This document shows, one piece after another, positions 1-64,000 of a stretch of DNA of 64,000 bases. The stretch lies in contig VCMS01000115.1 of the NCBI GenBank assembly GCA_022539475.1, forward strand, positions 62,001 through 126,000, read 5' to 3'. The position numbers and the translations under genes are program-made. Within the stretch, counting starts at the first letter, position 1. Every line of letters begins with the position of its first letter. The DNA is from Gracilaria domingensis. Taxonomy: Eukaryota; Rhodophyta; Florideophyceae; Gracilariales; Gracilariaceae. The notes beneath the pieces are model-generated. The model searched no databases. It was not told where the DNA came from and saw nothing but the letters and a program-made list of their open reading frames with translations.

Positions 1-2
1 TC

Positions 3-39
3 GCGTCCCTCGCGCTGCACCACGTGCAGCTGCACCTCA

Positions 40-85
<46 letters not shown>

Positions 86-434
86 CAGCGCGCTGCGCGC
101 GCACGGCGCGTCGGCGCCATCGCCCGCCGCCGCCGCCGCCAGCGGCACGCCGCTGTCCGCGTGCACGCGCGCCGCGCGCGGCGCCGACGCCGACGCCACC
201 AGCGTGCCGGACATCCAGATGGAGTCTGCGTACCGCATCGGGCGCTACACGCCGGCCGAGCGCCGCGTGCGCCTGCAGCGCTACCGCGAGAAGCGCGCGC
301 AGCGCAACTACAACCGCCGCGTCAAGTACGACTGCCGCAAGCTCATTGCCGACAAGCGCCGCCGCGTGCAGGGCCGCTTCGTCAAGCGCGAGCACGAGCT
401 GCAGCTGGCGCGCCAGGCCGAGCAGACGCCCACC

Positions 435-471
<37 letters not shown>

Positions 472-608
472 ACCCGCACCCGCACCCGCACCCGCACCTG
501 CACCCGCACCGCGCCGCCGCGCCGCCGCCGCCGCCGCCGCCGCCCGCGCTGTGTGACGCCGCCGCCGTTGAGGTGCACGACATGCTGCCGCTGGAGCACT
601 TTCGGTGA
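3..608 (+). CDS. CCT-domain protein, 5' partial
   Basis: The reading frame is open from the window edge, so the N-terminus is missing; it ends at TGA 606-608. In order the protein shows a run of 14 glutamines from (CAG)14 at 42-83, an alanine-rich linker, then a CCT motif (about nt 229-384): an arginine/lysine-rich stretch beginning RIGRYTPAERR and continuing through KRAQRNYNRRVKYDCRK. This is the conserved C-terminal DNA/NF-Y-binding module of CONSTANS, TOC1 and related plant and algal regulators. After it come proline runs and a Pro-His repeat. No B-box or receiver domain is visible, but those lie N-terminal in the family and would be off the window. Role: probable nuclear transcription regulator. 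GTGAGT directly after the last sense codon could act as a splice donor, but the in-frame TGA inside it and the A-rich signal 55 nt further on favour a true 3' end. Confidence 0.8.
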
Positions 609-657
609 GTTTTGTGTTTTGGCGCGCGCCTCTGTAACAGTACGTATCTGTCTATCT

Positions 658-670
658 CTTAATAATAAAA
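658..670 (+). terminator. putative 3' processing signal of the CCT gene
   Basis: The sequence TTAATAATAAAAC is the only A-rich, AATAAA-like stretch in this GC-rich gap and lies about 50 nt after the stop. A comparable TGTGATAAAA follows the cysteine synthase gene (2118-2127), and the same string overlaps the stop of the 3634-4296 gene. Function is inferred from position only. Confidence 0.35.
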
Positions 671-752
671 CGCGCGCCGCCGCCCCCCCCGCGACGTCAT
701 CTCCGCCCCCCCTCCCCCCTCCCGCCCGCATCTGCGCCGTTGATCCGCGACC

Positions 753-2008
753 ATGAGCCTCCCCGTGCACCCGTTCCCGCCCCGCCGCGTGCTCGCCGAC
801 AACGTCTACGACGGCATCGTCGACGCCATCGGCAACACCCCCCTCATCAAGCTGCAGCGCCTCGCGCGACACCGGCTGCGCCATCTACGGCAAGGCCGAG
901 TTCATGAACCCCGGCGGCTCCGTCAAGGCGCGCGCCGCGCTGTACCTCATCCGCGACGCCGAGCGCCGCGGGCTGCTCACGCCCGGCCAGCGCGGCACCA
1001 TCGTGGAGTCCACGGCCGGCAACACCGGCATCAGCCTCGCGCAGATCGCGCGCGCGCGCGGCTACCGCTGCGTCATCGTCATCCCGTCCTCGCAGTCGCA
1101 GCAGAAGAAGGACGCGCTGCGCTACGCCGGCGCGCAGCTGGTGCAGGTGGCGCCCAAGCCGTACAGCAACCCCAACAACTACGTCAAGTTTGGCAAGCGG
1201 CTGGCCAAGCTGCTCGGCGCCGTGTACACCAACCAGTTTGACAACGTTGCCAACCGCGAGGCGCACGTCGCCACCACCGGCCCGGAGATCTGGGCGCAGC
1301 TGCGCGGCAAGCTGCACGCCTTCAGCTGCGCGGTCGGCACGGGCGGCACGCTGGCGGGCACCGCGCACTACCTGCGCAGCGTGAGCGACGGCGTCAAGAT
1401 CGCGCTCACCGACCCGCGCGGCGCCAAGCTGGTGCGCTACTACCGCGACGGCGAGCTGCGCGCCGAGGGCGACTCCATCACGGAGGGCATTGGGCAGGGC
1501 CGCGTGACGGCCAACCTGGAGGGCTTCACGCCCGACTACGCGTTCGAGATCGGCGACGAAGAGGTACGTGCGCGTTGCTTACGTCACGCGACGGCGCGAC
1601 GGCTGATGACGTTTTGCGCGCGAGTAGTAGCGGTGTTGCGCGTGCACTGACTGACTATAAGCGAGAGTTTTGCCTGACTGTGACAACGATGCAACCGGCT
1701 ACTAGGCGCTGGACGTGGTTTACAAACTGATGCAGGAGGAGGGCCTCTGTCTGGGCACTTCGTCCGGCATCAACGTGGCCGGCGCCATGCGCGTGGCACG
1801 GCAGCTGGGGCCGGGGCACACGGTGGTGACGGTGCTGTGCGACCTCGGCACGCGCTACGCGGACAAAATGTTCAACCTACAGTTTCTAAGCGAGCAGCAG
1901 CTGCCGCAGCCGCAGTGGCTCGCCGACGGGCTGTGCGCCGAGGTGCGCGACGCGGTGGCGCGCGCCACCGTGCCCGACGAGCAGGCGGCGGCCGAGCAGA
2001 AGGCCAAC

Positions 2009-2048
<40 letters not shown>

Positions 2049-2071
2049 AGGCGGCGGCGGCGCGACGCTGA
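753..2071 (+). CDS. cysK: Cysteine synthase (O-acetylserine thiol-lyase), with one intron and an apparent frameshift
   Basis: PLP enzyme making cysteine from O-acetylserine and sulfide. The start at 753 (M-S-L-P-V-H) leads into IGNTPLIKLQRLA, typical of the family. At about 866-868 the frame must change: the enzyme continues in another frame as DTGCAIYGKAEFMNPGGSVKAR-like sequence carrying the PLP lysine (codon 925-927). A GC dinucleotide missing from a GCGCGC run would explain it. The TAGNTGI substrate loop (about 1015) and GTGGTLAG phosphate-binding loop (about 1339) are intact. A GTACGT...CTACTAG intron at 1564-1705 (142 nt, phase 0) joins GDEE to ALDVVYKLMQEEGLCLG. The C-terminus ends in a polyalanine run coded by GCG repeats. 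No transit peptide is evident. The family call is very secure; whether the frame break is a real mutation or a sequencing error is open. It is convergent with NDUFV2, 97 bp apart. Confidence 0.92.
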
Positions 2072-2168
2072 GCGTTGCGCGTGTGCGGTTGTGTTGCTGG
2101 CGACTTTTTGCTTGTTGTGTGATAAAACAGAACGCGCGCGCAGCGCGCAGCGCGCAGCGCGTTGAGGG

Positions 2169-2933
2169 TTAGTTTCGTGGCGGCGGCGGCGCCTGCGCCT
2201 TCTTCAAGGCGTGCAGATCGCGGCAGGGCGGGGGCTCGGGCTGCGAGGTGAGGGTGGTGCGGCCCTGCGGGCCCTCGCAGCCGTTGCGGTCGATCTGCGG
2301 GCCGATGCGCGGCTGCCTGCCGGCCTGCAGGTCGGAGAGCACGGCGGTGACGGACTGCGGGGTGAGGTCCTCGTAAAAATGGTCGTTGATCTGCACCATG
2401 GGCGCGTTGACGCACGCGCCGAGGCACTCGACCTCCATGAGGTGGAACAGGCCGTCCGGCGTGTCGGCGCCCACGCCGACGCCCAGCTGCTTCTTGCACG
2501 CGTCGAGAATGTCGTAGCCGCCGCGCAGCATGCACGGCGTGGTGGTGCACACCTGCACGTTGAGCGCGCCGATCTTCTCGCGGTTGAACATGGTGTAGAA
2601 GCTGGCGACCTCGTACACGCGGATGGGCGGCATGGCCAGCACGGCGGCCACCTTGTTCATGGCGGACAGCGGCAGCCAGCCGCCGTTCTGGCGCTGCGCG
2701 AGGTCGAGCAGCGGGATGACGGCGGAGGCGGCGTAGTTGCGCGGGAAGCGCTTGAGGATGGCGCGGATGGCGGCGTAGTTGCGGTCGGTGAACTCGAACG
2801 GCGTGTCGTGCGTGTTGTGCGCCGCGTCGCGGTGCACGTTGAGCGCCGCGGCGAACGGCCGCGCGCCGGCCGCGGCCGCGCGGGAGGCGCGCGCCGCGGC
2901 GAGCGCGTGCGAGACGCGCGCGACGAGCGACAT
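2169..2933 (-). CDS. NDUFV2: NADH dehydrogenase 24 kDa subunit, mitochondrial complex I
   Basis: 254 residues. An Ala/Arg-rich N-terminus (about residues 1-30) looks like a mitochondrial presequence. The thioredoxin-like 2Fe-2S domain follows. The four cluster ligands are visible as C129 and C134 (VCTTTPC) and C170 and C174 (ECLGAC), the spacing of NuoE/NDUFV2. Signature stretches include [12 protein letters not shown] and [16 protein letters not shown]. The protein accepts or stores electrons beside the FMN site of the 51 kDa subunit in the peripheral arm of complex I. It is a single exon of normal length, with a proline-rich C-terminal tail. Its 5' side faces the 3634 gene across a 700 bp divergent intergenic region. 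Confidence 0.95.
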
Positions 2934-3633
2934 TTGTGGCGTGGCGGGCGGCGGGCGGCGGGTGGCGCGCGATGCGGTCGGCGGCGGCTGCAGGAGCGCT
3001 GCCGCGGCGCTTGGCGCCTTGTGCTAATCCGCCTCGGATCGGCGCGCGGCTGGTGGCGAGAGCGCTCTCTCCTTCACTGTTCCACGCCGGCCACGTTGGC
3101 CGCCACGCCGGCCACGCCGGCCACGCCGGCCACGCTGGCCACGAACGCCACGCCCGCCACGGCGCCCAGCGCATCCACGCGCTGCGCGTCATCATCGTCA
3201 TCACCGATCGCCGCCGCCGCCAGCGCTGTGCGCGCTGGTCAGCGCGCCCACGGCGCACGCGTTGCACAAGGAGCGGCGTGTACGACGCCACGCGCGCGCG
3301 CGGCTCCGCTCCGTGCGCCACGCGCGCGCGCGCGCGCGCGCGAACACGTCATGCGCCGCGGCCAGCGCGTGACGGGCGCGCCGCGCTGCGCCGCGCCCGC
3401 GGGGGACAGTCTGTCGTGCGCGCGGCGCGCGCCATTTATAAGCGCCGCGCGCGCGCGCGCGCCCCCCCCCCCCCCGCCCGCTCACCCGTTACGTCCCGCG
3501 CTTCGCTCTCGCGCCCGGCCTGCCTGCCTCCGCTCCCGCGCCGCCAGCACCGACGCCACTCGCAACCGCCCCCCTTTTTCCTTCTCCTTCCCGCCCTTCC
3601 CCGCCCGCTTCCCCACCACTTGCACTGTGTACA
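2934..3633. promoter_or_regulatory. Divergent intergenic region between NDUFV2 and the 3634 gene
   Basis: There is no convincing gene here. It holds a 9-bp minisatellite of the type GCCGGCCAC (about 3083-3142, at least five imperfect units), alternating CG runs (3323-3341 and around 3450), and a poly-C tract near 3463. A TATA-like TTTATAA at 3435-3441 points to the plus-strand gene starting at 3634. Both genes probably take their promoters from this region. Confidence 0.5.
3435..3441 (+). promoter_or_regulatory. TATA-like element
   Basis: TTTATAA in otherwise almost AT-free DNA, about 195 nt upstream of the ATG at 3634. It is the only AT-rich box in the interval, which supports a promoter role. 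The distance would imply a 5' UTR of about 160 nt. Confidence 0.4.
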
Positions 3634-4296
3634 ATGAACTCGCTCAGCGGCGTCAAGCGCGCGCGCGCGGACGGCGAGGTGCTGCCCGTGTACGGCGGCG
3701 CGCCGTTCGCGCATGGCGCGCCGCTGCGCGTGCACAAGCGCGCGCGCCGGGCGCTGGGCGAGCCGCGCGCGCCCGAGCTGCTGGCGCTGCTGCGCGCCGA
3801 CCGCGACGCGGCGCGGCGCTTCGGCGCGCGCGCGGCGTTCCTGTCGGCGCTGGGCGCGCCGGACGCGCTGGTGCTGGGCATGCTGCCGCTGCTGCGCGGC
3901 GACGCCGGCGCGCTGCTGAGCATCCTGGACCTCAACTCGTTCCAGCGCAACATTGTGGCGCTCATCGACGACTACCGCGCGCGCGGCGTGGGCATGACGG
4001 CGCTCAACGTGCGCGGGCACGCGTTCTGCGCGGGCGACAAGCCGCTGGTGCTGGGCAGCTTTGCGTCCGCCTACGCGCACCACGCGGTGGCGTGCGCGCT
4101 GGTGCACTACGTGGCCAACTCGCTGTTCCGCGCGCAGCGGCGCGTGTCCATCAACGTGCTGAGCGGCGGCGGCGTGCGCGACGTGCTCATTGCCGAGTGG
4201 TGCAACATGTACAAGCTCAAGACGCGCGTCACGCCGCCGCAGCTGGTGTTTGTGCACTGCGAGTCGCGCGTCTTTCTCATCCCCATTGTGGTGTGA
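3634..4296 (+). CDS. Unrecognised 220-residue protein
   Basis: Single exon, ATG at 3634, TGA at 4294-4296, with the same extreme third-position GC use as its neighbours, so it is likely a real host gene. The N-terminus has basic patches (VKRARADG, VHKRARRALG) that could act as nuclear localisation signals. The middle is alanine/leucine-rich and helical (LLALLRADRDAARRF, DALVLGMLPLLRGDAGALLSILDLNSFQRNIVALIDDYR). The C-terminal half (INVLSGGGVRDVLIAEWCNMYKL, ending in hydrophobic FLIPIVV) suggests a small alpha/beta fold. I recognise no family or catalytic motif. It is convergent with TAF13 (122 bp apart). The TGTGATAAAA string overlaps its stop. Confidence 0.7.
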   Translation: MNSLSGVKRARADGEVLPVYGGAPFAHGAPLRVHKRARRALGEPRAPELLALLRADRDAARRFGARAAFLSALGAPDALVLGMLPLLRGDAGALLSILDLNSFQRNIVALIDDYRARGVGMTALNVRGHAFCAGDKPLVLGSFASAYAHHAVACALVHYVANSLFRAQRRVSINVLSGGGVRDVLIAEWCNMYKLKTRVTPPQLVFVHCESRVFLIPIVV

Positions 4297-4418
4297 TAAA
4301 AAAAAACGCAAAACATACAGCCGCTGTTCGTTTTTGTTCTTTTTTTTGTTTACACACCAGAGAGCGCTGCCGTGGCGCGCGCTCTCCCCAAGTACCGACG
4401 GTACCGTTTGGTACGCGC

Positions 4419-5010
4419 TTACGCGCCGCCCTTCGACACCTCCTCCGCGTTGAGCGCCGTCGCCTTCTTGATCTCCGCCTTCATCTCCAGCAGGTAGCGC
4501 ACGCGGTTGAGCCGCCGCGTGTCGCGCCGGATCACGTACATCACGTCCATCAGGTCCGCGCGCTCGCGCTTGTTGCACAGCGCCACCTCCGTGCTCTGCA
4601 CCCGCGCCCGCCGCGCACCGCGCTCAGCCAGCCAGTCAGTCAGTCCGTCGCTCGCTCGCTCGCTCGCTCGCTCGCCCGCCCGCTCGCTGCAGTCGCACAC
4701 GTACCTTTGCGTTGAGCGCCGCCATGTACTCGAGCACGATCTCCTCCATGAGCTTGACCGACTCGGCGCGCGGGCTCTGGCTGTCGCCAAAGCCGCTCAT
4801 CATCTGCCGCACTGCGCGCGCAAACATTCACTCGCGGCGGTCAGCGCTCCGCCGAACGCGCGTGCGTGCGCGCGTGCGTGCGTGCGTGCGTGCGTGCGGC
4901 GCATACGCATACTCACATTCGCCCGAGAAGATGCGCGGCAGCGCCAGCTGACGACTGGTTTGGTCGTCGCCCGCCGCGTGCGCGGCCGGCTGCGGAGGCG
5001 GCGGCGTCAT
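4419..5010 (-). CDS. TAF13: TFIID subunit TAF13, three exons
   Basis: Spliced from exon 1 (5010-4917), exon 2 (4811-4705) and exon 3 (4595-4419); introns are GTGAGT...GCGCAG and GTACGT...TGCAG. The joined product is 125 residues, the usual size for TAF13. The joined FSGELRQMMSGFGD followed by SPRAESVKLMEEIVLEYM matches the start of the TAF13 histone fold. Exon 3 supplies RADLMDVMYVIRRDTRRLNRVRYLL, the conserved second half. TAF13 pairs with TAF11 through histone folds inside TFIID, near TBP. The N-terminus is a short Pro/Ala-rich extension. The introns are only 105 and 109 nt and are filled largely with a GTGC-type and a CGCT-type microsatellite. It is divergent from the ATAD5-like gene. Confidence 0.92.
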
Positions 5011-5364
5011 CTTCGCTGCGCGGCTCGCTCACACTTTTCGGCGCGCGCCGCGCGCCGAGCGCCGCCGCCGCCGCCCTTTTGCTTGGAGCGGCGCAGCCTC
5101 CACGCAGCGCGCCGCGCAGCGCGCCGCGCGCCTGCTTACAGCCGCTTACTGCGCCGCCGCCGCCGAATTCCCGCCAAAACGAAGCGCAACCGAAAGCGAA
5201 GCGCGTCCGCGCGCGCGCGCGCGCGCGCGCGCGCGCGCCTCCTCTCGCCGCGCCGCTCGCGCGCGCCCCGCCGCGCCGTACCGCCGCTACCTCCTCCCGC
5301 GCCCCGCCCGCCGTTCCGCCGCGCCGCCGTTCGCCGCCGCCGCCGTTCGCCGCCGCCGCCCCGC
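5011..5364. promoter_or_regulatory. Divergent promoter region TAF13 / ATAD5-like, with a (CG)n tract
   Basis: 354 bp between two start codons. It contains an uninterrupted alternating CG run of about 31 nt at 5208-5238, several CCG trinucleotide runs and no TATA box. Alternating CG of this length is a classic Z-DNA-prone sequence; a regulatory role is inferred from position only. Confidence 0.4.
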
Positions 5365-8052
5365 ATGGCGCCCAAGCACGCGCTGCCCACCGCCGCCAAG
5401 CCGCCCAAGCGCCGCCGCCGCCAGGCCTCCGTGCGCGCCTTCTTCGCGCCGCAGCCGCCGCCGCCGCCAAAGCTGCCAAAGCTGCCAAAGCCGCCCGAGC
5501 CGCCGTCGCCGCCGTGCGTCTCCTCCTCCTCCCCGTCGCCCCCCTCGTCGCAGCAGCCCGCCGCAGCCCCCGACCGCATCGCTGCCGCAGCGCCGCCACC
5601 GCCGCCGCCGTTCGCGCCCGTCTGTTTGGCCGCAGCCGTCGATGTGCCGCCGGCGCCCGCCCAGCCACAGCCCGTCTTGCGCGTCGCCGTCGCCGTCGTC
5701 GCCGTTGACGTGCCGCCTGCGCGCCCGTCTGCCCCGGCGCCAGCGCCCGCGCCCGCGCCCACCCCAGCGTCCCGGACGCCCACGCGCTCCTCGATGCGTC
5801 TGCGCAGCGCGTCGCAGCGCGCCGCCGCCGCCGCCGACCAGTCGCCGCACGAGCAGCCGCACACCATTGTCATCGACTCGGACTGCGACACCAAGCCATC
5901 GTCCGCCACGCCTTCCCCGCTCGCCGTCGAGTCCGACGACGATTCCGAGCGTCCGATCTCTCGCCTGTCGCGTCGCAACCGCAGCAAGCTGTCCAAACGC
6001 CCCAACAGCGCGCCCGCTTTCACAGCGTCCTCGCTGCATCCCTTCTTCAACCGACAAAAGCCCGCGCCGCCCGCGCCGTCGCGCAACTCGCCCGCAGACG
6101 CCGCTGCTCCCAATGCGCGCCCGTCGCCGCCGCTGCCGCCGCCGCCGAAGAAGAAGCTGCACCCGTTCTTTACCGCTACTGCTGCCGCGCTAAGCTCCGC
6201 CAAGGAGCGATCCAAACCGGCAAAACCGCCGTTGCCGCTCCTTGATGCCTGGCATTGCCCATCTGCCACCATCCACGTCAATCATGCGCCGCCAAGCCAG
6301 CCGTGGCGCCTAAAGCCTCAGCTCGCTTTGCCCCCGCCACACGACTTCGTAGCGGATGCGAATGCTTTTACGCAGCCTCCAGCTGCAGCAGCGACAAACC
6401 TCTCTCCGGCGGGTCAACCCTCTTCGCAGCCTTGTGCACCATTCCAAGTCGTGCAGCATGCTTCCAAAAACACCGACCTCTGGGCAGAGTTCTACAAGAA
6501 GGACAGTCGAATCGATGTCATTAACGGCTCCGCCATCAAGCAACTGGTAGACTGGCTCCGCAAATGGTACGAACCGCCAGAAGAAAGCGTCAGTGATTCC
6601 GATGCCGAATCCACAGACAGTTACTTCGTCGCCGAGTCTGACGACAAGGAGCGCGTCGCCGTCATTACGGGTGATACAGGTTGTGGAAAGTCCACTGTCA
6701 TTGCCACAGCTGCCCGTCACGTCGGGCTTTCCGTTCTAGAGATTAACGCATCAACATGTCGCACCGGGAAAAAGATTCGCGAAATCATCGGCGATGCGCT
6801 CAGTACTCACAGAGTAACCCATGGACGCTTCAAGCTTTCGTCGACCAAACGGAGCAAGCCCAAAGAAAGGACCCTCATTGTCTTTGAAGATGTTGATCAA
6901 CTGCAGGATGATGAGAAAGGCTTCTGGACTACTTTCCAAAAACTTGCTGCCTCGGGAGATTGTCGACGTCCCATAGTATGCACAGCCACCACCTTCAGCT
7001 CGAAGATGCGCCATATTTTTGCTGAGGTCAAGCCACCGATGGAAGCTGACATGCAACGCCTGTTTATTAGTACAAGAGTGGACCAGGCGTTAAACCCCCC
7101 TCCCCTACCGTACAAGCATATATGCTTTTTGAAAAGAACCGATCGTCAATCCTTGGCCGTATTGGCCCGTGTGAGCGGCTCCGAAGCCGTGAAGACTGTT
7201 GTTGACATGGAGGAGTGCTTGGCCCTCTTGTGTCGAAATGACACGAGAAGAGCCTTAAATCTACTTCAGTTCTGGGGTTCATCCGGCTTGGTCATTCCAC
7301 GTTTCGAAAAGGAGGAAATCTGTGAGGGGAAGGGCTCGGCGAGACGACTCATAGAAACCCAGGATCGAATTAGCTTAGGAGTCCTACAAGCTGTAGCCCA
7401 CGAGTTTGTCACATCGTTCCTCTTTCAATGGGGGTCACGTAACTTTTCGATCAAGATATTGCAGTCGCCGGGACCGCTCAAACCAGGTTCTACGGATACC
7501 TCTTGTTCAGAGACTGCTGCGCTGGACTCATGGTCCGAGACTCTCGACACCCTCAGTTCAGCGGATATGCTTCGAGGTCACGCTCTAACGGAGAAACAGG
7601 ACAGAAGCATGGCTTCAAATGGCAATGGCGATATTCTGTGCATGCATTCCGATCTGGAGGGACTTCTCGTGCAAGCCGAAGAATTAGACATTGCCGCGAC
7701 TCGATTCTCGGCGAAATACTTATTGTGCGCACATGGTGCGCAGCAACTCCGGGATATTTCTCAGGACGCGATTGGAGGCGTTTTGTCAGTGACACATCAA
7801 ACACCTTTAAACATACCCTGCGCCCGCCGCCCAATAGTAACCGAATACATCCCAATACTGAGAACCATGGCTGTGCAGTACGAAAGAGAACATGCGCGGG
7901 ATAAGGGCAGCCGGGAAGGAGACCGATTCGCGCGACGAACTAGATCGCGTTCGAGAAGGGAAGGATTCTCAGCACTAGATCTTGATCCTGAAACCATCTC
8001 AACATTGAGGAAGACGTCAATACGAATTCGCAAAGAATCTTTGAAACCATAG
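5365..8052 (+). CDS. ATAD5/ELG1-type RFC-like large subunit (PCNA unloader)
   Basis: 895 residues in one exon. I chose the ATG at 5365 because it places a basic patch and a textbook PCNA-interacting box, QASVRAFF (residues 20-27), at the N-terminus. Two further HPFF motifs follow (LHPFFNRQ, LHPFFTA). Residues 30-350 are Pro/Ser/Ala-rich and disordered. The AAA+ module has Walker A GDTGCGKST (436-444), the family-typical LEINASTCRTGKKI just after it, and Walker B LIVFEDVD (504-511). This combination is that of ATAD5/Elg1, which with RFC2-5 removes PCNA from DNA after replication; the low-complexity N-terminus with several PCNA-binding motifs fits. The C-terminal half is divergent. GC content drops strongly after about nt 6300 within the same exon. 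RFC1 and CTF18 are the alternatives, but no BRCT domain is seen. Confidence 0.85.
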   Translation: MAPKHALPTAAKPPKRRRRQASVRAFFAPQPPPPPKLPKLPKPPEPPSPPCVSSSSPSPPSSQQPAAAPDRIAAAAPPPPPPFAPVCLAAAVDVPPAPAQPQPVLRVAVAVVAVDVPPARPSAPAPAPAPAPTPASRTPTRSSMRLRSASQRAAAAADQSPHEQPHTIVIDSDCDTKPSSATPSPLAVESDDDSERPISRLSRRNRSKLSKRPNSAPAFTASSLHPFFNRQKPAPPAPSRNSPADAAAPNARPSPPLPPPPKKKLHPFFTATAAALSSAKERSKPAKPPLPLLDAWHCPSATIHVNHAPPSQPWRLKPQLALPPPHDFVADANAFTQPPAAAATNLSPAGQPSSQPCAPFQVVQHASKNTDLWAEFYKKDSRIDVINGSAIKQLVDWLRKWYEPPEESVSDSDAESTDSYFVAESDDKERVAVITGDTGCGKSTVIATAARHVGLSVLEINASTCRTGKKIREIIGDALSTHRVTHGRFKLSSTKRSKPKERTLIVFEDVDQLQDDEKGFWTTFQKLAASGDCRRPIVCTATTFSSKMRHIFAEVKPPMEADMQRLFISTRVDQALNPPPLPYKHICFLKRTDRQSLAVLARVSGSEAVKTVVDMEECLALLCRNDTRRALNLLQFWGSSGLVIPRFEKEEICEGKGSARRLIETQDRISLGVLQAVAHEFVTSFLFQWGSRNFSIKILQSPGPLKPGSTDTSCSETAALDSWSETLDTLSSADMLRGHALTEKQDRSMASNGNGDILCMHSDLEGLLVQAEELDIAATRFSAKYLLCAHGAQQLRDISQDAIGGVLSVTHQTPLNIPCARRPIVTEYIPILRTMAVQYEREHARDKGSREGDRFARRTRSRSRREGFSALDLDPETISTLRKTSIRIRKESLKP

Positions 8053-8554
8053 CGCTCCGTGTACATAAGAAAACTACCAAGGGTACGCTCGTATCTACCG
8101 TTGTACCTTGTTCTGGCTTTGTGGCGCTCAGCCCTTAAAAGGTCACGAAAAATCGTCACCTTTGAAAGGTGAGTTCTGAGCGAGATTGTCCAACGTTACT
8201 CCGCCAGTCTCATTTCTCCCAGCTTTTGTGACGTCACTCGTTTTACTTCACCCAGCTAGGGTGAAGCGAGACCAACTGAACGTGAGCTCACTTGTCATTG
8301 AAAGTTCACCTTGCAGGTTTATCCGTGAAGAACGGTTTTGCTTTCATGAATTTGCAAGAAAGTACAGTAGGCTCTGAACGCACATACCAGGGTACACACA
8401 CACTCTCTCTCTCTGTCGCGAAACACGTACGCTGATTCCTCGTACGCGCGGGGTTCGCAAAAGGCCCCAACATCTGTAACACCTCTACATCGTAGCCAAA
8501 GTCCACAAGCTTGCAGCCGTGCTACAGTCACTCGGCTACAACAAGAAAATGTAT
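8053..8554. other. Intergenic, nothing recognised
   Basis: About 500 bp downstream of the ATAD5-like gene with short unrelated open frames only. It contains a short TC run at 8401-8413. No RNA gene, repeat or promoter motif could be supported. Confidence 0.5.
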
Positions 8555-8750
8555 GGTACCGACGGTACATGCGGAGCGCCTTGTCGTGGTGTGCCCTTAG
8601 GAGACGGGCTCAGCCCGGTTTGGGCTCAGCCCGGTTTGGGCTCAGCCCGGGCTGGTGTGCCCTTAGGCGACGGGCTGAGCCCGGGTCGGGCTGAGCCCGT
8701 CGCCTAAGGGGCACACCACGACAAGACGCTCCGCATGTTCCGTTGGTATC
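8555..8750. mobile_element. Hairpin MITE with ~60-bp inverted arms
   Basis: The left arm starts GGTACCGACGGTACATGCGG and the right arm is its near-perfect inverse, ending CGCATGTTCCGTTGGTATC. The arms continue through TTGTCGTGGTGTGCCC and CGACGGGCTGAGCCCG on each side. The loop holds three direct copies of a GGGCTCAGCCCGGTTT unit, itself nearly palindromic. The whole 196 bp would fold into one long stem. No coding capacity. No clear target duplication is visible in the flanks, so the superfamily is unknown. Confidence 0.7.
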
Positions 8751-8771
8751 ACGTTTGCGGCTCAAGAAACC

Positions 8772-9734
8772 ATGACCAGCGTCCTTGCCACCCAACCCTC
8801 ATGTCGACCGACGAGATCAGGTGCAAGAACTAGTTTGGAATCTTTCACCATAGTCCCACCCCAGCGCTACAGAAGCCCATCCGAGAGGAACCGTTCCCTC
8901 TCTCTCCCACACGTCACTTCCGCTTTGCCGTTACGCCTAACGGCACCGGCAGACAGCAATGCGCCCGCGGTGTTTGAGTGCGGGGTGCGGTTGGGAGGAA
9001 AGAGAAATGCGAAAGCAACAGAAGATATCGTGATCAAATCAAGGAATGGCCCTGAACTCATATTGGAAGCGCCGCCTCATGCCTTAGTTGAAGCAATCTC
9101 CACGTCAATTCATGAAGAGCTTTCTCGCGCTCAAGCATTGTTAGTGGAAAGAGGAGCGGAGACTGACGAACTCCGAAAAGAACTGCAGGAGAGAAGCCTG
9201 GCCCTTTCCGCGCTTCGAGGTGAGTGCAGACGACTTCGTTCACTCGAATATATCAGCAGGAGAAGCAGTGTTCGTTGGAGAGCGAGCAACAGTCATCTCG
9301 CTGACGAGCAGCAAGCGTTCTTGAGGCGCCTATCTGAGGAGCTTGGTTGTAAGCCGTCGAATGAAAAGCAAGTGGTAGGGCAGCTTTCTGCCCGTATTGA
9401 ACTTCTTCTGGCCCACAGCCAGAAGTCTGAGCAAGCCTGTGAAGAGTTCCGAATGGAGCTCGAAGAAAGGGACTCAAGGGTAAAGAAGATCAAAACTAAA
9501 CTGGAGGTTGGCATTGCAAACCTAAAGGCTGTGGGATTGGAAAAAGCAAAGCACATTGCAGAGAAGGAAGGAGAGGTGTTCGACAAACAGCACTCGGAAC
9601 TCATCCATCACAGGAATGATCGCATCATCCCCGTCGTTCACCCCCACCCCCACTGTGCGCACTCCCCAATCTCCTTCCCCTTCCCTCCCACCGCCACCGC
9701 CGCTCCCTCTCCCCCCCGCCCGCACTCCCGCTAA
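8772..9734 (+). CDS. Unrecognised coiled-coil protein
   Basis: Open frame of 320 codons, ATG at 8772. Residues about 105-285 form long charged helices with heptad-like leucines (ELSRAQALLVERGAETDELRKELQERSLAL; QLSARIELLLAHSQKSEQACEEFRMELEERD), predicting a coiled coil. The frame then runs into proline/histidine-rich sequence and stops at TAA 9732. The sequence after it keeps open in alternating frames up to 10676, so the true gene may be longer and either spliced or damaged. No family recognised; a structural or cytoskeletal/chromosomal role is only a guess. Confidence 0.5.
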   Translation: MTSVLATQPSCRPTRSGARTSLESFTIVPPQRYRSPSERNRSLSLPHVTSALPLRLTAPADSNAPAVFECGVRLGGKRNAKATEDIVIKSRNGPELILEAPPHALVEAISTSIHEELSRAQALLVERGAETDELRKELQERSLALSALRGECRRLRSLEYISRRSSVRWRASNSHLADEQQAFLRRLSEELGCKPSNEKQVVGQLSARIELLLAHSQKSEQACEEFRMELEERDSRVKKIKTKLEVGIANLKAVGLEKAKHIAEKEGEVFDKQHSELIHHRNDRIIPVVHPHPHCAHSPISFPFPPTATAAPSPPRPHSR

Positions 9735-10676
9735 TTCTAATTGGCCCCTCACCTTCGTGCAAGACCCTCACTCCCCCCGCTAATGAAGGACTCTGCTCCA
9801 GCCGCCATATCGGTGCCGGTCGAATCCCCCGAGGAACGCAGTCGTCGTCTTGCCCTCGAGCGACAGAGGCGCCATCACGAAAAACTGCGAGCAAACAAAC
9901 AGCGCGGGTCTGAATCCATCGCTGCCGCCTCGAGAAGCCCTTCTTCCAACCCAGACCGCATATCCACCCCAGCTATCGTCTAAATCCATCGGCCGCCCGC
10001 TTTTCGCTCCGTCTCCGCTCACAACCGCCACTCAGTCGATTCCCTCCTACCCTTCCGCCCAGCATGCTCAGTCTTCCTTGAACTCCTCGCCTCCGCACGC
10101 TTCCGTCTCCGCCCGGCTCCCTCGTCACAACTCCTCGCTTTTGCACGCCTCAGCCGCGACCGCCGAAACCGCTAGTCGACACCACCGCTCTCGCTGCCTC
10201 CAGAGTAGACGTTTCAGTACTGCCGTCTGAAACATCCACATCACTCTTAAGTACAACGTCCGTATGGTCTCAACATGCATCTTCACTCCCAGCCATTTAC
10301 CCAAGTTTTGCATGCGTTTCCGGCGTCCTATATCTCCGCTCACCCGTCTCAGCTGCAAGCAACCCCAGCAGAAAACCCCTTCAACTTTCAAACTACTACC
10401 AACGATCGAACTCTACAACCATATGCTCATGTCGCTGACGGCCAACGCTCTTACCTAAATGATCTGTGTCCTCGTGATCAGCACCAATATGGTCGCTATC
10501 CTTCTCCTCGTATGCATCAATTGAATCAGCACACTGACACGTCTACGGAAATCACAGCCATTACTCGGAGTCGTGGGAGGCACGCAGAGGGAACAGGGTG
10601 GGGCTTTGAGACAAAGAACAACGATTTTAATGCAGGCTATCCGTATGCTCTGAGAGCATCTCTATCAACGACCTAA
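9735..10676 (+). pseudogene. Possible broken continuation of the coiled-coil gene
   Basis: Overlapping open frames at 9741-9983, 9850-10230 and 10275-10676 alternate between two phases. They encode low-complexity Ser/Pro/Gln/His-rich sequence plus one charged helix (SPEERSRRLALERQRRHHEKLR). The continuity without shared stops suggests one former coding region with several indels, or unrecognised introns. I could not place convincing GT-AG pairs that join them all. Confidence 0.3.
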
Positions 10677-10754
10677 GGGCGTCTCTACCCGTGTGACCAA
10701 ATCCCAAATCCTATATTCGCTGGTTTTGTAGGGGCTGGAGAGGGGCGCAAAGAT

Positions 10755-11056
10755 AGTCTAGCCAGCCCAAACACAGTAGATCTGCCCCAAAAGTGCAGCG
10801 TTTTAGGGCATTCCTACCCGTTGAGACCAAATCCTATCCCAAAACAGTAGCCGATGAACTTCAGGGTCAGAATGACTTCCACGTTGCACATCTGGTCTAC
10901 ACGTGGAAGATGTGGCAGACCCATCCCAAATGATAAGCTATCTTTCGTCCCAAGGACGGGTCTGCCACAAGCGTTGTTTTGGTTGATTTTTTACGAATGC
11001 TGGACTAAAACGCTGCACTTTCGGGGCAGATCTACTGTGTTTGGGATGGCTAGACT
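10755..11056. mobile_element. MITE with ~51-bp terminal inverted repeats
   Basis: 302 bp. The left end (10755-10805) starts AGTCTAGCCAGCCCAAACAC and the right end (about 11006-11056) is its inverse with only two or three mismatches. The inner part also contains inverted stretches around the CGGGTCTGCCACAAGC / GTGGCAGACCCATCCC region. An internal segment recurs inverted at about 58787-58980, so it is a multicopy family. Non-coding; no target duplication is evident. Confidence 0.75.
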
Positions 11057-11619
11057 GGGAGCATCCTGAAACTGCAAAAACGCCATTTCGTCGACGCGCA
11101 AAGTCACAATTTGATCGCACCGCGTGCCTTTGCGCTTGCGTTTGAACAAAACTCGGTCAACGTGCTCGCCCCGCTAACCAAAATTTGCTTCCGTCCCAAA
11201 CATGCAATTTCTCAGCGCGTGCTCTACCAAAGTGAACACATGTCAGCTGCTTCCGATGCCCGTTCTTTTTTTGACAGGTTGCATTTCTCTCACGTTGCTC
11301 TCGCTGAATGTTAAGTTTACAATAGAAATTGCCTACCATCTCCGTCCCAAACCAAACAAAACACTTGTGTCCTGAACCGCAGGCGCCATTTAAGCTATGG
11401 CAGCAAATACAGTCAAAATGTGTTTTAAATAACATGCTGAAAAGAATTCTTTAAATCATTGTTCATTTGCAATAAGGGTTTGGGTTTTTGTGGTTTGAAA
11501 AATATTTATCATTCGTAAAATACAAACGCACAAAATGCAATTTTGTGCATTTGATGTTTCCAGATGCTCCCACCATCTTTTCGTCTTTCTCCTGCCCTTG
11601 CAGAACCAGCGAGTATACG
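11057..11619. other. AT-richer intergenic DNA
   Basis: Short unrelated frames only. It has no repeat match elsewhere in the window that I could see and no recognisable RNA. Confidence 0.4.
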
Positions 11620-11880
11620 ATTTAGAATTTAGTCACACGGCTTTGGACGACTTAAGTCCAGCACTACGGTAAAATAAACGAAAACTGTGAAAGAAAGACT
11701 CGGCTCGGAAACAATTAACTTGCAAGCTCTCCCTTCTGGTGTGCTCATCTACTAATTGATACTGCAGTGCTGATTGGCTTTTAAAAGTGTAAATAAGCAA
11801 GATTAAAGCTCTTGATTGACCGTCCTCAGTTGCTGATTCAAAGCCGCTGTGAGGAGGGTGTGACGTTCAGTCTCGTACGA
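11620..11880 (-). repeat. Copia LTR remnant (3' side)
   Basis: It lies just downstream, in minus-strand sense, of the copia pol remnant. Its stretch AGCTCTCCCTTCTGGTGTGC and what follows (about 11726-11780) matches, with mismatches, the sequence upstream of the copia gag gene at about 58728-58786. The two therefore look like LTR fragments of one family. Exact ends cannot be set. Confidence 0.5.
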
Positions 11881-12640
11881 AGATCGATGAAGCTATCTCT
11901 TCCTAGCAACTTGGTTTGAATGTCTGCCAGCATATTGGTGATGGTGATTTTGTTCATTAGGAAAGCCTTTTCTGCGATATGGTGTTGAAGCAAGTGATGT
12001 TAGATATTTATGTACTTTTTCCGGCGCTGCGCATCTTGATTTTTTACAACAAGCATTGTAGATCTGTTTTCGATGTGTTGTTGTCTTGATTCTGTTTGAG
12101 TGGAGTTGCATGCGTTAAAAAGATTTTGAGGCCAATTGAAATGGCGCGTAGAACCGATATCAATTATTTTTTGTGCCTCTATGGTGCATAACGCTACAAT
12201 AGTCTGTTTTCTAGATTTTAAAGAGATCGAAGTGTTGCTGATGAGATAGATATTGCCGGTGTTGGATTTACGTTGCTTTTGGTTTGCAAAGTCGGCATCA
12301 CTGTATGATTCCAGCTTTGGTGCGGTTTTTGGTGCATTCTGGCCTGGGTACATAAAGCCGAAATCGCACGTGCCCTTGAGGTATTGTAGAAGGGGTTTGC
12401 GATCTTGCCTGTGATGGTTGTGGGGTCTGCTCATATGTTGCGCCAAACGGTTCGTGGCGTTTATTATATCCTGTCTGGTGCTGTCTGCTATCTATCTAAC
12501 TTCTCCTAGTGTCGTTCTGTAGGAAGTTGCTTCGTTGGATTTGAGGGCTTCGGTATCTGGTGTAGAGCAAATCGCCCTCTGTGGGGATACACCGAGGTGT
12601 TTTTCATAGTTTGTTGATCCGTTACCGGCTTCGACACCTC
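11881..12640 (-). pseudogene. Ty1/copia pol remnant: end of RT and RNase H
   Basis: Conceptual minus-strand translation, in two frames with stops, gives the typical copia order: HLGVSPQRAICSTPDTEA, SYRTTLG...IADSTRQDIINATNRLAQHMSRP, LLQYLKGTCDFGF, then the RNase H core ESYSDADFANQKQRKSNTGN and SLKSRKQTIVALCTIEAQ, and the tail NMLADIQTKLLGR. These match the conserved C-terminal third of copia polyprotein. A frame change near 12000 and a TAG near 12500 disable it. It belongs with the 5' part of a copia element on the same strand at 55.4-58.5 kb. Confidence 0.8.
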
Positions 12641-12654
12641 AGGTTATGAGAGGC

Positions 12655-13577
12655 TACTGTGGTAGTGGCCCTATTTTGGGGTATGCCTAGGAAGGGTAGT
12701 ATTTCTGCACATGTGTGCCAAGTTGGCACGATAGCGGGTGCGCCGTGGCAAGCCTGCCACGGGTGCACACCTGTAGTGTATTGGCCGGCATCGCCGGATA
12801 GTTAGATATTTCAATTGATATTTTCAAGTGCCCTATATAGGTGGCGGCACTTGCCGCCACTGTATGGGAAGTAAACCTCAAGGAGGCTTCTGGCTCTGAC
12901 TTTCTTGCCGCTTGTGAACGGTCTTCGTCCCTAATCGGGCAAGCCGCCACAATTCCGGGCTAGTCATCCGACCTCTACCACTGAGAAGTTCTAGACCGTC
13001 GTCACGGCATCTTTTCTGTTCTTTTATTGTTATTATTTCCGTCATACGGCTCCTATCGCTCTGCCCTGTTATACAGGTTTGACCCACATTGCCTGGGAAT
13101 ATTTCTCGATCTCGCGAGTCAGTGCACCGTCGCGCGGCTCGTTGGTTGCCCGTTTTGCCCAATACTGTTGGTTCGGCTATCTTCACTCGTTGTGGCTCGC
13201 CGGAACTACCCGGATTCTACGCCGATTCTACCCACCCCAACCTCCGGCTGCACGCCCAGGACGGGGTTGCCCGGATTTACACCCGGCCTGTGTCAGACCT
13301 ACCGGAGGGTTCTACCGCCGACCCTACCCCTATAGGGAGCGGGGCTCGAACACCCTGTAGGTGCGCTTTCCGCGACGCGGCTCTTGTTTGCCCACTCGTG
13401 GGATTGCACCACAAACTGGTCTCCCGACCTAGAATCGGCTTTATTGGCCAACATTTGTTGGAGTTGGTTCGTTTGTTTGGAGCCCAGATAATTGGGAATA
13501 TCCGTTCCCACGGTTCTGTCATTGTCCGTTTTCGAAAGTTGTTTTGGTTGCCAATTGGCCGACTGTGTCGGTGAACG
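12655..13577 (+). repeat. Probable 5' LTR and leader of the gypsy chromovirus
   Basis: Non-coding DNA directly upstream of gag. It has a TATA-like CCCTATATAGG at about 12831 and four nearby stem-loops: GTGCCAAGTTGGCAC, CGTGGCAAGCCTGCCACG, CCGGCATCGCCGG and GTGGCGGCACTTGCCGCCAC (about 12716-12860). No downstream 3' LTR match was found, so LTR limits and the primer-binding site are undefined. Confidence 0.45.
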
Positions 13578-15587
13578 ATGTCGTCCCGTCGCAGGAGTAG
13601 CGCGCCACGTGCCGCTTCTGTGCCCGGTTCGTCCGGCTTGCCGGCAAGTTTGCCTCCGTTGCCGAAGGACGCACTGAATGTCCCAGGCAATGGCCACCCG
13701 AAATCGGCTTCCCGGAGCCTCCGTTCTGATAACGGGACCCCACCCACTCGTGGGCCAACTGAAACCGCACCTGCGGCTGATGCCGCCGCAGCGGTTGACG
13801 TTATGTCGTCGCGGTCCGACGAGTATACCCTCCGCGAATTAGAGGCTCAGGTTCGCATCCTGCAGAACTCCCAAGTGGGCCTCATCCGGGATATTACGAA
13901 ACTCCGGCAACGGCTCGATGAAGCCGGTGTCCTGGATGTTTCGAGCGACGTCCGTGTTTTACGGTTTGATGTCAACCAGATTATGGAACATCGACAGGTG
14001 TCGGCTACCCTGCACGAGCAGGCTTCCGCACGCCTGGACCTCCTGGCTACCCGTCTGGAGACGGTCGAGCAAATCATCGTATCTGATGCTGTTGCTCCGG
14101 GAGCCCCGGTTTCTGAGGGTTCTCAGCACTCGCGCCGTTCCCGGGATCGTCCGGCAAAGAAGACGGTCAAGGTTGAGTCTGACTCGTCTTCTTCGTCCTC
14201 TTCTGATGAGGAGGGCCCTCAAAAGGGATCGTCTACCGACTCTTCGGACAGCGCGGAAGAGCGCTCTCGCTATCGTGCATCCCGTTCGCGGGCTACTGAA
14301 GCCACCTCTGGTGTTGCACGAGGCCGTACGAAAGGACGGAGACACCTTGGATTGAAGGAATTGAAGCCGACAAACTTACTCTATCGGAAGCTACTATCGT
14401 ACCGATATTATCGGCTTGATGACACGACGCCATAGAGAACCCCACGTGGGACTGGCAAGGTGCGAAACCATCTCCGACAAATGGAGCTCACGCTGAAGCC
14501 CCACAAGTTCTCTGGGGAAGATCCAATTCTTGTCTTGGATTTTCTTGGCCGCTTCGTGGCGGAAGCCGATGTACTTCGGATGAGCGAGGCAGAGGCCTAC
14601 ATTGCGCTGCCGTACTTCTTGACGGGCGTAGCCGAAGACCAGTACAATTCGGTTCGTGGGTCGACCCGAGCCTCCGAGGAAGGAGTTACGTGCTGGCCGG
14701 AAGCGGTACAATATCTCCTGCGCTCTTACGCGACAGGCAATGCGATACAAGGTGCTATACTAGCGCTGCGAGACACGAGGCAAGGAGCCGAAGAGTCGGA
14801 AACCGTTTATTCGACCCGCCTCAATAAGGCTTTCCACAGATGTGGCAACGTGTTCTCCGCAGCTGAGCGGTGCACGATGTTCGTCGGTGGCCTAGATCGT
14901 TCGATCAGGACACTGGTTGCCCGTTATCGGAAGAACAAACGCCGGATTACTTATCTGGAACTCGTTCAATTTGCCCAAGCTGAGGGAGATGCAGCTCGAG
15001 CGCGCGCAGGTGTCAAGACGCGCACGCGCCGACTCCTTCATGTAGAAGGCCGGAACTTTTCACTGCCTCACTCGCGAGGTTCTGTTCAAGGGGGTTATGA
15101 TAACCTACACCTGTTACAGGACGATGGTTCAATGCCGAGTTCGGAATTGCCGTCGACGACGGAGCACTCTACAGTAGACGTAGAACCCGCTCTGTACGCC
15201 GGACGTCAAGTCCCGTCATTGCCCGTGCCGCACTCTGGCGGATATCGAAGCCAACGCCCTGGATGGAGGGACCGGTATCCTCCTCGACAGGAGCGCCGGC
15301 CGCCCAACGCGGATCTTCTTCGTCACATTATTTGTCATACCTGTTACAGGCCAGGGCACATCGCTCCGAATTGCTTAATGCACATACGGGATATGGCGAA
15401 GATAGTGACTCAGTATGAGTCATTGACGCCCGCCGAGCGGGAACGCGTTCCCGACAAATCGTACCTTCGTGCCTAGGCGGAGACTCAGCCTGGAAACCAG
15501 GAAACGGTGCCATCGAATGGTGGAACTGTAGCCGCCCCTGCGGAATCGCAACCTCCGCAGATTGGCGGCGAAGCTCAGAAAAACTGA
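13578..15587 (+). pseudogene. gag: Gypsy gag, two premature TAG codons
   Basis: One frame from ATG 13578 to TGA 15585-15587, about 669 codons, broken only by TAG at 14433 and 15473. The N-terminal third has a coiled coil (ELEAQVRILQNSQVGLIRDITKL) and an acidic serine run. The centre carries a retrotransposon gag core (KPHKFSGEDP...WPEAVQYLL...YSTRLNKAFHRCG). The C-terminus has a CCHC zinc knuckle CHTCYRPGHIAPNC (CX2CX4HX4C). It forms the structural particle protein of the element. The terminal codons CAG-AAA-AAC-TGA contain a slippery heptamer that would pass ribosomes into the pol frame. Confidence 0.85.
15578..15584 (+). promoter_or_regulatory. Candidate -1 ribosomal frameshift site gag/pol
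   Basis: G-AAA-AAC lies immediately before the gag stop TGA (15585), and the pol frame is -1 relative to gag and stays open from here. The heptamer fits the X-XXY-YYZ pattern. No downstream pseudoknot was worked out. Confidence 0.5.
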
Positions 15588-18500
15588 GCAAGGGAGCCTC
15601 CAGCAATGGAGAGGCGCCCCCAGCGACGGGGTTTAGAGCGCCTGAGGCTGAGAAGCCTCGCTCTCCGGTCACAATCCTTTCGAGGATAATGGCCACTACA
15701 GACGTGGACTCTGAGCACCTTGGTGTCTTGCGTCGCCCGTGGATACGGTCTAAGAACAGCCGGTTCCCGGATAGAGTCCTGGTCATGGCGAAACGTAACT
15801 ACAAACTTTACGCCGACCTAGGTGTTTCCGACCAGTACATGGTTCGGCAGTTGTCCGTGCTCGATACAGGATCTGGGCCAAACTTCTTGGTTGAATCGAT
15901 GATTCCGCCGCACTTGCGGTCTCGCGTTCGTGCGGCGCCGCATATTGACATAGCGGATGGGAACAATCGCCCACTCTCGACTGTGGGAGTAATAGACCTG
16001 CTCGTCAGGCTTGGCCGCTACGGGGCGAAGCTCGATTTCTTGGTTTGCAAGCAACTCGCTGCGCTGGTTATCCTCGCCTGCGACTTCTGTGACCGCTTCG
16101 TCGATGCAATTCGACCGCAGAAGCGAACCATCAAAATGGAAGATGGGACTACTGTACCGATCGTTCGGCGTCCCCTTCGACGGGCTTTGAAGAAGCAAGT
16201 CTCTTTGCCTGCTGCGCAGGAGCCTACAACCGATGAACGGAAGTCTACAAAGCTCCGAGTAGCTCGGTCTATTTGCATCCCGCCTGAATCGCAGGTCTGG
16301 ATTACTGTGACGTCTCCACAATGTGGCTTACAAACGGTGCAACCGTTGCCTGCGTTGCAGGAGAAGCATCAGCTCGCCCTGGCTAATGGGATCCATTTCG
16401 TTGAACCCGAGAAGCCTTTTCAGGTGCGAGTTGCGAACTTCAGCCGTTTCCCTCAACGGTTGGTTAGGAGCCAAGTTATTGGATCATTGCTCCCGCACCC
16501 CGCGGCTATAGTGCCTACCCAGGTCTCTATTGCCAAAGTTCTCGGTACCCTCGAAGCTGAGGAGGGGGAGGCGGAACGGAACAATTCCGAACCGAAAACT
16601 GGACCGAACAGTCCGTCGGGAGATGCTAAGCCGACTGCGCCGGATGCGGATAACTGCAGCCTGGCGAAGGAAGCGATGCCGACCCCGTCGGAAAGTAATG
16701 ATAACGACCTTAGTGCTGCTGACACGAAGGATAAGGCAGTACAGGTACTGGAGTCTCTGGATCTTGAACACGGCCCAGAGACTCACCGCGATAAATTGCG
16801 GCACATGCTCGAAGAATTCACGCCCATGTGGGATGGCACACTGGGTAAGATTGGTATTACCGAACATCGCATTGATTTGCTACCAAATACTCGGCCCATT
16901 TCACAGCACCCTTACAGGGCATGACCGACAGCTCGGCAGGAGGAGAAAGCTCAAGTTGAGAAAATGCTCCGCGCTGGAGTTATCGAGACGGCTCAGTCAC
17001 CCTGGGCATCGCCGGTGGTGCTCGCGCCCAAAGCTGATGGGTCTTGGCGATTTTGCATCGATTACCGCAAGCTTAACGCGGCTACAGTCAAAGATGTGTA
17101 TCCTATCCCACGAATGGATGAATGCATCGATTCATTGGGCGACGCGAAAGTTTTTACGACCCTAGACGCGAATTGGGGCTATTGGCAAGTTCCCGTAAGG
17201 GCTGAAGATCGTGACAAGACAGCCTTCGTTTGCCATGAAGGATTATACCGATTCAATCGGATGCCCTTTGGGTTAACGAACGCGCCAGCCATATTTCAAC
17301 GTGCTGTGGACATTTTGCTCGCCCGCTTCAAGTGGAAGACTTGCCTTGTTTACCTGGACGACATCATTGTCTACTCCAACAACCTGGACGAACACTTGAC
17401 CCACGTACGGGATGTGATGCGAGTCCTACGAGATGCAGGCATTACGCTCAAGCTCAAGAAGTGTGAGTTCTTCACCGAAACGGTCAGGTATCTCGGCCAC
17501 GTTATCCGTCCTGGACGGCTGTCGATAGACGAGGTTCGCGTGATATCCCTCAAAGAGGCTATGCATCCGCGGACGCAGACGGAATTCCGATCTTTTCTTG
17601 GCTTGTGTAATGTCTACCGCCGCTTCATACCGAACTTTGCGGACATTGCGGCGCCGTTGAATGAGCTCCTCCGCAAAGGACAGCCAGTCAACCTGGAAGA
17701 ATTCGACGACCGCAAAGCTGCGGCTTTCTCGTCGCTCGTGGACTCGGTGACATCGCCACCCGTTTTATCTCTACCTAGGGCTGGCTTGCCGCATGCAATA
17801 GATACGGATGCGAGCGACTACCAAGTTGGCTGCGCATTATTCCAGACCACCAAGGAAGGCGAGCGATTGCCAATTGGGTATTGGTCAAGAAGCCTCAACG
17901 TTCACGAGAGGAATTACTCGGTATCCGAGAAGAAGTGCTTGGCAGTTGCCTGGGGATTACAGACACTGCGGTCCTATCTTATGGGAACTCGTTTCATTGT
18001 TCATACCGATCATTCGGCCCTACGCTGGCTACTCTCCATAGCAGAGCCATCTGGCCGCTTGATGCGGTAGAGACATCGCTTGTCGGAATTCGACTTTGAA
18101 ATCCGCTACAAGAAAGGACTCCTGAACACTCAGGCTGATGCACTGTCCCGCTTGGAAATAGCGGCTGAAGCTGCGCCAGTCGATGACCTGGAAATACCGT
18201 GCTTCCTCGCGGAAGACGGCTCGAGCGATGCCGATGAAGATTCGGAAGGATGGGACATCTACGATGCTGTTTTAGCCGTGTCAGACACGCGCCCAGAACC
18301 GGGTTCTTTCGTACCGATTAGGCCGGAAGAACTCATCAGGGAGCAGCACAGGGACCCTTTCTGTACGGAGATTCGTATCCGTCTGAACGGCGGAGCACGA
18401 CTGCCTTTCGTCGAGAACGACCAGGGATTCCTCATCCGAACTGTCGGGCGCAGGCCACAGATTGTGGTTCCTCACTCACTTCAGTCACGAGTACTGCATC

Positions 18501-19552
18501 TGTCGCACTATGCGAAGCTCTCAGCCCACTCTGGTGCCAGGAAGTTGTACTAAACCTTGAGGAAGGACTTCTACTGGCCAGCGATGGCTTTTGATGCGTA
18601 TGCCGCTGTTCGTGGATGTTCTGATTGCGCGAAGAACCGTGTCAAACTGCGGAAGTATTCCAAGAAGTTGGTACTCTTCCCTGCTAGGGCTCCACTGGAG
18701 TTCGTGGCTATTGACTTGCTCGGTGAGTTTATTCGCACCCGTCACGGAAACCGGTTTCTACTGGTGATCACCGACCGCTTTTCTAAGCTGGTACGGACTG
18801 TGCCTTTGAAGAAAATTACCGCCAGTGCGGTCGCCCAAGCTTTCGTCACACACTGGGTTTTTGTCTACGGACCGCCGATTGATTTGTTATCGGATAATGG
18901 ACCGCAGTTCGTGGCTAAGTTCTTTCAAGACGTCTGCCGTATCTTGCGGATCCAAAACTGGTTCACGACCACATATCATCCCGAGAGTAATGAGCAGGTT
19001 GAACGCTTTAACCGCACAATGCTCAATGCATTACGGACATTCGTTAGCGAGCATCCGTCGGAATGGGATCAGTACACCGATGCGGTGACGTATGCCTACA
19101 ATACGCAGGTCCATCGTACTACTCAGATCTCGCCGTTCGAGCTTGTGCTATCACGCGTTCCACCGTCGGTGGTCATCGAGCCACAGCCAGTACTGGAAAA
19201 GTTCCCCTCGCCCTGCCTCCATAGGAACGCGTGGAAGGGATGGCTCACGAAGATTATTCCTACTGTTACGCAGAATATCGCTAAGGCACAAGCCGCCTAC
19301 AAGCCGAATTTCGACGCAAGAGTGCGCAGACATGCCCCTCAGATTAGGGAAGGTAGCTATGCCTTCATACGGAAGGAATACTACAATCCCGAGAAGGAGA
19401 AGCGCTACAAGCTTTCTCCTATCGCGGATGGTCCCTACCGGGTCATTTCAGTTACCGACACTACGGTTGTCCTTGACATCAAGGGAGAGCACGAGCGTTT
19501 TTCGCGGGATGGCGTAACGCCTGCACCAACGCCTGCTTCTCAGGAAACGCAA
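15588..19552 (+). pseudogene. pol: Gypsy chromovirus pol, 5' part (protease, RT, RNase H, integrase)
   Basis: A single frame interrupted by TGA about 16922, TAG 18068 and TAA 18551. Domains in order: aspartic protease (LDTGSGPNFL, about 15855); reverse transcriptase (FCIDYRKLNAATVKDVYPIPR, catalytic YLDD about 17351); RNase H (HAIDTDASDYQVGCALF, about 17790); integrase with zinc-binding CSDCAKN, then DD-E residues in AIDLLGEF, LSDNGPQF and NEQVERFNRT. The frame is cut at 19552 by the Big0 transposon and resumes in the same phase at 52444, where the chromodomain lies. The order protease-RT-RNaseH-integrase with a chromodomain defines a Ty3/gypsy chromovirus. Confidence 0.92.
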
Positions 19553-20333
19553 CGTCTGTCTCTTGCAGATGCTAGTTTTTGGCGAGGGTCGTCCAGAAAT
19601 TGGCAAGGGTCGTCCAGTAAATTTTTTGAAAAAATATCGAGATCAATTATTTCAAAATTTGGAGATAATTGCTTGGGTCGTCCAGAATCGCCGTGCAGTA
19701 AATACTGGTGGGTTTTCCACTCATGCTAGTTCTTTAGTCGAGGGCTACCTGAACGGTATTTTGCGAAGTCTAGGTTCAGTTTCCATTAAGGTGCACATTA
19801 CACGATACCTTCTGCGGAATGATACCCTGCAACGCATGGAATACTGGTGCTAGTACAGATGATGCCCATTATGAAATCATACCGTTTTATTCGTATCTAT
19901 TCTTATATCGACCGCTTTTGCTAACCACTACTTCGCTATATTACATGTACCATTTCCCCATGATGGAGCGAGTGTAGGCGCAATCTGCGGCAGATGCCGC
20001 AGACTGCACCTCCACCATAGTGCGGTATCGGTAGAACAAATACGCACTCGAAGCGCCTCATCCTCTCCGTTCCTCATGTAGGGAACCATGCCCAGATGCA
20101 TGGTTCCCTACTTGAGGAACCTGCACCTGCAACTCGTGAGCTACGTACGCATCAAAAATCATTTACCTGTATACGCAAGCGGAAAGTATCCATAAGTTAG
20201 TCAATGATCCGTTGGATACATTTGAAATGCGATGGAACGTACCATTGATAAAGCAAAACAGAAACGTTGCGCTAGAAAAGTCGAGGGACCTAGTAACTCG
20301 CAAAAGGAAGAAGAAGAAGGAAAGAGATCATCC

Positions 20334-20421
20334 CTTCTCGCTTTACGATGAATGGATTGTTGGTAATCTAACCGATGATTGGTTAGATTAGCAATCATCC
20401 ATTCATCTTAAAGCGAGAAAG
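20334..20421. repeat. 88-nt imperfect hairpin unique to the Big0 copy
   Basis: The arm CTTCTCGCTTTACGATGAAT and onward through GGTAATCTAACC is followed after a 7-nt loop by its inverse GGTTAGATTAGCAATCATCC and onward to AAAGCGAGAAAG. The three homologous places in Big1 have only the first arm, so the second arm is a local inverted duplication. It could resemble a small-RNA precursor, but nothing shows expression. Confidence 0.55.
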
Positions 20422-21182
20422 GTGTCGAAGCGAGAACTCACAAGCAAGGACACCAAGAATGCCCATGCAGCAAACATACCGCAAGATGCGATAAACGAGA
20501 GAGCAGCCTATGTCCCAATCAAGTACCAGAATCGCCTATCCCGAACAGCCAGAGATCGATCTTGAGAGACGAAATGAAATTGGTCGTTTACCTGTATAAG
20601 CAAGCAGAAAGTATCCATAAGTTAATCAATTCTCCGTTGGATACATTTGAAATGCGATGGAATGTACCATTGATAGAGCAAAACAGAAACGTTGCGCTAG
20701 AAAATTCGAGGGACCTATTAACTCGCAAAAGTAACCCAAAGCCTTTTTCCTGCCGTTTACATGTCGCAGAGCGCGAAGAGACGTGGTGAGGATTGGTTAG
20801 TTTAGAACAAAAATACGTAGAAGGATATGAAAGCACGTACGAAAAGACTGCACGGAAAGACTGCACGGAATACATCCGTGAGATACGGATGATGTCCGCT
20901 TTATGGAGGCGTCCATTAGGCGGACATGAAGCGTACCTCATTCTCTTCCCCGCACTCTACTTCGTAGCGAGTGCGAGGGCGGAGAAAGGTACGACGGAGC
21001 GCCGCTCGTGATCCCTGCCATCCACATCCTCGCGTTCTACTCCGGCGGAGTAGAACGCGCGACGGTAACGCTAGGTCGGACGCCGAAGGCGCGGCGGCGG
21101 CGGCGGCGGCGGCGGAGGGAAGAGATTTATTTTTCTCTGCGGGATTGGACAGGTGTACAGCGTACAACGTGGCGAAACCACA

Positions 21183-21189
21183 GGTTTAT
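21183..21189 (+). promoter_or_regulatory. TATA-like element of the transposase gene
   Basis: TTTATAA about 120 nt before the transposase ATG. The same GGTTTATAACC context (GGTTATAAACC inverted) is kept upstream of the Big1 copy. Confidence 0.4.
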
Positions 21190-21305
21190 AACCAGTGGTA
21201 GATAATACGAGAAGTACACCCTTGTGTTGAGGTCGACGTGTACCTACCTTCCTATTTGAACGAAAGCACGTGATTTAAACTCAAAATATATTATCCGTTC
21301 TCAGC

Positions 21306-24300
21306 ATGACGTCGATCTTGACTGTCACTCGACCTCCTTTTCCCTTTGGACGACCTTCCCTTGCAGTCTTTGTCGTCGTTTCTCGTTCATTTCTTCTTCC
21401 CATGGTCTACTACTGTACACATAAGAAGCGTGGGTGCCCCTTCGTTATTCGCCGAGGAGTCTTATCTCTTCAACAGCATGTCAACCATTGCCCGTTTCGT
21501 CTGAAAGCAGCGCTGGAAGACGACAATAGCCGGCCCATTCGGAGAAGCAAGCGTCTCAAGCTTTCCGCGCCCGCGCCCGCATCTTCCGAAACGGTCGCTG
21601 CCCCTTGTCGCCTTCCCGAGCCTCCGGTGTCCTAGGACATCGTTCACCCCACTCCGTGCGCCCCTCCTATTCCAGACACTTCGCATTGTGTTTCTCCTTC
21701 CCTGGGTCCCGCGTCATTAGAGCGAGAACACGGAAGCAGTTCCCGCCCAGTGCCTTCTGAGGAGGCCCTCGGTGATTTGCATATGGATTATCTCACGGTT
21801 TGTCTGGCTTCAGTAGCTTCCAACCTTGGTCATCGTCAGGCAGACGAGCTAATTGGGCTACTTCGGGACCCGCGATTCTCGCAAAAGCGATTCAACGAGA
21901 CCATAACAAGTTCCAAGCGCTGTACAGATCTGAAGAACGCCATTTTCGAACGATACCCCTCAAAGGACGGTTTCAATCGAAGAACTGTCTCGCTAGAAGG
22001 ATGTAAGTTCAGCGCCATCCTCTACACGAGAGACCCCGTTCAGACACTTGTGAAACAGCTCCAGTTGGCTAACAACGAAAACACATTCTTCCACCCTATA
22101 CCTCAGACCCACTCCACGAAAATATCTCGCCCCATGTCCGGCTCTCTCACAAGAGACGCCACCTCAAAACTTAAGGAAATGGTCATGGGCTCTTTGGATA
22201 GTAGAATAGTGTGGTACTCCTAAGAAATAAGTTACAGAGAATCTTTCGTAGGTCTTCTGCAGGTATACACCGATAAGTCTTCAACAACTCTAAAGCAAAC
22301 ATCGGTTACCGCCTATCCTCTTCACCTCATATTTCTCAACTTCTCCGACGAGCTACGCCGTAAGTGCATCCGTGATGACCTCACAGTAGTGGCATACTTC
22401 CCTACCACACTGATCGAGGTTTCCGCATCTGAAGCAGACGCAATGCCATTCGTTTCTAGCAAGTCTCTACGCGAGTCCAGGATGCAAATCCTTCAAGAAT
22501 CTCTTCTTCAAGTCCTGGAGCCCATTTTAAATCTCACGCAGAAAGGTTTTCAGTTCATCGGCGAAGACAAACTAAGTCGAGTGTGCCATCCTCTGCTTGC
22601 AAGTTATTGTGCGGATATTCCTGAGGCTAAAGACATTCTGTCCATTCTTCATGGGACCAAAACGGAAAGCCCGTGTCATAGATGCAAAGCCTCTCGCTCA
22701 TCTTTATGCAGTCCTATTCCCACCTCATTCAACGGACGTTCTCAAAAGCACACGAAAAGCATCCGAAAGACATACACAGCTATCTTACAACATCCACAAA
22801 AAGACGAGGCGGAAAGACGTCCACGTCGTGCGAGGGAGAGGAGATCTCAAGCGGATACTCTGATGCGTTCAAATTCCATATCTCTCATTCCTTCGTTCCT
22901 CGAAACTTCCGTAAGCCTTGGAATGATCCCGGACTGTCTCCATACAGTCTGTTCTCATTCGAACCATTAGACAACTTGCATCTCGGCATCTCTAAGCTGA
23001 TAAAAACGGCCACAATCGAGAGACTGCAGTCAGACACCCTGTCCACCACAATAGAAACATCTGCATCGCGTTCATTTCGAACGATACGCACCCAACTCCT
23101 CAACCATGCAAACGCAATTCTAGCTGCCGTAGAACGCGATTCTCCTGCCAAAGGTTTACATATCGATTTCTCCACGCAGGACAAAGGCAAATCTTCGAAT
23201 GGTATCTTCACGAAAGACGGTCTCTGTGGAATTCTTTAGGCCAAAAACTACAAAGAACTTGACATGGTCTTCCCCTTCATAGAAGCATTCTTTGAAATAT
23301 GCTGTGGAGAACAGGACGTTGCCCCAATCATAACCGTTTTCTCTCAGTACTCGGACTTGCTTTAGACCTTATTCAGATACAATCGTGACCCGTATTGGAC
23401 TGAAAGCTCTCTCCTGTGTCTTAGTTCGCAGATTGAAGCCTTCAAGCGTTCCGCAACAAAGACTCTGACGGATTTTCATCCCTCCAGACGGGGAACTCTG
23501 AATTTTCATCTTCTCGATCATCTCGTGGACGATATTCGCCGCCTGGGAAGTATCAAGTACTACGACGCAGGCATATACGAACATTCACACCTGCTATTTA
23601 AAAGACACTACAAAAAGACGTCCAGAAGAACAGCAACGGCTGTGGAGGAGACTATTCGCTCCATTGAGCACGGACATGTTAGAAAGCAATGGAATGGCAA
23701 TACTCCTTACCAGCGTAATCCAGGTTTACCAGGAACTTCCACACAGCTTCCTCGGTTTGCAATGAGAGGGATTTAGTTCACTTTACGAGCTCTTCAACAT
23801 TGTGTTTCAAGTATGTCCAGTTCAAAAACATGGACTGCTGTTAGAGAGATGTTCTCAAGTACGGACACAAGGTCGATTCTTGACCAAATTGGTGAACAGG
23901 CCCTTCCTTCTTTCCTCAGTCTCGTGAAAGAAACACTGGATGAGCACTCTATTGCATACTTCCCAGAAAATACAAGGATAACTCTGGTGAATTCGGCCCT
24001 CGTGAAAGGCGGTTTCGTTCCGAATCTTGAACACTTCGATTCGTCTTCTAAGGCACTTAAGCAGGGACGACCCAAATACCCCATCATCCAACGAGTCTTC
24101 GCTTCTCCAGCATTTGGTCCCAGCAGAAAGCCAAAGTTTTCCACTGTATTGGTAAGGGGAGAAGATTCAGAGACTTGGGTTGCCCAGGTAGTCGCTCTGA
24201 TTCGAATATCTCTCCTTGATTCTGCACTTACCGCACCAGAGGTGGCATTCGTCCGGTATTTCGAGGTTTTACCCCCCGCAACAAACATCGACCACATATT

Positions 24301-24580
24301 GAAATGCATATCTTTACGGTGCGCTACAAACGATGAAAAGAACCACACTCTTCCGTTCCCTCGTCATTCCAAAGCGGAGACTATCGTAGAGTTAACTCCT
24401 TGGTACGGGATGGTTCCGGCTTCTGCACTACAGGGAACTGTCCATGTTGTTCGATCAAACTACCCTGCTCCACCTTTTTGTCCTCCACTTCAATGGTTTC
24501 AACACCGATTCTACATCAATCGATTCTATCATGATTCAGATGAAGGACCAACTGAGCACGTTGATGTTGTACAGCCTTAA
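21306..24580 (+). pseudogene. Tnp2/Plavaka-like transposase of Big0 (damaged)
   Basis: About 1090 codons. It starts with a Cys/His cluster (CTHKKRGCPF...LQQHVNHCPF) that could be a zinc finger. The central domain shows YTDKSSTTLKQTS...PLHLIFLNFSD, ASYCADIPEAKDIL and CHRCKA, the acidic-residue and CxxC pattern of Tnp2/Plavaka-type DDE transposases, then YSLFSFEPLDNLHLGISKLIK and DHLVDDIRRLGS. The C-terminus (ALTAPEVAFVRYFEVL to PTEHVDVVQP) is present here but lost in the Big1 copy. Stops: TAG 21633, TAA 22221 (CAA in the other copy), TAG 23237, TAG about 23363, TAG 23774, plus a frame change near 22680. It presumably once cut and joined the CGTCTGT ends; it is now inactive. Confidence 0.75.
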
Positions 24581-26977
24581 ACATTAAGGGCTCCATCCCC
24601 TACATGTTCACCTTGTGGTGCCTTTTGTTGTGATCCTGTGCTACTTCCAAAATCGTTCATGTCCATTTCCTTGAACTCCATATCCCCTTCCTCGCATTCA
24701 CCAACGAAACAATCGCTAATAGACCCCAATCTTCGGCTCACACTGTCAATAAAAAATTGTTCTTTCACAGTGAGGTAAATAAAGTCTTCCGTTCGACGGC
24801 ATTCGATATCCAAATGTAGCCTCTCTCATGTCATTACCAAGAACCTTAGTCCAATCTTCCGTTGTCGTTCCAAAATTATGAAACTCGCTGGAATTGGTCC
24901 TCAAGACACGTTGCCTAACATACCCCAGAACATTCTTTAAACACAGAGGTAGCAGTTGGGCAAACTTCTTTGTAAACAGTTTCTGTCTATGGCCACCCCT
25001 TGACACATCCGTACTTAGAAGGATCACAACCGTCAACACCCAAGCGTTCAAACGTGCGAGCAACAGTATTGTGCCATCTAAAAAGGTGCCCGTATCCTTG
25101 TCTTCCACATCACACCCAATAAACTCCTTCAGGTCTTGTACCCCGACACGCTTTCGGAAGAACAAGTCTTGATCTTCCGTCGGCATATCCTCGACATTGT
25201 CCGCATTGGAGTACTTTAGACGAACAAATGGGGCTTTTCTCCACCATGAGGTGTTCGGTACACCATTTTCGTCAAGACGCAGTATGTTCTCCTGCGCTTC
25301 CTTCAACTGCATTGTGAGTTCGTCAGCATTCTCTTCTACCAGCTTTGTTCTTCTCCAAATCAGATCGTACCCCAGGAGCAGAAATAGTTTATCCCTCGTA
25401 TTTCTCTTACGAACGCCCACGACGTCACTCATGGTCTGCCGCATTCTCTGCCTAAGGCACATATCTGCACAAAGTTCCAGTATACACCTGTCGGTAAGAG
25501 ATGCTTTTCTAATACCTTCCCAGCCCAACTCCTTCAACTCGCTTTCAACCATTTTCTTCAGCAAAGCATATGGCCCCCCCTCTACCGACGGTGTGAACAT
25601 GCCAAAACTGCCCAAGAGCTCCACGGGGTTTTTAGGAACCATGTATGAACCACCTTCCTCCGGCTCAATAAGCCCTTCCCCACTCTCAGTTGCGTCTTCC
25701 ACCTTCTCGGCACGGTTACCCCAATTTCGGGTGAGCGACTCACCTTCGAGCCATAGCTCACTTGTTTCTCTCCTTGCCCACGTCAACATGTTGTGATACA
25801 CTGCTCGAGCAACCTCTCGAAACTCGTCGCACACCTCAATTTTATGCTCCTTTCGACCTGTCTGCCCAGGTTCACCAGCACGTGTACTCCCATCTCCCTC
25901 CTGTTTCAGTGCCCCCCTCAGCCCTTCAATGACTAGACCCTTCTCTTCAAGCCTCTTTTTCAAAGCCGTACTCTGCTCTTGAGCGACTTTCACTAGAATA
26001 CCCCGAACCATCAAGTCCTCTTGTAGCGTCTTAACCTTTTCTTTCAAGCAATTCAGTTCATTTAAAAGATCACATCTGTTCATAGAGGTTGAATTCACAC
26101 CAGTGTGGATATCTTCCAGTATTTCCCTAGACTCTTCGGCGACAGGCCCCGGTAATGCCGCAGGATTCGGTGTTATTTAGTTATCGGAACTATCCTCATG
26201 TGCCATACCCTTAGACACGAGAGGCTGCAGCCGTTCTGTGTCCACCCTTGGCACGGCTCCGAGCTCCAACTCCCGTGTCTGTCCTCCTCCATGGCATCGT
26301 ATATCAGATGAATTGGGCCTCGTACGAGCTGCAACGGCCCCCGTTCTGGAAAGAGGGGAAGATCGAGAAGTAACTCGTCTATCAGTTGTCTCTCGATTTC
26401 TTATTGTCTTTCTCCCTTGTCCGGACCCATTGCGAGGCATAATACAATTCATAGCGGCCCCAGTTCTAGACGACAGGGAGGGACGTGACGATCTTAATAT
26501 ACTAGGGCTCTCACGACTTCTCGTCATTGTCCCTTGTTGTCCAGATCCACTGGGCGGCGTAACCCGCGCCCTAGTAGCTCCGGTCTTCGATATCGGCCGG
26601 TGACATGAAGGTTTTGGTGTCATACGAACCTCTTTAGTTCCAGTTGTCATGCCTTCCTGTCCTGAACTGCTAGGCCGAGTGACCTCATCTTCTTGAGGAG
26701 CAGAGACAGATGCACGATTTGCATTATCGGCAGTTGACGGCACGACATCGCTCGCTGATCCACGAATTCTTGACGCAATCCCGGAAAACACTCCGCTGCG
26801 AGATGGGCGAGAGAGTACTGTAGAAGGACGCCCACTGACTCTCTCCTTCGTCGAGGACGACTTCCGTTTAGGGAGTGCGGTGCTTGTAGCCTGATTCGTA
26901 TCATCTGATGCTCTTCTCTTCTTCTGTCCACTCTTGTTCCGCTGCGTACTATTTCGCTTTCTCGGCGTTATACCCAT
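24577..26977 (-). pseudogene. Large unrecognised Big0 gene (disordered basic N-terminus, coiled coil)
   Basis: ORFs 26977-26177 and 26098-24746 are in one frame, separated only by TAA 26177-26179 (CAA would restore it). Near 24815 a shift continues the protein in another frame (DIECRRTEDFIYLTVKEQFFID) to TAA 24577. About 800 residues in all. Residues 1-60 are Lys/Arg-rich, then come four degenerate repeats with the core GSGQ-G-MT-R(E) separated by RTGA, then a coiled coil (LLNELNCLKEKVKTLQEDLMVRG) and a mixed domain (DRCILELCADMCLRQRMRQTMSDVVGVRKR). No family recognised. Position beside the transposase, convergent with it and sharing its end, suggests a transposon protein rather than host cargo. 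Confidence 0.6.
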
Positions 26978-27205
26978 GTTGTGGAGATAAACGGGGTAAT
27001 GAAACGAAATTGTTGGGGAAGTGCATGGTTCAGATATTCCGGGAGACTCCGCAGTTCCTGCTTTTTAGGAATTTGAGGTGCCCAATGGGTCGCAAATATC
27101 GCCGTTACAAATAGATGAAGAGCTCCAGTGTACATGTACAACGCGTATTGCAGGCAGCTGCAACATTCACAAGCATATTTACTTTCTATTCGGTACTGAA
27201 CTCAT

Positions 27206-28327
27206 CTATTGCTCCAATGTCAGAGCCCAGTCCCAGGCGTACTGCTCTCCGTAGTTGAAATACAACTCTTCGCCCCTCTCAATATCTCTTACTGCTCTAC
27301 AACGAAGTAGAGCATAGTTAGAAAGGTCGGACTTAAACTGTATCAAGGACTTCGCTTCCACCATTTGCACATTGGCACTTCGACTTCTTTTTGACCGGGG
27401 CTGCGATAAATCGGGATCCCCGGCATGATATCCGGCGTCATTAATGTAGCCCCCGATACAAAAAGGCGCTGGGACAATGTAGACTTCGCTCTCCTTTCTA
27501 TCCTGAGCCTGTCCTGGTCTGTTCCTCAGGTGCAGAAACTCCGAACCAGTCACAGTGACCATCATAGAAAACAACTTGTACCGCACTGGAGTTGCTCCGA
27601 GACAGCCACTTCCATACGTTAAGTGTCTTTCCTTCCGGTTCGTCAGATCCGTGTATACCAAAGTTCCATAAAAATGACAGATAGTTTCCCCAGCCCATAT
27701 CTTATGTTCCGTGAACACCCCCATACCAGCACGGGGATGTCGAATCTTAGAAGATGCTACATGTAAGCGATAGCGATTGGCTTCAACAGTCAACAGCATA
27801 TGCATATCCATTAGATTCAGAGCTCCTCGGTACTTCTCCTCCCAAAGATCTACAGTATGCTGTTCACACTTGTCGACAAAGTCCCAGTCCTTCCAGTATC
27901 TTCCTAGGAACTGAGCAATATGTGCAGGCATCACTTGGTACCGGGGGTAACCAAATGGAGCCTCCCATTCAAGCCGACCTCGGTCCCGATGTGGAACCCG
28001 TTCATAAGTCGTTGAAGCAGCATCCACCACCTCCTGTTCAACCGCGATGTCAATCTTCCCCCCGCGAAGAACTTCGGCCATAATAGTCGTTATATGGTGC
28101 TTCGCATGGCTGAAACAGGGTCTATTCTTCTCGTACCCCAAGAACTTCCTATGCCCTGTCAGCGATAGGCACGCCATACCCGTAGAAAAAGTTCCCGCGA
28201 ACATGTCCATGACAAGATCACCCGGTCTTGTGAAGCGACATATCAACTCTTTCATCAACTCCCTGGACTTCTGCTCCGGTCTTATGTACTGCCCACTTGG
28301 TACTGAACTACTTGGCTCATTTACCTT
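27206..28327 (-). pseudogene. DNA methyltransferase-SET fusion, C-terminal half
   Basis: The open frame continues from the Big1 junction as VNEPSSSVPSGQYIRPEQKS, RELMKELICRFTRPGDLVMD, MFAGTFSTG. This is the target- and AdoMet-binding end (motif X/I) of a beta-class amino-methyltransferase, in which the catalytic DPPF motif precedes motif I; that motif lies in the other half at 39391-39405. After a linker comes a SET domain: RHPRAGMGVFTEHKIWAGETICHFYG-type entry, GGYINDAGYH in place of the usual NHxCxPN, and GEELYFNYGEQY at the end. The gene as a whole would encode both a DNA N6-adenine (or N4-cytosine) methylase and a lysine methyltransferase. It ends at 27206, 228 bp from the divergent neighbour. 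Confidence 0.8.
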
Positions 28328-28765
28328 CGTCTGTGTTCTGCAAAGTGGAATATAGTCTGTTCGCTTTGGAAACTAAGCTAGTTTTGGGTCTATTTGGGGC
28401 GCGCGAGGGGGTAGCAGAGGCTGGCACTCAAAAAATCAAGAAATTTTGGAATATTAAATTCCATCTCGCGCAGTTTAGTTCTTGGGTCCCCTAGTTTTTG
28501 TAGAGGTTCTACTTCGCCGCATGGTCCCATTCACTCTTTTCCGCGACCCTCTCTCAAAACTGCACTCGTGCTAGTTTGCAGTTCCATTTTCTCCCATGTT
28601 GCAATGCCAATCGCAACTCATCCCACCTCAATCGTCCCATCACTTCTTCCCAGTCCACACCACCCCCGCTATTTACCCATTTCTCGCCCATCACGCGTTC
28701 ATTTTGTAGAAGTCAGGTGCACAACTCTCCCCCTTCTCGTATACCCGCCTCGCCCCAAAACGGCT

Positions 28766-29695
28766 TCAAATCCCTCCCATCCTTCTCTCCTCCTGTCCCC
28801 TCAGAATCCCCTTCGCAGTCCGCGCTACCTCCGCCGCACTCCTAGACCCAGTCACCACCGGAGCTCCCACTCCCTCCCGCGGCACCTCCTCCACCACCTT
28901 CTTCATCTCCTTACGCCTCTTCTTCAGACGGCTCTCCCCATCCCCAACCCCACCACCCTTTGTCTTCGGTGTCACAGGAGACCCCTTCTGCACCGCCACC
29001 CTTCCCACACTTCCCTTCTCCGTCTTTCCCTCCACACCTCCTTTCACCGTCTCCTCTTCCACCAATCTTTGTCTCTTGCACAGCTCCTTCACCTCCTTCT
29101 CCAGCACGTCCAACCTCTCGTTCAGAACCCTATTCTCCTCCCGCAACTCTCCAACCTCCCTTCCCGCACACTCCACTATCCCATACACATGATTTCTCAT
29201 CTCCACTCCCAATACCGACAACGAATTCCGCAGGCTCGAAATCGCCTCAACCAAAACACCACTACCACTCCCACTCAGCACCACACCGCCCATTTCCGTT
29301 ACAATCTCCACAATTCCATCGTTCAGTTGCTCCTTCATCACCAACCCCAACATCCCCACCCTCGCCTTCATCTCCCCCACAAACCGCATCTCCCTGTCAC
29401 CCTCTCCGCCCCCACTCTCTATCTGGTCTCCAACCTCTAACTGACTCAGATGCACCGCACCCCTTCTCTCCATTGCGACCCCCTCCACCTCCAATTCTAC
29501 ACCCTTCTCCACCTCATCACCATCCCCTCTCCTCGCCTCACACTTCTTTCCTTCATCGGCCACTTCCTTCTTCTGCGACATCCGACCAGCCGCCGTAATC
29601 ACGTCCTCTTCCCGCTTTGGTGACGGCGTCTGCGGTACCTCCTCCCCCTCCAACAGCGCCAACAGCTCCTCATCCTTCACGTATCCGTTCGACAT
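28766..29695 (-). CDS. Coiled-coil protein next to the non-transposase end (Big1 copy, intact)
   Basis: 309 residues from the ATG at 29693-29695. N-terminal SNGYVKDEELLALLEGEE, then an acidic/basic low-complexity stretch, then a predicted coiled coil with leucine heptads (LREENRVLNERLDVLEKEVKELCKR), and a basic C-terminus (SRLKKRRKEMKK; ARTAKGILRGQEERR). The Big0 copy at 51044-51973 is about 95% alike by eye but has one stop. The gene sits within 0.5 kb of the element end in both, so it is a constant part of the family, perhaps a DNA-end or targeting accessory protein; that role is inference. No database family recognised. Confidence 0.7.
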   Translation of the reverse strand: MSNGYVKDEELLALLEGEEVPQTPSPKREEDVITAAGRMSQKKEVADEGKKCEARRGDGDEVEKGVELEVEGVAMERRGAVHLSQLEVGDQIESGGGEGDREMRFVGEMKARVGMLGLVMKEQLNDGIVEIVTEMGGVVLSGSGSGVLVEAISSLRNSLSVLGVEMRNHVYGIVECAGREVGELREENRVLNERLDVLEKEVKELCKRQRLVEEETVKGGVEGKTEKGSVGRVAVQKGSPVTPKTKGGGVGDGESRLKKRRKEMKKVVEEVPREGVGAPVVTGSRSAAEVARTAKGILRGQEERRMGGI

Positions 29696-30328
29696 CTTCA
29701 GAAAAAGAAGTAGTAGTTGGATCGAAGTTTCCGCTGCGATACAGTGCAATCGAGCTAAACTGTGCTGTCCACCCCCACTGTCCAACCACACGGGCTATAT
29801 CCAGCACCATGATTGTCCCTGTTTCCCTCATCCCATTTCCCGCCAAAACATCTACTGTACACCTCCGCACCTTCCAATATTTAAGCGCCATCTCTCTGTC
29901 CCCTCTTCACATAGTCCCCACCCACCTCGCCTCGACCGGCGATATTTTTCTCTTCCACCATAACCTCACTCGATGGTTATAGCAAAACAGGAAGATATTT
30001 CCAGTGGAGGCAAGCTAGGGACTAGTGATTGTACTTAGAGTAGCTCACCCTCTGTCTCGACTGCGGGCATCTTCTTCTTCCGTCACATCCTTTGTGGGTT
30101 GTGACAAAAAAAGAATATGTCACCACTCGACACCGGATGGGTAACAATGGTAGCACGTAGAGTAGTTCATCCTCCCTCTCAGCGTCCACTGGGGATATAT
30201 TTATGTTCTCTCACATCCTTTCCCGGTTGTCATACAAGAGAAATACATCTCCAATGGAGACGGAGAATATAGTCGTGATAACACGTAAAGGTAACAATGT
30301 AATAAACAATAAATTTATGCTACTATCT
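29696..30328. repeat. Three degenerate ~125-bp hairpin units upstream of the coiled-coil gene
   Basis: Units start near 29937, 30062 and 30186. Each has GGCGATATTTTTCTCTTCC-like sequence, a stem-loop (ATAACC...GGTTAT; GTCACATCC...GGTTGTGAC; ACATCCTTTCCCGGTTGTCAT), then CCAGTGGAGGCAAG-like sequence and AGTAG(C/T)TCA(C/T)CCTC. Homology to the Big0 end stops inside the first unit (about 30022). They could be promoter or binding elements. Confidence 0.5.
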
Positions 30329-30653
30329 CTAACCAACCTTTCGAAAACCAGCTATGACATGAGCTGGGTTACTCGAGCCAAAGATGGCAGATCCTGCAAC
30401 TGAAATGTTTGCACCGGCCTTCACTACTCCTTTCACAGTACTCAGTCCAATACCCCCATCCACCTGTATCCCTATTCTTGGGTACAACTCCCTTGCATGT
30501 CGCACCTTGTCAAGAACACCCTCCATAAACGCCTGTCCTCCAAACCCTGGCTCCACCGTCATCAACAATAACATGTCTACAACTCCTTCGTTCAGAAGTG
30601 CTTCTACGACCTTTATAGACGTATTCGGGCGCAATCCAACTCCATCCTTTTAA
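30329..30653 (-). pseudogene. RPE: Ribulose-phosphate 3-epimerase, C-terminal fragment
   Basis: About 107 codons matching the last three strands of the TIM barrel: KDGVGLRPNTSIKVVEALL, VDMLLLMTVEPGFGGQAFME (the phosphate/substrate loop), IGIQVDGGIG (catalytic Asp) and GANISVAGSAIFGS, ending at TAG. The first half with the metal-binding His and Asp is missing; TAA immediately precedes the lysine codon. AAAAG just before GAT GGA could have been a splice acceptor, so this may be a captured last exon. The enzyme belongs to the Calvin and pentose phosphate pathways. It is a host gene fragment trapped in Big1. Confidence 0.85.
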
Positions 30654-31046
30654 TTATGGCAATCCAAGTGAAGCTATAGAACCCGTTCACGTCATTTATG
30701 AAGCCAAAATGGCACCTTTCATCCTGTATTCAAGCTCCCCGTAACTCGTACTTTACAACTACTTTACAACTCAGGTTCGAAATCAGTTTCATTCATTGCA
30801 CACTTTCTACTCTTCCACCTACCTTTCATAAAACATCATCACACTTTGTGGCTTGTCGTCTCATACAATCCCTATCATTCATTCAGTACAATCACATATC
30901 ATACATTTCGCTCACTTTCACAAAGTGAACCATGTTCCCGTTCTGCGCTTCCCAACCGTTTGTACTTAAGTATCACTCTTTACCCCAGCAGTTCTCCGCC
31001 CCATCTTCCATTTCTATCGTCACACAAAAACATTCGAACACTTGCA
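30654..31046. other. Non-coding upstream region of the reductase-like gene
   Basis: AT-rich and pyrimidine-rich, no gene. It would contain the promoter and 5' UTR of the gene at 31047, but no clear box is recognisable. Confidence 0.35.
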
Positions 31047-31949
31047 ATGAACTCCCAGTGCGACATGCCTCCCACTCCGCCTCCGAGTCCCAGATACTCT
31101 GACGTCCCTCAGGCCTCATCTCCCGCCCGAAGGACTCGGGCCGTTATTGTTGGAAGGGGGCGTATAGGTACCATGCTGGCGAACGAAGAAGATACGGTCA
31201 TTTCCGCACACGAATTCTGCAGCATGGCTGCTACCTCTCATCTTTCTGATGTACCGATACTAGTTTGTGGAAGAACGAACACCCTGGAGACCGTAATTCA
31301 GGCTTGCCCTTATTCGCTCAGAGAGAATCTCGTTTTCTTCCAGAATAGGGACATCATACCATTGGTTTCGAAGCTCGGTGTGGACACATGTTCAAAAGTT
31401 GTCCTATACGTTGGTGTCCCCTCAAGAAACGCAGCTCCGCAAGATGGTGTCACTCCTCAAAGTCCGGATGGTCTCACTGTCGCAACAGGAAAGTGGGCCT
31501 CCAACGTTGCAGACAGGTTTAGGTCTATGGGTCTCACTTGCGGGGTTGTCGACGAAGACACATTTCTCGTAAGCTATTATGAGAAGCTCGTGTGGCTATC
31601 AGCGTTCAACATCGTCGGGGCCTCAAGAGGTTTCATTCCTATGGACGTAGTCGCTACGGAGTGCAGTACGGTTGTGCTCACAATAATGAAAGAGCTGTTG
31701 AAGATAGTTTCGCTTAAGACAGGTACTACTTTCAACCTGGAAGAGACCGTTGGGCGACTTCTTGCATATGGGAAAACTCTCGTTGGCTTCCCTACTTCTT
31801 TCTCCGACTTTCAGTTTAGGAACGCGTACTTCTACGACTTTTCCCGCCAAGAAAGAAACATTGTAGGCGGTGACCCCGCTCCTTTTCATACAAACTACGT
31901 CAACGTTGTTAAGGAAAAGTTATCCCCCTCCCCATTTCCCCAGCTTTGA
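31047..31949 (+). CDS. Ketopantoate-reductase-like NAD(P)-binding protein (Big1 cargo, intact)
   Basis: 300 residues, ATG at 31047, no interruption. After a Pro/Ser-rich leader comes a Rossmann entry, AVIVGRGRIGTML, with GxGxxG at residues 36-41; then NLVFFQNRDI (compare the ApbA/PanE QNG region) and a C-terminal helical part containing EKLVWLSAFNIVGASRG and FSRQERNIVGGDPAPFHTNY that fits the 2-dehydropantoate 2-reductase fold. Substrate cannot be told. No other gene in the element shares its pathway, so it looks like captured host cargo. It is intact while surrounding genes are broken, which argues for recent capture or selection. Alternative: another 6-phosphogluconate-dehydrogenase-superfamily member. 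Confidence 0.6.
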   Translation: MNSQCDMPPTPPPSPRYSDVPQASSPARRTRAVIVGRGRIGTMLANEEDTVISAHEFCSMAATSHLSDVPILVCGRTNTLETVIQACPYSLRENLVFFQNRDIIPLVSKLGVDTCSKVVLYVGVPSRNAAPQDGVTPQSPDGLTVATGKWASNVADRFRSMGLTCGVVDEDTFLVSYYEKLVWLSAFNIVGASRGFIPMDVVATECSTVVLTIMKELLKIVSLKTGTTFNLEETVGRLLAYGKTLVGFPTSFSDFQFRNAYFYDFSRQERNIVGGDPAPFHTNYVNVVKEKLSPSPFPQL

Positions 31950-32008
31950 GGTTAGAACACATGACTTTTCGGTGTTGTACACCTTTTAGAGATAGTTAAA
32001 CATAAAAG

Positions 32009-33127
32009 TTACTTTATCGAAATGACCTGTTCCCTAACTTCACGTACAATGGACTGTCGAAGTGAAAACCGGACGTTATCCACAATTTCGCAACTTTTAT
32101 CGCCGGGATAGATAACAAACGCATCCATCTTCTGCAACAGGTCTCCAATAGCAGAATCCACTTCTTCTCTCCACTGCCACAGTTTGTTGTACACGAAATT
32201 GGAATTGAGGTTCACCTTTGGTACCTTCTGACGAATTCGTCTGTACGTCTTGCTCCGAGTAGGTGTCCCTTGTGTTCCAGACCGCTCGCCAGAAACACTT
32301 GAACGTGCCATTCTTGCGGACAGAAGCACAACGTCACCGTCCTGCTGCTCCGCAGTTTCTGGTGCAGTTTGGGGTACAGATGGACCAGCTCCTTGTGAGG
32401 ATTGCGCATCCGCGTCTGGAAGGGGACCTTTTATGATCTCATCTTCCTCCTCTTGCACAGCCGTCCCCTGCTGAACCGTCTGTTTCGACGCAGAAGATCC
32501 CCTTGTGTCGACGGTCTGATTCATCGCAGGAGAAGCCCTTTTCGACGCAGTGGGCTTCGTAACGGAGGTAGACTTTGTTTGACCTGTCCGCTTCGTAGCT
32601 GGGGATGCTCTCGTCTTCATAGACCGCTTCGTAACAGACGACGGACCTGCCCGTGGAGGTGCTACTGATGCGCTACCTCTCGGTGTTGATGAACTTCGAA
32701 TTGGCTCCGTGCGGCTTGTCGGCGTCATCACCTCACTCATAGCGCTCACCGTTCCTCGCTTGGACGCCGGAATGCTGGCTGCCACCGGTTCCATCATTTT
32801 CCCATCCCAAGGAGCGGCCGTCCGGAGATCCTGGATATATTGTGGAAGATCCAGGCCCTCCGCCCGGTAAGGGTAGAACGTCTGACCGCTTCGAATGATG
32901 AGAATATTATGAACCATCACAAGACCTGGGTCCAATTGCTTCCCGAGCAACTCGCGGCGTAGAACACTTCCAATTCCATGCAAAAACGCTTACCCCACTA
33001 TCACCTTTCCTTCATTCTCAATATCCATCTGCAGAGAAACCCGCATTCCACCTTGCAATAATCGAGTGCTCCGCCGAGTGCGAGGAGTCACGCTTTGCGT
33101 ACGCTTTCGAACACGAGTTGGCTTCAT
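32009..33127 (-). pseudogene. Unrecognised 372-codon Big1 gene with one premature TAA
   Basis: ATG at 33125-33127, TAA at 32990-32992 (codon 46), then open to the end at 32009. A CAA would restore the frame; a GTAAGC donor also overlaps this point, so an intron is a second explanation, but no acceptor fits. N-terminus basic (KPTRVRKRTQSVTPRTRRSTR), next a short ordered part (LGKQLDPGLVMVHNILIIRSG), a long Ser/Thr/Arg/Lys-rich linker with repeated (S/T)(V/A)TKR-type motifs, and an ordered C-terminus (NSNFVYNKLWQWREEVDSAIGDLLQKMDAFVIYPGD). The start abuts the promoter-like block also found upstream of the methyltransferase gene in Big0. Confidence 0.55.
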
Positions 33128-33204
33128 GTTGAACAGCTATTGCAGTGAAAGGTGTATATCAACAATACGTTCGCTCTGGACGATACAAGAACGGATGCGA
33201 GCCT

Positions 33205-33915
33205 TTTAAATGGCGACTTACGCTGGGCACCCCCGCTTTCGGCAGCTCCTCCCAGCGCACTGCCAGTCTCGTCCGTGTCCTGTCCGTGGCCGCTCGCACG
33301 CTGATTGTACGCTTTAGAGTCGTGGAGTTCGCGCAATGATGACTCACGCGAGCAATGGTCGCGCTCTCTAATCATGCTCTTCAAATGCTTTGCATAGTAG
33401 TCAAGAGAACACTCATTTACTTCCATGTACAGCCTACTCCCGCGAATACACGTGGACAGCGGCGCCAACGTACCGGCGGCCGGGTGTAGCGAAATCACTG
33501 CGGGGCGGCGTGTTTTGGGAGGTCCCGGGAAGGCGCCGAAATGTGGCCAAAACGTGCCGCGGCGGAGGTACTCGTGGTACCTACCCTAACACGACCGGAC
33601 CCCCCCGCCCGCGGGCATAAAATCGCACATTTTTCACAAAATCGTCCAAAACGTGATCGCGGGCGGGGGGGTCCGGTCGTGTTAGGGTAGCTACCCTAAC
33701 AAGACCGACCCCCTCCGCCCGCGGGCACGTTCTGGCCACATTTTGGCACCCTCCGGAGACCTTCGAAAGCACTCCTCCCGGCTCTTCTGGCAGTGATTTC
33801 GCTGCACACGCCGTGCACACATATCAAACTAGAGAAAACTAGCGCTTCACACCCACTTGATCCGCGACTTTTAGCACAATACGCGACCTTTGCAATAGCT
33901 CCGAATCGCGACGTG
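33205..33915. repeat. Promoter-like block and palindromic module in Big1
   Basis: Part P (33205-33287: TTTTAAATGGCGACTTACGC to GCCAGTCTCGTCCGTGTCC) lies next to the gene start at 33127. It is followed by Q' (to about 33480), a palindrome M1 (33489-33805) and S' (to 33915). M1 is an inverted repeat, GCGAAATCACTG...CAGTGATTTCGC, containing two smaller palindromes of the form CCCTAACACGACCGGACCCC / GGGGTCCGGTCGTGTTAGGG. In Big0 the same P is followed by S, M and Q in the opposite orientation. Confidence 0.7.
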
Positions 33916-36806
33916 GCCGACATCAGAGCGACTACCTGGGCAACCCAAGTCTCCGAATCTTCTCCGCTTACCAATACAGTGGAAAACTTTGGCTTTCTAC
34001 TGGGACCAAATGCTGGAGAAGCGAAGACACGTTGGATGATGGGGTATTTGGGTCGTCCCAGCTTAAGTGCCTTAGAAGACGAATCGAAGTGTTCAAGAGT
34101 CGGAACGAAACCGCCTTTCACGAGGGCCGAATTCACCAGAGTTATCCTTGTCTTTTCTGGGAAGTATGTAATAGAGTGCTCATCCAGTGTTTCTTTCACG
34201 AGACTGAGGAAAGAAGGAAGGGCCTGTTCACCAATTTGGTCAAGAATCGACCTTGTGTCCGTACTTGAGAACATCTCTCTAACAGCAGTCCATGTTTTTG
34301 AACTGGACATACTTGAAACACAATGTTGAAGAGCTCGTAAAGTGAACTAAATCCCTCACATTGCAAACCGAGGAAGCTGTGTGGAAGTTCCTGGTAAACC
34401 TGGATTACGCTGGTAAGGAGTATTGCCATTCCATTGCTTTCTAACATGTCCGTGCTCAATGGAGCGAATAGTCTCCTCCACAGCCGTTGCTGTTCTTCTG
34501 GACGTCTTTTTGTAGTGTCTCTTAAATAGCAGGTGTGCATGTTCGTATATGCCTGCGTCGTAGTACTTGATACTTCCCAGACGGCGAATATCGTCCACGA
34601 GATGATCGAGAAGATGAAACTTCAGAGTTCCCAGTCTGGAGGGATGAAAATCCGCCAGAGTCTTTGTTGCGGAACGCTTGAAGGCTTCAATCTCCGAACT
34701 AAGACACAGGAGACAGCTTTCAGTCCAATACGGGTCACGATTGTATCTGAATAAGGTCGAGAGCAAGTCCGAATACTGAGAGAAAACGGTTGTGATTGGG
34801 GCAACGTCCTGTTCTCCACAGCATATGTCAAAGAATGCTCCTATGAAGGGAAAGACCATGTCAAGTGCTTTGTAGTTTTTGGCCTCCAGCATTCCACGGA
34901 GACCGTCTTTCGTGAAGATACCATTCAAAGATTTGCCTTTCTCCTGCGTGGAGAAATCGATATGTAAACCTTTGGCAGGAGAATCGCGTTCTATGGCAGC
35001 TAGAATTGCGTTTGCATGGTTGAAAAGTTGGGTGCGTATCGTTCGAAATGAACGCGATGCAGATGTTCCTATTGTGGTGCACAGGGTGTCTGACTGCAGT
35101 CTCTCGATTGTGGCCGTTTTTATCAACTTTGAGATGCCGAGATGCAAGTTGTGTAATGGTTTGAATGAGAACAGACTGTATGGTGACAATCCCGGGATCA
35201 TTCCAAGGCTTACGGAAGTTTCGAGGAACGAAGGAATGAGAGATATGGAATTTGAACGCATCAGAGTATCCGCTTGAGATCTCCTCTCCCTCGCACGACG
35301 TGGACGTCTTTCCGCCTCGTCTTTTTGTGGATGTTGCAAGATAGCTGTGTATGTCTTTCGGATGCTTTTCGTGTGCTTTTGAGAACGTCCGTTGAATGAG
35401 GTGGGAATAGGACTGCATAAAGATGAGCGAGGGGCTTTGCATCTATGACACGGGCTTTCCGTTTTGGTGCCATGAAGAATAGACAGAATGTCCTTAGCCT
35501 CAGGAATATCCGCACAATAACTTGCAAGCAGAGGATGGCACACTCGACTTAGTTTGTCTTCGCCGATGAACTGAAAACCTTTCTGCGTGAGATTTAGAAT
35601 GGGCTCCAGGACTTGACGAAGAGATTCTTGAAGGATTTGCATCCTGGACTCGCGTAGAGACTTGCTAGAAACAAATGGCATTGCGTCTGCTTCAGATGCG
35701 GAAACCTCGATCAGTGTGGTAGGGAAGTATGCCACTACTGTGAGGTCATCACGGATACACTTACGGCGAAGCTGGTCGGAGAAGTTGAGAAATATGAGGT
35801 GAAGAGGATAGGGGGTAACCGATGTTTGCTTTAGAGTTGTTGAAGACTTATCGGTGTATACCTGCAGAAGACCTACGAAAGATTCACTGTAGCTTATTTC
35901 TTGGGAGTACCACACTATTCTACTATCCAAAGAGCCCATGACCATTTCCTTAAGTTTTGAGGTGGCTTCTCTTGCGAGAGAGCCGGACATGGGGTGAGAT
36001 ATTTTCGTGGAGTGGGTCTGAGGTATAGAGTGGAAGAATGTGTTTTCGTTGTTAGCCAACTGGAGCTGTTTCACAAGTGTCTGAACGGGGTCTCTCGTGT
36101 AGAGGGTGGCGCTGAACTTACATCCTTCTGGCGAGACAGTTCTGCGATTGAAACCGTCCTTTGAGGCGTATCGTTCGAAAATGGCGTTCTTCAGATCTGT
36201 ACAGCGCTTGGAACTTGTTATGGTCTCGTTGAATCGCTTTTGCGAGAATCGCGGGTCCCGAAGTAGCCCAATTAGCTCGTCTGCCTGACGATGACCAAGG
36301 TTGGAAGCTACTGAAGCCAGACAAACCGTGAGATAATCCATATGCAAATCACCAAGGGCCTCCTCAGAAGGCACTGGGCGGGAACTGCTTCCGTGTTCTC
36401 GCTCTAATGACGCGGGACCCGGGGAAGGAGAAACACAATGCGAAGTGTCCGGAATGGGAGGGGCGCACGGAGTGGGGTCGACGATGTCCTCGGACACTGG
36501 AGGCTCGGGAAGGCGACAAGGGGCAGTGAACGTTTCGGAAGATGCGGGCGCGGGCGCGGAAAGCTTGAGACGCTTGCTTCTCCGAATGGCCCGGCTATTT
36601 TCGTTTTCCAGCGCTGCTTTCAGACGAAACGGGCAATGGTTGACATGCTGTTGAAGAGATAAGACTCCTCGGCGAGTAACGAAGGGGCACCCACGCTTCT
36701 TATGTGTACAGTAGTAGACCATGGGAAGAAGAAATGAACGAGAAACGACGACAAAGACTGCAAGGGAAGGTCGTCCGAAGGGAGAAGGAGGTCGAGCGAC
36801 AGTCAA
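33916..36806 (-). pseudogene. Tnp2/Plavaka-like transposase of Big1 (3' truncated)
   Basis: Homologous along its length to the Big0 copy. The first 816 codons (36806-34356) are free of stops, ending at TGA 34361-34363 (AGA in Big0). The sequence continues, after a TAG shared by both copies, as SSSKTWTAVREMFSSTDTRS... until about 33923, where it breaks into the palindromic block; the last ~125 residues present in Big0 are gone. The N-terminal Cys/His cluster, YTDKSSTTLKQTS, ASYCADIPEAKDIL and CHRCKA are kept. The middle part (about 34960-35440) reads better in a second frame, implying compensating indels. Confidence 0.75.
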
Positions 36807-38915
36807 GATCGACGTGTTGCTCAGAACGGATAATATATTTTGAGTTTAAATCACGTGCTTTCGTTCAAAAAGGAACGTAGGTACACGTCGACCTCAACAC
36901 AAGGGTGTACTTCTCGTATTATCTACCACTGGTTATAAACCTCTGGTTTCCCAACGTTGTACGCTGTACACTTGTCCAATCTCGCACAGAAAAATAAATC
37001 TCTTCCCTCCGCCGCCGCCCCCGCCCGTCCGACGTCCGATCTTTTGTTACCGTCGTGATCCGTGCCATCCTCGCGTTCTACTCCGCTCCGTCGTACGTTT
37101 TTCCGCCCTCGCACTCGCTACGAAGTGCGAGGGCGGAAAAAAGTACGACGGATTACGAAGTAGCGTGCTGAGAATGGATTCCATTAAGCGGACATGAAGC
37201 GTACCTTATTCTCTTTCTCCGACCTCGTCGGACGCCTCCATAAAGCGGACAGCATCCGTATCTCACGGATGTATTCCGTGCAGTCTTTCCGTGCAGTCTT
37301 TTCGTACGTGCTTCCATTTCCTTCTACGTATCTTTGTTCTAAACTAACCAATCCTCACCACGTCTCTTCGCGCTCTGCGACATGTAAACGGCAGGAAAAA
37401 GGCTTTGGGTTACTTTTGCGAGTTACTAGGTCCCTCGACTTTTCTAGCGCAACGTTTCTGTTTTGCTCTTATCAATGGTACGTTCTATCGCATTTCAACT
37501 GTATCCAACGGAGCATTGACTAACTTATGGATACTTTCTGCTTGCGTATACAGGAAAACGACCAATTTCATTTCGTCTCTCAAGATCGATCTCTGGCTGT
37601 TCGGGATAGGCGATTCTGGTACTTGGTTGGGACATAGGCTGCTCTCTCGTTTATCGCATCTTGCGGTATGTTTGCTGCTTGGGCATTCTTGGTGTCCTTG
37701 GTTGTGAGTTCTCGCTTCGACACCTTTTCGCGCTTTACGATGATGGTGGGCTGGTAATCTAACCGATCCTTTTCCTGCTTCTTCTTCCGTTTGCGAGTTA
37801 CTAGGTCCCTCGACTTTTCTAGTGCAACGTTTCTGTTTTGCTCTTATCAATGGTACGTTCTATCGCATTTCAACTGTATCCAACGGAGCATTGACTAACT
37901 TATGGATACTTTCTGCTTGCGTATACAGGAAAACGACCAATTTCATTTCGTCTCTCAAGATCGATCTCTGGCTGTTCGGGATAGGCGATTCTGGTACTTG
38001 GTTAGGACATAGGCTGCTCTTTCGTTTATCGCATCTTGAGGTATGTTTGCTGCATGGGTATTCTTGGTGTCCTTGGTTGTGAGTTCTCGCTTCGACACCT
38101 TTCGCGCTTTACGATGATGGTGGGCTGGTAATCTAACTGATCCCTTTCCTTCTTCTTTTTCATTTTGCGAGTTACTAGGTCCCTCGACTTTTCTAGCGCA
38201 ACGTTTCTGTTTTGCTTTATCAATGGTACGTTCCATCGCATTTCAAATGTATCCAACGGATCATTGACTAACTTATGGATACTTTCCGCTTGCGTATACA
38301 GGTAAATGACTTTTGATGCGTACGTAGCTCACGAGTTGCAGGTGCAGGTTCCTCAAGTAGGGAACCATGCATCTGGGCATGGTTCCCTACATGAGGAACG
38401 GAGAGGATGAGGCGCTTCGAGTGCGTATTTGTTCTACCGATACCGCACTATGGTGGAGGTGCAGTCTGCGGCATCTGCCGCAGATTGCGCCTACACTCGC
38501 TCCATCATGGGGAAATGGTACATGTAATATAGCGAAGTAGTGGTTAGCAAAAGCGGTCGATATAAGAATAGATACGAATAAAACGGTATGATTTCATAAT
38601 GGGCATCATCTGTACTAGCACCAGTATTCCATGCGTTGCAGGGTATCATTCCGCAGAAGGTATCGTGTAATGTGCACCTTAATGGAAACTGAACCTAGAC
38701 TTCGCAAAATACCGTTCAGGTAGCCCTCGACTAAAGAACTAGCATGAGTGGAAAACCCACCAGTATTTACTGCACGGCGATTCTGGACGACCCAAGCAAT
38801 TATCTCCAAATTTTGAAATAATTGATCTCGATATTTTTTCAAAAAATTTACTGGACGACCCTTGCCAATTTCTGGACGACCCTCGCCAAAAACTAGCATC
38901 TGCAAGAGACAGACG
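36807..38915 (-). repeat. Big1 transposase-end terminal and subterminal region
   Basis: Inverted homologue of 19553-21305. It holds three tandem units of about 370 bp (starting inward near 38305, 37935 and 37560), the TAGGGAACCATGC stem-loop (38358-38386) and the CGTCTGT end. Short frames in the units (for instance 37955-38236) repeat with the units and differ in phase, so I do not call them genes. Confidence 0.7.
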
Positions 38916-38917
38916 TT

Positions 38918-40926
38918 CCATGTCAACCACTCCCCCGCTCTCGGTTTTGGCACCCGGTCAATTACATTCCTGTTAGCCGGGAAAGTAGAAGGAATGAAAT
39001 TGTTCTCCTCAAATGGAGTAAGACTGGCTTCCTCGGATGGTTGCAATCCACGCTTCACCCCATGAACGGCGTACTCCGTTACGGGCTGTATCCCAAACTC
39101 CCGTGGATTCCCTCCAACATTACTTCGATCCCGGATGAACACCAGTGGATTCCCATCCACTTCAAACGAAGGCATGAGTTCTGGCTTACCCTCGCTTCCA
39201 GCTTCATCTTTCGTACTCGCCGTTTCGGAAAGTATCCTGTGCCAGACATGAAACTGTGCCATGGCACAGAATATAATGAAGTGCCCACCTGACCGAAGCG
39301 CGGAACTTATTAAGTCAGCCGTACTGATCATGTCATCCTCACTGAAGACATCGTGAGCACTATTCCGTTTGCTCCTCTTCCTTCAAGTGTTAAAGGGAGG
39401 GTCATTTAGGACAAGCTGTGCCTCAACCCATAAAATCTCACTCTGATTCACAAATGTTTCGTGTGTGTGCCTCAGGTCCTTCATGTCACATTTGTACGCT
39501 ACAAAATGTGACTTTCTCATCCCCTTCCACACCTTGTCCATATTCATTCGAAGGAGACTGGATATCCCCTTCATGGGCGGCTCAATACCAGTCTTTTGGA
39601 TGTTGTACCCGGCAACCCGAGATTCATGCTCCGCACGATTCACCGGCTTCTCGAAGTCGTCGCTATTGGAGCTCACGAGATCTATATACTCTCGACGAGG
39701 TGGGGCTTGGGCAGACTTGGTCGAAGAAGGTTCGGCATTACCGGAAGTTTTAGGGGTTTTCGTCAGTTCAATATCAGGTTTCGCGTGAATGCCGACATGG
39801 AACCCTGCCGCATGACGCATATCCTGTATCGGTTTCCATAGCAACTCCGAAAAGTTCTGAAATCGTGCAGGCAACTCACCGGAGTCAGAACCAGATACGG
39901 TATCCATCCGTATCCCCGAAAACTCTATCCAGTTCCTCATCTGTTCAACCCGTAAGCTATAAAGGCTATTGTGGGTGCATATGGTTTCGAGGTCTGTCAA
40001 AAATTCCTTAGCCAGTATTCGGAGGTTTGTATCGCATTCATCACTCAAGGTCTCCACCAATCCACTAGTACTGCTCTGTGGCACATCTTTTGTGTTGAAT
40101 CGAGTACTCTGGCTCGGCGGGGCACAACCAGACTCCCGTGTCTCTAGCGCTGTATACTTCAACGTCTGCATATTCATGTAAATGTATGGTTTCGCCATGT
40201 GCTGAACGTTCGTGTATCTACGATGAGCCGCAAAACAACTCCATGCCCATACGACCTCACTGATAGCGAATCCCAGTCGATCACAGTTGTCTTTAGAGAA
40301 CGACGTAAAAGTGGGTATGTACACAGATGGTGCACTTTTCGTTTCTTTTTCGGTTGTTTCTTCTTCATCATTTTGATGTTGTCGTTCTCTCCCATTATGT
40401 GGCCGAGATATGATAAGTATATAACGACCTCAAATGGGTTCACAGCTGTTGGTGGGATGAACACTGTCGTCTTCAGAACCTGCTTTCTCCTGGTCATGAA
40501 ATAACCAACCAGGCATCGCACCGGTAGGTATATACCCATATCCATAGAGAGAAAGAAAAAATCGCGGAGTTTCTGGTCCTCATCTCCGTCCTTCTTGTCA
40601 AGAAGCTTCGTTACAAGATATCGTTGTTCCACAGGTTTGTTATTCACAACACTCTTTCGTAGCTGTTGCAGTGTCAAGTTCTGCAGGTTCTTGGAGTTAG
40701 TGGCCTCCTCAAACATTTTCCTTGCCTCCGGAATATCCTCATAGTTCTCGGCGCAGAACTCTATTAGCCCTCTAAACCCTACGTCCCGTGGCCGATCAGG
40801 GCCTCCATCGCTGTTTGCCAAAGCATCGCGAAGAACCAAGAAAAGTCTGACATATGCATGGAACGCCGGAGGCGGAGCACTAATGTCGATAGGATGTAGC
40901 TCCTCTCCATCATCGGTGGAATCCAT
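38918..40926 (-). pseudogene. DNA methyltransferase-SET fusion, N-terminal half
   Basis: Starts at 40926 with MDSTDDGEELHP, about 200 residues of unknown type including KKKQPKKKRKV, a nuclear-localisation-like run. A frame change near 40300 leads into the next part, which has CDMKDLRHTHETFVNQSEIL and WVEAQLVLNDPPF: the catalytic motif IV DPPF (39391-39405). TGA at 39382-39384 (CGA would restore it) is followed in frame by SSALRSGGHFIIFCAMAQFH and NPLVFIRDRS, the usual strand order after motif IV. The frame is cut at 38918 by Big1 and continues at 28325. Full length about 1040 residues. The enzyme would act in the nucleus on DNA and, through SET, on histone or another protein. It lies directly next to promoter-like block P. 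Confidence 0.78.
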
Positions 40927-42487
40927 CGCTTCAGCGCAAACAACGGAGGCGAGCCTTTAAATGGCGACTTACGCTGGGCACCCCCGCTTTCGGCAGCTCT
41001 TCCCAGCCTACTGCCAGTCTCGTCCGTGTCCGTGTCCGCTCCCTTCTGAGGTCAGTGTCCGTGCCGCTTCGAGCGGGTGCGATAGCGTCGCGTGTCGGCC
41101 ACGTCGCGATTCGGAGCTATTGCAAAGGTCACGTATTGTGCTAATAGTCGCGGACCAAGTGGGTGTTAAGCGCTAGTTTTCTCCAGTTTGATATATGTGC
41201 ACGGCGCGTGCAGCGAAATCACTGCCGGAAGTGCCGGGAGAAGTGTTTTGGGAGGTCTCCGGAGGGTGCTAGAATGTGGCCAGAACGTGCCCGCGGGCGC
41301 GGGGGTCGGTCATGTTAGAGTAGGTACCCTAACACGAACGGACCCCCTGCCCGCGCGGGCACGTTTTGGGCGATTTTTTGAAAAATGTGCGATTTTATGC
41401 CCGCGGGCGGGGGGGCCCGGTCGTGTTAGGGTACCTACCCTAAAACGACCGACCCCTCCGCCCGCGGGCACGTTCTGTCCACATTCTGGCACCCTCCGGA
41501 GACCTCCCAAAACACTCCTCTCGGCACTTCCGGCATCCACCGCGTCACCTCGGTGCACCATCCCGTCTTCTCCATCCCTCAAACGCTCCCTAATTCCCAC
41601 GGGCACCACACCTACCCTCTAGTAAAGATTAGTTTACTGAAAGTTACAAGTTGTTTCATAGCTTACCACTAGACTACGAAAGACTGCTATCGATGGCGCT
41701 CTTAAGTATTGCTGCGCCCGGGGGCGGCCGCCGGGCCATCGCCGTTGCATCCAGTATATCAGGCCCGTCGTGGAACACGGCGCAGACATCAGAGAGTCCC
41801 CCACATCATTAACACTCGACACCATCCTCTTTTCTAGAGTAGATGTGGTGCGCGTGGAAATTAGGGAGTGTCTGGAGGGTAGAAAAGACGGGATGGTGCA
41901 CTGAGGTGACGCAGTGGGTACAGGGAGTGCCGGGGGGTGTGTTTTGGGAGGTCTCCGGAAGGCGCCAGAATGTGGCGCGAACGTGCCTGCGGGCGGGGGG
42001 GGGGGGGGGGGTCGGTCGTGTTAGGGTAGGTACCCTAACACGACCGGACCCCCCCGCCCGCGGGCACGTTTTGGGCAATTTTTTGAAAAATGTGCGATTT
42101 TATGCCTGCGGGCGGGGGGGGGGGGTCCGGTCGTGTTAGGGTACCTACCCTAACACGACCGACCCCCCCCCCGCCCGCGGGCACGTTCTGGCCACATTCC
42201 GGCGCCTTCCCGGGACCACCCAAAACACGCCGCCCCGCAGTGATTTCGCTACACCCGGCCGCCGGTACGTTGGCGCCGCTGTCCACGTGTATTGGCAGGA
42301 GTAGGCTGTACATGAAAGTGAATGAGTGTACTCTTGATTACTATGCAAAGCATTTGAAGAGCACGATTAGAGAGCGCGACCATTGCTCGCGTGAGTCATC
42401 ATTGCGCGAACTCCACGACTCTAAAGCGTACAATCAGCGTGCGAGCGGCCACAGACAGGACACGGACGAAACTGGCCCGAGTCTACG
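40927..42487. repeat. Promoter-like block P and a 1.46 kb foldback array in Big0
   Basis: P (40945-41031) abuts the methyltransferase gene start. From 41013 to 42477 the array is bounded by inverted copies of GCCAGTCTCGTCCGTGTCC. Inside lie S (about 41090-41205), palindrome M2 (41212-41545), an inverted pair X/X' (41546-41632 and 41845-41925) around a 210-bp loop, palindrome M3 (41930-42255) and Q (to 42458). M2 and M3 each contain arms with GTTAGGGTAGGTACCCTAAC and G/C runs up to 13 nt. No genes. Confidence 0.7.
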
Positions 42488-42703
42488 GATTTGCTGGTTA
42501 GATACCACATGTACATGGTACCAGAGGGCTACGCACTACCTGATGCTGTTCATCGGGTGCGGGATTTCCGACCCACGTTTGTCACTTGTGACGAGGAGGA
42601 GGAGGCGGAGGATGAACTGTTGTCCGATAAGGAGGGTGGGGCGGTTGACATGGAAGAAGACCAAGTGGTCGTGGAGATTGGTGTGGAAGCGGAGGCCGGT
42701 TGA
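42488..42703 (+). pseudogene. Acidic C-terminal fragment of an unknown protein
   Basis: Open frame directly after the foldback array: LVRYHMYMVPEGYALPDAVH, RVRDFRPTFVTCDEEEEAED, ELLSDKEGGAVDMEEDQ. A neighbouring frame continues the acidic character (EVLESSSDDDLPI) to 42766. No start codon of its own is convincing, so it looks like a gene tail truncated by the array. Confidence 0.35.
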
Positions 42704-43039
42704 ACTGAAGTGCTCGAGAGTAGTAGTGATGACGATTTGCCAATAATGAGGCTGCGAGCGCCTCGAAGTGGATGAGAATGAGATGATTAGTAAATTATGA
42801 GTGTCTTGCGAGTATTAAGAGTAGTATACTATTGCAAGGCTATACATATGAACATAGAAAAGGTGCGGCAGGCTGGTAATTGAACAAATGTCATACTTCT
42901 TTGGTCCAGTTTCGTCTAATTGCAACATGCCACATGCTCGGTATCGTTAACATCATTGGTGACACCATTCAATCCGCAATTGAACATGTAGCGTCCTAAC
43001 ACTTCTGAAACTGCACTTAAGGTTGCTTTTAAAAGAAGT
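42704..43039. other. Non-coding spacer
   Basis: AT-rich, short frames only; nothing recognised. Confidence 0.35.
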
Positions 43040-43450
43040 ATGAAACTGAGAAGTATATGCAGTTCCTGTCTATGCGGTACTTGTGGCAGTATGGTGACTG
43101 TATCAGGAAAAATGCCAGAGGAACAGAGAGACTTGGCGGAAATTTCACCCAATACCTTGTCTAAGTTCATATATGCCAATGGTTACGGTATATTAAGTTC
43201 CGTTGATGGAACGTTGAGAAGAGAAGGAGAGTCAATTCCAGAAGAAGTTGTGAAGTGTATGAAGTTCATTGACGAACTTGTTGGTTTCGGACTTGTCACA
43301 GGGGGTGATGTGGGCGACGTGGAGGGGAAAATGGAAGGACTCGGAGACTATAAGTTTGGCGTCTCGGCGAATCATGGAGCTTTCCTCCGTTTCTCTGACG
43401 AGAGGGAAATTAAGGCTGCATTCAATGATCACACCCTTGACCACTGTTAG
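43040..43450 (+). CDS. Hypothetical 136-residue ORF
   Basis: ATG at 43040. It has a Cys cluster near the N-terminus (CSSCLCGTCG), then mixed alpha/beta-like sequence (LSKFIYANGYGILSSVDGTL; VVKCMKFIDELVGFGLVTGG; FGVSANHGAFLRFSDEREIK) without low complexity. Composition is AT-richer than its surroundings. The amino acid pattern looks coding, but no family is recognised and no relative exists in the window. Confidence 0.4.
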   Translation: MKLRSICSSCLCGTCGSMVTVSGKMPEEQRDLAEISPNTLSKFIYANGYGILSSVDGTLRREGESIPEEVVKCMKFIDELVGFGLVTGGDVGDVEGKMEGLGDYKFGVSANHGAFLRFSDEREIKAAFNDHTLDHC

Positions 43451-43722
43451 GATTTCTTTAATTCTGGTCATGTTTTTATTTGAATTTGTTATATTACTAC
43501 GCTTTTAGTTAGTCATTTAATGTTTTGATGCTTTCTTTGAATTCCCCGTGATCTAGCGATCCGATTTGATACCCTAATGATCCTCAGAGTCTTTGTTTGA
43601 CATTAGCTGTCATAATGTTACCAAGACATGTCACGTGTGATGTCTGCCTCGTCAGTTGACGTCATGACTGACTTCATAGTTTCGGTGCCTTGCTGGAACT
43701 TCTACAAATGGACACGTTTCAG

Positions 43723-43744
43723 GAACTTCTAGAAGCTTCTAGAC
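43723..43744. promoter_or_regulatory. Heat-shock-element-like array
   Basis: GAACTTCTAGAAGCTTCTAG has alternating nGAAn/nTTCn units with the regular 5-bp phase of HSF binding sites; another GGAACTTC is at 43694-43701. It lies about 80 nt before the coding frame at 43821. The stretch also falls in a short ATG-led frame at 43708, so chance cannot be excluded. Confidence 0.35.
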
Positions 43745-43820
43745 GACTCCACTGTCGATTTCTACGCACAGTTTCTACACTAATTCCGACGCAAGGGCCA
43801 GTACTCATAGACACATTAGT

Positions 43821-44742
43821 TTGAGGGATATTCTAGAAATCTGCGTTAGCGACCTTATTTTCGAAGGTCCGATTCTCCATATAAACCCTGGTCGACTGCC
43901 CGAACTCTCCTCGGCAGTCACCATCGTTCACGTTCTCAACCTCAGACCCAGTGTTCTAACATTGGTAGCCATCGCAAGTAAGTATTGCGCTCATTTGAAA
44001 CTGAGTGACCATCCAGCCCTAGTGGATTTTGCTATACAAAATTCCCTAGGTTTGGATGAGCAACAGACGTCCAGCTCTTTACTGACTGTTGATTTCTGAC
44101 CCAATTTGGGTGTTTCCAGTGAGCTCAATACGCCGATCCCAAGTACCGCCGTCATCGCCGTCGTTCTATACGAACACGGAAATATCCACCGAACCGCCGT
44201 CATCGCCGCCACCGCCGCCACCCCCTGTCAACACCACCGAAACCCCTGTTTCCGCTGCCGTGTCCACCTTGGAACCGAGTACACCACCTTCATACACACC
44301 GTCACCACCGTCGTCACCAGCTCGTCAACAACCCGATCCTGTTGACAGCAATCCGATTTCAAGGAACCGATCGGTTACCGAGGCTACCGAGGGTACTCCA
44401 CGTCATCTGCTCCGCATAGACGACGCGGCTAATATCCATATCCTTCGCGTGGCCACCGATCGAATCAAGCGACGGCGTGTACGTAACCTTCGACGTCGCT
44501 TGAAGACCCCCAAGTGTGACGACTGTGAACTCCGTTTCAATAGCCGAGTGCAACTTCGCGAACATTTGTCTGGTAGCCGACACCGCAACAAGCTCCAGAA
44601 CAAGCGCTCCCCACCGGGCTGCTACGAATGTGGTATACTCTCGTTCAATAATTGGAAGCATTACGAGGATCACCGAGGTGGACGCAAGCACCAAGCAGCT
44701 GTCAACAAGGAAAACCGACGTCAACAGCGTTATTTCAAGTAA
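43821..44742 (+). CDS. U1/JAZ-type C2H2 zinc-finger protein with one predicted intron
   Basis: Exon 1 is open to 43977; a strong donor GTAAGTAT at 43978 and acceptor TTTCCAG at 44119 remove 142 nt and join in phase. Exon 2 codes a Pro/Ser/Thr-rich linker, a basic helix (RIKRRRVRNLRRRLKTPKC) and two zinc fingers, CDDCELRF...HLSGSRHRNK and CYECGILSF...HRGGRKHQ, with the CX2CX12HX5H spacing of U1/JAZ-type fingers, which bind RNA or DNA. The stop is at 44740-44742. No ATG was found in frame at the 5' end, so another upstream exon or a frame error is likely. It lies inside Big0; whether it is cargo or part of a retroelement is unknown. Confidence 0.5.
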
Positions 44743-45189
44743 ATTATAACGCAAACACCTTGTGTTGACAAAAGTTTCCAAGAATCGGTTGTTCTACCCT
44801 TTAAGCTCCCGTTTGTGGTTGTGTTCCAGTTTCCGCTACGTTCGTATTACTTAGCATTGTCAAGGGAGAAGTCGCCGTACAGGGCTTACTATCTTCCCAG
44901 TGGCTTGACGCTTTGTAATTGAACTGAAGAAACCTTAATTGAACCACTCCGGCTGCAATTGCAACTTACAGCGAAGGGAATCGAACCTAGAACCTCTGAA
45001 ATTGCACCGGCGCCGCCTACCCACTAGGCCAGGCGCGCGGCACTGCTTGTCTGCAACCTGCAAATTGCAATTTTTTAAAAGTGGCAGCGCGAGGCTTGAT
45101 TTGCACTTTTCGAAAAATTAGACAATATATTTTGGCAACCCCCCGATTTGAGCCAATTTCAAAGGTTCTCCGTTCGCGCAGCTTATACC
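44743..45189. other. Spacer with tRNA-like sequence
   Basis: No coding potential. It includes the tRNA-like stretch described separately and the leader of the second gypsy gag. Confidence 0.35.
44966..45038 (-). tRNA. tRNA-like sequence, probably pseudogene or SINE head
   Basis: On the minus strand an A-box-like TGGCCTAGTGGGTAGG (45031-45016) is followed at the right distance by a B-box-like GGTTCGATTCC (44987-44977). A 4-bp D stem (GCCT/AGGC) pairs. The anticodon and T stems pair poorly, and the acceptor stem is unclear, so it is not a functional tRNA as read. It may be a tRNA-derived retroposon head. Confidence 0.3.
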
Positions 45190-46062
45190 ATGACGACCCC
45201 TCAAGGCATCCCAGGCACACCCCCACAGGTGCGTGCAGGCCAAATAATCCAAAGCATGGCTCGCGCGCTTGATGAAACACGGGCTCAGATGGAATTGTTG
45301 AAGCAAGAAGCGCAAACGAAGATATCCGCTCTCGAGACCTCACTCAGTGTCCTAGCCAATAAGGACAGCCCAGCCACGAATCCAAAGATCAACAAGCCCC
45401 CAACGTTCACTGGAAAGCAAAACATTGACAGTTGGATCACTCATATTCGCAATTATCTTGATGGAACCCCCGACGACAAAGCATTAACGATCGCGCTTAG
45501 TTACATCAGTGGAGCTGCTCATGAGTGGTATCTCGCCCAGCAAAGAAATGGACTGGAGCTGCAAACCCTTGAGGAACTCTTTGAACATCTTCAGAAACGA
45601 TTTACTATTGTCAACAAAGAGAAACTTGCTCGGGACAAACTAAGCAAGTGGAAGCAGTACAAAGATGTTCAACAGTTCAATGAAGACTTCCTCAAGATTG
45701 TGCTTGAAATCCCCAACATCAGTATGGAAGAGCAAATCGACAGATATACCAGAGGCTTGAAAAGTTACATCTGGAAAGAGCTTTGCACCAATGAGTACAA
45801 ATCTTTGACTAATGCAATGAAAGACGCTGAGCGGGCGGAATCTGCTTTCCGAAGGGGTGGACAGGCGCGATTTGGCAGACAACCTGGCGGCTCTGGATCA
45901 TCTCAAGGACCGGTACCCATGGATATTGGAAATATGAAGCTGAAGAAGTTAACCAAGGAAGAGCGCGAGAACTGTCGAAAGTTGGGACTCTGTTTCCGCT
46001 GTCGACAACCTGGACACATGGCACGCGATAAACAGTGCCCAAAAAACTCCCAGAGGAACTGA
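45190..46062 (+). CDS. gag: Second gypsy gag (intact frame)
   Basis: 290 residues from the ATG at 45190. A coiled-coil start (SMARALDETRAQMELLKQEA) is followed by the Ty3 gag core (PPTFTGKQNIDSWITHIRNY, HEWYLAQQRNG, FEHLQKRFTIVNKE, KWKQYKDVQQFNEDFLKIV). It ends in a zinc knuckle CFRCRQPGHMARDKQC, in which the last spacing is 6 instead of the usual 4. It differs strongly from the chromovirus gag at 13.6 kb, so it is another family. Confidence 0.8.
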   Translation: MTTPQGIPGTPPQVRAGQIIQSMARALDETRAQMELLKQEAQTKISALETSLSVLANKDSPATNPKINKPPTFTGKQNIDSWITHIRNYLDGTPDDKALTIALSYISGAAHEWYLAQQRNGLELQTLEELFEHLQKRFTIVNKEKLARDKLSKWKQYKDVQQFNEDFLKIVLEIPNISMEEQIDRYTRGLKSYIWKELCTNEYKSLTNAMKDAERAESAFRRGGQARFGRQPGGSGSSQGPVPMDIGNMKLKKLTKEERENCRKLGLCFRCRQPGHMARDKQCPKNSQRN

Positions 46063-46682
46063 CTCCACGGTCATCTGAAGAACTCACGTCAGTTCCACCG
46101 GACCACCATTGCACCCCACTGAATTCCATCGAAACGCAACCATTGACTAAGCCAGCAAACCCCGTACCCATTGAATCTGCAGATAAACATCGTACCCAAG
46201 AAAAAATATTGAGCAATGGAAGACATAAACTTCTTACCTCACGCTTAGCGTCACCATTTGAAACCCCCTCTGTTGGACTACTCCTTGCATATGTATTCAT
46301 CAATGGCAGAAAATGTACAGCTCTGTTCGATAACGGTTCCGAAATCAGTTATTTGTTCAAAGCCATCTGCAAAAGCATGAAGATCCCAACCATTGACACT
46401 AGTTATGAAGCCGAAATGGCCAACGGTTCCATTACTGTGCTCCAGGAAACCCGAGAAGATGGAGTAGATATCCAGATTGAAGAACTACGAGAAAAGAGAC
46501 GCTTTGCAATATGTGCATTATACGGATATGACGTCATTTTAGGAAAAGACTGGCTATACGAATATAACCCCTATATCAACCACCGAACCAATGAAATATC
46601 TTTTGTTCACAATTCCAGAACCATTTTCATCAAAGCAAACATTAGGACACCAAACCGATCGGGGTCGGGGGGGCGAGGATGA
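46035..46682 (+). pseudogene. Second gypsy pol start: aspartic protease only
   Basis: Overlaps gag by 28 nt in the -1 frame, as usual for Ty3 pol. A retropepsin-like domain shows ALFDNGSEISYLF (DNGS in place of the DTG/DSG triad, so activity is doubtful) and YDVILGKDWLYEYNP, the second conserved strand. It stops at 46680-46682 and no RT, RNase H or integrase follows; the rest was lost. Confidence 0.7.
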
Positions 46683-46875
46683 AGGACATGGTAGGCTCTT
46701 AAATACGCGAATGGTATGTGTACCGTTTCGTTTCGAATTGGCGCCATTTATGATTCAACCGAAACAATAAGTCAGGTCAAGGCGTGAAGAAGATACTAAC
46801 TTTCTTCGTATACACTAACACGGGCATGTTGGAGTGCTTATGATCTCATTAGAAGGTACATAAAATCAGGGACAA

Positions 46876-49800
46876 ATGAGAAGGAGTCTGAACACGGATG
46901 AGGTGCAACAACCCGGGTTGTCAAAAAAACATCGCTCCTCACACCGGCCGTCATCTTCGTCCCAGAACACTCTATCCTCTAAATCGATGTATGAGAACTC
47001 TTGGGAAAATGACATGAGAACAGACCACGCTCCAAATCAAACAACCGGCGCAAGGCACAGAAAAACCTTCGATGATCATTGCATCTCTTCAGAACACAGC
47101 CAGTCAGAACACGCTGATAGTGACTTAATTTCATCGGCGCCGCTCCGTTGCTTCGCACAACATGCTCCACTACCTCAGGGAAGCAGTAGTTCTTTTAGAC
47201 TGCCACGCGCCTCCGCTCAATTTCAACAGCTCAGATTGACTCACAATTCCCGTGTACAGCTCAGAAGAGCTCGACTGAATGATCAACAGCAGACTCAGGA
47301 TCCGAATGATGAAATTGGTTCAAACAGGCGGAACAATATAGTGCACAACTCGGAGCATGTTTCGCCCGACAATCTATTGGCCCCAAAAGGTTCATCTCTT
47401 CCTTTGCAAGTCGCAGTTGACCATGAGAGCAGCTGCCCCCAAGCGTCTTATACCGATTTCAACCCTTATCCGAATCCCAATGACGAATTCACAGAATTCG
47501 TATCACGTGATGAATGCCATGCTGCAGCCACATCGCCTGCAAGTAACGAGGCCGAGAGTGTACACACTTCGAAAACGAGAAGTAACTACTCATCATCAGC
47601 ACTGCGTAACACAGACGAATATTCATCAACACCAGAGCATGTTCTTGAGCATGACTTCTACAATGATGGCAAGAAAAGAGAACTTTGCAGATTGATGGAT
47701 GTACTAAACATTGTCGAATACAGTGGAATGTCAAAGAACCAGTCTCGAGCCCTACTCCAAACAAACATTTTGCAATCTCGGTATAGCTATGATGCTTTGA
47801 TTCGACATGCTCTCTCGAAGCCTACTGTTAGCAAACATTTTGGTGCGATGTGTGCTGAGGAACACGTAGCAGTGTACACAACACATGAAACAGAGCAGGG
47901 ATGTTGTCCTTCTGAAATATGTGATCGAAACATCTCCAAGAATCGTAAGTTCTGGTACCGTAAACCGTCCGAGATGTTGAAATCCCTATGTGCTCAAAAA
48001 GACTCCTTTCCGGCTCTAATAGACGGTTGTGCGGAAGCGAAGGCCAGCATGCAGTCAGGTGGTGTAGAAGAGGGTGCATATATCAAAGACTACTACAGTG
48101 GCACATATTTCCGGGAGAGGTTCGGGAAGAGGGTACTCCATTGGAAGCCTGAGGAAGAGTTGTATATCTTTTTGACGTTCTCTTCCGATGGATTTGAGGT
48201 CTTCAAAGGACGGAAGACCACCAAATCTTCATGGCCAATGATATTTGTTGTTCTCAACTTCGACTGCAGCCTTCGCTTTCAGGCATCGAACACATTGATA
48301 ACAGCATTTGCGCCAGGGTCACATGACCCAACATTGTTCGACAGCTTCTTGCAACCAGTTGTTGCGGATCTTAGAGAACTCGAAAACGGTATCAGCGTGC
48401 ACTGCGCTGATGGCAAGCGGAGGATTTTGTATGCGTTTGTACTGTTTATCACAGCAGACTGGCCTGCAGCCAGTAAACTCATTGGCATGAAAGGTCACAA
48501 CGCGCAGCATCCTTGTCGAAGGTGCAAGAAAGAGGCGAAAAGGGTTGGAAACTATTTGCGTTTACTGCCGCAGCTGGGAACAAATGATAGAAAGCAAGCC
48601 ATGACAGGAGAGCTTTTAGGGGAGCGAAGCGCATGGATTACATCCGAATGCCCGCGCCAAAGAACACATCAAGAGGTGGCGGATGTTTGGAGGAGGCTTA
48701 AGTCAAGGATATCACTGCTTAGTGGTGTCGAACTAGAGAGGTTGAAGAAAAGCACTGGTGTGAAGAGATGTCCAGAGGTATCAAAACTCTCTATCGATGT
48801 GGTCAAAGGAACGCCATATGACCCGATGCACCAATGGCTCCTCGGATGGGTGAAGCACGTGACATCGCTTTGTATTGGATCCCACGAACAATGTATCGGA
48901 AGAAACTCACCATTTGTGTTGCGCCGCTCTACAATTCATCACATCAACCAATCGTTAACAAGAGGATACCAGGGGTTTCCTGCAGAGTGGGGAAGACCAC
49001 CGGAGTCTTTCGATTACATTTCAGGTTTTAAGGCAGAGGACTACAAGAATATTGCCTTGTACTATGGACCGGTCTTGTTCCGAGCACTGGGGATTGATGT
49101 TCGCATTAGCAAACTGTGGTATGCAACTTGCAGGATAACGCATATTCTTTTCGATACTAGCCCTTCGGTGTCGCATATCAAGGAATTAAGAAGTCTCCTG
49201 CAGATCGCTCACTCCCTCTTCGTTGACATTTTCTACGTGAATGAGGAATATGCGTTTTGCATAACGCCAACGACCCACGCTGTTCTCCACTTCCCTGAAA
49301 TATTACAAGAATGTGGCCCTCTTCGAAATGTTTCTCAATTCATAGTCGAGCGGGTGGCAGGGCGACTTGGGGACATGATGACATCTACTAATAGGCCTGA
49401 GGCCAATCTGTTTCACAAGACGCACACACTCTTTGCTCTTCGTTTGTTCAATGGCGGCTTCGATAAGAAAATTAACAAGCCTGAACAACATTCGAATATT
49501 GAGCGTGTTGATGTTGGCAGACACTGGAATACTGAAGGCTGTAATGACAAAGCACTCGAGCTGCAGGATAGCAATCAGAAAGAGTTCTCTGCGGAGAGTA
49601 ACGAGCTCTCTTCGGATTCTGGAGGGGTTGCTGAGGCAGCAGTGCGGAGTATGACAGGCAGGAGTTATTTGGTTCAGGGTTCTGGGCGACTCCGTCAAGC
49701 TCTGGACTACGCGCATGGTGTCCTCTCCGTAACGAGCTATGAAATTCGCATCGCAAGCCTCCGACTGTTTCCTAAAGCGCTGATATCAGACGGTGATGTT

Positions 49801-50277
49801 GAGGTCCATTTGGAAGCACGGTCAGAGTATCGACGGCGACTCGCACAGGATACACAGCGCGCGCGTCAGCGATACTGGATAGCTGGAGTGTTTCAAGCGC
49901 AGGAGGGTGCACCAGAATTTTCGAACAGCTGTGAGGTTGAAAAAGAAGTATTCTATGGCTGCATTGATGAAATTTGGAGGGCCAAAGTGTCTTTTCGCCG
50001 ACCCGGGGAGCAGATTATCTACACAAGAATGATGAACATGGTGCGGGTGGATTGGGTTTATGGGATGAAAACAGATCGAATAACTAGAGTGCCCTCCGTA
50101 GATCTATCATCGGGACCGAGACGTGGCAGTCTTCGTGATACGAAGCGCACTGTCGAAGACATCAACTCGATTTCTCACTCAATTGCGTTCTTGGATCATG
50201 GTGATAGAAGGCATTTCTTGGATCCGCGGATGCCAGAATTTGGTAGTTCGGTACGGCTCGGTGGTGTCATTGGGTAG
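46876..50277 (+). CDS. Intact Tnp2-type transposase-like protein, 1133 residues
   Basis: Uninterrupted from ATG 46876 to TAG. Residues 1-330 are Ser/His/Gln/Asn-rich and disordered. The catalytic region has FLTFSSDGFEVFKGRKTTKS (Asp438), SSWPMIFVVLNFD, FAPGSHDPTLFDSFLQPVVADLRELENGI, then LFITADWPAASKLIGMKGHN (Asp528) and HPCRRCKKEA. This is the RNase H-like DDE core and CxxC of the Tnp2/Transposase_21 group of CACTA-like elements. Later blocks are DPMHQWLLGWVKHV and FIVERVAGRLGDM. Only distantly similar to the 21306 transposase. No TIRs of its own were found, so it may belong to Big0 or to a nested element whose ends I cannot see. Confidence 0.8.
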   Translation: MRRSLNTDEVQQPGLSKKHRSSHRPSSSSQNTLSSKSMYENSWENDMRTDHAPNQTTGARHRKTFDDHCISSEHSQSEHADSDLISSAPLRCFAQHAPLPQGSSSSFRLPRASAQFQQLRLTHNSRVQLRRARLNDQQQTQDPNDEIGSNRRNNIVHNSEHVSPDNLLAPKGSSLPLQVAVDHESSCPQASYTDFNPYPNPNDEFTEFVSRDECHAAATSPASNEAESVHTSKTRSNYSSSALRNTDEYSSTPEHVLEHDFYNDGKKRELCRLMDVLNIVEYSGMSKNQSRALLQTNILQSRYSYDALIRHALSKPTVSKHFGAMCAEEHVAVYTTHETEQGCCPSEICDRNISKNRKFWYRKPSEMLKSLCAQKDSFPALIDGCAEAKASMQSGGVEEGAYIKDYYSGTYFRERFGKRVLHWKPEEELYIFLTFSSDGFEVFKGRKTTKSSWPMIFVVLNFDCSLRFQASNTLITAFAPGSHDPTLFDSFLQPVVADLRELENGISVHCADGKRRILYAFVLFITADWPAASKLIGMKGHNAQHPCRRCKKEAKRVGNYLRLLPQLGTNDRKQAMTGELLGERSAWITSECPRQRTHQEVADVWRRLKSRISLLSGVELERLKKSTGVKRCPEVSKLSIDVVKGTPYDPMHQWLLGWVKHVTSLCIGSHEQCIGRNSPFVLRRSTIHHINQSLTRGYQGFPAEWGRPPESFDYISGFKAEDYKNIALYYGPVLFRALGIDVRISKLWYATCRITHILFDTSPSVSHIKELRSLLQIAHSLFVDIFYVNEEYAFCITPTTHAVLHFPEILQECGPLRNVSQFIVERVAGRLGDMMTSTNRPEANLFHKTHTLFALRLFNGGFDKKINKPEQHSNIERVDVGRHWNTEGCNDKALELQDSNQKEFSAESNELSSDSGGVAEAAVRSMTGRSYLVQGSGRLRQALDYAHGVLSVTSYEIRIASLRLFPKALISDGDVEVHLEARSEYRRRLAQDTQRARQRYWIAGVFQAQEGAPEFSNSCEVEKEVFYGCIDEIWRAKVSFRRPGEQIIYTRMMNMVRVDWVYGMKTDRITRVPSVDLSSGPRRGSLRDTKRTVEDINSISHSIAFLDHGDRRHFLDPRMPEFGSSVRLGGVIG

Positions 50278-50710
50278 ACGGTGACTTGAATTAGACCACG
50301 TTTTGGCGTGACGATGAAACACATGTGACGAAGACTCGTCACCCATAGCGTGTCAAAAACGGTGACATTACCTTAATCACTTATTATAGTAATTAATAAA
50401 AATTGTTTTAAACAAAGTATTTCAAGTGCGCACTAGATTCTGATAAAAATCCAGTGTTTTTTAATGTGCCCCTATTGTTCAAAGTTTTAGCAAAATTATC
50501 CACCGTGTATCAACTGCTACATCATCTGCTACATCCATGGGGCAGAACCCGTACATCATCTTGCACATCTTTAAGCATATCACCCGCCCATCTACCGCGT
50601 GTCAAACGGGTATCTACTGAATATCCAAACAGGTCCTTGGAACAGTCTTAATAGCATAATCACCCGTACATCACTCGAATATCCGTCGCATATCCACATG
50701 CCTCTCTGGG
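50278..50710. other. AT-rich spacer before the coiled-coil module
   Basis: It contains AT-rich 3' flank with several AATAAA-like strings near 50392 and a stretch of degenerate CATC-rich repeats (50520-50700). No gene seen. Confidence 0.4.
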
Positions 50711-52441
50711 TAGTCCCTAGCTTGCCTCCACTGGCAATATCTTCCTGTTTTGCTATAACCATCGAAAGAGGTTATGGTGGAAGAGAAAAATATCGCCGGT
50801 CGAGGCGAGGTGGGTAGGGATTATGTGAGCGCGAAAGAGGAGACAGAGGGGTTGCGCTTAAGTAGTGGAAGGTGCGGAGGTGTACAGTAGATGTTTTGGC
50901 GGGAAATGGGATGAGGGAAACAGGGACAATCATGGTGCTGCATATAGCCCGTGTGGTTGGACAGTGGGGGTGGACAGCACAGTTTAGCTCGATTGCACTA
51001 TATCGCAGCGGAAACTTCGATCCAACTACTACTTCTTCTGAAGATGTCGAACGGATACGTGAAGGATGAGGAGCTGTTGGCGCTGTTGGAGGGGAAGGAG
51101 GTACCGCCGACGCCGTCACCAAAGCGGGAAGAGAACGCGATTACGGCGGCTGGTCGGATGTCGCAGAAGAAGGAAGTGGCCGATGAAGGAAAGAAGTGTG
51201 AGGCGAGGAGAGGGGATGGTGATGAGGTGGAGAAGGGTGTAAAATTGGAGGTGGAGGGGGTTGCAATGGAGAGAAGTGGTGCGGTGCATCTGAGTCAGTT
51301 AGAGGTTGGGGACCAGATAGAGAGTGGGGGCGGAGAGGGTGACAAGGAGATGCGGTTTGTGGGGGAGATGAAGGCGAGGGTGGGGATGTTGGGGTTGGTG
51401 ATGAAGGAGTAACTGGACGATGGAATTGTGGAGATTGTAACGGAAATGGGCGGTGTGGTGCTGAGTGGGGGTGGTAGTGGTGTTTCGGTTGAGGCGATTT
51501 CGAGCCTGCGGAATTCGTTGTCGGTATTGGGAGTGGAGATGAGAAATCATGTGTATGGGATAGTGGAGTGTGCGGGAAGGGAGATTGGAGAGTTGCGGGA
51601 GGATAATAGGGTTCTGAACGAGAGGTTGGACGTGCTGGAGAAGGAGGTGAAGGAGCTGGGCAAGAGGCAAAGATTGGTGGAAGAGGAGACGGTGAAAGGA
51701 GGTGTGGAGGGAAAGACGGAGAAGGGAAGTGTGGGAAGGGTGGCGGTGCAGAAGGGGTCCCCTGTGACACCGAAGACAAAGGGTGGTGGGGTTGGGGATG
51801 GGAAGAGCCGTCTGAAGAAGAGGCGTAAGGAGATGAAGAAGGTGGTGGAGGAGGTGCCGCGGGAGGGAGTCGGAGCTCCGGTGGTGACTGGGTTTAAAAG
51901 TGCGGCGGAGGTAGCGTGGACTGCGAAGGGGATTCTGAGGGGACAGGAGGAGAGAAGGATGGGAGGGATTTGAAGCCGTTTTGGGGCGAGGCGGGTATAC
52001 GAGAAGGGGGAGAGTTGTCCACATGACTTCTACAAAATGACGTTTGCGGAGACGGAGAGAGAGAATGCGAACGCGTGATGGGTGAGAAATGGGCAAAGAG
52101 CGGGGGTGGTGTGGACTGGGAAGAAGTGATGGGATGATTGAGGTGGGATGAGTTGCGTTTGGCATTGCAACATGGGAGAAAATGGAAACGCAAACTAGCA
52201 CGACTGCAGTTTTGAGAGAGGGTCGCGGAAAAGAGTGAATGGGGTAGTGCGGCGAAGTAGAACCTCTACAAAAACTAGGGGACCCAAGAACTAAACTGCG
52301 CGAAATGGAATTTAATATTCCAAAATTTCTTAATTTTTTGAGTGCCAGACTCTGCCACCCCATCGCGCGCCCCGAATAGCCCCAAAACTAGCTTAGTTTC
52401 CAAAGCGGACAGACTATATTCCACTTTGCAGAACACAGACG
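50711..52441 (+). repeat. Big0 right end module (homologous to 28328-30022)
   Basis: Starts near TAGTCCCTAGCTTGCCTCCA and ends CAGAACACAGACG, inverted relative to the Big1 copy. It includes the coiled-coil gene and about 470 bp of non-coding DNA after it. It defines the second conserved end of the family. Confidence 0.75.
51044..51973 (+). pseudogene. Coiled-coil protein next to the right end (Big0 copy, one stop)
   Basis: Same length and sequence plan as the intact gene at 28766-29695, with TAA at 51410-51412 where that copy has CAA (KEQLNDG). Leucine-heptad region LREDNRVLNERLDVLEKEVK and the basic C-terminus are kept. The single change argues for recent inactivation. Confidence 0.72.
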
Positions 52442-52443
52442 AA

Positions 52444-53997
52444 CCGGAAACGCCGGACACCTCTACGCCTACTGCAGAACCAGCCGCTGAAGCGGAAGCG
52501 CGCACTTCACTGTCAGTATTGCCGCATCCCAAACGCGGACTTGCTGATTTGCCGGCTGAGCCGGAGCCTCACCATTCGGTCTCTGCTGCCGCTCACGTAC
52601 GCACGCGGATACTGGCCGCCCCGGGGATACTTACCACGGCCCCCGACGCTCCAACTGAGGAGGGGGAGGAGGAGGCTAATCGCTCGCTGTCGTTGTCGCC
52701 GTCGTCGACGGAATCGCCGTTGCAGCCCTCAATGTCGCACGCAAATCGTGGTGAACGCGCGAGGATGACCGCCGCACAGCCGAACAATCGGAAAGACGCG
52801 AGCAACCCGCAGTTATCGCGGAAGCCTGAGGAGGAACGCACCACTTTGGTGGAGCACAAAGCCGGACAGCCGGAAGAACACCAGGATGTAGCTGCTGCAG
52901 AAGTCGCCGCTTTGCCCGCGGATGGTACTGTACTGCCGTCACAGACAGAAGGACAGAAGCCTGCCCCAGCTGTGCAGCGTGAGACCGGCACGCCGGAAAA
53001 GAATGTCGCAACCACAGCAAAAGCCGCGTCAAATGCGGAACATTCCCGCTCGCCGCAGCCGGAGCCCGACAGCGGTAGCGCACCTGTGCTGAAGAGAGCC
53101 AAGAGTACGGAAGAAAAATAAGTCCAAAGAGACCGTGCTGTTACGGCAGACCCGACTTCGGGAGATCTCAGTGAAGCATCGAGTGGTGAAGCCGTTGAAA
53201 AAACGGAGGAAACCGCCGATATGGCGAGCCGATACGCCACAGTAAGTGGGAAGCAGCAGAACGCTGCACACGCGCGCACATTGCGCCAAGTGTCTGGCTT
53301 CGCCGGCGATCCGCCTTCAGTGGAGGACAACAGCACACGAGCCGGGCATGTGCCTGCTGTAAGGCTTGCGGCCGCCGAAAACGAAAATTCCGAACTCGAA
53401 TCGGCGTCTCAAAGCCGTGCAACGGCGCAGGCCCCATCACGAGCAGTGAGCGGCGAAACGCCGCCACGGCGCGCACAACAGCACCACTCGCTGGCGCACC
53501 GCAAGTCGGACCGTTCACCTTCACGACGGGAGATCCCGCCGGAACGCCGGAAGCTCGCTGTTCGAGAAGACCAAAGTAGGGTCACAGCCCGACAACACGG
53601 GGTGGAAAGCCAGAAATCTGGAAGCCTGAACGTCAGGAACACACAATCCTCACCAGGACTACCTGGCGTGCAGAATGTACTGCCGTCAGGGCGGAAGCCG
53701 TTTGGTAGCGACGCCCATGACGAGAAAGCAACCAAGGACAGCCCAGAAGAGGGCACAATAACCGAACCGCACACTGAGCGGCGTGTCCTCGACAGGGAGT
53801 ACGTTATGGACCGTCTGATTAGTCACGCTTACGCTTCTGATGGAGAGCTATTGCATCGAGTCCGTTGGTACGGCTGTCCTTCTTCGAAGGATACACATGA
53901 GGCTATCGAGCATCTTCCTGGCTCTAAAGTCCTACAGTACCGCCGTCGCACACGAACACCGATACCGGCTACGCTGGACAGAGCCCAAATGGGTTGA
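52444..53997 (+). pseudogene. pol: Gypsy chromovirus pol, 3' part with chromodomain
   Basis: In the same phase as the part ending at 19552. A long Glu/Pro/Ala/Ser-rich linker (one TAA at 53119) leads to a chromodomain at about 53800-53960: REYVMDRLISHAYASDGELL, HRVRWYGCPSSKDTHEAIEH, LPGSKVLQY, ending at TGA 53995. Chromodomains direct integration to methylated histone tails. Of the aromatic cage, Tyr and Trp are seen but the usual Trp of the DTWEP motif is His here. Confidence 0.85.
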
Positions 53998-54514
53998 CCA
54001 CCCACAACTAGTGAGTTATGTCGTCGCGGACGGAATATGTCGCTTCACGCGGATGGAATTGCATCACGCAAAACGTGCCGCTTCACGCGGATGCAACGAT
54101 GTTGATACTAACAAGCCGCCCTAGGCGGACGCTACTGAAAGGCAGCAAGATGCCGCTCTTTGCGGACAGTCTCTGTCTGAACAGACAAGCCGTGAAACGC
54201 GGAAGCCACTTACAGTGGACAAGAAGATGAAGAAGAAAGAAGCCTAAGAAGAAGGAGAAGAAGCCAGAACACTGGAAGGAAGAATAAGAAGTTTTTTCGC
54301 TACAGCGGCTTCTGCGGAAAGTTACCCCTCTCTCGTGGGCCATTCGCAACAGCCTCTACTGAGGTATTGCCCGCTGAGAAGGGGGAGATCAAGAAGAAAA
54401 ATTCATGAGCCAAGCCTAATCAGGCTGAAGCTTACCTCTAACTATGGAGCTCTGCTCCTCATCGGGGTTTACTAATCGCTCCAACGCCCCACCGGGAGCC
54501 CCGTAAAGGGGAAG
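53998..54514. other. 3' region of the gypsy element
   Basis: Non-coding. Two 16-nt repeats CGCTTCACGCGGATG occur at 54038 and 54084, and a purine tract at 54222-54270 may be the polypurine tract. No LTR matching 12.65-13.4 kb is recognisable. Confidence 0.35.
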
Positions 54515-55370
54515 CTAAGCACCCGAAGGCCCACAACCTGTGAAGATACCACCGCCGGGGGCACCGGAGAAGTGCTGCGCCGCGATGGCTTGCAGATCCG
54601 ACTCGTCGGCTACCGTATCAGGAACGGCCACGCCCACGCCTCGAAGGAAGTCGCGGATGACCGCCGCTCGCAGTGTGAGCGTAGTATTGCCGTCTCCGGG
54701 GGAAGCCTCGACCTGAGCCCAGGGAGAAGTTGAAACAGGAGCCGCTGGCGCCGGTGGCTCGACGACAACTACCTCGTCGTCGTCTGCCATCGATTCCGTC
54801 CCTGGTTCGTTCTCCCTGCCCTCTGGGCTTCCCTCATCCATGGGGCTTTCTCCCTCGGCAGGGTCCTGGCCGTCGTCATCGACGTAGACGAACCCTCGTG
54901 GGTGCCCTTCGGGAATTTATCGGTCCTCTTGGCGACGCTTAGCCGCTTCGGGGGGTCCAATCACCTCCTAAACTCATGGGTCGAAGTAGACGAAGTCCCC
55001 GGCGTTAACGTTACGCCCGGGAGAGCGATCGTTTTGCCGTCGGACTCCGCCGGATACCTGACTCGCAAGCACTTCATCCCATTCGATCTGGTCAATGAGG
55101 TCCACCAATGCAGTGGCTTCTTGCGCATTGCGAACTGAGCCGAGTACTTCGGAAAGGTCCAGGTTTCGGATAGACTGCCGGATGAGGTCCGGAATAGGCC
55201 AGAGACGGAACGCATCGTGTGCCTCCATGAGGAGGAACGCCGCTACACGGACGGTCCATTCAGTGGCTAGGAGGCTCCACAAGCCGCGAGGCGGATCGTT
55301 AAAGAAGTATGACCCTATGTACGTAAAACAGGGCGGGAGCTCGACATGGCACCCTCGCGGGACCAGTCAT
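54515..55370 (-). pseudogene. Unrecognised decayed gene
   Basis: One minus-strand frame carries coding-like sequence (LWSLLATEWTVRVAAFLLME, IRNLDLSEVLGSVRNAQEAT, GDFVYFDP; then GFVYVDDDGQDPAEGESP and AAVIRDFLRGVGVAVPDTVA) with four in-frame stops (near 55355, 54971, 54965 and 54917). Each is one C-to-T step from Arg (CGA) or Gln (CAG/CAA). The acidic C-terminal half resembles a retroelement gag linker, but I recognise no family. Confidence 0.4.
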
Positions 55371-56407
55371 TTTGTCTGTAGGTCTACTGAAAACCCTTTT
55401 AGTCTTCCCTTAACGAGTTTTTCCTGGGATATACTGGCTTGTCATATTTGTATGTCTCGTGCAGGTATGCTGATTTGATATCGAAGTGTTCGAGTGGGTA
55501 ACTATGTGTCGCGTGTATCGCGAGCAGTATGTGGTGCAGTCTGCCGTGTATGTGGTGCGATGTTTGGGATTGAAATGGATACCGGGTTTCATCAGGTCAC
55601 CTCGGAGGTTACAACGAGCTCTTCTTTGGGTGATGGTACCCTCGGCCAATCTTTTATATCGGTAAAGCATCATAAATGGGATTACTGCTTCTTTTGGTGG
55701 CGTGAACTCTTTGGGAAGCCATTTAATGCTGTGGTGCTGTTCAAGATTTTGGAGCTCTTGGTCGTGTGCTTGTTCCCATAGTTGGGCATGGGGGTACTTG
55801 CGGGCTTGTTGGAGGTCTCGTGGAGGTAGTATGTTGACGGTGATTTTGTTCGGCATGGGTTGTTTGATGGCTTCTCTGGCTTGGAAGGCGTGGGCTGTGG
55901 TTACTGTGGGATCCTTTTGTTTGTGGTAAGGATGGAAGTCATGTGCCCTCATTTCTTGGTAACGTTGATTTCGAGGATTGGGGAATGTGACATGTGTTAG
56001 AGAGTTGGCATACATGTAGCGTGCCGGCGCTGCGCTGATCTCCATCTTTGATTTGGGGGCATAGACTGGGATGGTTCCGATTTGGCCGAATGTGAAGAGG
56101 TGTGTTATGCTCGAGGTTATACCGTACCACACATGGTAGGGGGATGTATTCGTGCTCTGGTGGTACAGTAGATTGTACGTGAAGATGGTATCGCGGGCGG
56201 CGTTTTCCCAGTATGTGGCTGGTAGCTTGGCTGCGTTGAGCAGTGCTCTGACTGATTCCATGAGTGTCCAGTTTATACGTACTGCGATTGAATTTTCTTG
56301 CGGTTGATGCGGAGTGCGTAGGGGCTGGCACAAGTTGTAGGCTTCATATAATGACTTCATCCGGTTTGAAGTGTATTCTTTGGCGTTATCTGCGTAAATG
56401 GTGGAGC

Positions 56408-56541
56408 GGATGCTTCATTCTATGGACTATGTGGTTGAGTGTTCGTTGGACAGAAGTGGGTATGTCTCTGCGGCGGATGCTTCATTCTATGGACTATGTG
56501 GTAGAGTGTTCGTTGGACAGAAGTAGGTATGTCTCTGCGGT
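56408..56541. repeat. 67-bp tandem duplication within copia integrase
   Basis: Two adjacent copies of a unit starting GGATGCTTCATTCTATGGAC (56408 and 56475), differing at two or three positions. 67 is not a multiple of 3, so it also breaks the frame. Confidence 0.7.
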
Positions 56542-57438
56542 CTTTGATAAAGTGGGCAAATTCAAACCGACTGGCTGCGCATATGAGAATCAGGATATGA
56601 TTATTGCTATGCTTGGAAGTGAGTTTCACCGGTCCGCAAGTGTCGGAGCTAATGTATGCTCCTATTGGATAATTGTGAATCTTCTTGCGATGTTGAGCGG
56701 GATAGAGTTTGGAGTTGTGGCATGCATTGCACGTTAGCCGTGTGTCTGGTGGGAGTTCCGTGGGCATAATTGGTATAAGCCTGTGGCGAGCTGTGAGCGC
56801 GAGCTTGGTTGGGTGTGCATGGTTGAGGCAGAGATGCCACTCGTGTGCTTTGCGGTGCGTAGGCTTGAGTTGTAGTGTGGTTGTGGGATTGTGGGGCTGT
56901 TTTAAAGCGGGCGTTTGCGCTTTGAGGGCGTTTCTTGAGTTAACGGGGAGCTTGGGAGTGTCTTTGGTGGGACGTATTGACTGGGGGGGTGCTTGCGCAG
57001 CTGATGTGGTTTTGGGATTGGTCTGTTTGGATTTACGAGGTATTGTGCGTGCCGTGTATGCATTGTTTTGGTCTACTAGATAGCCGTCTTGTTCTCATTG
57101 GTTATTACGCCATTGAGCGGTGGCCATAAGTTGCTTTTTCGGTTGATTGTTGTTGAATATATATCCCCGGTTGGCTGTGAATATAACCTGGCCTTATCGT
57201 TTGGCCATATCGTGTACCGAATGGAGATTGTGCTTGATGCTTTTGTTAGCCACTGCGTACGTTCGTAGAGTGTGTTTACTTCTGCTGGGGCGGATTCGAA
57301 ATATTCCATGGTTGGAACACTTGCTCCGCTGGTTGGAAGCGGTCGTAGTGAATGTGCTGCGTTGGAGTGGTGACATTGATCTGTTGCGTTGTGTCAGGTG
57401 GCTTGGGTTTGCTCTACTGTCGAAGAGGAACTTACTAA

Positions 57439-57501
57439 GCATCCGAGGCCGATACCGAAACTACTGGTAGTACCAGTAGTTTCGGTATCGGCCTCGGATG
57501 C
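57439..57501. repeat. Perfect 63-nt palindrome
   Basis: 31-bp arms, no mismatch, single central G at 57470: GCATCCGAGGCCGATACCGA on the left is mirrored as TCGGTATCGGCCTCGGATGC on the right. It lies in the copia gag-protease region and does not extend further, so it is not the junction of a larger inverted duplication. Confidence 0.85.
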
Positions 57502-57814
57502 TGCATCAGGAGGTAGCGGTGGAGGGGATAGTTGGGGCAGGTGGTAGGCGTGGGGATGCTGTGCTTGGTATGGTGGTGGTGGTAGTGGTACCCATTGTGC
57601 ATAGTTGGCTCTGTGTGGCTGTTGCTTTTTTGGGTGTCCGGGGTGACGGCATTCGTTGTCTGAATGTTGCGGCTGCCGGAGTCCTAGTGACATGTGGAAC
57701 TGGCATGGTTTGCCTGTGAAGAGGGGGCGATTTCGTTGCTGATAGTACGGTGGTCCGTAGGGCCGATACGGTTGGGTGCGTCAGTATTCCCCGGTGTATT
57801 GCTGCATTGTTGGT

Positions 57815-58462
57815 TTAGTCCCCGGTGATATTCTGAGGCACGGATGTGGATGACGATGCTGCTGTTTTCTGGTTAAAGGCGTGTAATCTCTTGAATTGCC
57901 TCGTGAATTCTTGGATTGTCTTAGGTTTGTTTGCTAAGAAGTGAAACACTATGTTGGAGTGGACAGGGTTGTTGCTGAGTCCTTCGATAAGGAAATCTAC
58001 TGTGGTCCTTTCATCTTCGATCTTTGGGTATTTGGCTGCCAGCCTTTTCTTGCGTATATCTCTGTGCTCCTTGATATAGTCTGCGACTTTAGTGTCTTCT
58101 TTGAAGATGACACATTCGGCTTCTGTTTTGAGAAACTGGTAGTCCTCCTCTGTGGATTGATTGCCGTGACGGAAAATGCGTTGAACAAGCTCGTGCGGCG
58201 TGCGGTCGTCTTCAGGTTGGAAGACCTGTCCTAGTATTTTGGGAGGTACTGTGGTCACAATAGCTGTTGTGATTGTTGTTTTCTTCATTTTGTAAGCTAT
58301 GAGAGCTGCGGGATCTACAGGCTCGGGCGGGTTGGTACTGAAGTGTTCCTCGGCGTCTAGGGTGATGGCATGGTTTCGCATGGTGTAAAACCAGTATGAG
58401 TAGTTTCCTGGGTTGAGTATAGGGAGGGAGGGTTGGACTGTGGGGGTTGTGGAGGGATTCAT
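57815..58462 (-). CDS. gag: Copia gag-like protein
   Basis: 215 codons, intact. LPILNPGNYSYWFYTMRNHA is the typical gag start of copia elements (one substrate-like W/Y block), followed by helical sequence ERTTVDFLIEGLSNNPVHSN and KTIQEFTRQFKRLHAFNQKT. It forms the particle protein. The rest of the polyprotein lies downstream on the same strand but is broken. Confidence 0.75.
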   Translation of the reverse strand: MNPSTTPTVQPSLPILNPGNYSYWFYTMRNHAITLDAEEHFSTNPPEPVDPAALIAYKMKKTTITTAIVTTVPPKILGQVFQPEDDRTPHELVQRIFRHGNQSTEEDYQFLKTEAECVIFKEDTKVADYIKEHRDIRKKRLAAKYPKIEDERTTVDFLIEGLSNNPVHSNIVFHFLANKPKTIQEFTRQFKRLHAFNQKTAASSSTSVPQNITGD

Positions 58463-58786
58463 GGTGTGTGTGTTTTGTGTTGTGTCGGTGGGGAGATAGT
58501 CGCCTTCTGCGGTTGTGATGGCATTGTGGTAGAGTTCCGTGGTGATATGGCATATGTCGTTGTTGTACTTCCGTCTTAAACGACGGGAAAGTCTGCTGTA
58601 TGCGTCCGTGGTGGTGGGGTGATGTCTATGTGGTTTATGTTGGGATAAAGGTGATGTGGTCGTGGGTTTCGGTTTGCGTGTGGCCCATAACCTGTGAGAG
58701 GAAGACTCTGCCCGGACGTACTTTACTTGCGAGCTCTCACTTCTGGTGTGCTTATCTATTGAGTGCTACTGTAATGCTGATTGACC
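58463..58786 (-). repeat. Copia leader and LTR remnant (5' side)
   Basis: Non-coding. The stretch at 58728-58786 (GAGCTCTCACTTCTGGTGTG onward) matches the LTR-like piece at about 11726-11780. It is truncated at 58787 by a MITE fragment. Confidence 0.5.
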
Positions 58787-58980
58787 AAAACAACGCTTGT
58801 GACAGACCCGTTTCAAAAGATAGCTTATCATTTGGGATGGGTCTGCCACATCTTCCACGTGTAAGGTACATGTGCAAAGTGGAAGTCATTCTGACCCTGA
58901 AGTACATCGGCTACTGTTTTAAGATAGGATTAGGTCTCAACGGTTAGGAATGCCCTAAAATCCTATTTATTTTGGATTGA
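58787..58980. mobile_element. Fragment of the 10755-type MITE, inverted
   Basis: Reads as the reverse complement of about 10805-10985, including AGCTTATCATTTGGGATGGG and GACTTCCAC-containing parts, with scattered differences. Both terminal repeats are absent. It abuts the copia LTR on one side and the TIR of the next element on the other. Confidence 0.65.
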
Positions 58981-58983
58981 CGT

Positions 58984-61088
58984 CAGGGAGATGCGGGAAA
59001 AGCCAATTTTTGCGAACTTTGAAGTGAAAGCTTTCTAGTGTTATATAATGGATACGTTCATTTATTTTAGGGGTGTGTCAAATGGGCATTGCTGTAACAG
59101 TACAAAAATGTACTACAATAAAGTAGTTCTGCACGTTTAGGTCATTGGTTCACATTGTAAGCTTGGTAAGAATCTTGTGTCATCCCGAGCTTTCAAGTCT
59201 CAAATTTTGCGTTTTCTTCGAGATGGTTTCTGGGAAACTTCAGGTCGCCACGAAAAGAGAGATAGATAGTCTAGACAGAAATATTAATGTATAACGCTGA
59301 AGAAGAAAACATATACTAGCAATATAGCGGAAACCTTATCTAAAATATATTCAAATAAAAGTTTTTATGGCATAACAGAAAGTGATATTTCTGCTAAATT
59401 GGGCCATTTGTGCTGATTTACACTAGCCTAAAAACTTTTTGTGGTTAAACATTTTCACGTTCTTTGTACACCTCAACACACTACCTCAAGATCTTCAACG
59501 TTACAACTAAACTAAGCCTATTACTGTAGCGGCGAATCAATTTATGTGATAATGTGTTTTAGGTTTTTTTCAACATGTTAAAATTCTCAACGTGTTCCCA
59601 TAGTATAGACTTTCACTCTACCTGGGAGATGCGGGAAAAGAGAGAGTGATAAAAGTAATTCCATTTCCTGCCAAGTAAGAAAGTTCGTCGGAAAACACCG
59701 AAGTACACTTAAGATATTATAGCGTACAGTGCACACTGCCTTCAATAACTCTACTCCAATCCACCTGTTTGTAAGGTTTTTAGCGTACTGTACAGCTAAT
59801 GACTGCAATAAATGTGTGCTACATTAATTTTGCACACTTTTTTAGGAGCAGAAAACTGGTATCAATGTGGCCCACAAAAAATTGGGTACCATATTATTTA
59901 ATGTTCTAACTTCGATAATGTGGACCACATTAACTAAAACCGGCGAAAATAATGTGGGTCTCTGGCTGTTTAAATTTAATTGAAAAACTACATAGGGAGA
60001 GATTGAGCTTGAAGACAAACATGGATGTTACTCATATAGCACAATCGTTCTACAGAAACAGTTGCTTTAGCATCTAATCATAAAACGAAACAGAAAGAAT
60101 GTCTTTCAGAGTCACTGCAATATCATATTTGACAATATTCTAAAATTAGTTAGAAGCTTAACCAGTCCAAGAACCTGTTCTAATGTGGACCACATTAAAT
60201 CCGTTACTGCATTAGTTTTGAACCCAAATTAATTCAATTCACTGGGTGTAGCTTAGACTTGAATCGTCAACTTGTTCCTGACCTTCTCATTGTTCTATGA
60301 TTCAACTTAAGTTGTTATAGCGTAACTACTATGCGGCGAAAACATCACGCTTCATAGTGATCTGAACACGATTTTCACGCAGCATGTACTTTTTACGGAC
60401 ATAAACATAAAACGATTAAACTTTATCTTAAGCAGTTGCCTATTAAAAAGTGTACGCCACATTTAGAGGCGGAAAAAAGTGGTTTTTAGGCGAAAAGGAA
60501 GATATGAAGCGATATTTTTATGGCGTGCATTTTCAGTACTTTCTCGGTTCTAAAAACTTGAAGGTGTATTTAACATAAAGAGACCCTTTGGCATCAACGT
60601 ATGACAAACATTTTGGTCAGAAGGTTTCTAAACTTATTTTTTAGGGGGAATAGCGTTTTGGAAAACTTCATGAATTTGTAATGTTGAATATTGCATTCCT
60701 GCGTGTTGAAATAACACTTTTTTCCACGAACAACGTAAGACGTACGGAGCATTTCACCGTAAGCCGTTTATGGCCCTAACGTAAAATGTTATACATCCTG
60801 AATCAGGACGTATCCAGGTGCGTTTACTTTGCATCACAGCAATGTGTTACAATCATTTATTTTAACAAAACGGTTTAAACTCATTTTCGCCCGTCTCCCT
60901 GTAAGTTTGTGATGCAACATGTATCGCGTTGCCTCATGTTGCAAACGTGGACACCGTGACGCAGTTAATTGCTTCAGACGGGTAGCGAGCTCAGTATATG
61001 CCCCATGTTCATGAAGTATCACATTTTAAAACCTCGGACTTGAAAACTTCACTACTTTGCACAAAGTGCATTTTCCCGCATCTCCCTG
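58984..61088. mobile_element. 2.1 kb non-autonomous DNA element with 18-bp TIRs
   Basis: Ends CAGGGAGATGCGGGAAAA (58984-59001) and its perfect inverse (61071-61088). A third partial copy, CTGGGAGATGCGGGAAAAG, lies internally at 59622-59640. The body is AT-rich and has no ORF longer than about 75 codons. The palindrome TAATGTGGACCACATTA occurs twice (59916-59932, 60181-60197), with a diverged third copy near 59863. CAGGG ends recall hAT elements, but no 8-bp duplication is seen. Confidence 0.65.
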
Positions 61089-61389
61089 GGAGTAGCGCAA
61101 CTCTATCAAGTATCTAAAACCCGAAACGTTTGGGTAACGACCCAAACTTCGTCCAAAACTCAAAGAAGTTTAGACAGCAATTTGGATCGCTTTCTAGATT
61201 TCAAAACCAATCATGTCTCACCACGTTGTCTTCCTGTCTGATTACGCAACTCGCGCCAATTCGGAACCGAAACACTTGCGTGCAACATATCTTGACAAAC
61301 GTATGCCCTACACAATACTCTTTCGAAACTATAACATTTCGTTCCTGCAAAGCCAAGTTCCAACATCGTTGCTGCAACGCTAAGGCCCA

Positions 61390-62360
61390 ATGCCGTTCTT
61401 ACAACTCCAAAGGTTGAACATGGATACCACCAGAGGGCCCAATTTCACTCCCAATGAAGATCTCGCACGGTCTCAGTCATGGATTTCTGCTTCTCAATCC
61501 ACTATGGAGCAAAACGCAGGAACGTTTTTGCAAGCTGTAGCAAAGCTTTATGCTAACAACCCGAATTATTTCGTCTTCGCGTTCACAACAGCTTAAGCTC
61601 ATGGTGGACTACCGTAGCTAGAACATCACAGAAGTATTTGGCAGCGGAAAAGCTCTATCGTGCCAACATCCTCTCTGGCGAAACTGAGGAAGACACCGTC
61701 AAAAATATTATGAACTTGTACCAAAACAACAACAAGTTTCAGTACAAAGGAGAACAATGTACACCGGTTGTCACTCATTTTATTTCTGCTATTCGTCTTC
61801 TCTCTTCTTGTCCAAAGTTTCCTGTACAAGTCGGTGGGAGCTCTCAAAACGCAGTGTGATACAAACCAGGAGGTAATCAAGCGTCCGAGATGATAACATC
61901 CTGTGAAAAAACTTTCAAGCACATATCTCAAAGTCCAGTCCTTCCAGTTCGCGCCCAGCAGGGACGAAAAAGCGCAACGCTGAAGAAGAAATAGAACGAA
62001 GTCTTTCGAAAGCAGCCAGAAGTATGGATGCTATGTTTGCATGCATTCGCGATTCAGCCGAGAACAAGAAAATGACGGCTTCTATAGCGTTACAGCTAAA
62101 GATTCTGCACCGAATGTGTTTAACGCTAACAGAAACGTAGAAAAGGTTGGAAGATTTGATGGAGAAGGCAGCCATATTGGGCGCTTTCAAGGAGAGCATG
62201 AACGAAGATGTAGAATTCAATCGAGAGAGCATTTCGCACCGAGTAGGAAATACGTCATCCTACGAATTCACCGATGGAAGCGCAGACAGCATACCCGCGC
62301 AGCAAGACGAAGGCCCTGATGTAACGCAGGCAGAGTCTCAGGTCGTTTCAGCAGTCACTA
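61390..62360 (+). pseudogene. PIF/Harbinger accessory ORF (Myb/NAM-like), broken
   Basis: Three phases in series: NFTPNEDLARSQSWISASQS...TFLQAVAKLYANNP, the trihelix-like DNA-binding start typical of Harbinger ORF1; then EEDTVKNIMNLYQNNNKFQY...FISAIRLLSSCPKF, the usual end of that domain; then a helical tail (DLMEKAAILGAFKESMNEDV). Stops and shifts at about 61596 and 61860 disable it. In this superfamily it assists nuclear import and DNA binding of the transposase encoded on the opposite strand. Confidence 0.65.
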
Positions 62361-62379
62361 CAGGAGGAAAAACGCTCGT

Positions 62380-62410
62380 GCGTCTACGGCGCCGCAGGCG
62401 CCGTAGATGC
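62380..62410. repeat. Hairpin between the two Harbinger genes
   Basis: GCGTCTACGGCGCC, short loop, GGCGCCGTAGATGC (one mismatch in 14). It lies between the converging 3' ends, where a terminator or 3' processing element would be expected. Confidence 0.4.
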
Positions 62411-62439
62411 CTTTTTATGACACACGGACGCGTCGCAGA

Positions 62440-63591
62440 TCAAGATTGGAACCCTTTAAGAGCCCATAAATGTTTTGTAAGAGCTTTTTTTGGTTGTTGG
62501 TGTTGCTGCGCATTTGTGACAAGATCAAACTGCTCTAATGAAAACGTCAAACCACCCGGTTCCGAAGTGTTAATGTCGCCCCCCATGTGCTCGTCGACTA
62601 CTATTTCTAATGTTGCTTCCTGAGAAAACCCCTCAATGATACTGACAGGTTCGCCGTTGTCATCAGTCTCGCCTCGTAGTTCTTCACGAACGTCCATATC
62701 AACCAACATATTATGCAGAATTACGCACACCTGGCTGACAAGAACGATCCTCTCGTCACTCCAGTCGAAGATCTCGTCTCTCAGTATTTTAAAGCGGCCC
62801 TGTACACAACCGAAGAACCGTTCGATATCTTTGCGTCTTTCTTCTTGCGGTTTGGTCATCGTTGTCTCCTACGCATTCACTGGGTCATGGTTCGGACCTG
62901 CGAAAATTGCCCAAGGAGGGTAGATACCGTCCACCAAGTAACAAAAGAGAGAGTGTCGGACAGAGCTGTTGACTTCATAGCCTTCTGGCAGAGTAATCCT
63001 CCGGTAGTTAGACAGAATATCGATGAATAGTGGGCTGTTACCCACTACCGTGAGGTCTTTGTTGGTGCCGCACCGCCCCGCAAACCAGTTCCAGCAGTAC
63101 AAGTTGTGATGGGAAAGAGCCTCACAACTTATTGAGGCAAGCTTGCCATCCTTCGGGTTATGATACTGTCCTTTGAAGGACTTTGGGCAGTTATTCCAAT
63201 GGAGACGCATGCAATCAATGCAACCTATACACCTGGGAAAGCCAACCTCTTTGTAGTGCTTTTGAAGAGACCGCAGCTCATGCGGTGTAAGTTCGCGGTT
63301 GAGGTATGTAGGGCCAAACCTGTCGAAAATATTCTGAAGCACCATTTGGAAGTAGTACCGCTGACTTTCGGAAGACATCTTGACCATGTCGTCCATTTGA
63401 TGAAATGAAAATCGGGTTGCCCACTTGCGTAACGCGCCGAGTATCTTCTGGTGCGAAGAATAGCCCAAGACACCAACCCCATTTACGCGTTGCTGCAATC
63501 GCGGTTCATGTTGTAAAATTTCGTTGTGAAGTACCCAGTACAGCGCAATAGGTATGCGAAGTATGCGGCCAAATCGAAACGATGGATACAC
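62440..63591 (-). pseudogene. PIF/Harbinger DDE transposase, one premature TAG
   Basis: About 380 codons. N-terminal part RLQQRVNGVGVLGYSSHQKI and LRKWATRFSFHQMDDMVKMS, then the catalytic core: GCIDCMRLHWNNCPKSFKGQ (first Asp), RCGTNKDLTVVGNSPLF (second Asp), and, after TAG 62869-62871 in the same frame, RRKDIERFFGCVQGRFKILR (Glu). This is the DDE_Tnp_4/plant transposase pattern. The cut-and-paste enzyme is inactivated by the single stop; a CAG would restore it. Flanking TIRs were not identified and the right end may lie outside the window. Confidence 0.85.
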
Positions 63592-64000
63592 AGGGTTTGT
63601 GTCCAGATAGTTCGAAAACCAATCTCAGAGTCCTTGACGGACCGTTGCGCTGAACGATTGAAGCCCAGCGTACTGCGTATTAAAATTTATTGAAATGGGC
63701 ATTAGAGCTGTGAGAGCTGCGACACTACGTGCAGCACTTTGTTCTTCAGTGTCACCGAATGCGACAAACTCTTCATCAGAAGAGCTCTCGTTCATTGTGG
63801 AGGGAGTAGGAGCACAGGAGGTGCTGGAAAAGAACCAGAACTGTGTGCATGATCTCCGAATATGGGCGCGACGTTTTGGCTATCTACGCATTGATAGTGT
63901 TGCGCACGCATGACTAAATGAAACTTTGGACAAACGGGCCATTTGGGACTTTTCTTTGGGTGTCTCGATAGAGATTATCTCATACCAAGACACTGAATGC
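63592..64000. other. Right flank, no gene supported
   Basis: A 72-codon frame at 63695-63913 is the only open stretch; it shows Ser/Glu-rich sequence without a recognisable domain. It may be the 5' side of the Harbinger element or another accessory frame. Confidence 0.3.

Follow-up and report, generated by a model that had tools for sequence, protein, structure and literature searches.

A Plavaka-Type Transposon of the Red Alga Gracilaria domingensis Carries a Gene for a Fused Amino-Methyltransferase and SET Domain

The window, by which we mean the whole 64,000-nucleotide stretch of Gracilaria domingensis DNA analysed here, contains a large DNA transposon with a gene that joins an amino-methyltransferase (MTase) to a SET lysine methyltransferase domain, and the identity of this gene as an MTase-SET fusion on a Plavaka-type element is almost certain. 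Transposons carrying epigenetic enzymes are already known. The amino-MTase/SET fusion joins both kinds of writer in one transposon-multiplied polypeptide and keeps them together across a diverse family. Whether a mobile element may write its own chromatin can be tested directly in this case.

The MTase-SET Gene in the Window

Both sets of motifs lie on the minus strand. Motif location placed DPPF, the catalytic motif IV of amino-methyltransferases, at 39392..39403 and the AdoMet-binding motif I, DMFAG, at 28193..28207. The first-pass annotation had reported NDPPF, DMFAG and GEELYFNYG on this strand; DPPF agrees with it to within 1 base, and DMFAG falls inside the stretch that it named. Alignment located an RPEQK motif, in which R, E, Q, and K are invariant, at 28268..28282, and alignment together with motif location gave the SET GxG motif (GMGVF, 27713..27727), YIND at the position of the usual NHS (27437..27448), and the C-terminal SET motif EELYFNYG (27248..27271), all on the minus strand. 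The open reading frame 27206-28372(-) matches the Pfam profiles N6_N4_Mtase (profile positions 162-215, E 7e-11, 42.9 bits against a cut-off of 26.7) and SET (positions 1-105, E 6.7e-8, 33.3 bits against 22.4). Because both scores exceed the curated cut-offs, a chance motif match could be rejected for either domain, and the proposed assignment of the two halves to N6/N4 methylases and SET enzymes is upheld by the profiles.

An intact protein of 1055 amino acids encoded elsewhere in the genome served as the reference for tblastn. Its residues 1-684, including DPPF and with a gap at 195-210, correspond to 38912..40956 (-), and its residues 683-1055, with the AdoMet motif and the SET domain, correspond to 27209..28327 (-), where Pfam and tblastn agree. 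Apart from that gap, the two parts together cover the intact protein, in agreement with the single restorable minus-strand gene first suggested. The window copy itself is dead: it has a stop right after DPPF, a frame change in the gap at residues 195-210, and an inserted element at 28328-38915.

This inner element (28328..38915, 10.6 kb, flanked by TT) is related to the outer one and is a deletion derivative without MTase-SET and ORF3. It contains a Plavaka transposase gene at 33924..36845 (-), found by Pfam and tblastn, of which the frame 34356-36845 matches PF18759 (E 1.3e-17, 64.5 bits, cut-off 26.3), and a remnant of a ParB-like/dioxygenase-like gene at 32204..33136 (-), corresponding by tblastn to residues 1-311.

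The Outer Element and Its Transposase

The outer element, Big0, occupies 19553..52441 within an LTR retrotransposon and is flanked by the target duplication AA, as defined by its ends and by uninserted sites. Its flanks are contiguous at 30 other places, at 29 of which they overlap by exactly 2 bases and at one of which a gap of 2 is found. Since uninserted sites exist, 19553-52441 is one insertion, with a 2-bp target duplication at 29 of the 30. End A lies at 19553..19852 (+) (CGTCTGTCTCTTGCAG...) and end B at 52142..52441 (-) (CGTCTGTGTTCTGCA...); the element ends read CGTCTGT...ACAGACG. An end-to-end span of about 22 kb was found in one element copy, and the flanking dinucleotides of one 22-kb copy in contig C318 are unlike each other.

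Within Big0, tblastn recovered a frame-broken Plavaka transposase in three pieces at 21279..24299 (+) and ORF3, also broken here, at 24580..27064 (-), where two frames have no Pfam match. Long palindromic repeats at 42002..42172 separate the MTase-SET gene from the divergently oriented ParB-like gene, and similar stretches are found in other element copies. The analogy with KDZ elements drawn in the first-pass annotation is apt in that a transposon carries an epigenetic enzyme, but the transposase is of the Plavaka type: PF18759 (Plavaka) is the sole Pfam match of the transposase frame, and a KDZ carrier is rejected. A protein search for Plavaka found a single relative. The termini described for Plavaka elements of the CMCT clade, TGT..ACA for PlavakaA or CATCA..TGATG for PlavakaB (PMC12730594), are absent and replaced by CGTCTGT..ACAGACG, and therefore we call the transposase Plavaka-type and place it in neither subgroup.

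Linkage, Copy Number, and Selection

The genome searched comprises 77.9 Mb in 680 contigs and contains at least 216 merged MTase/SET loci, drawn from the best 150 of 311 and the best 150 of 328 candidates. Both domains are present in 76 loci, only the MTase in 74, and only SET in 66; the single-domain loci are explained partly by this selection of candidates and partly by real fragments. A convergent Plavaka gene lies within 9 kb of 42 of the merged loci, compared to 1.6 expected, while the other three arrangements occur 0, 2, and 1 times. Of 40 A-ends scored, 16 have the MTase and/or SET domain at 7.0-8.9 kb on the expected strand, compared to 2 with a SET domain on the opposite strand. Of 40 B-ends scored, 6 have the gene at 13.2-15.5 kb and one more has it at 22-23 kb. 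These data show that the MTase-SET gene has a fixed place in the element, its spacing to the transposase and to either end being constant, and is transposon-borne, as had been proposed. The expected proximity to CGTCTGT ends holds for subfamily A, which is the scope of the end analysis. Linkage of the transposase, MTase-SET, and ParB-like genes is conserved.

In 15 copies, with dS of about 0.05 among them, dN/dS is 0.29 for the MTase, 0.38 for SET, and 0.41 overall. Nonsynonymous changes fall below expectation for the MTase (P 3e-6), SET (P 0.03), and the whole protein (P 1e-8), and the deficit in the linker is not significant (P 0.1). Purifying selection is clear for the MTase and weak for SET. 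It shows that the protein is of use to the element, without giving the direction of its effect.

The Fusion Protein and Its Relatives

An open 1055-aa frame is retained in eight of 20 loci retrieved from the same genome. The one scanned has N6_N4_Mtase (profile 2-215 of 221, E 7.9e-15) ahead of a SET domain that covers its profile over the full length (1-105 of 105, E 1.5e-7), so that in intact homologues the two halves form a single polypeptide rather than separate genes. The 23 relatives from a first protein search, assessed by alignment, all span the MTase and SET halves and show the motifs of each, with P0013 stopping within the final SET motif. In a second search, a profile test matched 24 of 28 new hits to both halves. 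A regular-expression test, too strict for motifs of variable length, was passed by 29 of 49 relatives. One fusion relative is named, from Chondrus crispus, and this genome contains four diverged subfamilies, each with both domains. Because both halves are kept in 23/23 and 24/28 relatives, the fusion is evidently old.

To judge from its motifs, the MTase half is a permuted, beta-class DNA amino-methyltransferase of the bacterial/phage type. DPP[YFW] precedes the AdoMet motif in 25 of 25 aligned proteins, with EPPY in P0005; this is the permuted, beta-class order, in line with the amino-methyltransferase type first suggested. DPP instead of SPP points to N6 methylation, and the most likely target predicted from DPP[YF] is N6-adenine. 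PDB profile matches over the AdoMet half (best E 2e-14) include the solved beta-class MTases DpnA-type methylase (5hek), CcrM, M.RsrI, and M.MboIIA, which share the motif order but whose entries show stand-alone enzymes from bacteria, 232-366 residues long. An NCBIfam search gave CcrM-type matches only, all below cut-off. A scan of viral contigs gave at least 600 stretches, 132 of them confirmed; the best 80 of these 132 cover query residues 437-762 and none reaches the SET half, leaving a ready-made viral fusion unsupported among the matches listed.

GxG, NHS, and ELxxDY are the motifs of SET lysine methyltransferases. GxG and E..YG are retained in most aligned proteins, and, in place of the usual NHS, most of the family's SET domains have IND and P0005 has INH. 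Pfam SET scores are modest, 23-33 bits against a cut-off of 22.4 in five scanned proteins of subfamilies A, C, and D. Since NHS is replaced in most and the scores are modest, SET activity appears less sure than MTase activity.

Comparison with Known Systems

Fungal TET/JBP genes are carried by KDZ, Plavaka, EnSpm, and other DNA transposons (PMC12730594), which resemble the present element in encoding a DNA-modification enzyme, in including Plavaka among the carriers, and in a 2-bp target duplication, whereas the fungal enzyme is a 5mC dioxygenase and the present one a DNA amino-MTase with a SET domain fused to it. DNA transposons with SET histone methyltransferase genes are likewise found among HarbingerS and oomycete MuDR elements, but these belong to other transposase superfamilies, and the source cites them for SET genes only and mentions no fused DNA methyltransferase (PMC12730594). 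DNMTs occur in retrotransposons (PMC5890265) and a Dam-like domain in DIRS elements (PMC6338049). These mobile elements also encode a DNA methyltransferase; however, they are retrotransposons with C5-cytosine or Dam-type enzymes, and SET is unmentioned in the passages that describe them (PMC5890265, PMC6338049). The N4CMT of bdelloid rotifers similarly combines a permuted bacterial-type PF01555 MTase with a eukaryotic chromatin domain, although this is a chromodomain, a reader, and not a SET writer, and the account of it describes no transposon location (PMC8885841). That account considers its MTase to be without eukaryotic homologues (PMC8885841), and the present family provides a eukaryotic home for bacterial-type PF01555 DNA methyltransferases beyond these rotifers. 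The relevant passages of a paper on eukaryotic 6mA (PMC12695648) mention neither red algae nor SET domains, and no report of an amino-MTase/SET fusion on a transposon was found in the open-licence literature searched.

Proposed Role and Alternatives

The fusion is most likely an element-encoded dual chromatin writer that acts on copies of the element, a reading to which we give slightly better than even odds. The MTase part would bind and methylate element DNA and bring the SET part to the nucleosomes on it, so that DNA and histone marks would be placed together. Such marks might keep the element expressed or mobile in a host that silences repeats, and this anti-silencing role is a tentative proposal, somewhat short of an even chance. 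Catalytic activity of both domains is predicted with modest confidence. It is improbable that one or both of them are inactive and act as binding modules: IND in place of NHS in most of the SET domains would suit this, but DPP[YFW] (EPPY in P0005), the EQK motif and the AdoMet Asp and Gly of the MTase, and GxG, Asn, Glu, and Tyr of SET, are invariant or nearly so among 25 proteins with 22-40% identity to the first. Far less probable still is an amplified host gene family that lies near transposons by chance. High copy number alone would favor it, whereas the fixed distances and strands relative to ends and transposase, and the empty sites around the element bearing the window copy, refute it for subfamily A.

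Two other functions, both unlikely, have to be weighed against dual writing. The element might restrain itself, with repressive marks on its own copies keeping their number down and reducing damage to the host. Its anatomy and selection would be the same as for dual writing, and SET enzymes are often repressive; the SET half matches EZH2 and KMT5A but also KMT2C among PDB profiles, all weakly and over short stretches that assign it to no class. However, more than 200 MTase/SET loci and dS of about 0.05 among 15 copies indicate recent amplification, not restraint. Alternatively, methylation or chromatin opening at the ends or palindromes may gate binding of the transposase or ParB-like protein, in the way that bacterial Dam methylation controls IS10 and Tn5. 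The conserved linkage of the three genes and the long palindromes between the divergent ones are consistent with such control, which by itself does not need a SET domain; moreover, the inner element has moved without the gene, although help in trans is possible.

The dual writer may have a partner in the ParB-like/dioxygenase-like protein. A whole self-directed kit, consisting of the MTase-SET writer, this protein as an editor or reader of DNA modification, and the transposase, is rather unlikely; if it existed, the element lineage would run a chromatin state of its own, which would pass on with the element copies through subfamilies that diverged anciently. In the outer element, a remnant of the neighbour gene (residues 1210-1308) lies at 42476..42772 (+), divergent to MTase-SET. 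This gene combines a weak ParB-like match with a second part that looks, by motif, like a 2-oxoglutarate Fe(II) dioxygenase; for this domain, Pfam gave nothing up to E 10 and PDB nothing relevant. Its H222xD224, H298, and R318 are kept between two diverged subfamilies, in four rows of which two are C382 copies.

The MTase-SET gene in the window and its intact copies

The first-pass annotation had proposed a single transposon-borne gene in which a DNA amino-methyltransferase is followed by a SET domain (MTase-SET). This gene is real but broken in the window, as deduced from Pfam matches to both domains and from alignment of its pieces to an intact copy of 1055 aa. The minus-strand ORF at 27206-28372 encodes the C-terminal part of N6_N4_Mtase (E = 7e-11) and an entire SET domain (E = 6.7e-8), both above the curated Pfam cut-offs. 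The remaining methylase part, including DPPF (39392-39403), was located by alignment at 38912-40956 on the same strand, and the two methylase parts are separated by a 10.6 kb inner element (28328-38915). Together, these pieces account for residues 1-194, 211-684, and 683-1055 of the intact copy.

The window spans positions 62001-126000 of contig C115 in the searched genome, which comprises 77.9 Mb in 680 contigs. In the genome-wide SET search, the best 150 of 311 candidates were scored, and the 8 strongest were set apart as probable other SET genes. Twenty MTase-SET loci were fetched for frame reading: eight are open at 1055 aa, eight others at 820-1050 aa, three are members of a 1170-aa subfamily, and the last is the window copy. 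In the 1055-aa protein of locus L009, the N6_N4_Mtase match extends over profile positions 2-215 (E = 7.9e-15) and the SET match over 1-105 (E = 1.5e-7). The 1170-aa protein, 25% identical to the 1055-aa form, also matches both, with E = 3.1e-16 and 5.6e-7, respectively. The three 1170-aa-subfamily copies (L021, L022, and L023) all lie on a 115-kb contig, C382, and L021, the only one of them translated, carries an acidic insert within the methylase domain and EPPY in place of DPPY.

Among the matches listed in the genome search, 74 methylase matches have no scored downstream SET match. Four of these loci were fetched, and three contain an above-cut-off SET domain in the same frame. In the fourth, L117, Pfam finds no SET; the fused protein of locus L116 aligns over its SET region at 97%, crossing an in-frame stop. 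These loci add two further subfamilies, with P0032 and P0033 as representatives.

Conservation and selection

Residues 440-1055, used as query in a protein search, retrieved 23 relatives, one of them named, as adenine specific DNA methyltransferase of Chondrus crispus. Both halves could be aligned in all 23 together with the two query subfamilies. Invariant residues in this alignment include P522, P523, E700, Q701, K702, D723, and G727 in the MTase half and G885, Y907, N978, N1001, and E1036 in the SET half. For each protein the listed motifs are DPP[YFW] (replaced by EPPY in P0005), EQK, and those of SET; the P0013 sequence stops within the last SET motif. A second search, with a distant member as query, gave 35 matches, 7 already known and 28 new; among the new ones, both halves are recognised by profiles in 24. 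Of the four exceptions, P0058 (labelled partial) and P0045 end or lose frame ahead of the SET part, and the other two (369 and 465 aa) are distantly related methylases. Fewer relatives pass a regular-expression motif test (29 of 49) than pass by profiles. P0058 is labelled 'MAG: DNA methyltransferase, partial [Bacteroidota bacterium]' and may be eukaryotic transposon DNA binned with a bacterial genome.

In a tree of 27 proteins (24 inner branches, 8 well supported and 11 weak), the four subfamilies of this genome stand on separate branches; P0032 with P0009 and P0033 with P0008 form well-supported pairs, and P0005 groups with the Chondrus protein. PDB profile matches of the first half are to beta-class methylases (best 2e-14), and its PHROGs match is to a phage DNA methyltransferase family (E = 3e-21). 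Those of the second half, to EZH2, KMT2C, and KMT5A, are short (3e-5 to 6e-4); they agree with a SET domain and give no target lysine.

Selection was estimated from 15 of the 20 fetched copies, the three of the 1170-aa subfamily, L027, and L028 (the window itself) being dropped. The dN/dS ratio is 0.41 overall, 0.29 for the MTase, 0.38 for SET, 0.45 for the linker, and 0.52 for the N-terminal part, at a pooled dS of 0.05. When the neutral expectation is set from the substitution rates observed, the MTase (P = 3e-6) and the N-terminal part (P = 0.003) show a deficit of nonsynonymous changes; the deficit is weak in SET (P = 0.03) and not significant in the linker across these 15 copies (P = 0.1). 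Because copies with long frames were picked, stops are selected against, and other changes may be slightly biased.

The carrier element

Two element-end types emerged from self-comparison of the window. Type A (CGTCTGTCTCTTGCAG) occurs at 19553 and again at 38915(-); type B (CGTCTGTGTTCTGCA) occurs at 28328 and again at 52441(-). The outer element (19553-52441) is inserted in an LTR retrotransposon. Its left (653 bases) and right (659 bases) flanks were searched separately, with 40 places scored each, and 39 left were compared with 39 right places after exclusion of the window's own. Among the places scored, 30 flank pairs are adjacent, 29 overlapping by exactly 2 bases and one gapped by 2; this is the empty site, and it shows a target duplication of 2 bp (AA). 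The inner element, with TT on both sides and lacking MTase-SET and the further carrier gene ORF3, is a deletion derivative.

The gene order of the copies is ParB-like(-), palindromic repeats, MTase-SET(+), ORF3(+), Plavaka transposase(-), and end A, with one or another part absent from many copies. For the ends and Plavaka, 40 of 617, 40 of 647, and 123 of 672 candidates were scored, so that counts are minima and absence means little. MTase and/or SET lies 7.0-8.9 kb from at least 16 of the 40 scored A-ends on the expected strand, the window's own included; opposite-strand SET occurs within 20 kb of 2 of the 40, one being the window's nested copy. For at least 7 of the 40 scored B-ends, MTase/SET is found on the strand expected: the distance is 13.2-15.5 kb in six cases and 22-23 kb in the remaining one, on contig C26. 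On contig C318, B and A ends stand 22.15 kb apart with SET between them; the dinucleotides flanking this element are unlike (AT vs CA), and no target duplication is visible there. A convergent Plavaka match lies within 9 kb of at least 42 of 216 merged MTase/SET loci, compared to 1.6 expected, and the three remaining arrangements number 0, 2, and 1 among the matches listed. The convergent distances cluster at ~4.5 kb and 5.3-5.9 kb, the latter comprising loci scored for the MTase half only and another subfamily (read on contigs C12 and C399, with transposase distances derived from positions of separate genome searches).

The neighbouring gene

The gene divergent to MTase-SET contains a ParB-like stretch (phrog_3264, weak, E = 0.0025). 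Its full form of 1308 aa ends in a domain with LHTDF...GSH...FVGRGDVxHAG...RY, which we take to be a 2-oxoglutarate Fe(II) dioxygenase pattern; this assignment is a by-eye reading, since Pfam and PDB searches yield no relevant match. The HxD...H...R residues are conserved between two subfamilies; the gene with these two parts was read in L122 at 75-1301(-), L023 at 7041-9998(-), and L021 at 1760-2914(+). In the second subfamily, the gene also adjoins MTase-SET, in a different orientation. Of the 102 copies of the dioxygenase-like domain that were scored (from 665 candidates), at least 32 have an MTase/SET locus in divergent orientation no more than 12 kb away, compared to 1.7 expected, and one is found in each remaining arrangement. 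The ParB-like gene itself is divergent to such a locus within 9 kb in 18 of 42 cases among the matches listed. Nearly perfect 58-nt inverted repeats with TACCCTAACACGAC / GTCGTGTTAGGGTA units occupy 42002-42172 of the window, between the two divergent genes, and could be a shared promoter or a binding site.

Possible roles and known systems

The fusion is conserved, carried by a mobile element, and under selection. Its MTase part would methylate element DNA, probably at adenine N6, and its SET part would methylate a lysine on the chromatin of that element; SET activity is predicted with less certainty because IND stands where NHS is expected. Both marks may favour continued expression or mobility of the element. 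Self-restraint, in which the element would limit itself, and control of transposition each fit the anatomy nearly as well as such promotion does.

Transposons have been described that carry TET/JBP, SET genes, DNMTs, or Dam-like domains (PMC12730594, PMC6338049, PMC5890265). In bdelloid rotifers, a PF01555 methylase is joined to a chromatin domain, and its authors report no other eukaryotic homologue (PMC8885841). No published amino-MTase/SET fusion on a transposon was found in the open-licence literature, and the architecture appears to be undescribed so far.

Other features of the window

Codirectional ORFs occupy 44086-50277 on the plus strand: a C2H2 zinc finger ORF (44086-44742), a Ty3-like gag with zinc knuckle (45100-46062), a retropepsin ORF (46032-46682), and a 1137-aa frame matching tnp2/CACTA transposase (46864-50277, E = 2.8e-15). 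Self-comparison gave no direct repeats at 43.4-50.9 kb. The ORFs may belong to one DNA transposon that carries gag and protease, or to nested elements. For the gag frame, 41 matches span at least 310 of its 320 residues, the window's own counted. Positions 1-6000 have a G+C content of ~71-75%, compared to ~41-57% elsewhere in the window, a difference in composition that may be that between host sequence and repeats.
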